Shown piece after piece: positions 1 to 64,000 of a stretch of 64,000 nucleotides of DNA; within the stretch, counting starts at the first letter, position 1, and every line of letters starts with the position of its first letter. The translations under genes and the position numbers were made by a program. The DNA comes from Hexactinellida sp. DTS-2022 (taxonomy: Eukaryota; Porifera; Hexactinellida): assembly GCA_028753945.1 (NCBI GenBank), contig JAPNXP010000005.1, positions 3,162,001 to 3,226,000 of the forward strand, in the 5' to 3' direction. A model generated the notes under the pieces. That model was not told the DNA's origin, did no database searches, and saw nothing but the letters and a program-made list of their open reading frames with translations.

Positions 1-1121
1 AGATGTAGATATAACTGACTGCAAAGGCATACCTCCTTAGAAGCCTAAAAGGATAAATTAGTTTTTAACATCAAACAATATAGTATTACCTTAGAAAAAC
101 TCTGATTTTCGTAGATAGCTTATTATGGCCACGCGAAATATTTTACACAAAATGGGGCAAATCTAGTAAATCCAATAACTACCAATATATAAATTTCTAA
201 TACACCATAATAACATTGATAATTAGCTCACCTGTCTATCAGGCCCCTTTGGGGCCTGGCAGGTGTCCCTGGTGTTTCTGGAAGTCTAAAAACATGCTCT
301 CTCATGATAAAACCGCACAAATAAATTATAATCTAACCAAATAAGTATTTTTTCAAGTTATTCAATAGTAATATTCGGTTGAGCGAATAATTATCATAAT
401 AACTTTTAGATTGCCGAAGCAGAAATCCAAGTTTTCTGAACAAATGATTTGTTTGAATTAATACTACATAGTAGGTTGTCAATATTTTCCCAATGGTTTT
501 CTTTTTTCCTTTTCTTTTTGAGGTGGGAATTCTTTAAGAATAATTTATAATTTTATTTATATTTATAAGTCAAGCATTTTTCATGACAGGGATTGCACTA
601 TAGAGTTCTTCAATAAAGAAGATCCCTTTTAATAGAAGAACTCTATTTAGCTATAAGCAGGTTTGAATAATCTATAACACGTTCGTATTAACAAGGTTTT
701 ACTATATGTATTAGCAAAATAGTATTTGGTCCAATCAAACAGAACTAATCGGTTGCAACCTTTAGAAATAAAGATGTTTTGTTCAGAAATAAATTTAACT
801 CACGTAATATTTCCTGGGGTGAATGGGGAAGGGGGAATGGGCAGTGGCCGTGGAATGACCCTAATAAATAAAGTATTAAAGTCTCGTTTATAAGGAAACT
901 CGCCGTTTATCATTACATTTCTTGCCTCAGTTGTACTATTCTAGATTATTTCCATAACTAATTACTCAAATTAGATTTTGGCATTTGTATTCTAAAACTT
1001 TGTAAACAAAATACATACGTATTTCAGATCTGTGTGATAGTTATTACTAAATTCTCTAAATATAAAATTACCTGCGGGGTGTGAGATGTCTGAATGAGAT
1101 ATACAAGAAAAAAATGTAAAA

Positions 1122-1210
1122 TTACAGCTGCACCGACAGCATGTCCTTTGGAGGCACTATATTTTGGTCGTTGGTTGATTATAGTGCCTCCATAAGAAAA
1201 TGCTGTAAAA
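1122..1210. repeat. Short palindromic MITE
   Basis: The left arm (TACAGCTGCACCGACAGCAT, then TTTGGAGGCACTATA) is the inverse of the right arm (TATAGTGCCTCCATAAG then AATGCTGTA), with a loop of about 15 bp. The same terminal sequence is seen near 14325 and at both ends of the 18261-18816 element, so it is one family. Confidence 0.55.
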
Positions 1211-1494
1211 ATAACTGATTAAAAAACTTATTGAACACAAATAACTGATTGGATGCATAAATTCGACCAATTAAATTACAGCCTCAGGCCCTCAGTTAGG
1301 CATTTTATAACGCACACTTAACAACTGATAGAAAGTCCTTTTATACTAATGAATGCTACTCGATAATCCATACTGGGACAACCCTCGAGTTTAATTGGTT
1401 GAAAGTTTTGTCACCTTCTGGGATGGAAATGTGAATTATCAATATCGTGACCCCAGGTGCACATCTGTTAATAAACTTCTTTGGAGGGGATACG

Positions 1495-1495
<1 letters not shown>

Positions 1496-1542
<47 letters not shown>
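1496..1542. repeat. (TAA)n microsatellite
   Basis: An uninterrupted ATA/TAA trinucleotide tract of about 47 bp. It produces poly-Ile and poly-Tyr shadow frames that are not genes. Confidence 0.95.
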
Positions 1543-1543
<1 letters not shown>

Positions 1544-1960
1544 TAACCGCAGTCATTTCAATACTGGGCCTAAATGATAAATGTGCCAACTACTTACTGA
1601 CGCTAAAAAATGACTGTTTGTAAGTTATCTATTTTTCTAGGTACTCTATACTGGCCAGAGTTTGCATGTTTAAGAGCTAAAAAATTCATAATACTATGCC
1701 AACGGGTTAAAGATGTGTACCTGGGTCACGAATAACGATTCATCATCAAGTTAGATTAGTTAGGATATAATGTGTTGATTCGGCATACTCGAAAAGTATG
1801 CTGATTCCGAATTTCGCATTTATTTATTTCTAATATGATTATGTTCTATACAAAGAGCAAATAAGTTGACAAAAATAAAAATGAACCTATAGGACTTGAG
1901 TCATCCGTTTCGAAACAAACAAACGAATTAAAGTGGAGAATAAACAACATGAATACTTAC

Positions 1961-2577
1961 CGAATGCATGTGTCTACAAATTGAGCCCCCCTCTGGCTTC
2001 CGAGGGGGACGCCAAATGTTCTGGCCACAATGTCCAGCAGGACGGAGCGTTCGGTTGGGTCACGGGAGCAGAGGAAATATCTTAATATTTCCATCTGCTC
2101 CCGTGATGGCTTGATTCCAGGTGAGGCACCCTCGCTCCCCCCAATGGGAGACTCTCCGCCGGGGCCGGGTGAGGCACCCTCGCTCCCCCCAATGGGAAAC
2201 TCTCCGCCGGGGCCGGGTGAGGCACCCTCGCTCCCCCCAATGGGAAACTCTCCGCCGGGGCCGGGTGAGGCACCCTCGCTCCCCCCAATGGGAAACTCTC
2301 CGCCGGGGCCGGGTGAGGCACCCTCGCTCCCCCCAATGGGAAACTCTCCGCCGGGGCCGGGTGAGGCACCCTCGCTCCCCCCAAAGGGAAACTCTCCGCC
2401 GGGGCCGGGTGAGGCACCCTCGCTCCCCCCAAAGGGAAACTCTCCGCCGGGGCCGGGTGAGGCACCCTCGCTCCCCCCAATGGGAAACTCTCCGCCGGGG
2501 CCGGGTGAGGCACCCTCGCTCCCCCCAATGGGAAACTCTCCGCCGGGGCAAGGGCCGTCATCAATATAATACGCCAT
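1961..2577 (-). CDS. First coding exon of a gene with a Pro/Gly-rich tandem repeat
   Basis: The reading frame starts at an ATG (2577-2575) and runs 205 codons to a GTAAGT donor just below 1961. Residues about 10-154 are nine copies of a 16-residue repeat of the type PGPGGEFPIGGSEGAS. A non-repetitive tail follows (EQMEILRYFLCSRDPTER then VLLDIVARTFGVPLG), predicted helical, ending DTCIR at the splice site. Two candidate downstream exons keep the frame: 18 nt at 1072-1089 (acceptor after a strong pyrimidine tract) and 10 nt at 804-813, adding HLTPR and KYY. A further acceptor near 278 leads to a stop within 13 codons. I do not recognise the protein. The opposite strand is also open through the repeat, because the 48-bp unit is a multiple of three, but this strand has the ATG, the unique tail and the donor. 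Secretion or structural roles would be guesses. Confidence 0.5.
2120..2551. repeat. 48-bp minisatellite, nine copies, inside the exon
   Basis: Nine head-to-tail 48-bp units differ at only a few positions (for example ATGGG versus AAAGG). It is GC-rich against an AT-rich background. The unit is a multiple of three, so all frames stay open. It encodes the 16-residue repeat of the minus-strand exon. Confidence 0.9.
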
Positions 2578-2644
2578 TAACAGACTATAAACAATTCAGT
2601 AGCATAAGATTAGTTAGACTACTAAATGATAATTATCTATAATA

Positions 2645-3648
2645 CAGTCAATTCCCGTTACAACAGTGGTTCCCAACCTTTTTTAACTCGTGAACCCCCT
2701 GATACCTGAAAATTTGGTGGTGCACCCAGCACATACCTAAGTTTGAAGGAGTCTATTGAGAAGGGCGTCGATTATAAAAACAGGATGGGGGTGAACATCA
2801 TATGGTCTCATTAGGATGAAAAGCGTCAGTATGTAATAATATCACAATGTTAATCTAAGTATACATGGATTTATAGACGAGCGACCGCAGCGAAGCGAGC
2901 GAGAAAAAATTTCTGGGGTGAAGAGGATTTTCGAATATTATTGAGTATTACTAACAATTTCTGCCAAAAATATTATGCTGATTTTAGGGAGGATAAAATT
3001 ATGAGGTGCAGGGCGAATGCCCAAGGTAGGTTGTGAACTTGTGGTAAATGAACTATTACGGACCAAACCCTCTTCGAAAAAGCGTCGGGAAACTGACATA
3101 AGACAAAAGTAATAAATCAATATAGTCGAGTAATCAGAATTTAACTTATAGATTATAACTATATTTTATAAACTTTATTTTAAAATGCTCAATATTCACT
3201 CCACTCCATCTCCCGTGCACCCCCAAGGGGTTCATGCAACCCAGGTTGGGAACCACTGCGTTATAACGAAGTGCTCGGGACCGTGGTTTCATTTAATTAT
3301 AAGCGGAGTTTGTTATAAGCGGAGTTCGTTATAAGCGGAGTTCGTTATAAGCGGAGTTCGATCTAAAAAGAGTTCATTACAAGCTGAATTTCGTTGTAAG
3401 TTGTAACCGGAGTTTAGTATAACCGGAGTTCGTTATATGCAGAATTCGTTATAACCGGAGTAAAATCAATAGCTTAGAGGCTATATGGGATTTAAATCAC
3501 TTCATTATAAGCGGAGTTTCGTTATATCCATTTCGTTGTAACCGAAGTTATAATAATGTAATAAGATAGAAACATTTTCGGACCATTAAATGACTTCGTT
3601 ATAAGCAGGTACTTCGTTATATCCGACTTGGTTATAACGGGAGTTGAC
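2645..3648. mobile_element. Mariner-type MITE hosting a nested hAT MITE
   Basis: The left end CAGTCAATTCCCGTTA and the right end TTATAACGGGAGTTGAC are inverse and TA-flanked, as in Tc1/mariner MITEs. The inside contains many degenerate copies of GTTATAAGCGGAGTTC. The hAT element at 2664-3258 lies inside, so this one is older. No coding capacity is visible. Confidence 0.55.
2664..3258. mobile_element. hAT-type MITE with 8-bp target duplication
   Basis: The termini are CAGTGGTTCCCAACCT and AGGTTGGGAACCACTG (inverse). They are flanked by CGTTACAA (2656-2663) and CGTTATAA (3259-3266), an 8-bp duplication with one mismatch. An 8-bp duplication and a CAG start are hAT hallmarks. No transposase is seen in the 595 bp. 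Confidence 0.75.
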
Positions 3649-3654
3649 TATCTA

Positions 3655-4162
3655 TATTATGAAATCTCGATTGTTGTTTGTGTGTGTGTTTGTGTGTTGT
3701 CCGGATTGTATTAAAGTGATGGGGGATAGAAACCGCAATTAATACTGAGATAGAAACTAACTTTCAAATGTTATAAAAGGTAAACAAATATTATAATAGG
3801 TAAACAAGTATGCTGAACACGAATTTCGCGTTTAGAAATTTCTAATATGAATATTTATTGATGTTGTTTACACAAAACAGGTAAACAAATTAATGAAATT
3901 CAAAATCACCCTAGAAGTTAGCTTTCAACGGGTATTATAGGTAAACAAGTATGCTGAACACGAATTTCGCATTTATAAATTTAGAATATGAAAAACAAGT
4001 AAAACTATGGAAATCTTACAAAGGGATGTATATAATGTCCCTTTCTACCATTTTCCATGGCAGAAAGGATGAGGAAAAAGGCCGCACAGCGGCCGTTAAC
4101 TTGAGGTACACAGCACCGATCCGTCGCAAAGCGACCGAGACCGAAGGGCTCGTGATAATATA
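3655..4162 (+). repeat. Dispersed repeat family with GC snap-back 3' end (Helitron-like?)
   Basis: It begins TCTATATTATGAAATCTCGA, passes a TG-rich tract and TCCGGATTGTATTAAAG, and ends with GGCCGCACAGCGGCC and CCGTCGCAAAGCGACCG snap-backs before GAAGGGCTCGT. The closest full relative is at 19148-19583. Partial relatives are at 14590-14720, 26565-26650, 27180-27357 and 40720-40815. The lack of TIRs and the 3' hairpins resemble non-autonomous Helitrons, but that assignment is inference. Confidence 0.45.
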
Positions 4163-4325
4163 AGTTAGAAAGCTCTAAAGGTTGCAGTCTTCAAAACGAA
4201 GATGGAGGATTAAGGTAAATGTAAGAGTTTGGGAAGTATATAAAACGAATAATTGATCAAAACACAACAAAAACGTTAAATACTAGAATACATTAAAAGT
4301 GTACCAGGAAATTGAGACTGGGGAC

Positions 4326-5049
4326 ACTGATGCTAGGACTGGTACTGAAGCAACTGATGCTGGGACTGGAACTGAAGCAACAGATGCTGGGACTGTAACT
4401 GAAGCAACAGATGCTGGGACTGGAACTGAAGCAACTGATGCTGGGACTGGAACTGAAGCAACTGATGCTGGGACTGGAACTGAAGCAACTGATGCTGGGA
4501 CTGGAACTGAAGCAACAGATGCTAGGACTGGAACTGAAGCAACTGATGCTGGGACTGGAACTGAAGCAACTGATGCTAGGACTGGAACTGAAGCAACAGA
4601 TGCTAGGACTGGAACTGAAGCAACAGATGCTGGGACTGTAACTGAAGCAACAGATGCTGGGACTGGAACTGAAGCAACTGATGCTGGGACTGGAACTGAA
4701 GCAACTGATGCTGGGACTGGAACTGAAGCAACTGATGCTGGGACTGGAACTGAAGCAACAGATGCTGGGACTGGAACTGAAGCAACAGATGCTGGGACTG
4801 GAACTGAAGCAACAGATGCTAGGACTGGAACTGAAGCAACTGATGCTGGGACTGGAACTGAAGCAACAGATGCTGGGACTGGAACTGAAGCAACTGATGC
4901 TGGTACTGGTACTGAAGCAACTGATGCTGGGACTGGAACTGAAGCAACTGATGCTGGTACTGGTACTGAAGCAACTGATGCTGGGACTGGAACTGAAGCA
5001 ACAGATGCTGGGACTGGAACTGAAGCAACAGATGCTGGGACTGGAACTT
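4326..5049. repeat. 27-bp minisatellite, about 27 copies
   Basis: The tandem unit is ACTGATGCTGGGACTGGAAC plus TGAAGCA, with scattered variants. Because 27 is a multiple of three, several frames on both strands stay open: plus-strand TDAGTGTEA repeats and minus-strand VPVPASVAS repeats. The minus frame begins at an ATG (5092) with 17 unique residues and ends at 4283, so a secreted or low-complexity protein is possible. Nothing in the sequence shows it is expressed. Confidence 0.85.
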
Positions 5050-5324
5050 GGCCCACTGCCCACTTCTTATCCGTATCATCTTTCCAGAACATAGTTTTTT
5101 TTTAATTTGAGCAAAATTTTAAGGAGGTGTCTCATTGGTTACTCACTGATATGCACCTTGAATCCCGAATTTGACTACATTTTTTTGATACAGTTTACAC
5201 TGATTCGCAAAAGGAACAATAAATAGTACCCGAATATTAAACATATACCATTCGACAGATAATTTAATTCCACACCTTTTCACAGTGCACGAATCTTTTC
5301 CCTCTTTTATAATAAAAATATTTG

Positions 5325-5365
5325 GGACCTGCTGTTTGGATTAGCAAGGGTGTACTCCTATATCA
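5325..5365. repeat. Remnant of a mariner-type MITE end
   Basis: TTTGGATTAGCAAGGGTGTA resembles the right end of the 62537-62867 MITE (GGATTAGCCAGGGTCCTACT). No partner end is visible here. An AT dinucleotide tract follows. Confidence 0.35.
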
Positions 5366-5809
5366 TATCATATATCATATATATATATATGGGTATGTAT
5401 ATTTGATTACGTCATTGTGGTTAAATCCGATGTGAAATCATTCTCAAAAGTATTTTAGATGTTTCTAGCGTATTTGAAAACCTAAGTTTAGTATATTCCA
5501 TTACAATAGGTAATTCATTAAACGAGCAATTAAAAAGTAAACACTGGCCTGGAAATGAAATGAGCAATACTTGACTTATCTAGCCGTATAATATAGTAGG
5601 CCATGGTGTACACTACCAACGGGGGAATAATCATATTAGTTACTGCCAACTGGATTGCAACTGGGTTGCCTAAATTTAGACAAATTCCTCAATTTTTACT
5701 TAAATCACTTAATACAGCATGCAACATATTTCACACTACGATTCTACTGACAATGACCAATCAGATTTCAAAGATTTTATTGGTCTGTCACGAAATATTC
5801 GGTCAGGGA

Positions 5810-6010
5810 TAAATTTGGTCCGGCTGGACCAAATATATCAGAAATATTTGGTCCGGCCGGACATAAAATTTCCCGGAACGAATATTTCAGTCATTTTTGG
5901 TCCGGGTTTGAAAAATGTCCGGCCGGACTAAATATTTCAGATGTTTTTGGTCCGGGCTATTTTTCGGTCCGGCCGAACCAAATATATCAGAAATATTTGG
6001 TCCGGGTTGA
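5810..6010. repeat. Cluster of GGTCCGGCCGGACC-like palindromes
   Basis: About seven imperfect copies of a TTTGGTCCGGCCGGACCAAA palindrome alternate with AT-rich AATATATCAGAAATATT. The motif recurs once near 14440 (TTGGTCCGGGGGGACCAA). It looks like the interior of a decayed foldback or MITE element. No clear target duplication is seen. Confidence 0.6.
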
Positions 6011-6193
6011 TTCTTAATTTATTTTAGAAAATAGACAGTTAATTGAATTTACTAAGAATTAATTGAAAATCTACTTTAGTACGCATTTAGCAGGGGTCTT
6101 CAATACTCTTCATACAATGGCTCGCGAGTTGAACGTGGCTCACAAGTATGTTATGTGTGACTCCATTAACTTGTGTATATTCTTGTTATGAGT

Positions 6194-6538
6194 CATAGAC
6201 TACTTAATACTATGGACTGTCGACTCTCAATCTCGGGTCTTCAAACTCGGGTCCATTGTTATCTCTAGAACTATTAAGTGTATTGATATTAAATGTATTA
6301 TTGTTGAATAGGAAGTCGTATATGGTGATGCCATTGGTCGTATTGGCATATCTCAAATATATCTGGTTTTTGAGTTTTGCGGTTTTCACACCTTTCCATA
6401 TATGGTAAAAATGTTGAAAACTCGGAATCAGTTAAAGTTAGACATGAAGAATGTATTATGGGCGAATGGGAAGTTGTATATAGGGAGTTTATTAACCCTA
6501 TTGGATTATCTTAAATATTTCTAGTTTTTTAGTTTTGT
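6194..6538. repeat. P-element left terminal inverted repeat
   Basis: This is the inverse complement of 10845-11182 with few differences, from CATAGACT through CTGTCGACTCTCAATCTCGG to the AGTTTTTTAGTTT inner edge. It is far longer than the 31-bp TIR of the Drosophila P element. Confidence 0.9.
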
Positions 6539-6627
6539 CGTTTATGACTAATCTATATTTTATCCATATTTACTTAATATTTTTTTGTTTTTAGTTAGCT
6601 ATTTACTAGCCACGTTTCAATCCAAAG

Positions 6628-6913
6628 ATGCCCAGACGTTGTGCAGCATTTAATTGTCGAGGGAATTATAGTCGTAAACCTTACTCGCAATTAGTTAGCT
6701 TTCCATCAAATGAAAACGAAAGAAAAACTTGGATTGGTGCAATGCCCAATAATCCACAAACTTTAATTGGAAGAAAGGAAATTTGGATATGCGCTTCACA
6801 CTTTGACTGCGATTGGGTAAAAACAAGAGGAGGGAAACGTCCTGCTAAGCCACCTACTATATTTCCTGGTGTTCCCAAATCATGCATGAAACAGAGTAAA
6901 CCATCCCAAGACC
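6628..6913 (+). pseudogene. THAP-domain exon of the P-like transposase, cut by insertion
   Basis: The ATG at 6628 opens a THAP (C2CH) DNA-binding domain: C-x4-C in CAAFNC near the start, a conserved Trp (KTWIGAM), CASHF providing C-x2-H, and PPTIFPGVP matching the conserved C-terminal Pro block. In P-type transposases this domain binds near the transposon ends. Native coding runs to the insertion point at 6913. The open frame then reads on into the inserted TIR (to 6996), which is artefactual. Excising the insert with one target copy leaves this exon one frame away from the transposase frame at 8347, so either an intron normally joins them or there is a small extra deletion. Confidence 0.8.
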
Positions 6914-8308
6914 TGTTTCATGCTACTTTTACACATATGCTATTTTTGCACAAACCATGGATGTTTAGTATCCATGCTAGTTTTACACATTCTTGACTTG
7001 GTGTTAATAAATGAAGTAATTGTCAACTACATACTTAAGTTTTCTTTACAAATGCTGACTATACCAATACTTTTACGTAAACTACATCTCTAATAGTATA
7101 AATTAGTAATTTTTCTGTATATATGATACACTTGAATACTTATCGGCAGTTATCGCTTTTATATTCTCATGTGTTTTTGAACTTCATTGCTGATGGAAAA
7201 TAGTGTGTACGATGATTTATTTATATACTTGTCCGATAAAACAATTCCATTGAATGTTATTGAAAAGAATTGTCGTTTTGCAATCAAGAACTTCAAGTCT
7301 ATGTCCAAGAGTTATATGGTTAAAAGGATGGTAATTGCTTATTTCGATGTTTAGCAAAAGTAATTACTGGTTCACAGGAAGCATATCCAAAGGTTCGTGG
7401 AGAAATATGTAGATACATCGCCACAACTGCAAAAGAGAAGTTGGGGTGGTGTTTTCATACTACCAATGAAACACCAGTGAAGTATCTGTTGCGCACGCAG
7501 ATGGATGGAAACAATATCTGGGGGACTGAAATGGAAATTTTAGCAGCTTCGGCTATTCTTGAAACAGATATATATGTTGCAACAGAATGTGATATTATCG
7601 ATGATTCATTTCCCTTCCAAATGTCAAACCGAGTCATTCATTGGTGTCGTTATAGTGCAAGTTCCAATTACGATCATACATGTGCAATTTATATGGCGAA
7701 TTTCAATAGTCATTATGAACCGGTGATAAAATTCATACTCAGTATGTATCCTACTTATGCCGAAGAAGACCAAAATGTAATTACATTAGATTAGTAATAG
7801 CAGTTCAATTATTTTGTTTAGGTTATAATTTCTTAGTTAGTAATAGTGAAATTATTAATTATTGTGTATACGTTTTTGAATATTATACACATTATATTTT
7901 CCTCAGAAACTTAAATATTAATGGACTTTACAAAATAGGAAAGCAAATTTGAATTTGTTCGTTTCATTGTTGTTGTTCGTAGAAAACAAATTATGCTTAA
8001 AAGATGAATTATTTGTGAGTTGACTGCAGAAGACTTAAGTGTGTAGTTGACAATTACTTGATTTATTAACACGACGTGAAATATGTGTAAAACTGGCATG
8101 GATACTAAACATCCATGGTTTGTGTAAAAATAGCATATGTGTAAAAGTAGCTTGAAAACTAGTCAGCATTTGTAAAAGAAGACTTAAGTGTGTAGTTGAC
8201 AATTACTTCATTTATTAACACCAAGTCAAGAATGTGTAAAACTAGCATGGATACTAAACATCCATGGTTTGTGTAAAAATAGCATATGTGTAAAAGTAGC
8301 ATGAAACA
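6914..8308. mobile_element. TIR element carrying an OTU protease gene, nested in the P element
   Basis: The ends TGTTTCATGCTACTTTTACA and its inverse (TGTAAAAGTAGCATGAAACA) define TIRs of about 147 bp (6914-7060 and 8161-8308). GACC flanks both sides (6910-6913, 8309-8312), a 4-bp duplication. The right TIR is partly duplicated (about 8013-8160). A TGT..ACA terminus, 4-bp duplication, 40-270 bp TIR and an OTU gene are the published features of Ginger1 transposons, although those favour CCGG/CCGT targets. Only the OTU gene is present, with no integrase, so this would be a deletion derivative. Ginger identity is inference. Confidence 0.7.
7193..7794 (+). pseudogene. OTU-family cysteine protease, frameshifted
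   Basis: The frame from 7327 reads DGNCLFRCLAKVITGSQEAY, the OTU catalytic Asp-Cys block. It continues through WGTEMEILAASAILETDIYV to ANFNSHYEPVIKF, which supplies the catalytic His, so the whole core is present. An ATG at 7193 in another phase encodes the expected upstream segment (IEKNCRFAIKNFKSMSKSYM). The two join only through a one-base frameshift at about 7319-7327, where the catalytic frame meets TAA at 7321. OTU enzymes cleave ubiquitin chains; transposon copies have no proven role. The gene is inside the nested TIR element. It could still be expressed if an unseen splice bypasses the shift. Confidence 0.8.
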
Positions 8309-8346
8309 GACCTACTAAATTTGCAACATCTTATGCAAGAAAGAAA

Positions 8347-10578
8347 ATGGGAGAAAATTTGTTAGAAAAACTCGATAAAATCAACAATTATCAGAACTTT
8401 GTTAATTCTATTGCATCACATGTTACTAATTTTCGTTTTATTAATAACGGAAAGGATTTAACCATGTTTATGACTGACACACTTGGTAAAAAAGTTGTCC
8501 AATTTTTACATTTCCGAGAAGTCGAATCCACATTTGGATATTTACAACTCATATTGGCAGTAAAAAATGGATTTGAAGTGCCCAACAACAAATTTGATTT
8601 ACAAAAGAATAACTTTCTACATAAATGGTCACAGTTGAGCAATATAATATCTGTAATGAATTGTTATCATCCATCAAATAAGGACTATTTATCAAAAGCT
8701 ATGAAAGAGCTTAACAAAATTGAAGAATTACAAGATTCACCGAACTTTCAATTCATTCTGGGACAATTGGACCTCCTTTTGCCACAAGTTAAAGGACGCC
8801 GTTATACTAAGCATATCGTTATCCTTGCAGCCGAGTTACTTTGCATATCACCAGCAGCATACAGGTTGTTAAGAAATTCTAAAACCATTACACTACCAAG
8901 AGAAAAATTAATTCGAGAGTTAATGTCAAAATCATATCAAGACAACAATTTGGAAAAACTTTTTGAAACATTGAAGCCACAACAACGTTTGGTAAACATA
9001 TTATTTGACGAGGTCAAACTTAAAAAAGCAATGCGTTTTACTGGGGGGCATGTAGTTGGTCATGCAGCTAACAAACCAGAAGAACTTGCAACTTCAGCAT
9101 TAGTAATTGAATTAATATGTCTTTATGGTGGACCAAGGTACATTATAAGAATTATTCCTGTAACATGCCTAAAATCTTATCAATTAAAAGAAATGTTATT
9201 GGAAGCTGCTTTTGTCGTAAGAAAAAAGGGGGGACACATTATTTCATTTATCTGTGACAATTGCCCTTTAAACCAGCAAACTTATATTCAACTTGGTGGC
9301 CCCGGAAGAGTTTATTTACAACCAGATGGACTACAAGTATTTCTTGTTTATGACTTTATCCATATTTTTAAGAATATAAGAAATAATTGGATTACCGAAA
9401 AACTTAAAGAATTATCATTTACAGTAAACAAAAAAGACTACGTTGCATGTTGGGATGATGTTATCAAACTTTATCATGAAGATAAAAAAAAACCAATTCG
9501 ACTTACCAAATTATCTAACTGTTCTGTTCATCCAAAACCACTACAGCGTCAAAGTGTACCATTAGTTTGCCAAGTTTTTAATGATAAAACCCACGCTGCT
9601 TTTAAAGCACTCCAATGCAATTTCAATTTTCAAGAAGGGACACTTGTTTTCATCAATCTTATAACGCAGTGGTTTAAAATGATGAATGTTAAAGATAAAT
9701 TCTCCTGCTTTCGACTTAAAGATGAATCTCGTGCTCCTTGGTCTGATAATTGCGGAAGTTTTGATGCTTTGCAAAAAATCTGTGAAGTAATTTCAAGTTG
9801 TAAATGGACTGGTGGGCGGGAACGGAAAAAGAAGTTGACTAAATTCACTGCTGAGGCATTTGTGACTACAACCATTAATAATATAGCTGCATCTAAATAT
9901 CTGTTGGAAAATTATGATTTCCAATATATTCTTCCTTCTATATTTTCTCAAGATCCTCTAGAAAAGTTTTTTGGTCAGGCTAGACAGCGTTGCGGCGGAA
10001 ATTATTACATCGATATTGAAGATGTATTATCAGCTGGAAAAACTTAACACGTTCACCAATTAATAAAATATGACATAATTCCCCATGGCACTACTGGTAG
10101 AAATTGTTCGGTCTGTGACTCAGATATTGAAGAAACTGACATACAACTACTACATGAGTTGAGTGTCGAAGATACACAAAATTTGCTAAATTCAAGTGAT
10201 TCATTAAAACATAAAGTTGTTTACATTGGTGGATTTTTAGTTCATAAGCATGGACAACCTGATGTTGATGAAGGAGAGGTATCATCAGAATTTTTAAACG
10301 AGCTTAATCGAGGTGGGCTATCAATACCCACTTTAAATACAGTCTTTTTTGTTCATTGTGCAATAACTGCTCACGAAAACATTCCTGAATGTAGACGAAA
10401 TTGTACCATATACTTCAAAAAACTTTTATCATATATTGATGCACCTATTTCCCAAAATGAGAATGCATGCCAAACAGCAACCAACGTTGTATACAAGGCA
10501 TATGTATTAAATAATAGTGACACTGAGAGAGAATTAGGTTGCTTGAGACGCAAGGAAAAGCTTTCTAATAACACTTAG
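8347..10578 (+). pseudogene. P-element-like transposase (THAP9-type), one nonsense codon
   Basis: From ATG 8347 the frame runs 566 codons to TAA at 10045-10047, then continues open in the same frame to 10578, so a single stop (probably CAA to TAA) separates it from a full C-terminus. The RNase H-like catalytic core is recognisable: NILFDEVKL (Asp about residue 221), SFICDNCPLN (Asp about 304), VYDFIHIFKNIRNNW (the DPPHLLK-like block) and SQDPLEKFFGQARQRCGG (Glu about 539), a P-transposase signature. The last part contains GTTGRNCSVCDSD and VVYIGGFLVHKHG. The THAP exon is upstream, beyond the inserted element. The enzyme would cut and paste the element via its TIRs. Apart from the stop the frame is intact, which argues for recent inactivation. 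Confidence 0.9.
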
Positions 10579-10844
10579 TATTCTCAATCCTAAGAATTCA
10601 TTATACATACGTATTTTTCATTTTAATTACTTTTTATCAAAGAATTGTTATGTGAATATATTTACCCTTGCATTTATTATTAGTTAGTTCCGTCTAACAT
10701 TTATTTTAGTCTCTTTTTAGCTTAAGTATAAAATATAAATCTATTTTAATGAAAGATTACTAAAACTGCGACTATAAACAAAAATCTTCAATAGGTTCCG
10801 AGTTATTAAGATTATTACCATATTAGGAGTGCGAAAAGGAAAAA

Positions 10845-11182
10845 AACTAAAAAACTAGAAATATTTAAGATAATCCAATAGGGTTAATAAACTCCCTATA
10901 TACAACTTCCCATTCGCCCATAATACATTCTTCATGTCTAACTTTAACTGATTCCGAGTTTTCAACATTTTACCATATATGGAAAGGTGTGAAAACCGCA
11001 AAACTCAAAAACCAGATATATTTGAGATATGCCAATACGACCAATGGCATCACCATATACGACTTCCTATTCAACAATAATACATTTAATATCAATACAC
11101 TTAATAGTTCTAGAGATAACAATGGACCCGAGTTTGAAGACCCGAGATTGAGAGTCGACAGTCCATAGTATTAAAGTCTATG
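10845..11182. repeat. P-element right terminal inverted repeat
   Basis: Inverse of the left TIR (6194-6538). It ends CATAGTATTAAAGTCTATG at 11182, followed by the target duplication TTATGAGT. The region 10579-10844 between the transposase stop and this TIR is AT-rich with no other gene visible. Confidence 0.9.
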
Positions 11183-11379
11183 TTATGAGTATATAATAGA
11201 CTAATAGTTAGCGCAGTGCCTCTCAAAGTAAAAATGTGAAGCCCTGGTATAATGTTATCTCATAGAAAGTATCATATGTTTCTAACACAATCATACAATA
11301 GTTAATTTGTGTGTGTGATAATTTATTATTAATACAAGAGAAATTTGATTGGATGAGTATAATAGTCATATGATATAGT

Positions 11380-13126
11380 ATGAATGTCAACACAACTGAG
11401 GGGATCAAATCTAATATAACAGGCAAAAATTATTATATCTTTCACTTATCGCATTTTTTGCACAAACTTTGTCAATTTTCCGAGGATTCCATAATTTCTG
11501 TTCCTGAATTCATGGACAGCTATAATTGCTCTGATGAAATTTCCTCTTCTGATGAAAAATCCAATGATCAAAATTTACTCGCTAAAACATCGTTAGATCC
11601 CGCAATAGATTATTTGTTAACAAGATCTTATCCCTTGACTGCTGACACTAAACGAAAAAGATCAATACGGCGGCGAGCTTCTACATTGATTTTTGAAAAT
11701 GGCGACGTATACTTGCAAAAGAGAAAGAGAAGTGTAAAAGTTATATTATCAACGGAAGAACAAGTCAAGATATTAAATGCTTGTCATTCCGATCCAACTT
11801 CGGGTCATTTTGGAGTTACCAAGACAAGGAAGAGAGTATCAGAACGTTTTTACTGGAAAGGCATGATGAAACAAATAAAGGAAATGGTGAGTAGAATAAT
11901 TAATGAATCTTATATTTCTATAATATACTATACTTGTCGCCAAATAATTTGTTTAATTAATGAAGCATTTTAGGTAGACTATTGTGAAGTATGTCAGCAT
12001 ATGAATTCTAAGGTCAACACTGAACGACCACAACTTTACCCCATTCCTGTGAAATCTCCCATGTATCATGTTGGAATAGACTTCATTGGTCCGATCTCTC
12101 CTACTACTCAGAATGGAAATCGTTTCATTCTTACAATGACTGATTATTTTACGAAATATGGCTGGGGAAAAGCATTACCATCAAAGGAAGCAGTCAATGT
12201 AGTCTCTTCCTTAAAAGAGGTAAGCGAATATATATATTTCGTAAACATTACATATATTCTTTAAAATTATATAGGTGTTCCTAATGTTTGGCATCCCAGC
12301 CGTTATAACAACAGATCAAGGGAAAGAATTTCATAACAGATTGAATAAATATTTCGAAATTGAGATGGGTATTGATCATAGATTTACAACAGCATACCAT
12401 CCACAGGCGAATGGCTTAGATGAAAGGTTTAATCAAACCCTCAAGTACTCAATCGCGAAATTTTCTCATGAAGAAAAGTGTAATTGGGATGTGAAGATTT
12501 TGGATATTATTTACGCATATAACACATCAATCCAGGACTCAACTAATTACTCGCCATTCCAAGCAATGTTCGGTCGAATTGCAAGGCTCCCAATAGATAT
12601 TAACACTGATAACCATGAACCTGAGGAAAAGTTAAACAATTTTCAGGCTGCTGATAATCCAGTGATTGAACAGCTCGAAAATCAGCGTGGTATGATGGAA
12701 GTAGACATCAAGAAAAACATTGAAAAAGCTCAAGACAAACAATCTAAACTGTATAATAGAAAACATGGTGGTGGATTATCATTTCTCATCGGATCATCAG
12801 TCCTCAAAAAGAATTTTATCAGAAAAAAACGACGTGGAGGGTGTTTAGAATATCGTTGGGAAGGCCAATTTCAAATTATAAAATCACATGGGAAGGGACT
12901 ATATAAATTACAAGATGGCAGCAAGGTAAGAATATCACAGATTCGTCCTAGTGAATATTAATACAAATGCTAATTTGCTTATATATATGACACATGTTAA
13001 TAGTAGAATTTATAGATAATCGAGGGAATAAATGGAGCACACCTCAAAATATGGCATACTACAGACAAAACTGATCTCCAATCTACCGCAGATAAAGAAA
13101 AAATCGCTCCATTATTCTCAAAAAAG
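11380..13126 (+). CDS. Spliced Gypsy/Ginger-type integrase gene (GIN-like)
   Basis: Four exons join in phase 0: 11380-11886, 11974-12219, 12275-12925 and 13016-13126, with GT..AG introns of 87, 55 and 90 bp. The product has YLLTRSYPL (YPYY-like), an HHCC zinc module (CHSDPTSGH with YCEVCQ, created by splicing), and an rve core with Asp in HVGIDFIGP, Asp in ITTDQGKEF and Glu in QANGLDERFNQ, the last two separated by exactly 35 residues (D35E). The GPY/F module RWEGQFQII is followed, after splicing exon 4, by INGAHLKIW, as in Gypsy integrases. There is no reverse transcriptase or LTR nearby, and introns are unusual in retroelements, so a Ginger DNA transposon or a domesticated integrase (GIN1-like) fits best. 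The 3' end is uncertain: a further acceptor near 13186 could add more. The P element inserted about 190 bp upstream of the ATG. Confidence 0.8.
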
Positions 13127-13185
13127 GTAATGTTTAATGACATCTTGTTCAAGTTAGTCAGAGTGTTTATATATTTTAATTAGTA

Positions 13186-13470
13186 GAAGGCTGATTGCAT
13201 TGTGAGAATACCATTGAATCTTTTATCTTTTGAAAAATATAACCCAATAAACTTTCAAGATTAACAAAGAATATGCAACAAGTTGAATCTTACATATATT
13301 CGTCCAAGTGAACAGCATATCGAATTTACTGATGCAATACTGCGATATTTTATCCCAGAAAAAATAATCAAAATATACACATTTCTAAAAGAGCCTATAA
13401 TTCGCACCACTCCTGTTTTCCGATATTTTCCAATGCAACACTGTTTATGGCGACGGATCATGTGCTAGTT
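13186..13470 (+). other. Possible 3' exons of the integrase gene
   Basis: After a GTAATG donor at 13127, an acceptor near 13186 (AATTAGTAG) opens a short frame (ADCIVRIPLNLL..) to a stop at 13261-13263. A second open stretch from 13283 encodes LTYIRPSEQHIEFTDAIL. Ginger1 proteins often carry an extra C-terminal protease domain, but I see no OTU or Ulp1 motif here. Unassigned. Confidence 0.25.
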
Positions 13471-13659
13471 TAACTAATTAGATAAATAACAATAATCTCA
13501 GAGATGATACAAGAGAGAAACAAATTTCCAATTTATCAATTGATCCTTAGGCCTCTACAAATTGGTCTTAACACCTTGAGGTGATGATGACATCGTCAAA
13601 AATGTGTTTTTACAATTTTGTGAATTCGATATTTCGAATGTGTTGGTTGTCGTTGGGCA

Positions 13660-14115
13660 AACACAAGGGTTACCGTGGATTTGGGAAATCTCATGGGGAT
13701 CCTCATACCCATGAGAATGGGAATGGGTATCAGATTTTACCCTGTGGGGAAACCATAATGGGTCCCCATATGGATCTACATATGGGAATTCCCATTTGGA
13801 TCCCCATAGCATACCCTTAGGATAACAATACAGCTTGATACAAGGCCGTTACGCCAGTTACGGCATTTTCACTACTACTTTTTTCTGAAATGATATATGT
13901 ATCTTTGTGTTGTCCTCGGAAGTTCGTAAATTTCAACGTTCTAGCTTTAATGCGGCGTGAGTTATAGCCAAAAATGTGACAATTTAGTCATAATTTTGTG
14001 TGGAATTTCTATTCCCATTCCCATGAATCCCATCTTATTCCCACAAGTATTATTTGCTGATTCATTTGGGGATACCCATGGAATTCCCACAGAAATCCTG
14101 TGGGAATGGAAACTC
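13660..14115. repeat. Degenerate ATGGGAATGGG / CCCATTCCCAT repeat region
   Basis: Two clusters (13680-13815 and 14005-14130) are rich in short inverted motifs around GGGAATTCCC, CCCATATGGG and CCCATGGAATTCCC. It looks like a foldback-type element built from short palindromes. Small open frames through it are low complexity. Confidence 0.4.
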
Positions 14116-14589
14116 CACTCCCACTGCAACTCTTGCAAACAAAATCAGGTACAGAAATAATGTTTACTCATCACCGATTTTCTTAATACTGAAACTATAA
14201 TATCTCTAAAATAAAGAAGGTAAAACAAAATTTCCAACACGCTAAGGGTCGTTACCTTCCGAAACAAATTTCTGAAATGGTTAAACACCTTTATTATGAT
14301 GACGACATGACAAATCTAAAATTGGAGCTGTGCCGACAGCACACTATCAATCGAATAACCATCAAAATATATGTATAATATATTTTTCTGTCAATTTGCG
14401 ATACAACGGTGTTTTGCAGAAAATGATCCCCCCTACGAAATTGGTCCGGGGGGACCAATTTCTTCAAATTAGATATATTATGCAGAATCTGGTCTCATCT
14501 TTCAAAATATGACCTCTCAACAGGAGAATGAGTACATCCATTACACTAGCTCTTTTGATGTAACAGGAAGGTATTAGTGTTTATGTTTT

Positions 14590-14720
14590 AATATACGAGC
14601 CCTTCGGTCTCGGTCGCTTCGCGACGGATCACTCTCTCACAAAGGCCGCTTCGCGACCTTTGTTCGTTCGTGGTAGACACTATGTAATACAAATAACGGC
14701 CGCTTTGGGGCCTTACCCAC
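14590..14720 (-). repeat. Snap-back dispersed repeat, 3' part
   Basis: ACGAGCCCTTCGGTCTCGGT, CGCTTCGCGACGG and GGCCGCTTTGGGGCC are the inverse of the 3' end of the 3655-4162 repeat. Only the end of the element is recognisable. Confidence 0.5.
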
Positions 14721-14883
14721 CGTGAGGTAAAACAGAATAGAGAAAAGATTTATCTAGTTCAAATAAGAATATATATAAACACTTATTCATATCTAAATAT
14801 CTAAACTTATGCACTTCTGTATGCTATTAAACTTGTGTTACCAAAATATTTTAGATTACTCACATAGTATTGAAGAACAGGAC

Positions 14884-15181
14884 CAGAGATGGAACCGGTC
14901 GGGATTTTCATGACCCGACCTGACCGGTGCAGTTGGAAATTTGACCCGAACCGACGGGCCGATCGACCGGTCAATCATAGCTAGCAATAATTTATAAATA
15001 ATAGAAAACAAATCATGATATCATGATATCGAATAGATCATATAGAGATCTCGACTGGCCGGTCAGGGTTCGACCGGCCGGTCAAGATTCGACCGGCCGG
15101 TCAAGGTTCTGACCGGTACCCGACCCGACCCGACCCAACCGGTCGACCGGTGCCGGTCAGACCCGACCGGTTCCGTCTCTG
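14884..15181. mobile_element. hAT-type MITE with ACCGGTCGG satellite-like interior
   Basis: The ends CAGAGATGGAACCGGTCGGG and the inverse of CAGAGACGGAACCGGTCGGG are flanked on both sides by AACAGGAC (14876-14883, 15182-15189), a perfect 8-bp duplication. The interior is dense in GACCGGCCGGTC palindromes. No coding sequence. Confidence 0.85.
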
Positions 15182-15234
15182 AACAGGACACATCTTAACT
15201 GATAACTTCAAATAAGTGTTTAATAACAATAACT

Positions 15235-15400
15235 CCCGTTATAACGAAGTCTGTTATAATGAATTTTAACTACTTATAACGAAATGGAGATTTCCCCAAT
15301 AGCACTAAATGCATAAATTATATTCCGCTTTTCGGAATAAAACGAAGGAATTTACAGGCTCAAGCACTTCGTTATAAAGAGAGTTCATTGTAAATGTAAT
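15235..15400. repeat. Decayed mariner-type MITE (GTTATAACGAAGT family)
   Basis: AACTCCCGTTATAACGAAGT at the left and CACTTCGTTATAAAGAGAGT at the right recall the 2645-3648 element. The ends are eroded and no TA pair is certain. Confidence 0.4.
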
Positions 15401-15439
15401 ATTCCTTTTATACTAGTACGTAATATGTATAGTAAATAC

Positions 15440-15715
15440 AGTACACCCTCGCTAACCGACCCACTCTAATCCGAACAGGAGTGGCATTTTTGAAGGAGGA
15501 AACTTCTAAGGAACCCAAACAGGGATTTATCAAGGAATGTCTGGGCAATAAACATCTCTACAACACCTGGCACCAAATTAAGTGCCAAACCGGCTCCTAA
15601 TTGAACCACACTGCAAGCACCTTTGCAACTAAACCGATGCCTGGCTGGTACCAAAAGTTCCGGCCAGACATCTAGATAAACCCCTGGAGACAAGCCTACT
15701 CTGAAACAATAGTAC
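15440..15715. repeat. MITE end plus CCGGCACTTTTAGGTGCC-type repeat
   Basis: CAGTACACCCTCGCTAACC matches the left end of the 62537-62867 MITE. It is followed by a segment (TGGCACCAAATTAAGTGCC, ATGCCTGGCTGGTACC) related in inverse orientation to 59050-59215. Two families are probably nested. Confidence 0.4.
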
Positions 15716-16109
15716 TACTGTTACGTGGGTCACTAGCGGCCACCTAAAATATTCATTTATGATTACCTGTAATATAATCAACCTGTGTATTAAGTTATGC
15801 TCAGGGGGTAAGTGTTACCAATGTGACAGCTCGTATTTTTTATTACGTAAATGGCAAAATACGTGATGTAGGGATTTCGTTAATTTTTCGTTACATAACC
15901 AAAGATTTTTCTGCGCACCTAGATTCAGTTTGAGGTCAGCCGCCCAAATACTATATTGCATTAGGTCTTTTGGAGTACTATCTCTCGATTTTAGCATGTC
16001 TGGAAAAGTATTGCTCAAGTTCACGAACCTGGATGACTAGCCGTTACTATCAGGTATTCAGGTTCCACAGTTTTTATTAAATACAACCGGCATTTAATTC
16101 GAAAAGACA

Positions 16110-16200
16110 TTATTAGGATGCAAGCGAGGGCCGAACGGCCGAGTGCAAGTTGTAAGAATGCGAGTGCGAGAGCGCGGACGAGCAGGTATGGATAATATTT
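16110..16200. repeat. Dispersed repeat GCAAGCGAGGGCCGAACGGC
   Basis: GACATTATTAGGATGCAAGC, a GGCC..GGCC snap-back and GCGGACGAGCAGGT are shared with 24460-24560 (ACAAGCGAGGCCCGCAGGCC, AGCAGACGAGCTGC). Two diverged copies of one family; class unknown. Confidence 0.45.
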
Positions 16201-16639
16201 CTTGGTTTAAGGAACGTGGAAAGAAAATTAGACCGAAAATTGTAAATTTGGGCCAGACGAACGATGACAAATTTTAATAATACAAGACTGAGTAGTACGT
16301 ATATATTATCCGAAAAAGAATATATGAATAGAAATAACATTATATCAAATAATTATTACAAAGAAATACAAACCCCTACAAAGTGCCTAAGAATGAAATT
16401 GATATTCAAATACTCGCCTGAATATTTAATTGTTGTTAATTCTATCCAACATACTCCAGATCTATTCTCGCCGTTGTTAAAGGTGACGATTGACACAAAT
16501 AAACAGAGAGTATCGAGTTTGTCTAAGTAAACTTCAAATTCTGCTGTGCAATGGAGAAATGCAGGTTCTGAATTCTGTGAAATATAATTATTTAACACAT
16601 TATTTGACTAATTCAAATCGACATGCAGATAGTATGTCA

Positions 16640-17708
16640 TAGCACAATAAGGGAAAGTGCAAATAACGATGAGAAAATTACCTTAAATAATCAAATCAAG
16701 CGGAAAGCAGAAATATCTTTTCTAACCTTGGATAATTATTTAATGAAACCTGTAGAGAATCTCATGAAGCATCCTGTGTAACTTTCAAAAAATTAGTGAG
16801 TAGTATGTCTAAGAGAAGGAGAATTTCACTCTGAAACTACCTTTAAATGTGGTTGAATTTGATAAATATCTGCGCGAATCAAAATATTATAATAATCATT
16901 TAAAGATAGTTATCGAACCAGATCAAGTAGCGATTATTTTGGTTCAAGCTACATGTTAAGCAAGTTAAATAGTTCGACTGATATCCACTTTGATGCTACC
17001 TTTAAAATAGTTCCTAGATTGTTCTACCAGCTTTTTACTATTTTTATTCATATCAACCGACATACTATCTCTGCATTGCATGAAAAAGAAATACACAAAG
17101 GAACTTGTTAAAAATTTCGAACCTACATTAACAGGACATGGATCAGTGGAAATGTTAACCTCTCAGTATTCTATTACGAAAATGAGACAAACAATGGCCC
17201 CGAATCTTATCATAAATCACTAAAGTCCTATATTAAAACTCCACATCCAAACATATGGAAATTTATGGCCTATTTGAAGTTTGAACAACATCATTACAGA
17301 TAATGACATTGAATTTCAGCGATGCTGGAAAACAAAGAAATAACTAGAGAAGCGAATTCCTGTACAAAGGCCAAAAAAGCAAAACGAAATGAATGTAAAG
17401 AAATACCTGAATGGTTTTTATAGTACAGGTGAATACCTAGAGATGCAACTTCATTAACAATTGACCGTGAACATTTCAAACCTTATATTTCATCGAAAGT
17501 TTCAGATATAACAATAAATGAAAATGAAACTGACGAAGATGAATTTACACCCGATCCCGACCAGTGCCACGTATGTCTAATGCCAAGGTAGTCAAATTTT
17601 GCACTATTGCATGGTGATTGTGTATATGGTGGGTTTTGTGAAGCTTGTGCTAATCAACTCTCGAATATGGGTACCAATTGTCCAATTTGTCGGGAACCAA
17701 TTAATTGA
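16640..17708 (+). pseudogene. Decayed MULE transposase with C-terminal RING finger
   Basis: Frame-broken but recognisable. DIHFDATFKIVPRLFYQLFT carries the first catalytic Asp of MULE transposases. NGPESYHKSLKSYIK followed by PHPNIWKFMAYL is the late core block with the Glu. After about 80 codons, CHVCLMPR..HGDCVYGGFCEACA..CPICREPIN ends at a TGA (17706-17708), giving a C3HC4-type RING of the MDM2-like kind, broken by one TAG. Upstream (16690-16850), DNYLMKPVENLMKHPV is probably the N-terminal part. The combination suggests a MULE lineage that encodes an E3-like RING. Several frameshifts and stops show it is dead. Confidence 0.7.
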
Positions 17709-17934
17709 ATAGTAAGGATTTTTCAATAAATTGCATCTCAATACGTATTCACATTAATCTGTAATTTAATTAATTACTTTATTATTTGTATTGCTCATTA
17801 TTCACATCAATAAATCCAAAGTCACATGATGCATTTTATCGAGAAAATTAGGAGTAATTTTACACTTCAATATCAAATTGTCTGCAGAGTTTGTATTTTA
17901 TGATTCAATATTCTCTTATATTCAGGATACATTT

Positions 17935-18165
17935 TCTAGGACAAATTCCAACCTTTGAATATTTGTAGGACAATTCCAAAATACTAGTAGGACAAATTCC
18001 AACCTTTGAATATTTGTAGGACAAATTCCAAAATAGTAGTAGACTATTAGGACAAATTCCAACCTTTGAATATTTGTAGGACAAAATCCCAAATAGTAGT
18101 AGGACAAATTCCAAACTTTGAATATCGGTAGGACAAATTCCACTATTTTGCATATAGGAAAAATT
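17935..18165. repeat. Tandem repeat GGACAAATTCCAACCTTTGA
   Basis: About four and a half diverged units of roughly 50 bp, each with GGACAAATTCCAACCTTTGA, ATATTTGTAGGACAAATTCC and AAAATAGTAGTA. The length is variable, as in a minisatellite. Confidence 0.8.
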
Positions 18166-18260
18166 CAGAGAGTTTTGTAGGACAAATCCAGCTATCCCAC
18201 AATACTAGCGGGCATCACTTAATAGGTCGCTTCGCTGCAGATTACAACCACAAAAATTAT

Positions 18261-18816
18261 AAAATTACAGATGTGCCAATTGCATTTCAATTTGGAGCAC
18301 TACACTACACGGCCAAAAGTATTTGAATAACAATAATTTGTATTCATACATTCGAGCTTATAGCAATAGAATAATATTAGTAGATACGTAAACATGGATG
18401 TTTACATAAAACGATAGGATAGCAAGATTTTGAATTTATATTTTATATAATTTCTGATCATTATGAGGTAATTAGAATACATAAATTCTGATTTCACGTT
18501 TGAATTCCACATGGTCGAATTATTATAGGTGGTAATTTCAAATCATTACAATTATTTATTTTACGGAGATACAGCCACATTCCATTTGTACCACTTGTAC
18601 CACAAGTGGTACGTGGCAGACTCTTATGCCACTTCTTGAATATTGGCTAAAGTGACTTCAAATCAGAATATTTTCACATATATAACTAGTATATTCAGAT
18701 ATTTACAGTCACTTCAGTACCATTAATTTGATACCAGGCGAATATTGTGTCTGCAATAAAATCAGCGACGATTAGTGCTTCCACAAGGAAATGCTGTCTG
18801 CACAGTTGTAATTTTA
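18261..18816. mobile_element. Non-autonomous TIR element
   Basis: The left arm AAAATTACAGATGTGCCAAT..GGAGCACTA and the inverse of the right arm AAAATTACAACTGTGCAGAC..GGAAGCACTA define TIRs of about 45 bp. It is the same family as the palindrome at 1122-1210. The interior is AT-rich with GTACCACTTGTACCAC near 18595 and no gene. Confidence 0.55.
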
Positions 18817-18837
18817 GATTTTGTATTCTTAGTTCTT

Positions 18838-18896
18838 ATTATTATTATTATTACGCATTATTATTATTTATTTATTATTATTATTATTATTACTAT
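18838..18896. repeat. (TTA)n microsatellite, imperfect
   Basis: TTATTATTA tract interrupted by CGCATT and TTTATT. Low complexity. Confidence 0.9.
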
Positions 18897-19147
18897 TTAA
18901 TCGAAACGAAAAAAGGTGCAAACCTCAACTTCTTGTTCAGACAAGGTTTCAATACTGCATATTTGATATTCATATGCCTATCCCGTTACGGGCCTATAAA
19001 ATGTTAAAATGTGATCACCCTTAACTTAGCAACATTTTACAACGAAAATTAATCAATGGCCAGTAAATATACTACATTAGTAGTATATGCTTTTATCCCT
19101 TTGTCCAATTTCATTGAATGTCAACTTGTTGTCGGGTCCAATCTATA

Positions 19148-19583
19148 TTATTAAATCTCGATTGTTGTTAGTGTGTTTGTTTGTTTGTTTGTTTGTTTGT
19201 TTGTTTGTTTGTTTGTTTGTTTGTTTGTTTGTTTGTTGTTTGTTTGTTTGTTTGTTTGTTAGTCCGGATTGTATTAAAGTGATGGGGGAATATAATAAAA
19301 TAGGTAAACAAATTGATGAAACTCAGAATCTACCCAGAAGTTAGCTTTCAACTGGTTACTAATATAGATAAACAAGTATGCTGTAAAGAATTTCGCATTT
19401 ATAAATTTAGAATATGAAAACAAGTTAAAACTATGGAAATCTTATAAAAGGGTTGTATATAACGTCCCTTTCTATCATTTTTCTATGGTAGAAAAGGTGA
19501 GGAGTAAGGCCGCACAGCGGCCGTTATCTTGAGGTATGTAGCACCGATCCGTCGCAAAGCAACCGAGACCGAAGGGCTCGTGT
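19148..19583 (+). repeat. Best-preserved copy of the snap-back dispersed repeat
   Basis: Collinear with 3655-4162: TATATTATTAAATCTCGATT, a (TTTG)n tract, GTCCGGATTGTATTAAAGTG, GGTAAACAAATTGATGAA, then GGCCGCACAGCGGCC and CCGTCGCAAAGCAACCG snap-backs ending GAAGGGCTCGT before an AT tract. The fixed 5' motif, variable (TTTG)n and hairpin 3' end without TIRs are compatible with a Helitron/Helentron derivative. No helicase is present. Confidence 0.5.
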
Positions 19584-19603
19584 ATATATATATATTATAC
19601 AGT

Positions 19604-19745
19604 AAACTCCGCTGAATTGGAACACCGGTTAATCTGGAACACCGGTTAAACGGGAACACCGGTTAATCGGGACAACTCCCCAAGAACCAAATCTTTTCCA
19701 TAGAAGCTAGTAGAAAAATTTCCGGTTAATCGGGACAAACTCAAG
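19604..19745. repeat. Mariner-type MITE fragment with GGAACACCGGTTAA repeats
   Basis: It starts TACAGTAAACTCCGCTGAAT, followed by four GGGAACACCGGTTAATC-type repeats. The partner end was not found. Confidence 0.4.
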
Positions 19746-20328
19746 TATAATTGAATTCAAATTGATGCTCGCTCGATAGAAAATTCATATTGATCAAAAC
19801 AAATTATAATAATCTTGATCAATTCTGATAAAGGTATAACAAATACCTAAATAAATTTATTGTCTTATTGATTTCTGTAAAATCGAAATTTACCAGAGAT
19901 TATGACTTTTGTGGTGCACGAATAGTTCCAAACGGTCCACAAAATAATATCTAAGCATTATGCAATGGTTTATTTCTAAGTTGAGAAGTATTAAGCAATA
20001 AAAATATGATAATTTCTCTATAAAATGTAAAATGATTTCGTGGTACGTCAGTGGCGCAAGGTGGTATATTTCCTAAGTATTTTGAATTTCAGGATAAAAT
20101 TTGGTGTGAATACAACCAACGTATAGACCATGCGATATATGCAATGCAATGCAATTAAATTCGAGATTGTCGCATCAATGGTTTAGTCGAGCCTTAAGGC
20201 TTATACTATGGATGTGAGTGACCTTCAAGTGTCTGCAAGGAGGAATTGTTATAACAGATTTAAGGGCTTACCTATATTGGCAACATTTTCCATTTAGCTT
20301 TGCAAAGGTGAATTGATGTCAAATTACC

Positions 20329-20940
20329 CATAGGCGCCGATCTTTGTAGGAGTGAGGTATTTCCTGGGGGGGGACAAATTTGGGGCCAATTTTTTAAACC
20401 TTGGCAGCCAAAGGTCGAAGGTTGATTAGAAAGGTCAATTCGTTCCAAGTCGAGCGACTTGAGCATTCGGAGGCTAATGATGCTAGTACTACTAATGGTT
20501 TAAACAAATATAGTACATTAAATTTACAAACTTACCTGGCATGGCTAATCCTTCACTCAACAGGATGCTAGCATATCAACGACCTGGGGGATCCTGACTT
20601 CCCAGAGCCCACCATGATTGGTACATTTACGCGTATGGTAGTATATATAATCTTATATACAATCTTAATTTTCAAATTGAAAATAGAAGCTAGTATTCGA
20701 TGTCACTTTGTGAAATCGAATAGCTTCTATTATAAATTTCATAACAATTACAGATGATATTAATATATTTTCTTTTGCACGAACATAATTGCACAATTTA
20801 TATACTGAGCGCATTAAATTTTAATAAATTTAGTCTACATTCCCCCAGTGGACCCCCCCAGTGTACCCCCCCAGACCCCCCCAGCCTTCCGACCTGGGGG
20901 GGTCCAGACCCCCCCCAGAACCCCAACATCGGCGCTTATG
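20329..20940. mobile_element. TIR element CATAGGCGCCGAT with 8-bp TSD
   Basis: The ends CATAGGCGCCGAT and ATCGGCGCTTATG are inverse, and AAATTACC flanks both sides (20321-20328, 20941-20948). The interior contains C-tract/G-tract blocks (CCCCCCCAG, CTGGGGGGG). It is the same family as 60316-60619. The 8-bp duplication fits hAT or P. Non-coding. Confidence 0.8.
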
Positions 20941-21065
20941 AAATTACCCACCTGATATTATATTTCCTCAATAAATGGAGTGCTAAGTTTTAATACTGTA
21001 TAGTGTGTAATCAGCTTAATAGAGCCACCTTTTAATTTGGAACCCATAAAGGTGTGAAAAAAGTA

Positions 21066-21222
21066 CAGTATAACCTTGTTAGTACGAACACGGTCAATAA
21101 GAACACTAATTCAGTCCCCTTCAAAGCCTTTTCAATTGAAATGACATTGGTTAATACGAATTCCGGATAAGGCGAAATAATTTTTACGGTCCCCTGATGT
21201 TCGTACAAACAAGGTTCTACTG
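21066..21222. mobile_element. Mariner-type MITE (CAGTATAACCTTGTTAGTAC)
   Basis: The inverse ends CAGTATAACCTTGTTAGTAC and CAAACAAGGTTCTACTG are flanked by TA on both sides. 157 bp, non-coding. A sequence near 31490-31560 (GACACCGGTTAATACGAATT) is a decayed relative. Confidence 0.7.
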
Positions 21223-21279
21223 TATTTGATATATTTCTCAAATATTTGTTTTGAAGGCTAAAGCCCACCATATACAAAG

Positions 21280-21385
21280 TTGCATGCAACAAGGTAACAT
21301 ACACGGTGCAACAATGTTGCATGCAACACAATTTCCTGAAACAATGTTGCATGCAACATTTATTTTCGTGCAACATTGTTGCATG
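21280..21385. repeat. Cluster of TGTTGCATGCAACA palindromes
   Basis: Four to five copies of the perfect palindrome TGTTGCATGCAACA or close variants lie within 105 bp. They could form cruciforms or be a foldback element interior. No protein-binding role is assigned. Confidence 0.6.
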
Positions 21386-21389
21386 AAAA

Positions 21390-23200
21390 TTGCTTTATTA
21401 CAATGGTAAAATATTATTTTAAAACTGAAATTGTTGTAAATCGCTACTTTCACTTATCTTCACTGAAACCTTTGATGGAGGGATATACAATGAAGCAGGC
21501 TAGAGGCGTATAAATTGGGCTATGTTTGCGTTTAGGAGCGCGAAAACTGCCGAAACTCCACATAGAGTAATACAAAACTAACCTTTTAGGTGTACAAAAT
21601 TCATACTCTAGTGACATTAGGGCAATTAGGAGCGTTCAATTTGAGTCCTGTATAATAACCTGCAATGAAGGTCAATGCTATTTGACTAATACTATTATAG
21701 ATATGTAATCAGGCACATTTTGCAGTCTAAATATCGGAACTACGAAGGTATAACACGTAGTATACAAATTACATACCAGTCTCAGATACATAGTACTATT
21801 TAGTAAAATTCAAATATAGATGCGGGATATTGTCCAGGTTCGATCATAGGGACTGGTCAACTGGAGCAATGATTCCATGTACCTGGGCATTGAGAGCACA
21901 AATGTCCACTAATTGGAAAATTCATTGCAGAGTATGCAAGAGGCAGCTAAGACATACCCGCTAATAATGCAAGAAAAGGTTCTTAGTTGAACAAAAGTAG
22001 CAATCCAACATGTTCAGGGCCAGGGCCGGGGAGAAGACTCTGAACCGCCACTGGTTATGTAAAATAGATTAAATAATATAAGCAAACTTTGATCGTATAC
22101 ATACACGAATAAAATAGTTACCTTAGTGGCTTTCCAGAAGAACATTTTATCGAGTTGAATTATGAAAAGTAGAAATAATCTAATCACAATGAATATGTAT
22201 ATATATATACATAGTATATACTGTAGTCACAGTAACCATTTATTTGATATGAAATTTGTTCGCATTTACATCATACTTATAAGTTATAACATCATTTCCT
22301 GTGGAAGAATAAATTCACATTCTTGAAACTGTCTGCGGTTAGTTTTTTGGGTCATATGATATCCTTCTCAAATGTGAATAAATGGTTTCAAATTTTGTAT
22401 AGGTAAGCATGTTCGCGATTTGGGATGGGGAATATGTTGGTACTATTGGTAAATTTGGTATACAGTGTATACACATTGTTTTAAATTTCTCGTTTCTATC
22501 TTCTCACTTTGCAAAACGTGAGAATGTGTCATAATTTTGAATCCTAGGATCTTCGCATTTTATAGGAAATTTTTAAATTTTAATATTAGCATCTTTTTAA
22601 TATTAGCATCTATCCTGGTTAAGACTTGACTGGCCTTTTTAAAAAGTAATCAAGATGTACTTATACAAAGTTCCCAAGACTGTATACCAGTGGCGGGGGG
22701 CGTGTGCCTCCCCCCGTAAAGTTGAAGGGGGGCAAAATTTATGGTCCAGGTTGCAGGTGTTGCCGTGCCCTCTGGATAAAAAATCAAAAGTTCAATATAA
22801 TTTGGAATAGTAAATATACGTATAATTCATTCAAAACCAATCGATATCTGGATATCTCGCAATCAAATTTTTTTATTGGGAGCCCGCGCCCCCCTAACTT
22901 TAATCTCATACTTGTAAAACTTTGCGCCCATGTTGTTGTATACCATTCTATATTGTAGTTTTGTACTTGTATGTAGTAGTTTATCCATATCCCACTCAAT
23001 ATTAGGCCTGACATAAACCTTGAAATTGTGGACTGGGGTCTCAATAATAAATAGTGAAATCTAGCTATGTTAGCAAGTGACTCATCAGTCACTATATTTT
23101 CTCTAAAGTAACACTTGTAACTATCTCCTGTAACTATTCAGCCTTAATGAATAACACACCATTCAAATTTATGTATTTGGATGATTTCAAATAGATAAGG
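21390..23200. other. Gene-poor stretch
   Basis: AT-rich sequence with no convincing exon on either strand. It contains a TATA dinucleotide tract near 22198-22212, a CAGTGGCGGGGGG hAT-like end near 22688 and C/G blocks to about 22930 that may be a decayed hAT MITE. Confidence 0.4.
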
Positions 23201-23204
23201 ACGA

Positions 23205-23293
23205 GTACCCGAGAAGCGGACATCTTTAAACAACGGACAAAGCCAAGTTCCCAATGTGTCCATTATTCGGAGACTTAACTTCACTGTAGTCAG
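23205..23293. repeat. Remnant of the GAGAAGCGGACA mariner-type MITE
   Basis: CGAGAAGCGGACATCTTTAA..CCCAATGTGTCCATTATTCG, CACTGTA matches the 28391-28576 MITE. The left end is lost. Confidence 0.55.
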
Positions 23294-23578
23294 TTCTCTC
23301 TAATAGTCCACTTATCTATTTGTCCACCAGAATTTTGTTGTACAATCAAATCCAAATAATCAAGTTATACTCGTTTCCTTACACATTAAAAAAATTAATA
23401 TTCCACTTTCTAAATGTCTAAATATCTACTAGTCCACTTTTGTAATATATTACATATCTATTGTTTCAATAGCATCGATATTATTTAGGTCAACGTCCAC
23501 ATGGGGCTCCTCTAGTTACAAGTGGACTGGTAGAAAGACGAGATATCCAACGCAGTTCGTACTCCTAAGTCCTAATAG

Positions 23579-23703
23579 CAGGGGCGGCATACCCGGTACG
23601 GCGAGGTACGGCGAGCCGTACCTCGCCGTACCTGCCGTAGCCTTACCTGCCGTACCTTTTAATATCCCGCAGTACCACTTTTCGAAAGGGTGTGCCGCGC
23701 CTG
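23579..23703. mobile_element. 125-bp hAT-type MITE with perfect TSD
   Basis: The ends CAGGGGCGGCATACCC and GGTGTGCCGCGCCTG are roughly inverse and flanked by CCTAATAG on both sides (23571-23578, 23704-23711). The interior is a GTACGGCGAGGTACGGCGAG palindrome-rich block. Confidence 0.8.
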
Positions 23704-24459
23704 CCTAATAGTATATATAACCTCAATTATAATTGCTTGTACTAATACTTTATGGGAAAATTCCAAAAATACTAAAGTTTTTTCAATTAATTCCAATTCT
23801 GCTCTAGTTATTGTCAATAAATTCACAGATCTACTCAAGTTTAGAAAGACTATATTTGGTTTATCTAATATATTAAATCACAATGTTTTTGTGTTTGTTT
23901 GTTTGTTCAGAATTGATTGAGTTAAAAGCTACAGACCTAAAATTTGGCAGTGGGGTGGGGAATACTGTATGTACAAACAAGTTCAATATCTAAAAAAATA
24001 TTCACATCTTCCATCACAAAAGGTGTAAAAACCTTTATCCAATTAAATTCGTGGGTTGTCAAATGTTAAGTGTGCATTATAGAATACTGTGACAGTAATC
24101 TAATTGGTCGAGAGGAGTTCAGGCATCTACACGTAATCAATTATTTGTGTTCTGTCTGCCTAGCTATACATTTCTAACATTTCATTGTGTTATTTGATAT
24201 AAAATTATTATCAATCAATACAATAAATTCTCCACATCCCAAAGTTAGGAGTCCACCGGGCACCGGTACAATTTATTACTATTATTAGTGATATTTATTT
24301 TATATTTGGAGTTGGTATATTATTATACACGGAGAAGCTTAATTTTAATATCTAGAAAATCATCTGTTCAAAGCATAAATATCCAATTTATTTACTCTGT
24401 CCTTATATAAACCTATAGCTAGGATCTACGGATATAAAATAGACAGCGAGGGGCCACTC

Positions 24460-24560
24460 ATCAAGAACGACATTTAATTTGAAAAGTAACATGCTTGAAA
24501 TACAAGCGAGGCCCGCAGGCCCGAGTACAAATTGTAATGACGGCGTAGAGCAGACGAGCT
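24460..24560. repeat. Dispersed repeat, second copy of the 16110 family
   Basis: Shares GCAAGCGAGG, a GGCC snap-back and the GCAGACGAGC tail with 16110-16200. Confidence 0.45.
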
Positions 24561-24594
24561 GCTTATACTAATAAATATTTGTGGTTGGAGCACA

Positions 24595-24735
24595 TTACTA
24601 GTTTCAATAATCCAATAAAACTTGAATATATTTGGAATAATCCAATAAAACTTGAGTATATTTGCAATAATCCTATAAAACTTGAGTATATTTGCAATAA
24701 TCCAATAAAACTTCAGTATATTTGGAAAAACTTTA
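24595..24735. repeat. About 31-bp tandem repeat
   Basis: Four units of AATAATCCAATAAAACTTGA plus GTATATTTGC, with the outermost units diverged. Confidence 0.75.
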
Positions 24736-24779
24736 GTATGTTTACAAATTAGTTGAGTATTGTTAAGTATATTTGGAAT

Positions 24780-26560
24780 TTTCCCAATACTTTATACTAT
24801 GTACTATGTTTGTACTTTGTAAGTTTGTATATATGACCATTGATGTACTAAAGGCTAAATTCTTTAATAGTCCACCTGGTTCCATTTTCCCATATTAGAC
24901 AGAACATACTGTAGTTAAACATTAATTATTTTGGTTGTAAGCGAACAATATAATAAATGAATTGTGGCGAAGCCAGAGGTAAAATAAAAATTCATGGACT
25001 GCCATCAGGTTTAGAATTTTAGTGTGCATTCAAAGCATATATTTTCACATAGGTCACCTCCAGGCCCGTGGAGAGGAGGGGGGGGCTACTTGTATTAGGG
25101 CTCGGAGGAAATGGGGACCCGAAGCAGAGCGGCCAGTAATAGGGACATATAGAAATATCTTCTACTGCACAATAATAAATTCTTGCATATAAACAAAGAA
25201 ACCTTGGTTGGTGAACACATCACTTGTAATAGTGATTTGTTATAAATATAAATCGTACTATTTTATGAATAATATATTTCACCTGAATCCTAATATTCAT
25301 CTCATTTATAGTACGCCTCAAGTTATCAAATTTACACCAAGTCAAAATACATCCCAGTGAATATTTACTTGAACACCAAATCCATATATACAAGTGGAAA
25401 TATATACTTGACTATATACAAATTACACAATCAATTATGTCTTACAGTCACAAAGCGACACGAGAAGCGTTGGAAAGAAAAAGATATAACAAAGAGCTAG
25501 GTTCCTGAACATTGTTTCAAGTTGCCACTAACAGATATTTTGAAAGTGTACCTCTATATATACGTAGAGGAAATTAGAAATTAAATAATTGATAGTTCAA
25601 ATGATTCCCCTTTAGGCTTTATTAAATTTTCGATCACTTCTCAACACGATCCTAAGAATGAAACTGGGAAGAAATTTTTCCAAACTTGCATTAGATTACG
25701 AATTTTCTTTACCTTACCCTGTCTCTATTGCTACAGCAGAAAGCTTGTCAGTAAATTAATAACTACTTATAAGTACACTGTAACAAAGATGTCAGGTTTA
25801 ATTTCCTTTACTAAATATCGAAAATGAGTTAGCAAAAACAATTGATTTCAACTCTGTTATCGATATCTTTAGTATGATAAAGGCTCGAATAGGTTGCTTT
25901 TAGAGAGGATATTACGTATACCTAGATGGCGTAATAGAAATAATAATTTATAGGTTCACTAAAAGGTAGATAAAAACTCATAATTTTAATGCATAAACCG
26001 CAGATAAAACATTTTTGAGAAAATCATTGGCCAGCCCGTGTTCTATTTAGCCAGGGGCCCAAAAACTATCTCCATACCTCACACTTCAGAATAAGTAAGA
26101 CACGAGTCCCAGAAAGCTGAAAATTTGTATACAGAAGTAATTTGTACTGCGACAACGATCCATTGGTTTTCGAAGAGAAATATTCACATTTAATTAAAGG
26201 TGACAAAATATGTTAGCCAATTAAATTCGAGGTTTTGTTATTATGGATTAACTATACTTAATTCAATTGTATAAATAGATTGTGCACATAATAGAAAGAT
26301 TTTCTGAAGCTGCAATCTGATTGAGTGAAAATAAATTCATCTAAACAATTAATAATTTGTCTATTCTATTACATGTTTTTCTTTAGTATTATTTGGATTC
26401 GAGCTACCTTATCTTGCAACTGAAATTTATTGAGCTACTAATGGGAGGATTTGAATTTCCCAAACAAATTACATTGTATAGTATTCTTAGTAATTAAGGG
26501 GACTTTATGAAGAAATATATTTAATACACCACAAATATGTATTATTCTAAATTATTAGTT
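24780..26560. other. Gene-poor stretch
   Basis: No supported exon. G-tracts at 25075-25092 and scattered AT-rich sequence. I see nothing else specific. Confidence 0.4.
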
Positions 26561-26564
26561 TCAA

Positions 26565-26650
26565 GGCGTAGTAAGGCCGCGCAGCGGTCGTAAATTGAGG
26601 CGTGAAGCGCCGAACCGTCGCAAAGCGGCCGAGACCGAAGGGCTCGTTAT
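26565..26650 (+). repeat. Snap-back dispersed repeat, 3' end only
   Basis: GGCCGCGCAGCGGTC, CGTCGCAAAGCGGCCG and GACCGAAGGGCTCG match the 3' end of 19148-19583. The body is missing. Confidence 0.5.
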
Positions 26651-27179
26651 ATTAATTCTACTTGTAAATTCGAGCTGGCTTCTATTTAATAATAGTATTT
26701 ATATATACAATGGATTAGAGCAAATTAAATTTAATAAGGAATTTGTTTGACTTAATTAAAGTATGAATATGATGATTCAGAATAAATCAACATAGACTAG
26801 CTTGAGTAGTTTCCAAAATTTATATTGGGTAAACAAAGAAGTACAGCCAGGTTCTTTTAATATGAACATTCAAGGGACCAAAAAATGTGTTCACAATAGA
26901 GAGATATAATAATAAGCGAATTAATGAGAATATTTGTTGTTGTTGTTGTCAACATCAGTGTTCCGCGACCTTTTTGAATCTCGTGGCCAAATTTCTAAAC
27001 CTACAGCTATGCCGGCCACAATAAAATGAATAGTGACGAATTTATTTAATTTAAATTCAATTAACTACATGGAACTTCAAATTCAAAAGGCATTCTGTAT
27101 AACAAATTTTGTAATTCAAGAAATCTGCGAGTCGCGGCTGGCAGATTTCTTAGCAACACCCCGAAATTGGTGAAAAATT

Positions 27180-27357
27180 GAAAATTAACATAGAAATTAG
27201 CTTCCAATTGGTTTAGTAGGTAAACAAGTATGCTGAATTAGAATTTCACATTTACAAATATGAATCTTTATTGTTGCTATTATGGAAATATATAAAGCGA
27301 GAACGCGTTGCGGTTGAGTGATCCGTCGCGAAGCGACCGAGACAGAAGGGCTGTTAT
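27180..27357 (+). repeat. Snap-back dispersed repeat, truncated copy
   Basis: TTAGTAGGTAAACAAGTATG, CTGAATTAGAATTTCACAT and CCGTCGCGAAGCGACCG collinear with the 3655-4162 copy, with an internal deletion. Confidence 0.5.
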
Positions 27358-27702
27358 TAATGAATTATTAATTAATAAAAAAAGATAAAACATCAAAAAT
27401 AATGATCATTCGTGCTTGAAAGATACAGAGTAGGGCTTTTATGATAAAAATAAGAGCATAAGTGTTTGTTCTGTAAGTACATTCTCGTGGTTGAGCAAGC
27501 AAAAAGTAGGGATATAGCAACAACCACGTGGGGAAACTTCATCAGTCAAATGGAAAGAAATAAGAGATGTACGGCATGAGCCATCTAAAAGAATCATCCT
27601 TTGAAACACGTGAGTGGTGAGCGCTAGTGTAATTCTCCTGACTCCTATGGAGAAGGTAATAAGCGAGTTTGACTGGTAATATAATTAAGAGGAGGTAATT
27701 AC

Positions 27703-27747
27703 TTGAAGCAGTTGGAGAGATCTCCTGGTCTCCTGGCTTGACACCAA
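27703..27747 (-). CDS. Candidate 15-codon exon of the second array gene
   Basis: Bounded by an acceptor (CAG at 27748-27750) and a GTAATT donor (27697-27702). It reads LVSSQETRRSLQLLQ in phase 0. It aligns loosely with cassettes at 31863-31910, 32047-32089, 32204-32246, 44969-45030 and 51724-51785, which end in a similar SxxxLxQ pattern. Function unknown. Confidence 0.3.
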
Positions 27748-28390
27748 CTGACTCAACCTTTCGATTGCTTAAGTGAGCGGTGAACAAACAGCAGTGCAGT
27801 TCTCAACCTCCAAGAGAGAATAAAGTAAAGTAGTTATGGGGGAATCAAGTAAGAAGAGGAACATACCTGTGTCATATATAGCGAGAAGATAACTCTTTAC
27901 GCTATTTGCTTTTGATGGGGAAACACTTTTATGTTTCTCTTAATTGAAAATCTTATTAGCGGAATATGTCGAGCTGTTTACTATATTTGTGAAATTTCTC
28001 CCCTATTATATTTGAGACTAGTTTCTTGATTTAATCCATCAAACGAGTATATTTTTGACATATAAATTGTGTTACAATCTAGTAGCTAGTCAAGTTGTTA
28101 GTTTGTAACTAGTCAAGTGTAGTGTGTTTCATGGACTATGCAAAATCACCAAATAAAACCAATATTAACAGCCTCTATTTCGATCGATAAGACGATAACG
28201 AACCAATTGGTTTCAGGTAAACTAATACTAGTAAGTGTGTTTCATCGATTGCACAAAATCACCAATTTACTACACTGTGGTTGCGCTAGTGAGGGGGAAA
28301 TACTTACGCCTACTCTAGTGATAAACCGATAAAAGAAAAGCACAAAGTGGGGGGTTATAAAAAAATTAATTAATTAATTAATTGTGTATA

Positions 28391-28576
28391 CAGTAGAGTC
28401 TCCCAAAACGGACACTCCGAGAAGCGGACAACCCCTCTACAACGGACAAACCTCGTGTAACGGAATGAATTTTCTGTACATGTAATAGTTAAAGACCAGA
28501 CTCCGAGAAGCGGACATCTCTCTACAACGGACAAAATCAATGTCCCCAATGTGTCCATTATTCGGAGACTCCACTG
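28391..28576. mobile_element. Mariner-type MITE disrupting a last exon
   Basis: CAGTAGAGTCTCC..GGAGACTCCACTG ends with TA on both sides. It sits exactly where the terminal exon of the poly-Thr gene copy at 28.6-30.9 kb should begin (just after its CTCTAG acceptor), so it inactivates that exon. Confidence 0.75.
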
Positions 28577-29705
28577 TAATCTAGAGGAGAAAAGTGATGA
28601 ACAACCAATGATATAGATTTGCTTTACTATTGGAATAAGGTTACTTACATTAAAAATATATAATGCAAACGTGAATTCCAAGCCATCTGATCCAAGCATT
28701 TCACTGAGATGACCGAATTTATTAAATTTACTGTTAAATCTAATGTGAATATACATTACTAATCCATAATTAGTCACTACTCAAATGTTATAAAACTTTG
28801 GCTGAAATTAAGGGCAGAACGATGATACAGTTGTTGGAAATCCAAAAATTATTGTCCAAATGTCAAACGACCAAATTGAGACCCCAACAAGTGAAACATG
28901 TGGATGAATGGGCGTGGATTTAATGATATGTGAATATATTGCTAATGACACTAGATTTACTCACTTTTTGCGATGCGTTTTGAAATTCTAAAGGAACAAC
29001 CGATGAAATGCAATGTAATAATGCGTGCGTGTAACTGCATTTGAATTTACATACTTACATATAATTAGGGTCGACTATCTTTAAGCCTGAAAGAAAATTG
29101 CTCGGATATAGCGAGCTGAAATAAACGTTCGAATAATCGGGGGTCTGCTTCATTGGTTTTGAATTTACTTACATTTTATTAACATCCTGGCCAGCCTAGA
29201 AAAAATGTGATGAAACACAATTCGATTTCATTTACATTTTCAAACTAGATTTACTTACTTTTCTGTTCTAGTTTTCTGTAGAAGAGTAGGAAGAGTAAAT
29301 CAACATCGAGTATAGGAAGTACTGTAGTATTACAGGGTTTAATCGGATTAAGTTACGGAGCTATAGTATTTGTCAATCCGGTTCTACAAATTACAGGTTC
29401 GGTGCTAAAGACTTATGCGCTACCAATTTAAACCCTGATATAATACATTTCCCAGTAGAGGAAATTGTATAATTTGTACTATCGATTACCTTCGAATTTG
29501 CTTGAATCCTAGAAAATTAAAATGGCATAAATTGCAAAATAGGTCGGTTTTTAACATCTAGTATTGAAAACAGAATTAATTAGTTCACTAAATGCTTTAA
29601 TACAGTAATACGATAGTTTTATCGACAAAATCAATAGTTCTCATACTAATTTTTTTAATATCTCGAACTCGGTCAGTAATTGGAATCAGGTTGAATATAT
29701 AAATA

Positions 29706-29861
29706 TGAGAATACTTATCCACCGATCATCGGCGTTTGTATTAAAAAACTTCGCTACTTTGTACCGATGACGTTTTTTTTTATAAACATAAAAAAACCAT
29801 CGGTACAAAGTAGCGAAGTTTTTTAATACAAACGCCGATGATCGGTGGATAAGTATTCTCA
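29706..29861. mobile_element. Perfect-hairpin MITE (TA-flanked)
   Basis: TGAGAATACTTATCCACCGA through GGTACAAAG.. is an arm of about 65 bp repeated as an almost exact inverse after a loop of about 28 bp, and TA lies at each edge. Sister units lack it. Arm identity implies a very recent insertion. Non-coding. Confidence 0.85.
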
Positions 29862-30268
29862 TAAAATATTAAGGTAATACTAGATAAACTGAAGCTCAAT
29901 CATGGGCTAATGTGATAATGCAATAAAGTTAATCCATAGTAATCCATTTCACAACGACTAGCTAGCTGAACAATAATTCGGTGTCTAGACTTTCTACAAA
30001 GCTATGTATAGAGGAGCTGTCTATACTATGAAGAGGAAGAAATGGCGAATCTAATCTGGTATAAGCATATCGCAGGGTGTAAAACAGGGAGTGCATTGAA
30101 ATTTGCATAAATATATGTGAAAGGTTCACCCTCTACTCAATAAAACCTCTACAAATGTTTAGTTGAATTACCATGGGTCAAGTTAATGGTTAGAGCTAGA
30201 TAATATAATTCATACAGAAACTCGAACTTAACATTAAATATAGGATATTGAATTAGAGCAAGCATTAC

Positions 30269-30783
30269 CTTAACCTAACGAATAGCTGACCAGATGATTT
30301 AGGATTAGGAGCAGTTAGTACGATCTGTAGTTGGTCGAGGGCAACGTCTACTCTGTTAACAGCAAGCTCAAGCAGGAGAGAGGTCTTCCCTTTGCTAGGC
30401 CCAGCCTGTATAAACAGGTTAATGTTGGCTTTAAGCGTAGCAGCAGTCAACTGCTTGAGGGCTGGAGATGGGGACTTCGAGGGTTTATCGTCACTAAGCG
30501 ACATTAGTGACATCAAATCGTCATTTACCACAAGGGCTTGTATGACTTTGGGTGTAATCTGTGTGTGGACAGGAGCACTCTCGTTTAAATACTTCAATTT
30601 ATCACTTAAGTTCTCAATCAGCGTCTCGTGACAGTACGCTACATCTGTGTACTTGTTTGGAGTCAACTTACGGATCATTACATAGGGCTGCGTATACCAG
30701 GTGGGTTGTGGGTTGACGCACTCGAACAACAATAAGTATTGAAGCTCTGGTGGTAAAAGAGAGTGAGTAGAGGCGTGTGGCTC
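30269..30783 (-). CDS. P-loop (NACHT-like) exon fused ahead of copy 1 micro-exons
   Basis: Open from 30783 down to a GTAATG donor at 30268. It contains SLLPPELQYLLLFECVNP, a middle segment (ALKQLTAATLKANINLFIQ), AGPSKGKTS matching the P-loop pattern [AG]x4GK[ST], then LLLELAVNR and QIVLTAPNPK. In NACHT NTPases a VTSRP-like block follows Walker B, but here it lies only about 19 residues after the P-loop, so the Walker B segment is missing. The homologue at 40021-40680 extends into a NACHT-like EVRAFGYTEGSFDK. The donor phase (TTA AG|) matches exon 2 of copy 1. No start codon or acceptor is certain. NACHT kinship is inference. Confidence 0.4.
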
Positions 30784-31389
30784 TCATGCACGTCAACGAA
30801 TATAACGAAGGTGGTGCATTTATAGAAATGCTCCTTATTCGTGTTAATGACTCAAATATGTTTGGGGTCCCCTACAAATAGCGAGGAGGACCCCAATTGT
30901 TGTTGTTGTTGTTGTTGTAGTTGTTGTTTCCATAGCTAACAAATCAAAAAATTGGACGTAGTTATAGTAGAGTGCTCAGCATTAGTACTGAATAGCTGGT
31001 TAGTAATTTAGAAATTATTTAAACAAGTCGCTAGATCGAGCGGCCTCCGCTTGTAATTAAAACAAATTCCTTCAACGAAGTGAATCATACATCGGTGAAC
31101 TTAGTTGGATTTTACTGTAGCGAATAAATCATCGGATTAAACTACATATATGGGTGTGCATAGAAAGACATTTGTTATAATGGAAGGTAATTAAAACGAA
31201 TCAGTATCCTGGAAGATGGAATAGAAATATCACAAAGTCACAGTTCAACCCGTGAACCAATAAACAAATTTTTCTGCTCATGGATACTCAACTTTGAGTT
31301 TGGACCGCTTGTTAGAGACAACTGTTGAGGTATTGGTGATAATATTGATCCACTAACGAGTCTAACCACATTTGAATAAAAACCTCAGG

Positions 31390-31860
31390 CTTGGACGCGA
31401 ATTAATACAGATTTCCGGTTTGATTTCGAACACAAATATTTAATTATTTAATTAATTAATAATATCCTTTCAAAGGATTTTCAATACAAATGACACCGGT
31501 TAATACGAATTTCGGATATGGCCAACAAAATTTAACATCAGCTTGGTGTTCGTATCTAGTATGAACTAACAATAGTCTGGATAATAATTATTGAACATCT
31601 AGCGGTAAATTAAATATAATGAACATAAATCAGTGTACAAGAGATACAAAGTTAAGAATGTCATGGCATAATCGAAGGAAAGTTTAAAACTAGGATCTCC
31701 GGGCACAATAGCTGATAGAATCCTTGAATTAGAACAATTCAGTGGCGCGGCGATCAAGTTCTCACATCTACATGTTCTCATCTCTAGTTCTCATATCTAC
31801 AAGAGAGTGAGGAGTGAAGAAGGAAGTTTGAGAAAGAATAGCAGTTACGAGGAGGTACTT
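31390..31860. other. No gene recognised; decayed repeat
   Basis: Contains a (TTAA)n tract, a decayed mariner-type end near 31490-31560 and otherwise featureless AT-rich sequence. Confidence 0.35.
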
Positions 31861-31862
31861 AC

Positions 31863-31910
31863 TTGAGTAAGCTTGAGAGAGATAAGATCTTCGGATAGAC
31901 ACGATACTTC
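31863..31910 (-). CDS. Candidate 16-codon cassette exon
   Basis: Acceptor CTGTTAG, donor GTAAGT. Reads EVSCLSEDLISLKLTQ in phase 0. One of three neighbouring cassettes (with 32047-32089 and 32204-32246). Confidence 0.35.
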
Positions 31911-32046
31911 CTAACAGAATCCTTGCATTGGAACAAGTGAGCTGCGATCATTCAGTGCTATTCTTCATTCTCCTAGACTCAGACCTAGAGAGTAAGGAGC
32001 TGATAAATTATTTTGAGAAAGTATAGCAGTTACAAAAGGTAATTAC

Positions 32047-32089
32047 TTGAGACAGTTCGAGACCGATCAGAACATGGCCAGAGATTCCA
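32047..32089 (-). CDS. Candidate 43-nt cassette exon
   Basis: Acceptor AATTAG, donor GTAATT. Phase-1 start, then GISGHVLIGLELSQ. Same length and pattern as the neighbour at 32204-32246. Confidence 0.4.
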
Positions 32090-32203
32090 CTAATTGATTG
32101 GTCCTTGCTTAAAACGAAGAAAGGACAATCAGCAAGTGTGGTTCTTCCATTTTCTAGAGAATAAGTCAAGTAGAATGAGTGAAATAAAAGTTAAAGTACT
32201 CAC

Positions 32204-32246
32204 TAACTTTACCATTCCAAGATAGATCACATCTCCAGACACTCCA
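32204..32246 (-). CDS. Candidate 43-nt cassette exon
   Basis: Acceptor AATCAG, donor GTGAGT. Phase-1 start, then GVSGDVIYLGMVKL, alignable with GISGHVLIGLELSQ 160 bp away, so a local exon duplication. A further donor (GTAAGT) lies near 32390. Confidence 0.4.
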
Positions 32247-33775
32247 CTGATTGATTAAAAAGGAGTCAACAAGTGTGTTCCTCTTCTCCTATGAGAATAA
32301 GTACTTTCTATGAAAATATTAAGCTATGGTCAAATAGTGTATTTCGAATACAGGGTAGTTTGAGATAAAATATGATTCAAGAAGGGTAACTTACTTCAGT
32401 CAAATGTAGAGTGAATAGGAATTATATTCACTTTTAACTTCTTGGACGGAAAGACTCCTGGATGTTCTTCTTGTTTAGTTTAATTTTTTAGTTTTTGTTT
32501 GAATATTTCCTCACCCATTATATTTTAGTTCTAGTTCCTTCAATTAATCAAGTCAAGCATTATATTTGATATATAAATTGTATTGCTAGGTAATGGCGTT
32601 CGCAAGTTCAGGCGAAGGCTCCCCCTACTCTACTCACGGTTGTCCGAGTTAGCATAAACAATTTTTACAATTATTAAACTTAGGATAATGCAATTACTGT
32701 TAATTTATGCATGCAAAAAACAGTTTTTTCTTTTATTATACTACATTCGATAATAATATTCGTTTGAGTATACCGTGTTTCACGGTATATGCAAAATATA
32801 AACCATAAACCCCAAATTATGATAACCCGAATAGTACCCCAATGCCCCAATGCTAGACTGACCAACTTCAGGATCTTTAAACAGCCTACTATTCGATAAC
32901 CAGCAAAATGATTTCTAATCGACATGCTGGTTATCAGCGTCAAACAAAGATATGATCTGCATTTCACGTGTTCAAATTTGTTGTGTATGTAATTGGATTT
33001 GCAAGGTGATTATCAGTGACCCATCGATCTAATCTTAACACCGCTCTCTAAATTCTGGTTCGTACAATAATCTGCGCAGTCTTTCGTAAGATTGATCGTT
33101 TGAAAAACGGCAACTCAAGTACACAAGATTTCAATTAAAATGGAGACAACATGCAACATATTAAATTAAATTTCTATGGGATACCAAACAGTTCGTTATT
33201 ATAACTATTAAAAACTAGAGTCATTTCGACAAACTATACAGTACTTGAGCTAGCTAGAGGGAGCAATTCTTACTCCTCCTTTATAGATAAATCGACAAGA
33301 AAAGACATTAGGTGGGGGATATTAATTAAATTAAATTATATTAATGATCTAGAGGAAAATGTGATAAACTACAATATGATTTCGAGTGTATTGCTATTAG
33401 CTTAAGATTTACTTACACTAAAATAAATGTCTCTCAAAACTAGAGGATAAATGTGATGAAGTGCAAACGAGATTTTCAAGCCAACTAATCCAGCTCTTTA
33501 CAACAACATTCACTTAATCCACAGAAACTTGCTTGCAAATAAACCAAATGTACTTCACTAAGCTTCAGTTTTACACTAATATCAATTGTTATACTGAAGC
33601 TGAAACTGATAGCGGAACTATGCTATAGGTGTCGGAGACTCAAAAGAAATAAATGGGATTCAAACAGAGGCGGCGCCAGGATTTTCAGATAGGGGAGCTC
33701 AGGGGGGGCCAGGGGGGATTTAGGGGGGGCCACACAGTACAACAATGTTATTCTAGGGGAGGGCCAGCCTCAAAC

Positions 33776-35617
33776 GAATATTCCCATTTCGCCTACTCCC
33801 ATTTTGCCTACTAATCGGAAATCAGTGTCATTTCGCCTACTCATTCTTCAAATGAGATTTGGTGATTTTTAGCAAGTATTTTAAGGTATCTCAATTATGT
33901 TATTGATATGTGTAGTACAACAACAAATAACATACTGCCCAAATATATAAGAATAAGTTTGAGAGTGTTATATAATTATCTATTTATGGAATTTGTTTCT
34001 ACCAATCGAGGAACTCGTGCTCTTGTTTATGAAGGCTACAAATATCAAATTAATAGACGAGGGCTAGATGGTCGGATTTTCTGGAGATGCTCCAAATCTC
34101 GAACTTGTAGCGGAACACTTACAACGCTCAATGGGGAAATCATTGATAACAGAGCGGATCAACACAGCCACCCAGCTGATGATTCAGAAATATCCGCCTG
34201 TAAAACACTCGAGACGATAAAAACTACTGTTAGGGAAAGTATTGACCCTGTACCAAGTATCTATCAAAGGAATATGATTGAAATATCAGCTCGTTATGAT
34301 CGTGATGCAATAGCAGCTCATTTTCTTAGCTTTCCTACAATAAAATCTGCATTGTACAGGATACGAAGGCAACGACTTCCCCCTCTCCCTCAATCCAGGA
34401 GTGAAGTTCATTTCCATGGTGAATGGGCTAGAACATACAGTGGGTCGCAATTCTTAATTGCAGAAGAAGGCGGTGACGAGGATAAAATTGTCATCTTTAC
34501 AACAACAGACAATATGAGGTATTTATCAGAGGTTGAAAGAATTTATATGGATGCTACGTTTTCACTATACACGCATTCAAAAGTGGTAAGCAGTTCCTTT
34601 TGGTGTATTGTCTTCTCCCCGGAAAGTCACGAAGTATATACTTAAAAACCCTGGAGCTTTTTATCTTAAAGGCTAGACAACTTAGCTTTAACATAAATCC
34701 AAATTAAATTTTAACTGACTTCGAATTTGCTATTATTAAGGCAATTCAGTTAGTATTCCCATCTACAACTTTAAAAGGTTGTTACTTTCACTTCACCCAG
34801 GCAATAAATAGAAAGATAAATACGATGGGCCTTCAAACGCTCTACAAACAAGATGCTGTAATGAATCAATTCATTCGAAAAACAGCAGCATTAGCATTCA
34901 TTCCTCCAGATCTAGTCTTCTTTGGCTGGAATATGGTTAAAACCATGGCACCTATTCGTCCAGAGATACATGAATTATTTTGAAGATACTTGGTTGGTAG
35001 GCCAGTTTCCACCCATTTTGTGGAATGTATTCAACCAAGACGCACACAAACCCAAGGACAAATAATCATGTAGAGGGATGGCATAATAAACTTAAAAGAA
35101 TAGCTCGAAAGGCTCACCCAAATATTTACGAAATCGTAACGATTTTCAAACAAGAGCAAGCGTTTACGGAAGTCAGTATTGCACAATTGGCATCAGGTGC
35201 TACACTGACAAAGAGAGCAAACAAGAGTGTTCAAAAAGATAATAGAATTCAAAAACTTAAAGAAGATTTCGTGGCAAACCTGATCACTATGGGTGAATAT
35301 CTACAGGGACTTTCATTACTAACTATATTTTAAACTCCGATTTTTTTTAAATATTTACATTTACTTTAATTAGACTTATAATACTACATATAATTATTCT
35401 TATAATATACAATATACGTGCTATAATACTTTAATCCTAATTAAACAAGCAGATTATATTCAGTATTAATTAATGAAACCTGGTTAATTAATTACACGTA
35501 CATATTAGGATATAACAAATCTCATTTGAAGAATGAGTAGGCGAAATGGCACTATTTTCAAATTAGTAGGCAAAATGGGAGTAGGCGAAACAGGAGTAGG
35601 CAAAATGGGAATAATTC
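33776..35617 (+). mobile_element. MULE (Mutator-like) element, nested in the hAT MITE
   Basis: Inverse ends of about 85 bp built from TTCGCCTACTCCCATTTTGC modules. Flanks GCCTCAAAC (33767-33775) and GCCTCAAAG (35618-35626) form a 9-bp duplication with one end mismatch, typical of MULEs. Encodes a broken FLYWCH/MULE transposase. Confidence 0.85.
33908..35333 (+). pseudogene. FLYWCH zinc-finger MULE transposase, broken
   Basis: The ATG at 33908 (or more plausibly 33986) opens a FLYWCH domain (ALVYEGYKYQINRRG, GRIFWRCSKSRTCSG, ADQHSHP). The MULE core starts with IYMDATFSLYTHSK (first Asp) and breaks at 34645. After a gap in another frame comes LTDFEFAIIKAIQLVF (second Asp), GCYFHFTQAINRK and GWNMVKTMAP. 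After two more shifts comes TNNHVEGWHNKLKRIARKAH (Glu block), ending at 35333. All DDE blocks exist, but at least three frame changes and an internal deletion mean no functional protein. Confidence 0.85.
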
Positions 35618-36039
35618 GCCTCAAAGAGGGGGGGGGGCATGACCCCCCTGGCCACCCCTGGCGCCGCCACTGGATTCAAATGAGATTCATGAAAATCAAA
35701 ATCAAAATTTTCACACAAACATATCGCCATTATAGCTATAGAAACGTTAAAAATCTACGAAACGACCAAAGTTAAATCCCAACAAGTGAAGCAACTGGAT
35801 GAGTTGGCGTGGAATAAGGAGTATGCAAATGCGTTGATAATTATTGCTTAAGATTACTTACTTCCTACCATGAACAAAGTATAACTAGAAGAAAAGAATT
35901 GAGGAAATTATTGTCGACTTGCAACTTGTATTTGATATACATACTGTAGACCGTCGTCGTATCTGTTTAAGTCTAATACATAAAAATATGATGAGCAATA
36001 TGATATCGTGTGTAGTACTACAACTATATGTATTCGTAC

Positions 36040-36841
36040 TAGGGATGGGACGGATGCGAATTTTTCCACATCCGCGAATACGGATGTGCATGCGGATGCC
36101 AAATTTTTAACTCCGCGGATGCGGATGCGGATGCGGAGTTTTCATCTTTACATCCGCGAATGCGGATGCGGATGCGGAGCTCAAACTTATTGGCTTTGAT
36201 TTTTACAATATTTTATTTAGTACTATTACTATACAGTGGACTCTCGTAATATGAAACAGGGATTAGGCGAACAAAGTTTAATTCCCACACAAATACATGC
36301 AAATGAATGCACAGCAGACTATTAGGGAGTATGAACTGTGTAAGTAGTAAGCATATCTGGCCTTTCTAAGAGTCCACCTGTAAACAAAGGGTCCCCATTT
36401 AGACATTAACTGAAGTAGAGTATAAGAGAAATGGACTTAGAGAATGGATAATTAGAGAAGAACAATATTGCATACAAAAACTGTGCAATTAAACTAGTAA
36501 TGAATAACAAAATTATGTCAGACAATTAAGGAAGTGGACTATTAGATAAGTGGAGAAGTGGACTATTAGATAAGTGGAGAAGTGGACTATTAGATAAGTG
36601 GAGAAGTGGACTATTAGATAAGTGGAGAAGTGGACTATTAGATAAGTGGAGAAGTGGACTATTAGAGAGAACAAACTGTAAATGGGAGGGGACGGATGTG
36701 AAATTCATAAACTCCGCGGATGCAGATGTAAGGCGGATGCGAGATTTTTAAACTCCGCGGAGTCGGATGTAAAGGCGGAGTTGATAAATCATGCGGAGCT
36801 CCGCGGATACGGATGCGGATGCGGAGCTCTGTCCCATCCCT
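36040..36841. mobile_element. TIR element rich in GGATGCGGATGCGGA
   Basis: The ends TAGGGATGGGACGGATGCG and CTCTGTCCCATCCCTA are inverse. The sub-terminal regions carry repeated GGATGCGGATGCGGA and CTCCGCGGA motifs. The centre holds a 24-bp minisatellite. No clean target duplication was found. It probably removed exons 2-4 of micro-exon copy 2. Confidence 0.55.
36534..36665. repeat. 24-bp minisatellite
   Basis: About five head-to-tail units of AAGTGGACTATTAGATAAGT plus GGAG. The minus-strand LSNSPLLH repeat frame is an artefact of the unit length. Confidence 0.85.
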
Positions 36842-37155
36842 ATAGGCGATTATAAATTTTAAATCAACTTAAGGGGTTGGAGGGGGGGGCGATTATTCGA
36901 GTAAATAAAGTAATCAAATTGATATTGGAATCAAAGCCAGTCCATAGTAATTCAGTAGACATTAGCTAACTGAACGTTCTTAAGGATACTAACCATTATG
37001 TCATTACGTAATAATGACTCTTTGGGGAGGAACGTTTGTTAAGAATTTCACATAATTTGTATAAATAGGGAGTATATTAAATTTTTATAAACATCTGTAA
37101 AATTTTAGTGAGTAGAGAATATGCGATATTCTGGAAATGGGGGAATCAAGAACTA

Positions 37156-37358
37156 CTGTATTTCTCAGTCAATTATCCGATTGGGTCAACCAATCATCCG
37201 ATTCAGTCAACCAATTATCCGATTGGGTCAACCAATTATCCGATTGGGTCAACCAATTATCCGAATCCATTCTAAGGATTCATTGGATGAGTCGGATGAT
37301 TGGTTGACTGAATCGGATGATTGGTTGACCCAATCGGATAATTGACTGAGAAATACAG
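37156..37358. mobile_element. Hairpin MITE with internal CCGATTGGGTCAACCA repeats
   Basis: CTGTATTTCTCAGTCAATTA and its inverse bound a 203-bp element flanked by TA. The arms hold alternating CAATTATCCGATTGGGTCAA and CAATCATCCGATTCAGTCAA units, so it can fold into a long hairpin. It lies in intron 1 of micro-exon copy 2. Confidence 0.8.
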
Positions 37359-37400
37359 TAGTAGAATTACCAAGGATCAAGCAAAGGACTAGATCTAGAT

Positions 37401-37555
37401 CAGTGGTTCTCAACATTTTTAATATTTAGGTCCCGATAGTATTAAAAAATATTGCGACAAAAAACGTCTACTAATTAATAAGATATTATTATCGTGATAG
37501 GTTACGCGGTGGACCCCTTAAATCATTCGCGGATCCCAGATTGAAAACCACAAAT
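37401..37555. repeat. Decayed hAT-type MITE (CAGTGGTTCTCAAC family)
   Basis: CAGTGGTTCTCAAC at the left and GATTGAAAACCAC at the right, with GGTGGACCCCTTAAATCATT inside, as in the 60235-60682 element. The target duplication is unclear. Confidence 0.5.
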
Positions 37556-38029
37556 CTGGTAGTGTTAAATCAAATAGAAATTCCAGCTAAACCAAAGGAT
37601 TAATAAATTAGAGGAATAATAATTACCGTTTGACTTGGAAAATGTCAAGGGTCCCCCTCTCACTAATGAGGGGGGCCCCTGTTGCTGTTGTTGTTGTTGT
37701 TGTTGACATTGCTAACAAATCAACAATTGGACGTACTTATATAGTGCTCAGCAATAGTACTGTATAGCCGGTTAGTAATTTAGGAATTTAAACAAACCGC
37801 TCGTCCACCCTATGCGCGTGCTCACATCTTACACTCGATGTGCGGCCCGACCTTCGCTTATATTCCAACCAAATTCCTTGTCGAAAATAAACCCGTGGCG
37901 TATTTAAAATGAATTTTAAATAAAAACTTGAAAGCCTATTATTGAAGCTTTTATTGTTACAAAAATGAGTCAATCTATTCCTTGGATTATTGATACTAAC
38001 AATTGTGATTTGAAAGATCATTATAATAA

Positions 38030-39110
38030 CCTGGCAGAGAAATATACATTGGGAAACTTATTGGATTTACTGTAGAGAGTAGATTAATGGATTAAACTAT
38101 TACTTAAACAGAAACTCATTGGTTATAATGAAGGTAATTAAAACGAATCAGTATGCTGGAATATGGAATGAAAATATCACAAAGGTACAGTCCAACCGGT
38201 TAAACAAAAGTCAAATTTTCAGCCCAGGATACTTAACTTTGAGTATACAAACAGAACTAATTATAGCAATCAGATAATGTCTGAATAAATTCTTACGGAT
38301 CACGGGAAAGTTGATTGGAAATGCACAATACAAACTATTGTGAATTGAATTAATTGAACATCATAGACAGAACATAGTAATAAGACATTAGAAGATAAAG
38401 TCCATGGTAAACGTAGTTACATTAAATAACATAATTCAACAACAACGAAAGAATCAAAACATAATTCCTTACTAGAACTTCAATACCAAGTGATTAACAG
38501 TGGACAGTAAATTCAGTAATTGAAGGTTATATATACTGTAGATGCAATATAATTTGTAAGCAGTTCACGAGAATAGGAAATTATGGAAAAATCTGCTTCA
38601 GGGTATAGAATGGGGTAAGACTTGATCGAGGACTAGGAGAAAAAAGAACACTGTCAACAAAGTCTAAAAAAAGTAAACTAATAGAATAGAAATAAAAATG
38701 TAAGCATAGGAGACATAAAGAAATGTCTGATTGTTAAGAAAATGTTGTAACCTCTGAGTGAATATGCAAATAATGGAAATCAATCAATCATTCAACAGGA
38801 GAATAAAGTTTTTGAAATGTGCTTCCCCTAATTTTGGACTTCGAAAAACTGAGGCTATTTAGGTGTTACCTTTCGTAACTACACAGTTAACTACAACTGG
38901 ATTGTTGTCTAGACATCAATACCAGTTTGAAACACGGGAATAGCTAACGCAATAAACGTGTAGACTAGTACACTAAATATAATCAGTTTGAGACATAAAG
39001 AAACATGAGCTAGCTGAGGTTCGAAATATTGCAAGTATAAATCAATCCGTCAATAAAAAACCCCACTTTTTTATAAACAAATAAATATACCAATAAATAA
39101 ATAAATAAGG
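38030..39110. other. Unit spacer, no supported exon except a possible 21-nt one
   Basis: AT-rich. A possible 21-nt exon (acceptor GTTGTAG, donor GTAACA) lies near 38871-38891 and recurs near 43950. Otherwise nothing recognised. Confidence 0.3.
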
Positions 39111-39125
39111 AACAGATAAACTTAC

Positions 39126-39296
39126 ATGACGTATAGGTGTGGAGTGGTATAAATAATACAGAAGTTGTCCAGTAGATGGAGAGGATATAACTTGATAGTC
39201 TTTGTCTGAGCAAACGGAGCTTCTCGAGAGAAGATACCGGTCGATACATTCCATGTTATGAACCAAGCGGGATTCAGGTACGTGAAGGTAATTCTC
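39126..39296 (-). CDS. 171-nt open exon of the second array gene, copy a
   Basis: Acceptor GCGATAG at the high end, GTAAGT donor at the low end. Exactly 57 codons in phase 0, beginning ENYLHVPESRLVHNMEC, through RSSVCSDKDYQVISSPST, ending YHSTPIRH. Three other copies share the length, splice sites and open frame. No domain recognised. Confidence 0.5.
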
Positions 39297-39533
39297 CTAT
39301 CGCATAGAGAGGAATTAATGAGCGATTTGATTTAGAATACAGTCGAAATCGAGTGTTTTGACAACGGCTTGTTTGTCTCACCGAGTTTATTGCAAGTCAA
39401 ATTCTTGTGTTTACCTCAAACACGAGGAGGAAAAGATTTCTACATAACAAAATTAAATGATATGCGAATAACTTGGCTGGAAGATTTTCAGTTAGTACAA
39501 ATGTTTTATAACAAGTCACTTACAGGAATACAG

Positions 39534-39544
39534 TCTGTAGAGAA
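39534..39544 (-). other. Candidate 11-nt micro-exon
   Basis: ACTGTATTCCT between CTACAG and GTAAGT. Another 11-nt candidate is at 39696-39706 (ACGTTATTCAG). The same pair recurs at 57390-57400 and 57513-57523. Confidence 0.35.
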
Positions 39545-40020
39545 ATAAAGAGGAGACAAACATCTCACATAGTAAGAGATAAAGTCTGGGAGATCTGCGG
39601 GAACGGTAGCAAGAACACCAATAGAAGAACTAACAATAAATGGTCAGAAAATAAGAATAATAGGTAGTATACAGGTGTCATAGCGAATCCCAAACCTGAA
39701 TAACGTCTGCAGTCAGATAAAGAGCGCAAACATCTCACAAAAACATCACATAAATCCAGAGAGATCTGCTGGTGTCCTTAGGATGTAGGTCTGTAGGTTG
39801 TCACCAAATACTGATAATACTATAAAAGGAAAGGGAAAATAATTATAATAAGTGCAAGATAAATTAAGCACCTGTTATACTTTCATCCATTCGCCCTGTC
39901 CCTAACATGTGTGTTTTATCCATCACATCTATTTACTTTTCCTTCGCAGCAGTGCTGGAAGAATGCTCCTTGATATACCAAGAAGTCTTCGGAATGTGGG
40001 GCTGAAGTATATCTTCATTT

Positions 40021-40680
40021 TCAGAGGGATCTGTCATTTACTACTTGTCTAGAATGAGATAGAGTTTGCCAAAGCAGTTCGCAATTATTGTCGGGACTTG
40101 TTTTTGTATAAAAACTCCCGTATAACTCATCACACCAAAGTAATCTGCAGTATTTCAGGAGTGAAGAGTTCTTCGATATGAGAGAGAATAAATGGCTATT
40201 TTCTATATCTAATATATGTACTTTTTGTTCAACTAAATATAAGTTTAACTTGTCAAAGCTACCTTCAGTATACCCAAATGCTCTCACCTCAGTTATTTCC
40301 TTAGCATAAACGTGTTCTTTCAACCTGAGGAATGTTCCAGATGTTTAGGATTTGGAGCGGTGAGAACGATTTGCATTTGATCGAGCGAAAATTCAACCTT
40401 GCTAACAGCCAGCTCAAGCAGCAGAGACGTCTTATCCTTGCTAGGCCCAGCCTGATAAACAGGTTTATATTAGCTTTCAGAGTGGCCTCAGTTAACTGCT
40501 TGAGGGCTGGAGACAGGGATTTTGAGTGTTTTGCGCCATTAACAGTTTGAGGTAAATCGCCATTTACGACAGGGTCGGTTTGTACTACTTTTGGCGGTAT
40601 TTGAGTAACCTTAGGGACATCAACATTATCGTATAAATACGTCAGCATATCCTGTAGGTTCTCTATCAGTGATCGTGTCC
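40021..40680 (-). pseudogene. NACHT/NLR-like fragment, frame-broken
   Basis: A homologue of the 30269-30783 exon with AGPSKDKTS (P-loop Gly replaced by Asp) and QIVLTAPNPK. It then continues, after frameshifts near 40310 and 40455, into EHVYAKEITEVRAFGYTEGS, FDKLNLYL and FSLISKNSSLLKYCRLLWC. The order P-loop, VTSRP-like block, EVxGFTEE-like block, then LxxNPxLLxLC-like block is that of NACHT NTPases of NOD-like receptors, with the Walker B stretch absent. Not coding as it stands. Confidence 0.4.
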
Positions 40681-40719
40681 GTAAGCTAAATCTGTGAATT
40701 GTGTTGGCAACCACGTAAT

Positions 40720-40815
40720 ATATACGAGCCCTTGGGTCTCGGTCGCTTTGCGGCAGATTGGTGCTACGCACCTCAAGTTTACGGCCGCTATGCGGCCTTA
40801 CTCCTCACTAGTTGA
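40720..40815 (-). repeat. Snap-back dispersed repeat, 3' end
   Basis: ACGAGCCCTTGGGTCTCGGT, CGCTTTGCGGC and GGCCGCTATGCGGCC are the inverse of the 19148-19583 3' end. It interrupts the upstream part of the NACHT-like fragment. Confidence 0.5.
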
Positions 40816-41450
40816 AAGCTGGCACTGGTTTGTTAGTCTGACCGGGATTTTGGAAGTCAAATCCTTGTGTTGTTATATTCGTGCTTACATTAGTATTCCG
40901 GTTATTTGTCATATTGAGAGATTTTGCCTATCTGTGGATGTAAACAATTGCTAAACAATTCAAATAGTATTAAAACAGATTGAAGGAAACAAACTGAAAA
41001 GAGTTTCATACCGGTATAACTCCCGTAGAGAGGTAAAAGAGAGCGAACATTTCACAGAAACATCACATAAATTCAGGGAGATCGGCTGATGTGTGAAACT
41101 GGGGAAATCTTGCATGTTGCTTTCATTTTGATATCATATTAGCGGATTATGTCGAGTTGTTTAACTGTATTTGTGAGATTTCTCCATGAATTATATTTGA
41201 GACTAGTTTCTTAAATTAATCGAGTCAAACGAGTATAAATATAATATTATTTTGTTTCATGAACTATGAAAATCACGATATAAAACTTAAAATTAACAGT
41301 CTCGATAATTACACAATTTTTGCAGATAAACCAATTTACTACAGAGCGGTTGCGCTAGTGAGAGGGGAAATGCTTACTCCGCCTTTAGAGATAAACCAAT
41401 AGAAGAAAAGCACAAAGTAGGGGGTTGAATAAAAATTATTTTAAATTATT

Positions 41451-42872
41451 TTAAAAAAATTGATTGTTCATTATCTAGAGGAGAAAAGGTGATGAACTAC
41501 CAATGATATAGATTGCTTTACTATTGGAATAAGGTTACTTACATTAAAAATAATCTCTAAAAAGTCTATGGAAAAATATATAATAAAAATGTAATCGTGA
41601 ATTCCAAGCCAGCTGATCCAAGCATTTCACTGAGATGACCGAATTTACTAAATTTACTATTAAATCTAATTACTAATCCATAAACGTCAAACGACCAAAT
41701 TGAGACCCCAACAAGTGAAACATGTGGATGAATGGGCGTGGATTTAATTAAAAGTAAATATATTGCTAATGACACTAAATTTACTCACTTTTTGCGATGC
41801 GTTTTGAAATTCTAAAGGAAAACAACCGATGAAATGCAATGTAATAATGTGTGCGTGTAATTACATTATAATTGACAAACATACTTATATTGGGGGTCGA
41901 CTATCTTTAAGTCTAGAGGGGAATAACACGATGAACTACAATATGATATCGAGTGCAGCTATACAGCAAACTCCCGGTTATCCGAAAGTTCGTTAAATGA
42001 AGCGGTATGATTTGGGTAGGGTACATTTGAAGAAATTGATTGATTATAAGCTACAAACATTGTGTAGTGCATACTAGTAGTAGAATGTGTTCAGAAAACG
42101 TAGAACGAATATCAATGACAGAAAATAAATAACGAGTTCAAATGGATAGTTCGAATAATCGGGAGTCTGCTTTACTGGTTTTGAATGTACTTACATTTTA
42201 TTAACATCCTGGCAAGCCTAGAAAAAATGTGATGAAACACAATTTGATTTAATTGTCCATTTCTATTCAAACTAGATTTACTTACTTTTCTGTTCTAGTT
42301 TTCTGTAGGAGAGTAGGAAGAGTAAATCAACATCGAGTATAGGAAGTACTGTAGTATTACAGGGTTTAATCGGATTAAGTTACGGAGCTATAGTATTTGT
42401 CAATCCGGTTCTACAAATTACAGGTTCGGTGCTAAAGACTTACGCGCTACCAATTTAAACCCTGATATAATACATTTCCCAGTAGAGGAAATTGTATAAT
42501 TTGTACTATCAATTACCTTTGTTGCACGAGTCCTAGAAAATTAAAATGGCATAAATTGCAACATAGGAATATCAATAAATTTAACACATAGTATGATAGT
42601 AATGAGAACAGCAATGAATTAGCTGATTGAATGCTGTAATACAGCTAGCTATACGATAGTTTTTATCGATAAAATTTACTTTTAAAAAGATGATTAGTAG
42701 AACTACCATGGTGCTAGATAATCTAATTCATATAGATACACGAGCTAAACATTAAATATAGGATATTGAATTAGAGTAACCATTACCAGAATTCCCGAAA
42801 AATGTCAGGGATCCCCCTGCACAGAACGAGGGGGACCCCAGGTGATGTTGTTGTTGTTGTTGTTGTTTCCAT
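41451..42872 (-). CDS. Micro-exon poly-Thr gene, copy 3 (intact, 79 aa)
   Basis: Eight exons, all GT..AG: 42787-42872 (86 nt), 42517-42532 (16), 42286-42302 (17), 42195-42217 (23), 41885-41912 (28), 41789-41811 (23), 41543-41565 (23) and 41451-41474 (24, with TAA). Total 240 nt, open throughout. Product: Met-Glu-Thr7, then SPGVPLVLCRGIPDIFREFW, TRATKKTRTEK, LARMLIKYLKIVDPQYK, ISKRIAKNFLEIIFN, IMNNQFF. The C-terminal half is basic and predicted helical with a hydrophobic end; no signal peptide is seen. Copies 1, 4 and 5 preserve the same splice sites, phases and frame, although no exon of 16-28 nt could be predicted from one copy alone. TATA-like sequence (ACTATAACTACG) lies about 30 bp above the ATG. 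No family recognised. The main doubt is lack of transcript evidence. Confidence 0.65.
41967..42172. repeat. MITE-like sequence inside intron 4 of copy 3
   Basis: CAGCAAACTCCCGGTTATCC at the left and CGAATAATCGGGAGTCTGCT at the right are inverse. Sister copies carry decayed versions in the same intron (47095-47320, 53720-53940), so the insertion predates the duplication. Confidence 0.5.
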
Positions 42873-44216
42873 AGCTAACAAATCAAAAAATTGGACGTAG
42901 TTATAGTAGAGTGCTCAGCATTAGTACTGAATAGCTGGTTAGTAATTTAGAAATTATTTAAACAAGTCGCTAGATCGAGCGGCCTCCGCTTGTAATTAAA
43001 ACAAATTCCTTCAACGAAGTGAATCATACATCGGTGAACTTAGTTGGATTTTACTGTAGCGAATAAATCATCGGATTAAACTACATATATGGGTGTGCAT
43101 AGAAAGACATTTGTTATAATGGAAGGTAATTAAAACGAATCAGTATCCTGGAAGATGGAATAGAAATATCACAAAGTCACAGTTCAACCCGTGAACCAAT
43201 AAACAAATTTTTCTGCTCATGGATACTCAACTTTGAGTTTGGACCGCTTGTTAGAGACAACTGTTGAGGTATTGGTAATAATATTGATCCACTAACGAGT
43301 CTAACCACATTTGAATAAAAACCTCAGGCTTGGACGCGAATTAAAAAATACAAATTTGTAACTGAGGGGAGAATGGGAATTCAGGTTAGAATAATTTGCC
43401 CAATGTGTACAAACAGAACTAATTATAGTAACTAGGTGAGCATGAATAAATTGGAAATGCACAATCCAAACTATTGTGTTATTGAACATGAAATACGACA
43501 ATATAAAGCCATGGTTACATCTACAAAACTAATTCAAACAATAACGAAAGAATCAAAACAAAATTCCTTACTAGAACTTCAATAGCAAGTAATTAGCAGT
43601 TGACAGTAATAGAATAGAAGGTTATATTACTTATATAACAGATGCAATAATATGTAAGCAGTTCTGGAGAATAGGGAATGTTAGAAAAATCTGCTTGAGG
43701 GAATAGTATGGTAAGACTGATCACGAGAAAAAAAAGAACACTGTTAACAACGTCTAAAAAAGAGTAAAACTAATAGAATAGAGAAGATAAGGTAGCATAG
43801 GGGTCATAAAGAAATGTCTGATTGTTAAGAAAATGTTATAACGTCTAATTATGCAAATGATGGAAATCACTCATTCATTCAACAGGAGAATAAAGTTATT
43901 GAAAAGCTTCTCCTAATTTTTGACTTCAAAACTGAGGGTTATTTAGGTGTTACCTTTCGTAACTACACAGTTAACTAAAACTGGTTTGTTGTCTAGACAT
44001 CAATACCAGTTTGAAACATGGGAATAGTTAAAGCAATAAACGTGTAGACTAGTACACTAAATAGTATAATCAGTTTGAGACATAAAGAAACATGAGCTAG
44101 CCAGCTAGGAGGTGTGAGGTTCGAAATATTGCAAGTATAAATCAATCAGTCAATAAATAAATAATAAACCAATAAATATTCCAATAAATAAATAAATAAG
44201 GAACAGATAAACTTAC

Positions 44217-44387
44217 ATGACGTATAGGTGTGGAGTGGTATAAATAATACAGAAGTTGTCCAGTAGATGGAGAGGATATAACTTGATAGTCTTTGTCTGA
44301 GCAAACGGAGCTTCTCGAGAGACGACACCGGTCGATAGATTCCATGTTATGAACCAAGCGGGATTCAGGTACGTGAAGGTAATTCTC
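44217..44387 (-). CDS. 171-nt open exon, copy b
   Basis: Same acceptor, donor, 57-codon length and open frame as 39126-39296, with ENYLHVPESRLVHNMES and SSVCSDKDYQVISSPS. Substitutions are few. Lies between two micro-exon gene copies. Confidence 0.5.
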
Positions 44388-44596
44388 CTATCGCATAGAG
44401 AGGAATTAATGAGCGATTTGATTTAGAATACAGTCGAAATCGAGTGTTTTTGACAATGGCTTTTCAATCCCAACAGGTTTGATTGCAAGTCAAATTCTTG
44501 TGTTGTTATAATCGTAACTCTTTTATATCATATTTGGATACTTAACTTCCGCCGCTTAATTGTCAAATAGAGGGTTCTTCTTTTTTGTTCCACTAT

Positions 44597-44597
44597 C

Positions 44598-44637
<40 letters not shown>
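44597..44637. repeat. (TTA)n microsatellite
   Basis: Pure TAT/TTA tract of about 40 bp. Confidence 0.9.
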
Positions 44638-44640
<3 letters not shown>

Positions 44641-44968
44641 CAATTCAAAAAAAAGAGAGCAAACAATTCACAAAAACATCACATAAATTCAGGGAGATCA
44701 GCTGGGGTATGTAGGTTGTACACCAAATACTGAAAATACTATATATCGACAAGTAAATAATTAGAATTAGTGCAACAATCACTAAGAACCTGTTTTACTT
44801 TTATCCGGTAGCCTCTCCCCCTACCATGTGTTTAGTTATAACACCTACTGATTCAATATTTCCTTTGAAACTTGTGTCCTCTGCACAACTTGTGTAGCAT
44901 CCTAACGCCTACAGAAAAGAGCTGAGAAGCACGGTTGATTGGAATACTTGTTACGAAACGGAACTTAC

Positions 44969-45030
44969 TCGAGTCAAACTTGAGAGCCATTGGTCATCTC
45001 TGGACACGACACAGAATGATCGAATGCTTC
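44969..45030 (-). CDS. Candidate 62-nt cassette exon
   Basis: Acceptor CCATAG, donor GTAAGT. Phase-2 start, then SIRSFCVVSRDDQWLSSLTR. The copy at 51724-51785 is near identical but has TAG in place of TGG. Confidence 0.35.
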
Positions 45031-45417
45031 CTATGGAATGTCCTATAGAGCAGCCAGATAAGGGAGTTACGGGAGTATCAGGTAGAGGAGGAACATACGT
45101 ACCTGATCAAATACATCGATAAACGTATTTACACTTTTACTTTTTGACTGAGGAATCTTGCATGTTTCTTTAATTTACATATCATATTAGCGGAATATGT
45201 CGAGCTGTTTTAATGTATTTGTGATATTTCTCCACCCATTATATTTCAGACTAGTTCTTGAATCAATCGAATCAACGAGTAGATTTTATATATACAAATT
45301 GTGTTGCCATAGTAGCTAGTCAAGTTGTTAGTTTTAACTAGTAGAGTGTGTTTCATGGACTATGCAAAATCACCATATAAAACTCAAAATTAAGAGCCAC
45401 TATTCGATAACGAGACA

Positions 45418-46220
45418 GGGTCATAGGGGGGCAGAGGGGGGGGGGCGAGGGGCAGAGACAAAGTTTATAAATAAATTTTCAATATATATTAATCTAGAAT
45501 ATCTCAAAGTCATTAAAAAATGTATAAACAATGATATATAGTGAATGCGTGATAGGTATAATCATACCAAAGCTATATACAGTGGAACTTCCACAAACGG
45601 GGCCTGTGGAAACGGAGATCCTGTGAAAATTGGGTTAAAAAAATGCAGCAAATTCCTAGTCCCACATAAATGAATCTCCACAAACGGGGAATCTGCAGAA
45701 ATGGGGAATCGGGGTGGCTAAGACCTTGCATCCCTAGCACCCCGTTTCTGCAGGTTCTACTATAACTGCATACCTGCCAACCAACCGTACAGGATTCCCT
45801 GTACAGTATAGGGATTTTAATTTACCAAATATTAATGAAATAATGCCAAAAAAGTCTACAGTGGTGATAGTATATTCTGCCATGCATTCATTGACCACAT
45901 AAAAGCACAACTGGTTTATATATTCATTAAAACGTACAGTAATTCCCTGTTCAGTATATATGTCAATGTTTTCTTCCTTTACAAAGCAATAATTTACTAT
46001 GTGAGTGTATAATAATTCTTTGGACGAGCGAGAAAATTTTTCACGGGATTTTGGCCAATGTACAGGGGAAAATTGGAGCCCTGTACAGGGATATTACTTA
46101 AATAGGTTGGCAGGAATGTAACTGGTGACTTATGCAAAACTGGACTTCAGGTCTGGGGGGCAGCTCATTAATTAGGGAGGGGGGGGTACGTGCCCTCCTC
46201 TGCACCCTCCCTTGGATCCT
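45418..46220. mobile_element. Truncated copy of the 52198-52859 hAT element
   Basis: Shares the G-tract start and the CTTGGATCC..CACTGAATTTACC end with 52198-52859, but the left end is deleted together with about 60 bp of flank. It contains the mariner-type MITE 45580-45762 and a CATACCTGCCAACC element (about 45768-46121). The insertion predates the unit duplication. Confidence 0.6.
45580..45762. mobile_element. Mariner-type MITE (CAGTGGAACTTCCACAAACG)
   Basis: CAGTGGAACTTCCACAAACG at the left, CCCGTTTCTGCAGGTTCTAC at the right, TA flanks. Orthologous insertion at 52388-52570. Confidence 0.65.
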
Positions 46221-46444
46221 TCACTGAATTTACCACAGTGCGGTTGCGCTAGTGAGAGGGGAATGCTTACTCCGCCTTTAGAGATAAACCAATAAAAGTA
46301 AAGCACAAAGTGAGGGGATTAAATAAAAATTATAATAAATTATTTCAAAAAAATTGCTTGTTCATTATCTAGAGGAGAAAGGTGATGAACTACCAATGCT
46401 ATAGATTGCTTTGCTATTGAGATAAGGTATACTTACATTAAAAA

Positions 46445-48545
46445 TTACTCTAAAAAGTCTAGAGGAAAAATATAAATATAATATAATGCAAACGTGAATT
46501 CCAAGCCAGCTGATCCAGACATTTCACTGATATGACCGAATTTCCCGAAACTAGTTAAAACTAATGTCAATATACTTTACTAATCCTTACTTTGTCACTA
46601 CTAGTGTCAAATGTTACAAACGTTAAGCTAAAATTGATGGAGGCACGATGATACAGTTGTTTGGGAACCATAAATTATTGTCCAAACGTCAAACGTCAAA
46701 CGATCAAATTGACACCCCAATAAGTGAACAACGGGATTTAATGATACGTATGTGAATACATTGCTAATATTATTAGATTTTACTTACTTTTTGTTATCCG
46801 TTTTGAAATTCTAAAGGAAAACAATAGATGAAATGCAAAGTGATAATGCGTGCGAGTTATTGGCATTTGAATTACAGTCGAAACGGGCTATTTTTTTTGT
46901 TTTTTTTAAGAAAATCCAATAGTTAGAATAAACGGATTGAAAATAAAACAAAATTGGAATTTATCATAAATTTAGAATAAATAGTTATTAAGAAAAAACC
47001 GGTTTAGACTGTACTTACTTTAATTTGGGGTCGAGTATTTTCCAATCTAGAGGGGAATAACACGATGAACTACAATATGATATCGAGTGCAGCAATACAG
47101 CAGAATCCCGATCATCCAAAAGTTTGGATAAAATGAGGCGGCATGAAGTGGGTGGGTTATATTTGAATAAATTAATTGACTATAAACTAATACATTGTGT
47201 AGTGCAGACTAGTAGTAGAATGTGTTCAGAATAACGTAGAACGATTTATTTATGATATAAAATTGCTCGGATACACCGAGTTGAAATAAATCGATCGGAT
47301 AATCGGGAGTCTGATTGGTTTTGAATTACTTACATTTTAAGATCAGCCTCGCCAATCTAGAAGAAATGTGAAAAACACAATTTGATTTCATTTTCCATTT
47401 CTATTCAAATTAGATTTTACTTACTTTTCTGTTCGAGATCTCTGTAGAAATAGTAGGAATAATAAATCTTCATCGCGTAGAGGAAGTAAAGTAATATTAC
47501 AGCAGGGATTTTTTTAAGGTTGAGACCTTGATGTAACTCAGCGCGGCCTTGGTGTAACTCAACACCGCAGCGGCCGCGGCCGACGCGAATCGTGGTGTAA
47601 CTCCAAAAAATTTTGGTGTAAAGTTTACACCAAGATCGGCCTTAAAAAAAACCCTGTATTACAGGGTTTAATCGGGTTGCAGTTACGGGGCTAAAGTTTT
47701 GTCATTTCAGTTTTACAATTACAGGCGCTAAAGACTTTGACGCTAACAATTTAAATCCTGAGATAATACATTTCCCAGTATAGGAAATTTGTCTAATTTG
47801 TACTATCAATTACCTGGGCGCTACCGGGTTGACTCCTAGAAAATTAAAATGGCATAAATTGCAAAATAGGAATGTCAAAAATATAACATTTAGTTTTGAG
47901 AACAACAGCAATTATTACGTTTATTGAGTGCTGTAATACAGCAATACGATATGCGATAGTTTCATCGACAAAATGCGAGCCATTTACTAGCATAATTTAA
48001 TAGTTAAAACTTAAAAGTAAATAAAAGTAATTATCTCGAGCTCGGTCGGTAACCCGAATCAGGTTGAATATTGAAAACAAAACGAAAAGTATAATGCTGT
48101 GTAGATACACCGAAGCTAAATCAAACGTGTTCATGTTGATAATGCAATAAAACTAATCCATAGTAATTCATTTCACAATGACTAGCTAGCTGAAAAATAT
48201 TTAGGTTTCCAGACTTTCCACATAGCTAGGTATAAAGGAGCTATGGAGAGGAAGAAATTGTGACTCTAATCTGCAAATTAGCATAATCCCAGGTTGTAAA
48301 AACAGGGAGTGCATTGAAATTTGTTAAACATGTGGGAAGGTTTTACCTCTACTCAATTAAACCATTTAAAGATGTTTAGTTGAATTACCATGGGTCAAGT
48401 TAAAGGCTAGAGCTAGATAATGTAACTCATACAGATACTCGAGCTAAACATTAAATATACGATAGTGAATTTAAATAAAAACTACCTTAAGAATTCAAAC
48501 ATGTTTGGGGTCCACCTACAAAAAATGAGGGGGACCCCGGACGTT

Positions 48546-48579
<34 letters not shown>

Positions 48580-48583
48580 CCAT
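46445..48583 (-). CDS. Micro-exon poly-Thr gene, copy 4 (early stop, 74 aa)
   Basis: Exons 48486-48583 (98 nt), 47814-47835 (22), 47425-47441 (17), 47334-47356 (23), 47019-47046 (28), 46788-46810 (23) and exon 7 at 46437-46458 (22 nt, one shorter than in sisters), where the frame meets TAA at 46445-46447. Product: Met-Glu-Thr10, ITSGVPLIFCRWTPNMFEFL, RSQPGSAQRSRTEK, LARLILKYWKILDPKLK, ISKRITKNFLE. It lacks the last dozen residues (IIFNIMNNQFF) of copies 3 and 5, so it may be a truncated but usable form or a young pseudogene. A 154-bp hAT MITE sits in intron 2. Confidence 0.55.
47503..47656. mobile_element. hAT-type MITE with empty-site control
   Basis: The ends CAGGGATTTTTTTAAGG and CCTTAAAAAAAACCCTG are inverse, and TATTACAG flanks both sides (47495-47502, 47657-47664). 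The sister unit at 54118 has the uninterrupted TATTACAGGG site, confirming insertion after duplication. Confidence 0.9.
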
Positions 48584-49144
48584 TGCTAATAAATCAAAAA
48601 ATAGGACGTAGTTATAGTATAGTGCTCAGCAATAATATTATATAGCGGGTTAGTAATTTAGAATTATTTAAACAAGCCGCTTGTTCGCGCTCACATCATA
48701 CACTCGAGTTTCTCAGCAGCGGCCTTCGTTTGTATTTAAAGCAAATTCCTTTACCTGAGTTGTATTTAGATAAATTTTAAATATAAACTTAAAATTTAAA
48801 GCTTTTATTGTTACCAAAAAATGAGTCAATCTAATCCTTGGATTATTGATAATATCAATTGTGATTTGAAATATCATTATAATAACTTGAATAATATCAG
48901 GGAACTTAGTTGGATTTTACTGTAGCGAAATAAGTATTAGATTAAACTATTTACATAAATAGAAACTGATTTGTTATAATGGAGGTAGTCAAAACGAATC
49001 AGTATGCTGAAATATGGAATATAAATATCACTAAGGTACAGTCCAACCCGTGAACCAATATGCAAATTTTTCCGCTCATGGATGCTTAACTCTGTGTTTG
49101 GACCGCATATTAGGAACCTCTGTTAAGATATTGGTGATACAAAT

Positions 49145-49540
49145 ATTCATTATCAAATAAGATAAAAACGGTGTCAGAAATGCATGGCTATTCATTGGAT
49201 GCATGAATTTTCTCCCACCCATTAATAGATTACTGTCTCAGATAGGCATTCCATATTATTGCACACTTGACAACTGATAAAGACACTAATTTCAATTTAT
49301 ACTAACTAAAACATTGTAATTTAATTGGTTTATGGTTTTATAACTTTTGGGAAGGGTAGATGCGAATAATTTTCTTAGAAATATAATTCAACTAGGTCCT
49401 AGATAAGGTATTCCCTACACTTCTGCCAAATTTCAAGTTTACAGATTTTACCAGTACCTCAAATAATTCTGGACCAACAGACAAAAAAATAATTGTGATT
49501 TAATATAAAATATAATTAAAAAGTTAAAATAAATCCACTA
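49145..49540. repeat. Unit-specific insertion related to 1240-1440
   Basis: Present here and at 55610-56000, absent from the unit at 43270. Shares GCATTCCATATTATTGCACA, CTTGACAACTGATAAAG and TTTAATTGGTTTATGG with the 1.2-1.4 kb region. A dispersed repeat of unknown class. Confidence 0.55.
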
Positions 49541-50532
49541 ACGAGTCAAACCACATTCATCGAATGAATAGTTAAAACCACAGGATTGGACGAGAGTTAA
49601 ATAAAACTAATTTGTGTAGGTAACGGAGGAGAGAATTGGAATTCAGGTTAGAGAAATTTGCCCAATATGTACAAAGAGAACTAATTATAGTACCCAGGTG
49701 ACGCCTGAATAAATTCTCACAGATCACAGAAAGTTGATTGGAAATGCACATTTCAAACTATTGAGAATTGAAGTTATTGAACATAGTAATAAGACACATA
49801 ACATTATAAGGTCCATGGTATAGTAACATTATATAACATAATTCAAACAATAACGAAACAATCAAAACATAATTCCTTACTAGAACTTCAATTCCAAGTG
49901 ATTAACAGTTGACAGTAATAGAATAGAAGGTTATATTACTTATATAATAGATGCAATAATATGTAAGCAGTTCTGGAGAATAGCAAATGTTTGAAAAATC
50001 TGCTTCAGGGAATAGTATGGTAAGACTGATCAGGAGAAAAAAAAGAACACTGTTAACAACGTCTAAAAAAGAGTAAAACTAATAGAATATAAATACAAAT
50101 GTAAGCATAGGGGTCATAAAGAAATGTCTGATTGTTAAGAAAATGTTATAACGTCTAAATATTCAAATGATATAAATCACCCATTGATTTAACAGGAGAA
50201 TAAAGTTATTGAAAAGCTTCCCCAAATTTTGGACTTGGAAAAACTGAGGGTTATTTAGGTGTTACCTTTCGTAACTACACTATTAATTAAAACTGGTTTG
50301 TTGTCTAGACATCAATACCATTTTGAAACATGGGAATAGTTAACGCAATAAACGTGTAGACTAGTACACTAAATAGTATAATCAGTTTGAGACATAAAGA
50401 AACATGAGCTAGCCAGCTAGGAGGTGTGAGGTTCGAAATATTGCAAGTATAAATCAATCCGTCAATAAATAAATAATAAACAAATAAATAAACCAATAAA
50501 TAAATAAATAAATAAGGAACAGATAAACTTAC

Positions 50533-50703
50533 ATGACGTATAGGTGTGGAGTGGTATAAATAATACAGAAGTTGTCCAGTAGATGGAGAGGATATAACTT
50601 GATAGTCTTTGTCTGAGCAAACGGAGCTTCTCGAGAGACGATACGGATCGATAGATTCCATGTTATGAACCAAGCGGGATTCAGGTACGCGAAGGTAATT
50701 CTC
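50533..50703 (-). CDS. 171-nt open exon, copy c
   Basis: 57 codons, same splice sites, VHNMESIDPYRLSRSSVCSD, ending STPIRH. The open frame continues beyond the donor because the intron start is AT-rich, which is not evidence for coding there. Confidence 0.5.
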
Positions 50704-50746
50704 CTATCGCATAGAGAGGAATTAATGAGCGATTTGATTTAGAATA

Positions 50747-51151
50747 CCTTATTATAGGAAATTAACGCGCATTAAATCAACGCGAATTTCTCCAAATCAA
50801 GTTAATTTCCTTCGCGATAATTTAATGGAGCGTTAATTTCCTGCAAATTTATACTATTTAGCAAAATGTATACAATGGATGGACAAACTTCCGAGCTACA
50901 TATTTTTCAGATGTGCAATTAGGTTGAGAGGATATACCATGTCTATCAAGTAGATTGGAAGCCTATTTGGGCACAATAAATAGTATTTAATCAGGAATTT
51001 AATAATCCTGAATTTTTTTCTAAAATTTATTCTCGTTAATTTCATGTATTTGAAAATGTTCAGCTCCAATTCGCGTAATTTCATGGAGCGATAATTTCCT
51101 TCGCGTTAATTTCAAGGCGGGTTAATTTGAAAATAATTTCCTATAATAAGG
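50747..51151. mobile_element. TA-flanked MITE CCTTATTATAGGAAATTA
   Basis: CCTTATTATAGGAAATTAAC and TAATTTGAAAATAATTTCCT..ATAATAAGG are inverse ends with TA on both sides. Sister units at 44430 and 57205 read straight through (TTTAGAATACAGTCG), so the insertion is unit-specific. The interior has several TTAATTTC.. GCG motifs. Confidence 0.8.
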
Positions 51152-51723
51152 TAGTCGAAATCGAGTGTTTTTGACAACGGCCTTTTAGTCTCACCGGTTT
51201 TATTGGAAGTCAAATTCTTGTGTTGTTATATTCGTAATTCAATAAAATAATATTGGATACTTTTCGTCTTCCGGATATTTGTCAAATGGAGGTTTTTTGC
51301 CTATCAGGGGATGTAAATAATTGCTAATCAGTTCAAATAAATATCAAACAGATAGAAGGAAACAAACTAAAAGAGTTACCTACCGGTCTTACTCCCGTAG
51401 AGAGGTTAAAGCGAGCAAACATCTCACAAAAACATCACATAGATTCAGTGAGATCAGCTGGGGTATGTAGGTTGTACACCAAATACTGAAATACTATATA
51501 TCGACAAGTAAATAATTAGAATTAGTGCAACAATCACTAAGAACCTATTTTACTTTTATCCGGTAGCCTCTCCCCCTACCATGTGTTTAGTTATAACACC
51601 TACTGATTCAATCTTTCCTTTGAAACTCGTGAGCGCTGCACAACCTGTGTAGCATCCTAACTCCTACGTTAAAGAGCTGAGAAGCACGGTTGAATGGAAT
51701 ACCAGTTACGAAACGGAACTTAC

Positions 51724-51785
51724 TCGAGTCAAACTTGAGAGCTATTGGTCATCTCCGGACACGACACTGAATGATCGAATGCTTC
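51724..51785 (-). pseudogene. Cassette exon with in-frame stop
   Basis: Counterpart of 44969-45030: SIRSFSVVSGDDQ then TAG, then LSSLTR, same splice sites. Either noncoding or a dead copy. Confidence 0.3.
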
Positions 51786-52197
51786 CTATGGAATGTCCTA
51801 TAGAGCAGCCAGATAAGGGAGAAACGGGAGTATCAGGTAGAGGAGGAACATACGTACCTGATCAAATACATCGATAACCGTCTTTACACTTTTACTCTTT
51901 GACTGAGGAATCTTGCATGTTTCTTTAATTTACATATCATATTAGCGGAATATGTCGAGCTGTTTTAATGTATTTGTGATATTTCTCCACCCATTATATT
52001 TCAGACTAGTTCTTGAATCAATCGAATCAACGAGTAGATTTTATATATACAAATTGTGTTGCCATAGTAGCTAGTCAAGTTGTTAGTTTTAACTAGTAGA
52101 GTGTGTTTCATGGACTATGCAAAATCACCATATAAAACTCAAAATTAAGAGCCACTATTCGATAACGAGACAATTTTTTCAGGTAAACCAATTTACT

Positions 52198-52859
52198 CAG
52201 AGGCAGATCCAGTCCCAAACCCGAGGGGGCATAGGGGGGCAGAGGGGGGGGGCCGAGAGGCAGAGACAAAGTTCATAACTAAATTTTCAACATATATTAA
52301 TCTAGAATATCTCAAAGTCATATAAAAATGTATATACAATGATATATAGTGAATGCGTGATAGGTATAATCATACCAAAGCTATATACAGTGGAACTTCC
52401 ACAAACGGGGCCTGTGGAAACGGAGATCCTGTGAAAATTGGGTAAAAGAAATGCAGCAAATTCCTAGTCCCACATAAATGAACCTCCACAAATGGGGAAT
52501 CTGCAGAAATGGGGAATCGGGGTGGCTAAGACCTAGCGTCCCTGACACCCCGTTTCTGCAGGTTCTACTGTAACTGCATACCTGCCAACCAACCGTACAG
52601 GGATTCCCTGTACAGTATATAAGTCAATGTTTTCTTCCTTTACAAAGCAATAATTTTACTATGTGAGTGTATAGTAATTCTTTGGACGAGCGAGCGCAAC
52701 AAGCGAGAAAATTTTTTAGGAGGTGTATATGGATTTGGCCAACGTACAGGTGAAAATTGGTACCCTGTACAGGGTTATTACTTAAATAGGTTGGCAGGTA
52801 TGTAACTGGTGACTTATGCAAAACTGGACTTCAGGTACCCTCCCTTGGATCCGCCACTG
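52198..52859. mobile_element. hAT-type element with nested MITEs
   Basis: CAGAGGCAGATCCAG and CTTGGATCCGCCACTG ends, flanked by AATTTACT (52190-52197) and AATTTACC (52860-52867). Contains the mariner-type MITE 52388-52570 and a CATACCTGCCAACC element (about 52577-52800) flanked by TGTAACTG. Confidence 0.75.
52388..52570. mobile_element. Mariner-type MITE, orthologue of 45580-45762
   Basis: CAGTGGAACTTCCACAAACG..GCAGGTTCTACTG with TA flanks. Confidence 0.7.
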
Positions 52860-52978
52860 AATTTACCACAGTGCGGTTGCGCTAGTGAGAGGGGAAATGA
52901 CTACTCCGCCTTTAGAGATAAACCAATAAAAGAAAAGCACAAAGTGGGGGGATCAAATAAAAATTATAATAAAATATT

Positions 52979-55040
52979 TTAAAAAAATTGATTGTTCATT
53001 ATCTAGAGGAGAAAAGGTGATGAACTACCAATGCTATAGATTGCTTTGCTATTGACATAAGGTATACTTACATTAAAAATTATCTCGAAAGAGTCTAGAG
53101 GAAAAATATAAATATAATATAATGCAAACGTGAATTCCAAGCCAGCTGATCCAGACATTTCTCTGATATGACCGAATTTCCAGAAACTTGTTAAAACTAA
53201 TGTCAATATACTTTACTAATCCTTTCTTTGTTACTACTGGTGTCAAATGTTACAAACCTTAAGCTAAAATTGATGGAGGCACGATGATACAGTTGTTTGG
53301 GAACCAAAAATTATAGTCAAACGTCAAACGTCAAACGATCAAATTGAGACCCCAATAAGAAAACAACGGGATTTAATGATATGTGATACATTGCTAATAA
53401 TATTAGATTTTACTTACTTTTTGTTATCCGTTTTGAAATTCTAAAGGAAAACAATAAATGAAATGCAAAGTGATAATGCGTGCGAGTTATTGGCATTTGA
53501 ATTACAGTCGAAACGGGCTATTTTTTTGTTTTTTTTAAGAAAATCCAATAGTTAGAATAAACGGATTGAAAATAAAACAAAATTGGAATTTATTATAAAT
53601 TTAGAATAAATAGTTATTTAGAAAAAACCGGTTTAGACTGTACTTACTTTAATTTGGGGTCGAGTATTTTCCAATCTAGAGGGGAATAACACGATGAACT
53701 ACAATATGATATCGAGTGCAGCAATACAGCAGAATCCCGATCATCCAAAAGTTTGGATAAAATGAGGCGGCATGAAGTGGGTGGGTTATATTTGAATAAA
53801 TTAATTGACTATAAACTAATACATTGTGTAGTGCAGACTAGTAGTAGAATGTGTTCAGAATAACGTAGAACGATTTATTTATGATATAAAATATACCGAG
53901 TTGAAATAAATCGATCGCATAATCGGGAGTCTGTTGTATTGGTTTTGAATTACTTACATTTCAATAGCAGCCTCGCCATTCTAGAAGAAATGTGATAAAA
54001 CACAATTTGATTTCATTTTCCATTTCTATTCTAATTAGATTTTACTTACTTTTCTGTTCGAGATCTCTGTAGAAATAGTAGGAATAGTAAATCAACATCG
54101 CGTAGAGGAAGTAAAGTAATATTACAGGGTTTAATTGGGTTGCAGTCACGGGGCTAAAGTTTTGTCATTTCAGTTTTGCAATTACAGGCGCTAAAGACTT
54201 AGGCGCTAACAATTTAAATCCTGAGATAATACATTTCCCAGTATAGCAAATTTGTCTAATTTGTACTATCAATTACCTGGGCGCTACCGGGTTGACTCCT
54301 AGAAAATTAAATGGCATAAATTGCGAAATAGGAATGTCAAAAATATAACATTTAGTTTTGAGAACAACAGCAATGATTACGTTTATTGAGTGCTGTAATA
54401 CAGCAATACGATATGCGATAGTTTCATCGACATAATGCTAGCCATTTACTAGCATAATTCAATAGTTAAAACTTAAAAGTAAATAAAAGTAATTATCTCG
54501 AGCTCGGTCGGTAACCCGAATCAGGTTGAATATTGAAAACAAAACGAAAAGTATAATGCTGTGTAGATACACCGAAGCTCAATCAAACGTGTTCATGTTG
54601 ATAATGCAATAAAACTAATCCATAGTAATTCATTTCACAATGACTAGCTAGCTGAAAAATATTTAGGTTTCCAGACTTTCCACATAGCTAGGTATAAAGG
54701 AGCTATGGAGAGGAAGAAATTGTGACTCTAATCTGCAAATTAGCATAATCCCAGGTTGTAAAAACAGGGAGTGCATTGAAATTTGTATAAATATGTGAAA
54801 GGTTTTACCTCTCTACTCAATTAAACTTTTAAAGATGTTTAGTTGAATTACCATGGGTCAAGTTAAAGGCTAGAGCTAGATAATGTAACTCATACAGATA
54901 CTCGAGCTAAACAATAAATATATGATAGTGAATTAGACTAACCATTACCTGAGATTGTCAAACATGTTGGGGGTCCCCCTACAAAAAATGAGGGGGACCC
55001 CTGATGTTATTGTTGTTGTTGTTGTTGTTGTTGTTTCCAT
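52979..55040 (-). CDS. Micro-exon poly-Thr gene, copy 5 (intact, 83 aa)
   Basis: Eight exons: 54949-55040 (92 nt), 54277-54298 (22), 54050-54066 (17), 53958-53980 (23), 53648-53675 (28), 53418-53440 (23), 53072-53094 (23) and 52979-53002 (24, TAA). 252 nt, open throughout. Product: Met-Glu-Thr8, ITSGVPLIFCRGTPNMFDNL, RSQPGSAQRSRTEK, MARLLLKYWKILDPKLK, ISKRITKNSFEIIFN, IMNNQFF. TATATAAT lies about 90 bp upstream of the ATG. Compared with copy 3, exon 2 is 6 nt longer (two codons) and the Thr tract has one extra codon; every other small exon has the same length. Substitutions are mostly conservative. Function unknown; a small basic intracellular or secreted peptide are both possible. Confidence 0.65.
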
Positions 55041-56990
55041 TGCTAATAAATCAAAAATAGGACGTAGTTATAGTATAGTGCTCAGCAATAATATTATATA
55101 GCGGGTTAGTAATTTAGAATTATTTAAACAAGCCGCTTGTTCGCGCTCACATCATACACTCGAGTTTCTCAGCAGCGGCCTTCGTTTGTATTTAAAGCAA
55201 ATTCCTTTACCTGTGTTGTAATTAGAAAAATTTTAAATATAAACTTAAAATTTAAAGCTTTTATTGTTACTAAAAAATGAGTCAATCTAATCCTTGGATT
55301 ATTGATAATATCAATTGTGATTTGAAATATCATTATAATAACTTGAATAATATCAGGGAACTTAGTTGGATTTTACTGTAGCGAAATAAGTATTAGATTA
55401 AACTATTTACATAAATAGAAACTGATTTGTTATAATGGAGGTAGTTTAAACGAATCAGTATGCTGAAATATGGAATATAAATATCACTAAGGTACAGTCC
55501 AACCAGTGAAGTTCCAATATACAAATTTTTCCGCTCATGGATGCTTAACTTTGTGTTTGGACCGCATATTAGGAACCTCTGTTAAGATATTGGTGATACA
55601 AATATTCATTATCAAATAAGATAAAAACGGTGTCAGAAATGCATGGCTATTCATTGGATGCATGAATTTTCTCCCACCCATTAATAGATTACTGTCTCAG
55701 ATAGGCATTCCATATTATTGCACACTTGACAACTGATAAAGACACTAATTTCAATTTATACTAACTAAAACATTGTAATTTAATTGGTTTATGGTTTTAT
55801 AACTTTTGGGAAGGGTAGATGCGAATAATTTTCTTAGAAATATAATTCAACTAGGTCCTAGATAAGGTATTCCCTACACTTCTGCCAAATTTCAAGTTTA
55901 CAGATTTTACCAGTACCTCAAATAATTCTGGACCATCAGACAAAAAATAATTGTGATTTAATATAAAATATAATTAAAAAGTTAAAATAAATCCACTAAC
56001 GAGTCAAACCACATTCATCGAATGAATAGTTAAAACCACAGGATTGGACGAGAGTTAAATAAAACTAATTTGTGTAGGTAACGGAGGAGAGAATTGGAAT
56101 TCAGGTTAGAGAAATTTGCCCAATATGTACAAACAGAACTAATTATAGTACCCAGGTGACGCCTGAATAAATTCTCACAGATCACAGAAAGTTGATTGGA
56201 AATGCACATTTCAAACTATTGAGAATTGAAGTTATTGAACATAGTAATAAGACACATAACATTATAAGGTCCATGGTATAGTAACATTATATAACATAAT
56301 TCAAACAATAACGAAACAATCAAAACATAATTCCTTACTAGAACTTCAATACCAAGTGATTAACAGTTGACAGTAATAGAATAGAAGGTTATATTACTTA
56401 TATAATAGATGCAATAATATGTAAGCAGTTCTGGAGAATAGCAAATGTTTGAAAAATCTGCTTCAGGGAATAGTATGGTAAGACTGATCAGGAGAAAAAA
56501 AAGAACACTGTTAACAACGTCTAAAAAAGAGTAAAACTAATAGAATATAAATACAAATGTAAGCATAGGGGTCATAAAGAAATGTCTGATTGTTAAGAAA
56601 ATGTTATAACGTCTAAATATTCAAATGATATAAATCACCCATTGATTTAACAGGAGAATAAAGTTATTGAAAAGCTTCCCCAAATTTTGGACTTGGAAAA
56701 ACTGAGGGTTATTTAGGTGTTACCTTTCGTAACTACACTATTAATTAAAACTGGTTTGTTGTCTAGACATCAATACCATTTTGAAACATGGGAATAGTTA
56801 ACGCAATAAACGTGTAGACTAGTACACTAAATAGTATAATCAGTTTGAGACATAAAGAAACATGAGCTAGCCAGCTAGGAGGTGTGAGGTTCGAAATATT
56901 GCAAGTATAAATCAATCCGTCAATAAATAAATAATAAACAAATAAATAAACCAATAAATAAATAAATAAATAAGGAACAGATAAACTTAC

Positions 56991-57161
56991 ATGACGTATA
57001 GGTGTGGAGTGGTATAAATAATACAGAAGTTGTCCAGTAGATGGAGAGGATATAACTTGATAGTCTTTGTCTGAGCAAACGGAGCTTCTCGAGAGACGAT
57101 ACGGATCGATAGATTCCATGTTATGAACCAAGCGGGATTCAGGTACGTGAAGGTAATTCTC
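56991..57161 (-). CDS. 171-nt open exon, copy d
   Basis: 57 codons, nearly identical to 50533-50703, with GTAAGT donor at 56990-56985 and acceptor at 57162-57168. Downstream candidates in the same unit include a 14- to 21-nt exon ending at a GTAACA donor near 56724. Two 11-nt exons lie above at 57390-57400 and 57513-57523. Confidence 0.5.
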
Positions 57162-58232
57162 CTATCGCATAGAGAGGAATTAATGAGCGATTTGATTTAG
57201 AATACAGTCGAAATCGAGTGTTTTGACAATGGCTTGTTTGTCTCACTGAGTTTATTGCAAGTCAAATTCTTGTGTTTACCTCAAACACGAGGAGGAAAAG
57301 ATTTCTACATAACAAAATTAAAATGATATGCGAATAACTTTTCTGGAAGATTTTCAGTTAGTACAAGTGTTTTATAACAAGTCACTTACAGGAATACAGT
57401 CTGTAGAGAAATAAAGAGGAGACAAACATCTCACAAATTAACAGATAAATTCAGGGAGATCTCCAGGTAACAAGATTAACCGTTAGTACAAGTGTCAAAC
57501 CGAATCCCATACCTGAATAGCGTCTGTAGCTCAGATAAAAGAGCGGAAACTTTTCACAAAAAGAGAGAGAACGATCGTATGAGCAAACAGAACTTTTCGA
57601 GAGAAGTTAGAGTTTGATAGATTCCATGTTAAAAAGTTCACAGTGCTGCTAGAAAAACATTTCAAACGTGCTATCTAGGTTTTAGTGTATGAGGAATCCA
57701 AATATGATATTTTAAGTCAATATAATGCATAATTTGCAATTTCATTATTCTGACTCGAGTTTTATTGGTCTATAATTCAATGGGTCAATTGTGGGATAAT
57801 TCCCTGATATTAATGCTATTTGATGGTTGAACAATAAAATACGTTTAGACTAGAGAGTCCCCGGAATACATAACTATCCCATAAAATTCAAAAAACAAAG
57901 CATCATAAGACATAATAATAGAAATCCTTATAGGTACTTCAATACCAAATAATCAATGGATTATAGCAATATATCAATTGTCAACAGTACAGAAGGATAA
58001 GACCAATGTTAGAAAATCTGCTTCGAAAAAGAAATGAGTGGTCTAGGTGATAAAATAGATTGAACTTCACCTAAAACAAAATAAAGAGTTATAAAGATTG
58101 GATGGTCTAAGTTGATTCCACGATGAGGGAACACAAACTACTTTAATTGCAAGGCTATTTGGTCATTTCACAGAGAAATATATACTAGGTATATAGTATA
58201 TATTTCCTCTATATGAATAATATGATATACTA

Positions 58233-58415
58233 CAGTCGACTCCGCTTAATAGAGTCACCTCGGTCCTCGGGACCAGATGGCTTTGACCCGATTAAGCGGA
58301 GAAATCTATTAACCCAAGTCCCAAAATGTAATTCCGTCCTATAAATCCTGTGAAATTTTGACCCCATTAAGCAGAGAATTCTATTAACCGGTGGCTCGAT
58401 TAAGGGAGTCGACTG
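58233..58415. mobile_element. Mariner-type MITE (CAGTCGACTCCGCTTAATAG)
   Basis: CAGTCGACTCCGCTTAATAG and CTCGATTAAGGGAGTCGACT.. are inverse, TA on both sides. 183 bp, non-coding. Confidence 0.8.
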
Positions 58416-59049
58416 TATATAAATAGTATATTGATTATTGATATGTAGTGATATTTCTGGATTGGCTCAGAGGACTGACAAATTTCATTTTTCAAAGAGT
58501 TGTGATAAGGTTAGAGCTGCCATCAAGTTAGAATATTTGTATCGAATATATGCCTCATTATGATGAGAATCAGTTGACTAGAATAAATACGCAGATTGCT
58601 AAAATATTATTTAATAGGAGTTCATCGTGAACTTAGCAAAATTGTATAGGTGTCGTTCCTGGAAGGAGGAGGAGTACAAAATTTGCGGGCTTAACTGTGC
58701 ATCATCCATAGCACAACAACCTTTAAAATTAGTCATGGAAATTAACTATCCAAAAAATTAACGGTTTAAATATGAACTCGATTTGGACCAAATCGGGTTG
58801 AGAAAGAGGACTCACTTGATTCAATTGGATAAATATCAGCACATCTTAAGAGAGTAGAATACGCAAATGTTTCACATAGAAGTAGCCTGTTAAAAATGAA
58901 TTTACCGAGAGTTCTAGTCAAGAAAAATAACTTACTTCAGTCATCTGGTGAGAAATTCTAAGATCGTTGTAGAAGTCTTTCTTTTCACTTTTGGGAAGTG
59001 TAAAGCTTGCAAGTTCCCCTCATTTAAGTATTTACATTGTATTACAGTC

Positions 59050-59220
59050 AGGGGTTGTATCTAGGTGCCTGGCCGGCACTTTTAGGTGCCAGCCAGGCAT
59101 CAGTTGAGGTGCAAAAGTGCTTAGAGTGATTCAATTTAGGTGTCGGATTGGCACTTAATTTGGTGTCAGTTGTCTGGCCCAGAAATTCCTAGTTAAATCC
59201 CCATTTGGGTTCCGTACAAT
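59050..59220. repeat. Repeat with TGCCTGGCCGGCACTTTTAG
   Basis: Related in inverse orientation to 15490-15715. Several GGTGCC/GGCACC palindromic pairs. Class unknown. Confidence 0.4.
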
Positions 59221-59587
59221 CTCCTTCAAATAACGCCGCATCATCGAATTATACGGATTATATATTATGGGTAACATCTTTAGGGTGCAGTAAATTTTTA
59301 CCACCATAATATAGTGCCGGCCAAGAAAAACCCAGATAAACCCTGAAGAACTTGGTTATAACGTCACTCGGCCAAAATTAGAGTTTAGTGGTGAATTAAT
59401 GAATATTTTACACCTTCGCGACACAATAAAAATCACTAAATTATTTATTAGCGTTATATTTTCGTCAATAGCATAATACTGACAAACTTAGTGTCACGGT
59501 ATATGTATCATCTATATGTACCTATATTTAGGTTCAAATATTCTAAAAAATAATTATCTCACTGATTTATTCGGTTAGTTATGAATT

Positions 59588-60106
59588 CAGGGTTGGGCCG
59601 ATTACTTTCAGATGATTACGATTACGATTACGATTACGATTTATATTTTTTAAACGATTATGATTACGATTACGATTACGTTCTATAATTTTTAAGTGAT
59701 TACTACTACGATTACAATTACTATAAACTTGTATATGATTACAATTATGAAAATAACCCAAAACGTATACTAAATGCGGTCTGGCCAAGTCTGATAATTC
59801 GAATCTAAAAGTACTAACAATAATGAAAAGTGTCAATTTCACTGTTACTGTATATATTATGATGGAATTCAAATTAATGGGACTGTTATTGAATAAAAGC
59901 ACTTTCGCAGGTGCAATCCTACGAATTGATAATATAGCCTTAATTTCAAAGATATACGTATACGCTAATAAAATAGCATGATTACGATTACGATATGATT
60001 GCACTCTAATAGAATCATCTGATTATGATTACGATTACGATTCAGCGAAATGTGTAATCGATTACAATGGATTACGATTGTAATCGTAATCGGCCCCAAC
60101 CCTGGA
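59588..60106. mobile_element. TIR element with GATTAC repeats
   Basis: CAGGGTTGGGCCGATTAC and GTAATCGGCCCCAACCCTG are inverse. Sub-terminal blocks consist of repeated GATTAC. The hAT-like CAG end is clear, but the target duplication is imperfect. The frame across it (NRNRNH repeats) is spurious. Confidence 0.6.
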
Positions 60107-60234
60107 CTTATGATATCAGAGTTATTTGATCCCACGCCCTCGAAGATAAAGTAACAATGGGATAGCTCCTCGATCGAAGTTTCTAGAAAATAAAAAGATT
60201 TTCATTAAACATTGATTAAATAAATCGAGTAGAA

Positions 60235-60682
60235 CAGCGGTTCTCAACCTGTCAATATTACGGCCCCTGGTAGTAGTAAAAGATCTCTATGCGACCCAAA
60301 ACATATACTAATGAACATAGGCGTCGTTGCAGGGGGGGGCGGGGGCAGCATAGGTCGCACCACCACCACATTTCGTTCCCGCAGCTGGTTTATCTTGAAA
60401 ATTAGTTAGAACAGTGAAAAATACTAGGTTAATAATTTGCCAAATGTCAGGTTGCATAAAGCTTTCTCCATAAATATACATCTTACTTACGTTATTAAAT
60501 TAAAATTATGTGTGATATATTGTTTATTAATTGCAACATAAAAATAAATGTCTTTTTAATGTTCTCTCGTTGCCCCCCCCCCCAGATTTTTGGGAAAATT
60601 GGAAAGTTCTACGCCGATGCTAATGAATATAACATTATTATCGTGATATGATACTCGGCGGACCCAAGGTTGAGAACCACTG
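60235..60682. mobile_element. hAT-type MITE (CAGCGGTTCTCAACCT) hosting another
   Basis: The ends CAGCGGTTCTCAACCT and AGGTTGAGAACCACTG are inverse, and GAGTAGAA flanks both sides (60227-60234, 60683-60690). Interrupted by 60316-60619. Confidence 0.85.
60316..60619. mobile_element. Nested TIR element, CATAGGCGTCG family
   Basis: CATAGGCGTCG and CTACGCCGATG ends, CTAATGAA on both sides (60308-60315, 60620-60627). Same family as 20329-20940, including G/C-tract interior. Confidence 0.8.
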
Positions 60683-60721
60683 GAGTAGAATATATTTATA
60701 GTGAAATTAGATTATACTTAC

Positions 60722-62375
60722 ATGAAGTGTTTGTTGTCTGTGATAACTAGAAGAAAAAAAGTGATGAATTGCAATTTGATTTTTATGTCTTTCTACATTA
60801 AACTACCCGAGGTAATGGGAACTTAATAACTTTCCGTTCTAAGCGGAGTAAATCAATTGAAAGTTTAAGGTGTAAAACCCTTTAATCAGAGGCGGATCTA
60901 AGGAAGGGGGCCTGGGCCCCTTCGAGAACTAGTAAATTCAATGCACTCGTGGCAATATAGCCAATTACTGGATCTAATGTTCATAGGATTAAGTTACTGA
61001 CAGTAACTGAACTGCCATAAACATATAATTTTTAAAATTTAGACATAAAATATAAGCGTTCAGTCAACAAGAAGTTTAACTACATTCAAGTTTACCATAG
61101 AATTATATGTAAGTGCTTATTTCGTTACATACTTCTTGGTATCAAAAGATCCCGTGAAATATTGTATATAGAATCGAGCGGAATATAATATCGAAACTAG
61201 ATTTACTTACAATAATAGAAAGAAGTCTGTGATAACTAGAAGAAAAAAAGTGATGAATTGCAATTTGATTTTTTGTCTTTCTACATTAAACTACCCGAGG
61301 TAATGGGAACTTAATAACTTTCCGTTCTAAGCGGAGTAAATCAATTGAAGGTTTAAGGTGAAAAACCCTTTAATCAGAGGCGGATCTAAGGAAGGGGGCC
61401 TAGGCCCCTTCGAGAACTAGTAAACTCAATGCACTCGTGGCAATATAGCCAATTACTGGATCTAATGTTCATAGGATTAAGTTACTGACAGTAACTGAAC
61501 TGCCATAAACATATAATTTTTAAAATTTAGACAAAAAATATAAGCGTTCAGTCAGCAATAATTTTAACTACATTCAAGTTTACCATATAATTATATGTAA
61601 GTGCTTATTTCGTTACATACTTCTTGGTATCAAAAAGATCCCGTGAAATATTGTATATAGAATCGAGCGGAATATAATATCGAAACTAGATTTACTTACA
61701 ATATAAAAAGAAGTCTGTGATAACTAGAAGAAAAAAAGTGATGAATTGCAATTTGATTTTTATGTCTTTCTACATTAAACTACCCGAGGTAATGGGAACT
61801 TAATAACTTTTCGTTCCAAGCGGATAAATCAATTGAAAGTTTAAGGTGTAAAACCCTTTAATCAGAGGCGGATCTTAGGAAGGGGGCCTAGGCCCCTTCG
61901 AGAACTAGTAAACTCAATGCACTCGTGGCAATATAGCCAATTACTGGATCTAATGTTCATAGGACTAAGTTACTGACAGTAACTGAACTGCCATAAACAT
62001 ATAATTTTTAAAATTTAGACAAAAAATATAAGCGTTCAGTCAGCAATAATTTTAACTACATTCAAGTTTACCATATAATTATATGTAAGTGCTTATTTCG
62101 TTACATACTTCTTGGTATCAAAAAGATCCCGTGAAATATTGTATATAGAATCGAGCGGAATATAATATCGAAACTAGATTTACTTACAATATAAAAAGAA
62201 GTCTGTGATAACTAGAAGAAAAAAAGTGATGAATTGCAATTTGATTTTTATGTCTTTCTACATTAAACTACCCGAGGTAATGGGAACTTAATAACTTTTC
62301 GTTCCAAGCGGATAAATCAATTGAAAGTTTAAGGTGTAAAACCCTTTAATCAGAGGCGGATCTTAGGAAGGGGGC
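60722..62375 (-). repeat. Four tandem units of about 488 bp, each with a micro-exon-like cassette
   Basis: Units begin near 60722, 61211, 61700 and 62188. Each has, on the minus strand, a CTTCTAG acceptor, 24-25 nt (25, 25, 24, 24) starting TTATCACAGAC, and a GTAAGT donor, followed in the next unit by a CAGAGGCGGATCTAAGGAAG hAT-like end. The context resembles exon 4 of the poly-Thr genes, suggesting local amplification of an exon with flanks. No continuous reading frame could be assigned. Confidence 0.7.
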
Positions 62376-62536
62376 CAGCTTCTTCGAGAATTAGCAATTT
62401 ACTTGCTGAGAAATATAATTAAGACATAAATAAAACTTTCAGGCAGTAGGAAGTTAAACTTCGTATCTTTCATATAAGTATTCCATAAGAATTATAAGTA
62501 TTTATTATATACTTGTTACAAAGGGAGTTTATGGCA

Positions 62537-62867
62537 CAGTACACCCTCGCTAATCCAAACAGCGGTGTTCCGATTAAATAATTTTCTGTTCCGATCTGTG
62601 AATTTGTTCGAATTAGTGAAGTACAGTAATACATTTTTATTGGCATCTATAAAATGAGAACCTCGATAATAAACCACGAGAACACTCAGTCCCCAATGAG
62701 ATAAGAACCAAACTTATCCAAAACAAGCTTTTACCAGTTCGTCAATAAAGTCCCGTACAGACAAAAAAAATTGCGTTTTAATATATAGGATACATTCAAG
62801 AGATATTTGCAAATTCTTTTGACAATAAATATTGGATCTCCAGTTCGGATTAGCCAGGGTCCTACTG
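62537..62867. mobile_element. Mariner-type MITE (CAGTACACCCTCGCTAATCC)
   Basis: CAGTACACCCTCGCTAATCC and GGATTAGCCAGGGTCCTACT.. are inverse. TA is clear only on the right. Decayed relatives at 5325 and 15440. Confidence 0.6.
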
Positions 62868-62879
62868 TATTTAATTAAA

Positions 62880-62960
62880 ACTAGCGCGCTTCGCTTGCTA
62901 GGTCGCTTCGCGACAAAACACAACCACACACCAACCGCTTCGCGGTTGGTGTTTGGTTTA
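62880..62960. repeat. GC snap-back cluster
   Basis: AGCGCGCTTCGCTTGCT, GGTCGCTTCGCGAC and ACCAACCGCTTCGCGGTTGGT are short perfect hairpins in an AT-rich setting, like the 3' ends of the snap-back dispersed repeat. Confidence 0.5.
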
Positions 62961-62999
62961 ATTTATATACTTCTAACGTTAACAAAATGAAATTTTAAT

Positions 63000-63850
63000 G
63001 ATTACGTCATCATGCGATAATAAGTAAGCATATTGGTGATCTGGTGTACCAACGTGTCTGCATCATTAATGTGCATGTTCTATTAAATTTTCAGATTTTT
63101 ATCTCTTAGAGGGCGGGAATTATGTGCGATTAAGTGAGTTTTAATGATTCTCAAAATGTGACAATGACGTCATAACTTGTCGAGGTGTGAGAAATTTTGA
63201 GTGGAAACCTCAACTTGTTGGCGGGGGCCAAAAGTTAGCACTATATGCCAAAAATCTCATTTGGAAACCGCCCAGTTTTTTCAATCAACTCGGAACATAC
63301 AAACAAATATTATACACACATACAGGTTTGTGTTTAACTTACATTTTAAAGGTCTTCAGAATCCTAGGAGAAAACAATATAATATTTTACTGTGCCGACT
63401 ATACTAAAGTATAGTGGCCCAATTCTCAGAAACCCAGGTGTATGATGGAAACTTATTTATGGGACTAAGTGGGATTTGATACCTTGGGGTGACGATGAAA
63501 TCAGCGATGCCAAACTGGGGGCCACAGGATGAAAAAAATGTATTACGGTCTATGGAAAAGGGCCCACAGAATGCTATAGGGCGTCCACGGATGAAAAAGA
63601 TCGGGACCCACTGCCTTAAATGTATATTTTCATAATTTCACAAATTTGATCATACAAAAGTAAATGAATAGTTTTGTACACAATTGGAAATGTATATGGA
63701 AGTGTATTAAAAATGTTGAGTAATAGTCGATTAAATGATAGTGAAGCTCAAATAATTAAGAAACGCAATGGGCTAAAAACAAAAATCTCATAGTGTCTAA
63801 ATTGCTGCAAGCTGCAAAGCTGCAAATTTTGTTGTGAATTAAAATGTACT
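63000..63850. other. No gene recognised
   Basis: AT-rich, with a possible decayed hAT MITE (CAGCGATGCCAAACTGGGGG at 63501 to GATCGGGACCCACTG at 63613). Short overlapping plus-strand frames at 63187-63414 have no supporting signals. Confidence 0.35.
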
Positions 63851-63853
63851 TAC

Positions 63854-63879
63854 CTCATCCTTGAATAGTTCTCTCGGGA
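63854..63879 (-). other. Isolated candidate 26-nt exon
   Basis: CTTTTAG acceptor above and GTAAGT donor below enclose a 26-nt segment starting TCCCGAGAGAAC. It resembles the array micro-exons in layout, but its partners lie outside the window. Confidence 0.25.
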
Positions 63880-64000
63880 CTAAAAGATTATTTAAAAGAT
63901 GGGTAAATAGAAATCAATTACAAATGATATATATAGGTAGCAAAATACGTGAACTCAAAACCCTGAAATTGTTTTAACCAAACACTTGTAAAAACATCAA

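Follow-up and report, generated by a model that had tools for sequence, protein, structure and literature searches.

The minus strand of the window (the whole 64,000-nucleotide stretch of Hexactinellida sp. DTS-2022 DNA that was analysed) carries two intact candidate genes of eight exons each, which we call copies D and B. In copy D (55040-52979), exons of 92, 22, 17, 23, 28, 23, 23, and 24 nt join to form a frame of 83 amino acids; in copy B (42872-41451), exons of 86, 16, 17, 23, 28, 23, 23, and 24 nt give 79 amino acids. Exon 1 of copy D (54949-55040) has the ATG and encodes a poly-threonine start. It is followed by exons 2 to 7 (54277-54298, 54050-54066, 53958-53980, 53648-53675, 53418-53440, and 53072-53094) and by exon 8 (52979-53002), which ends in TAA. 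Exons 1 to 4 of copy B lie at 42872-42787, 42532-42517, 42302-42286, and 42217-42195, and exons 5 to 8 lie at 41912-41885, 41811-41789, 41565-41543, and 41474-41451. An earlier reading made by a model from the letters (the sequence-only reading) had proposed micro-exons of 16/19/22, 17, 23, 28, 23, and 23 nt on this strand, with continuous frames of 79 and 83 amino acids in two of the copies. We found all of these segments in place and both frames continuous.

As that reading also pointed out, none of the middle exons of B and D (exons 2 to 7, of 16 or 22, 17, 23, 28, 23, and 23 nt) is divisible by three. If any one of them is lost, the exons that follow are read in another frame. We infer that the protein would be made only where the splicing of the micro-exons is accurate. 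The seven introns interrupt the coding sequence after codon positions 2, 0, 2, 1, 2, 1, and 0. The length variants of exon 2 differ by threes only: it has 16 nt in copy B, 22 nt in copy D and in copy C (described below), and 19 nt in the damaged copy A and in a diverged copy on contig C2.

In B and D, exon 1 (86-92 nt) makes up more than a third of the coding sequence, and its length steps sit in an (ACA)n repeat, which makes them uninformative. The exon 1 of copy D can form a thermodynamically strong hairpin (z = -3.8); covariation was no better than in shuffles, and we do not claim the hairpin as a conserved RNA element. An acceptor-like TTAG precedes exon 1, and upstream of copy D there is an exon-like segment with a GTAAGT donor (56991-57161, minus strand). 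Four units of the window have such a segment 1.5-2.1 kb 5' of their exon 1, and no counterpart was found near the C2 copy. We rejected the segment as a coding first exon: the exon-1 frame is open for 44 codons upstream, after a stop, and without an ATG. When the segment is joined to exon 1 of copy D, the two other frames stop within exon 1. It is possible that the segment is a 5' non-coding exon.

Three further copies lie on the same strand of the window. Copy C (46345-48583) has exons of 98, 22, 17, 23, 28, 23, 22, and 24 nt, and its exon 7 (46458-46437) has lost 1 nt, which leads to an early stop; this is the third copy with a slightly early stop that had been noticed before. Copy A (28579-30933) is broken at both ends: the frame of its interrupted exon 1 is lost and its 3' end has decayed, and exons 2 to 6 are kept (29508-29490, 29275-29259, 29195-29173, 29086-29059, and 28987-28965). 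The last copy (33326-37709) belongs to a second subfamily. We recognised its exons 1, 5, and 6 (37709-37627, 35972-35945, and 35884-35862) and its exons 7 and 8 (33439-33417 and 33348-33326), and did not find its exons 2 to 4. Between its exons 6 and 7 there are FLYWCH and MULE frames (the MULE match is just below its cut-off). This copy, the copies on other contigs, and the shared intron sequence that we describe below are all new relative to the sequence-only reading.

How surprising are these exon series? We scanned for a pyrimidine tract, YAG, 10-60 nt, and GTAAGT, taking the nearest acceptor. The minus strand yielded 27 candidates and the plus strand none, as compared to 1-8 candidates per strand (mean 3.9) in 20 Markov control sequences, with the caveat that the 27 include repeated copies and are not independent. 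When intron segments of the same lengths were joined, just 6.3% of 20,000 draws were open through exon 7.

The copy on contig C2 (L033), which was found by DNA similarity and without regard to the reading frame, allows a test that the sequence-only reading could not make. Across exons 2 to 7, just 59/133 bases are identical to those of copy D. Nevertheless, it keeps the 17-23-28-23-23 exon series, the splice dinucleotides, and an open frame of 80 codons. For this copy, a mechanical splice scan of 4.2 kb gave 11 candidates, which include the exons of 17, 23, 28, 23, and 23 nt; exon 2 (19 nt) has a GTAATT donor and falls outside the scan pattern. The predicted proteins of D and of the C2 copy are 43% identical (BLASTP, E = 1e-8 in a single comparison with the poly-threonine included). 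The introns show 18 frame-breaking indels in 703 bases; at that rate, exons 2 to 7 would be expected to have about 3.5, and none were seen (the probability of none is about 0.03). On the opposing side, the BLAST alignment of D and this copy places a pair of 1-nt gaps that compensate each other in exon 1 and a single such gap in exon 8.

When we simulated neutral substitution, a stop arose in 84-99% of cases (across six settings), and there were more amino acid changes than were observed. Starting from copy D, the probability of seeing no stop and no more than the observed number of changes was 0.0044 for copy B (0.0062 without the poly-threonine), and this outcome was seen in 0/5,000 simulations for the C2 copy. 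Together with the scan and the open C2 frame, this bears out the argument of the sequence-only reading that a continuous frame is very unlikely by chance.

We also compared the rates of change of exons and introns. Between D and B, exons 2 to 6 differ at 29/107 positions (27%) and the introns at 183/1,147 (16%, p = 0.006); similarly, exons 2 to 8 differ at 32/154 positions and the 40-nt flanks at 53/471 (p = 0.004). The difference was not significant for exons 2 to 8 against all introns (p = 0.13 for both D-B and C-B), nor for exons 2 to 6 against introns in D-C (p = 0.58) or L009-C (p = 0.42), where L009 is a copy on contig C11. For B-D and for D-C2, exon lengths and splice signals are conserved, and divergence in the coding letters is no slower than in the introns. 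The comparison of dN/dS across copies that the sequence-only reading proposed gave ratios below 1 in five pairs (NG86 method; D-B 0.49, L009-B 0.57, D-C2 0.58, L009-C2 0.60, and B-C2 0.92) and a ratio of 1.09 in the near-identical pair D-L009, in which five codons differ. Furthermore, the synonymous divergence of D-B (0.45) is higher than the divergence of the introns (0.16), so the faster exons cannot simply be attributed to positive selection. As the near-identical pair is the only one with a dN/dS above 1, we do not claim positive selection.

The fast exons 2 to 6 of D-B would fit another explanation, in which the micro-exons are spliced into a transcript that is non-coding or decays, with an open frame that serves no function. 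It would also fit this explanation that the frame is damaged in most places: by reading, the whole frame is kept in just 5 of the 22 places that were fetched and that have at least two recognisable exons. However, five full frames from two subfamilies (B, D, L009, the C2 copy, and L034/L035 on C11, whose exon 1 is about 8.5 kb upstream), the shortfall of stops and amino acid changes relative to neutrality, and the changes of exon 2 by threes all argue against it, and we consider it improbable. Instead, conservation strongly suggests that the eight exons are spliced and coding, and that these genes would encode a short (79-85 amino acids), basic protein with a poly-threonine start.

The family is found on contigs C1, C2, C3, C4, C6, and C11, besides C14, and some of these copies are 97-99.7% identical. 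It has spread by tandem duplication of units of about 6.4 kb and by duplication between contigs, and fragments of it lie inside a Mutator-like element at three places. A THAP domain, which is associated with animals, was also detected. A family search for COX1 found nothing, and a DNA query located an 18S gene, whose readable 5' part seems to be evolving fast and whose other part consists of N. The near-identical copies on many contigs and the fragments within the Mutator-like element raise the question of whether the family is itself a mobile element, with an internal sequence that resembles exons by accident. One would not expect an element that lacks a gene to show constraint on coding and on splicing, and the extent of the shared stretches varies from place to place, which makes this explanation very unlikely.

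The acceptor sides of introns 3, 4, 5, and 7 have about 40 nt of sequence in common, and these short introns are also similar in length (61-72 nt). In copy D, introns 3 (53981-54049) and 7 (53003-53071) both have 69 nt, and their acceptor sides resemble those of the other short introns. Comparing whole short introns, 14/23 pairs were similar at p < 0.01, versus 0/66 control pairs; for the acceptor flanks of exons 4 to 8, the counts were 10/40 versus 0/231, with matches of up to z = 10.2 over about 40 nt. The likeness in both sequence and length suggests tandem copying of a unit of about 90 nt, with an intron of about 65 nt and an exon of about 23 nt. The series of micro-exons would then have grown by repetition of this unit.

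When the short introns were split, 7/23 pairs of acceptor halves were similar at p < 0.01, while 0/23 pairs of donor halves reached p < 0.05 and just 1/84 of the donor flanks reached p < 0.01. We therefore rejected duplication of whole introns, our confidence in the duplication reading and in the account as a whole is lowered, and a shared signal has gained weight. A likeness that is present in the acceptor half and absent from the donor half could instead reflect a shared splicing signal that keeps the micro-exons included, as micro-exons are expected to require strong flanking signals. But matches of about 40 nt are long for a protein-binding signal, and the similar intron lengths also count against it. 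Also, a tandem array of 488-bp repeats (60722-62394, minus strand) carries the family's acceptor-side sequence, with exon candidates of 24, 24, 25, and 25 nt (62211-62188, 61723-61700, 61235-61211, and 60746-60722), so micro-exon units do duplicate here. A shared signal is a serious contender that we rate at somewhat under even chances, and the micro-exons probably did grow by tandem copying of the 90-nt unit.

A bolder version, which we hold tentatively, is that the gene family arose inside out: a unit of about 90 nt (acceptor, exon of about 23 nt, and donor) multiplies in tandem and so builds a protein-coding gene, and afterwards the splice flanks and exon lengths would be conserved while the coding letters vary. 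If this is true, then the tandem repetition of splice units is an observable route to micro-exon genes, and the 488-bp array (60.7-62.4 kb) is an ongoing instance of it. Parasitic flatworms and plant-feeding aphids are known to have families of micro-exon genes, and to our knowledge there is no agreed explanation for the origin of such families. In the genes described here, the short introns can still be aligned to each other on their acceptor sides, so an origin by duplication can be tested.

Near the end of the window, there are two more micro-exon candidates (63879-63854 and 63363-63343, minus strand), which we provisionally assign to a possible third member of the family (G3). Its exons 1 and 2 would fall beyond the window (in L030), and it is continuous under just one choice of exon-1 donor (with a 220-nt exon 1 and a 38-nt exon 2). 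A profile comparison of G3 to the family was not significant (E = 0.052, probability 1%).

What might the protein do? The sequence-only reading had recognised no known domain, and our searches agree: none of the three predicted proteins that we compared to Pfam-A and NCBIfam (D, B, and the C2 copy) had a hit above the cut-off (B had one sub-threshold match to Pfam, E = 0.017), and a search of the PDB found no relative. The predicted poly-threonine start does not resemble a signal peptide, although there may be a further coding exon upstream: the highest 11-residue Kyte-Doolittle means within about the first 35 residues were 1.65, 1.65, 1.46, 0.53, and 0.05 in five copies. The basic charge, the lack of such a start, the fast change of the exons, and the many broken copies weakly suggest a fast-changing intracellular protein, possibly nuclear or nucleic-acid-binding, that takes part in genetic or host-microbe conflict, although we consider this role doubtful. 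As for the account as a whole (coding genes with a conserved splice architecture, copying of units, spread, and a role in conflict), we believe that it is reasonably likely to be correct.

Bilaterian animals have regulated neural micro-exons of about 3-27 nt that need special splicing signals, and these are mostly single, frame-preserving, alternative exons of large genes. In contrast, the similarly short exons of the sponge family occur in series, shift the frame, and form most of one tiny gene. With exons out of triplet register, the product depends on every micro-exon, which makes these genes a strong test case for how cells recognise very short exons. Such genes could escape gene-finding programs that are geared to longer exons, and more of them may be hidden.

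The bicycle proteins of aphids have a paired cysteine-tyrosine-cysteine motif, which does not occur here, as each of the five predicted proteins has one cysteine or none. As in the family described here, bicycle genes have many small internal exons and a structure that changes more slowly than the coding sequence; however, the study that describes them gives an average of about 17 exons, internal exons of nearly all one phase, and expression in salivary glands (PMC9168663), while the genes in the window have 8 exons and mixed phases. According to two papers on Schistosoma, the exons of its micro-exon genes are mostly multiples of three and the proteins have a signal peptide (PMC10526429, PMC5825161). 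As the sequence-only reading maintained, this tandem family is unlike those genes. The middle exons of its intact copies are not multiples of three, and we found that the start does not resemble a signal peptide. The two systems do share numerous very short exons, small and fast-changing proteins, and a dispersed family, and one of the Schistosoma genes, MEG-26, is reported to have a repeated pattern of exon lengths inside the gene (PMC5825161).

On the minus strand, two intact copies of the gene, D (55040-52979) and B (42872-41451), each comprise eight exons, of 92, 22, 17, 23, 28, 23, 23 and 24 nt in D and of 86, 16, 17, 23, 28, 23, 23 and 24 nt in B. Every exon is bounded by YAG acceptors and GT donors. 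Exons 3-7 of D all end at GTAAGT, and the same exons of B use GTAAGT, GTATGT or GTGAGT. When joined, these exons give 83 codons (D) and 79 codons (B), just as a sequence-only reading had reported (two continuous frames of 79 and 83 aa). That reading also described a third copy with a slightly early stop; this is copy C, whose frame is open up to a 1-nt deletion in exon 7. Copy A retains exons 2-6 and has lost both ends. A copy of a second subfamily (37709-33326, minus strand) is absent from the earlier reading; we looked for its exons 2-4 and did not find them. Between its exons 6 and 7 lie a FLYWCH frame (above the cut-off) and a MULE frame (27.1 bits versus a cut-off of 27.6). Comparison of the window with itself identified tandem units; the stretches at 47.7-50.7 and 54.1-57.2 kb, for instance, match at 98% and are spaced about 6.4 kb.

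Two units contain related 74-codon open frames on the plus strand (51653-51874 and 44898-45119), and a Pfam scan of the former gave no match. There are also two related open frames on the minus strand. The one at 30268-30783 sits between the two pieces of the first-exon region of copy A and matches CCDC47 below threshold (E = 1e-4); the one at 40304-40804 has no Pfam match. Intron 5 of copy D contains a repeat of about 108 bp (53536-53643, minus strand), probably a small non-autonomous element, with 86-91% identity at 18 or more other places (at least).

In a mechanical scan of the window, the minus strand yielded 27 strong candidates for micro-exons (counting tandem copies of the same exons more than once) and the plus strand 0; the Markov mean was 3.9 per strand. 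We consider the best test to be a diverged copy on contig C2, which was reached by DNA searches and was not seen in the sequence-only reading. A splice scan of 4.2 kb around this copy gave 11 candidates, including exons of 17, 23, 28, 23 and 23 nt in order, and the identical scan of D gave 9 candidates with the same five exons among them. (Exon 2 of the C2 copy was placed by eye, as its donor, GTAATT, is outside the scan pattern.) Once exon 1 (92 nt) and exon 2 (19 nt) are added, the C2 copy is open for 80 codons; across its exons 2-7, 59 of 133 aligned bases agree with D. Repetition of the series 17-23-28-23-23 in so diverged a copy bears out the claim that a continuous frame is unlikely to arise by chance. 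Contig C11 holds a copy of 81 codons (L009) and another, of 85 codons, that is near-identical to the C2 copy (99.7% across 2,004 bases), with exon 1 about 8.5 kb upstream. Full frames were read at five of the 22 fetched places that have at least two recognisable exons, among the matches listed (some read in part). Conservation of the family is shown, as is its spread, with copies or fragments on C1, C2, C3, C4, C6, C11 and C14 (the contig of the window, 3162001-3226000) in an assembly of 112.4 Mb and 18 contigs.

Of 20,000 draws of same-length segments from the introns of the C2 gene, 6.3% stayed open through exon 7. Across 703 aligned bases, the alignable intron blocks of D and C2 contain 18 indels that break the frame, and at this rate, by simple arithmetic, about 3.5 would be expected in exons 2-7. 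The lengths of exons 3-7 are unchanged and exon 2 differs by three nt; in BLAST alignments, exon 1 has a compensating pair of 1-nt gaps and exon 8 has a single 1-nt gap. Because the length steps of exon 1 fall in an (ACA)n repeat, we gave them no weight; the exon 2 lengths (16, 19 and 22) do carry weight. When the observed substitutions were placed at random (5,000 simulations each), a stop arose in 87% of runs from D to B (84% when poly-Thr was left out), in 90% from B to D, and in 99% for the three comparisons with C2. Amino-acid changes numbered 29 for D-B (neutral mean 34.7) and 46 for D-C2 (58.9), with joint probabilities of 0.0044 and 0/5000. A dN/dS comparison across copies, as suggested in the earlier reading, gave ratios below 1 in the diverged pairs (NG86 dN and dS: D-B 0.22, 0.45; L009-B 0.26, 0.45; D-C2 0.63, 1.07; L009-C2 0.66, 1.10; B-C2 0.60, 0.66; for D-L009, 0.021, 0.019). 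Together with the simulations, these ratios show that the predicted protein is constrained.

Between D and B, differences were more frequent in exons 2-6 (29/107) than in introns (183/1147, p = 0.006), and in exons 2-8 (32/154) than in 40-nt flanks (53/471, p = 0.004); for exons 2-8 versus all introns, p = 0.13. For exons 2-6, p was 0.002 in L009-B and 0.007 in C-B; for exons 2-8 it was 0.02 and 0.13, respectively. Exons 2-6 had no excess in the close pairs D-C and L009-C (p = 0.58 and 0.42). All of these comparisons reuse some of the same sequences and do not count as independent tests. D-C2 identity in BLAST blocks was 126/182 in exons (1 and 8 included) and 532/703 in introns; outside the blocks, exon 5 was identical at 11/28 and exon 6 at 6/23. 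D-B differences at codon positions 1, 2 and 3 were 21, 9 and 21 of 80. We do not claim positive selection, as the ratio is below 1 in diverged pairs and dS is above intron divergence.

The predicted products have 79-85 aa and a pI of 9.9-10.8; they contain 12-15 Lys+Arg and no more than one Cys and have, by sequence, no hydrophobic start. Among the residues that do not vary across five proteins are PL, RG.P..F, R, K, KY and D. In keeping with the earlier reading, which recognised no known domain, we found no relatives in Pfam, NCBIfam or PDB (best PDB E-values 1.3 with a single sequence and 0.22 with a profile, in the Thr-rich stretch). A Pfam match to nudivirus polyhedrin, for B alone (E = 0.017, 15.3 bits versus a cut-off of 27), was taken as chance. 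We infer that the predicted exons are spliced and the product translated, which would depend on accurate micro-exon inclusion. An intracellular role in some conflict is a doubtful guess.

MEGs (PMC10526429, PMC5825161) and bicycle genes (PMC9168663) have short serial exons and fast-changing products, as this family does. In contrast, the defining features of MEGs and of bicycle genes that we tested were not found here, in keeping with the earlier distinction from flatworm micro-exon genes. We recognised no further families of the same kind among the open-access literature matches listed.

Introns 3 (D, C2), 4 (the damaged copy L010), 5 (C2, L010) and 7 (D, C2, L010) are short (61-72 nt). In global alignments with splice ends trimmed, 14 of 23 different-position pairs had p < 0.01 and 21 had p < 0.05. 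Acceptor-side flanks of exons 4-8 of D and C2 gave p < 0.01 for 10/40 (z up to 10.2). For comparison, control pairs drawn from parts of the window beyond the cluster gave 0/231 for acceptor-like sites and 0/66 for pseudo-introns (22 of 45 sites and 12 of 46 pseudo-introns sampled). When the introns were split, 7/23 pairs of acceptor halves had p < 0.01 and 0/23 pairs of donor halves had p < 0.05; donor flanks alone gave 1/84 at p < 0.01. This one-sided result shows that about 40 nt ahead of the acceptor are common to the short introns. Either this stretch is a common splicing signal, or copying of an exon-intron unit of about 90 nt (17+69, 23+69, 28+61 nt) was followed by divergence of the donor half. 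The micro-exons probably originated by such unit duplication.

Units carrying a micro-exon candidate can indeed be duplicated here, as a tandem array at 60736-62394 (minus strand; 488-bp unit, 3.4 units, 97% matches) shows. Each unit has a related acceptor-side stretch, exon and donor (78% over 74 nt to the C2 exon-7 region, E = 5e-9), and the four exon candidates (24, 24, 25 and 25 nt) lie between acceptor and GTAAGT. Elsewhere in the genome we found only two short pieces of the array. It may be part of a third gene that would have its first exons past the window, in L030, a reading that depends on a chosen donor; relation of its protein to the family was not significant. A Thr/Ala/Pro-rich first-exon candidate follows a TTAG acceptor in L030 (1993 downwards, minus strand) and L021 (about 7736 downwards, minus strand), and the flank upstream matches the one that precedes exon 1 in the C2 gene (z 12). 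The L030 candidate has a perfect 17-bp inverted repeat across a possible donor.

On the 5' side, exon 1 may be preceded by a non-coding exon or a trans-spliced leader. The candidate for the former is a segment that resembles an exon and keeps a GTAAGT donor; it lies at 57161-56991 (minus strand) and also runs from 50733, 44417 and 39326 downwards (minus strand), and its copies in the four units are 90-99.8% identical. Further upstream are 11-nt candidate exons, ACTGTATTCCT (57400-57390 and 39534-39524, minus strand), with a 12-nt version in L016.

Fragments of exons 5-7 occur on C6, C3 and C4. The three stretches that carry them share 99.4-99.6% identity across the fetched 9.7-9.9 kb. The C3 stretch encodes a Mutator-like transposase (PF20700, E = 1e-30) and has lost the acceptors of exons 5 and 6. 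These fragments likely reflect capture by a Mutator-like element, as in Pack-MULEs. Within the window, THAP, TNP-like RNase H, OTU and integrase domains in adjoining open frames (6610-12958, plus strand) are probably remnants of several transposons. Tandem repeats at 2120-2549 (48-bp, 99% matches) and 4326-5048 (27-bp, 95%) have several frames open on both strands.
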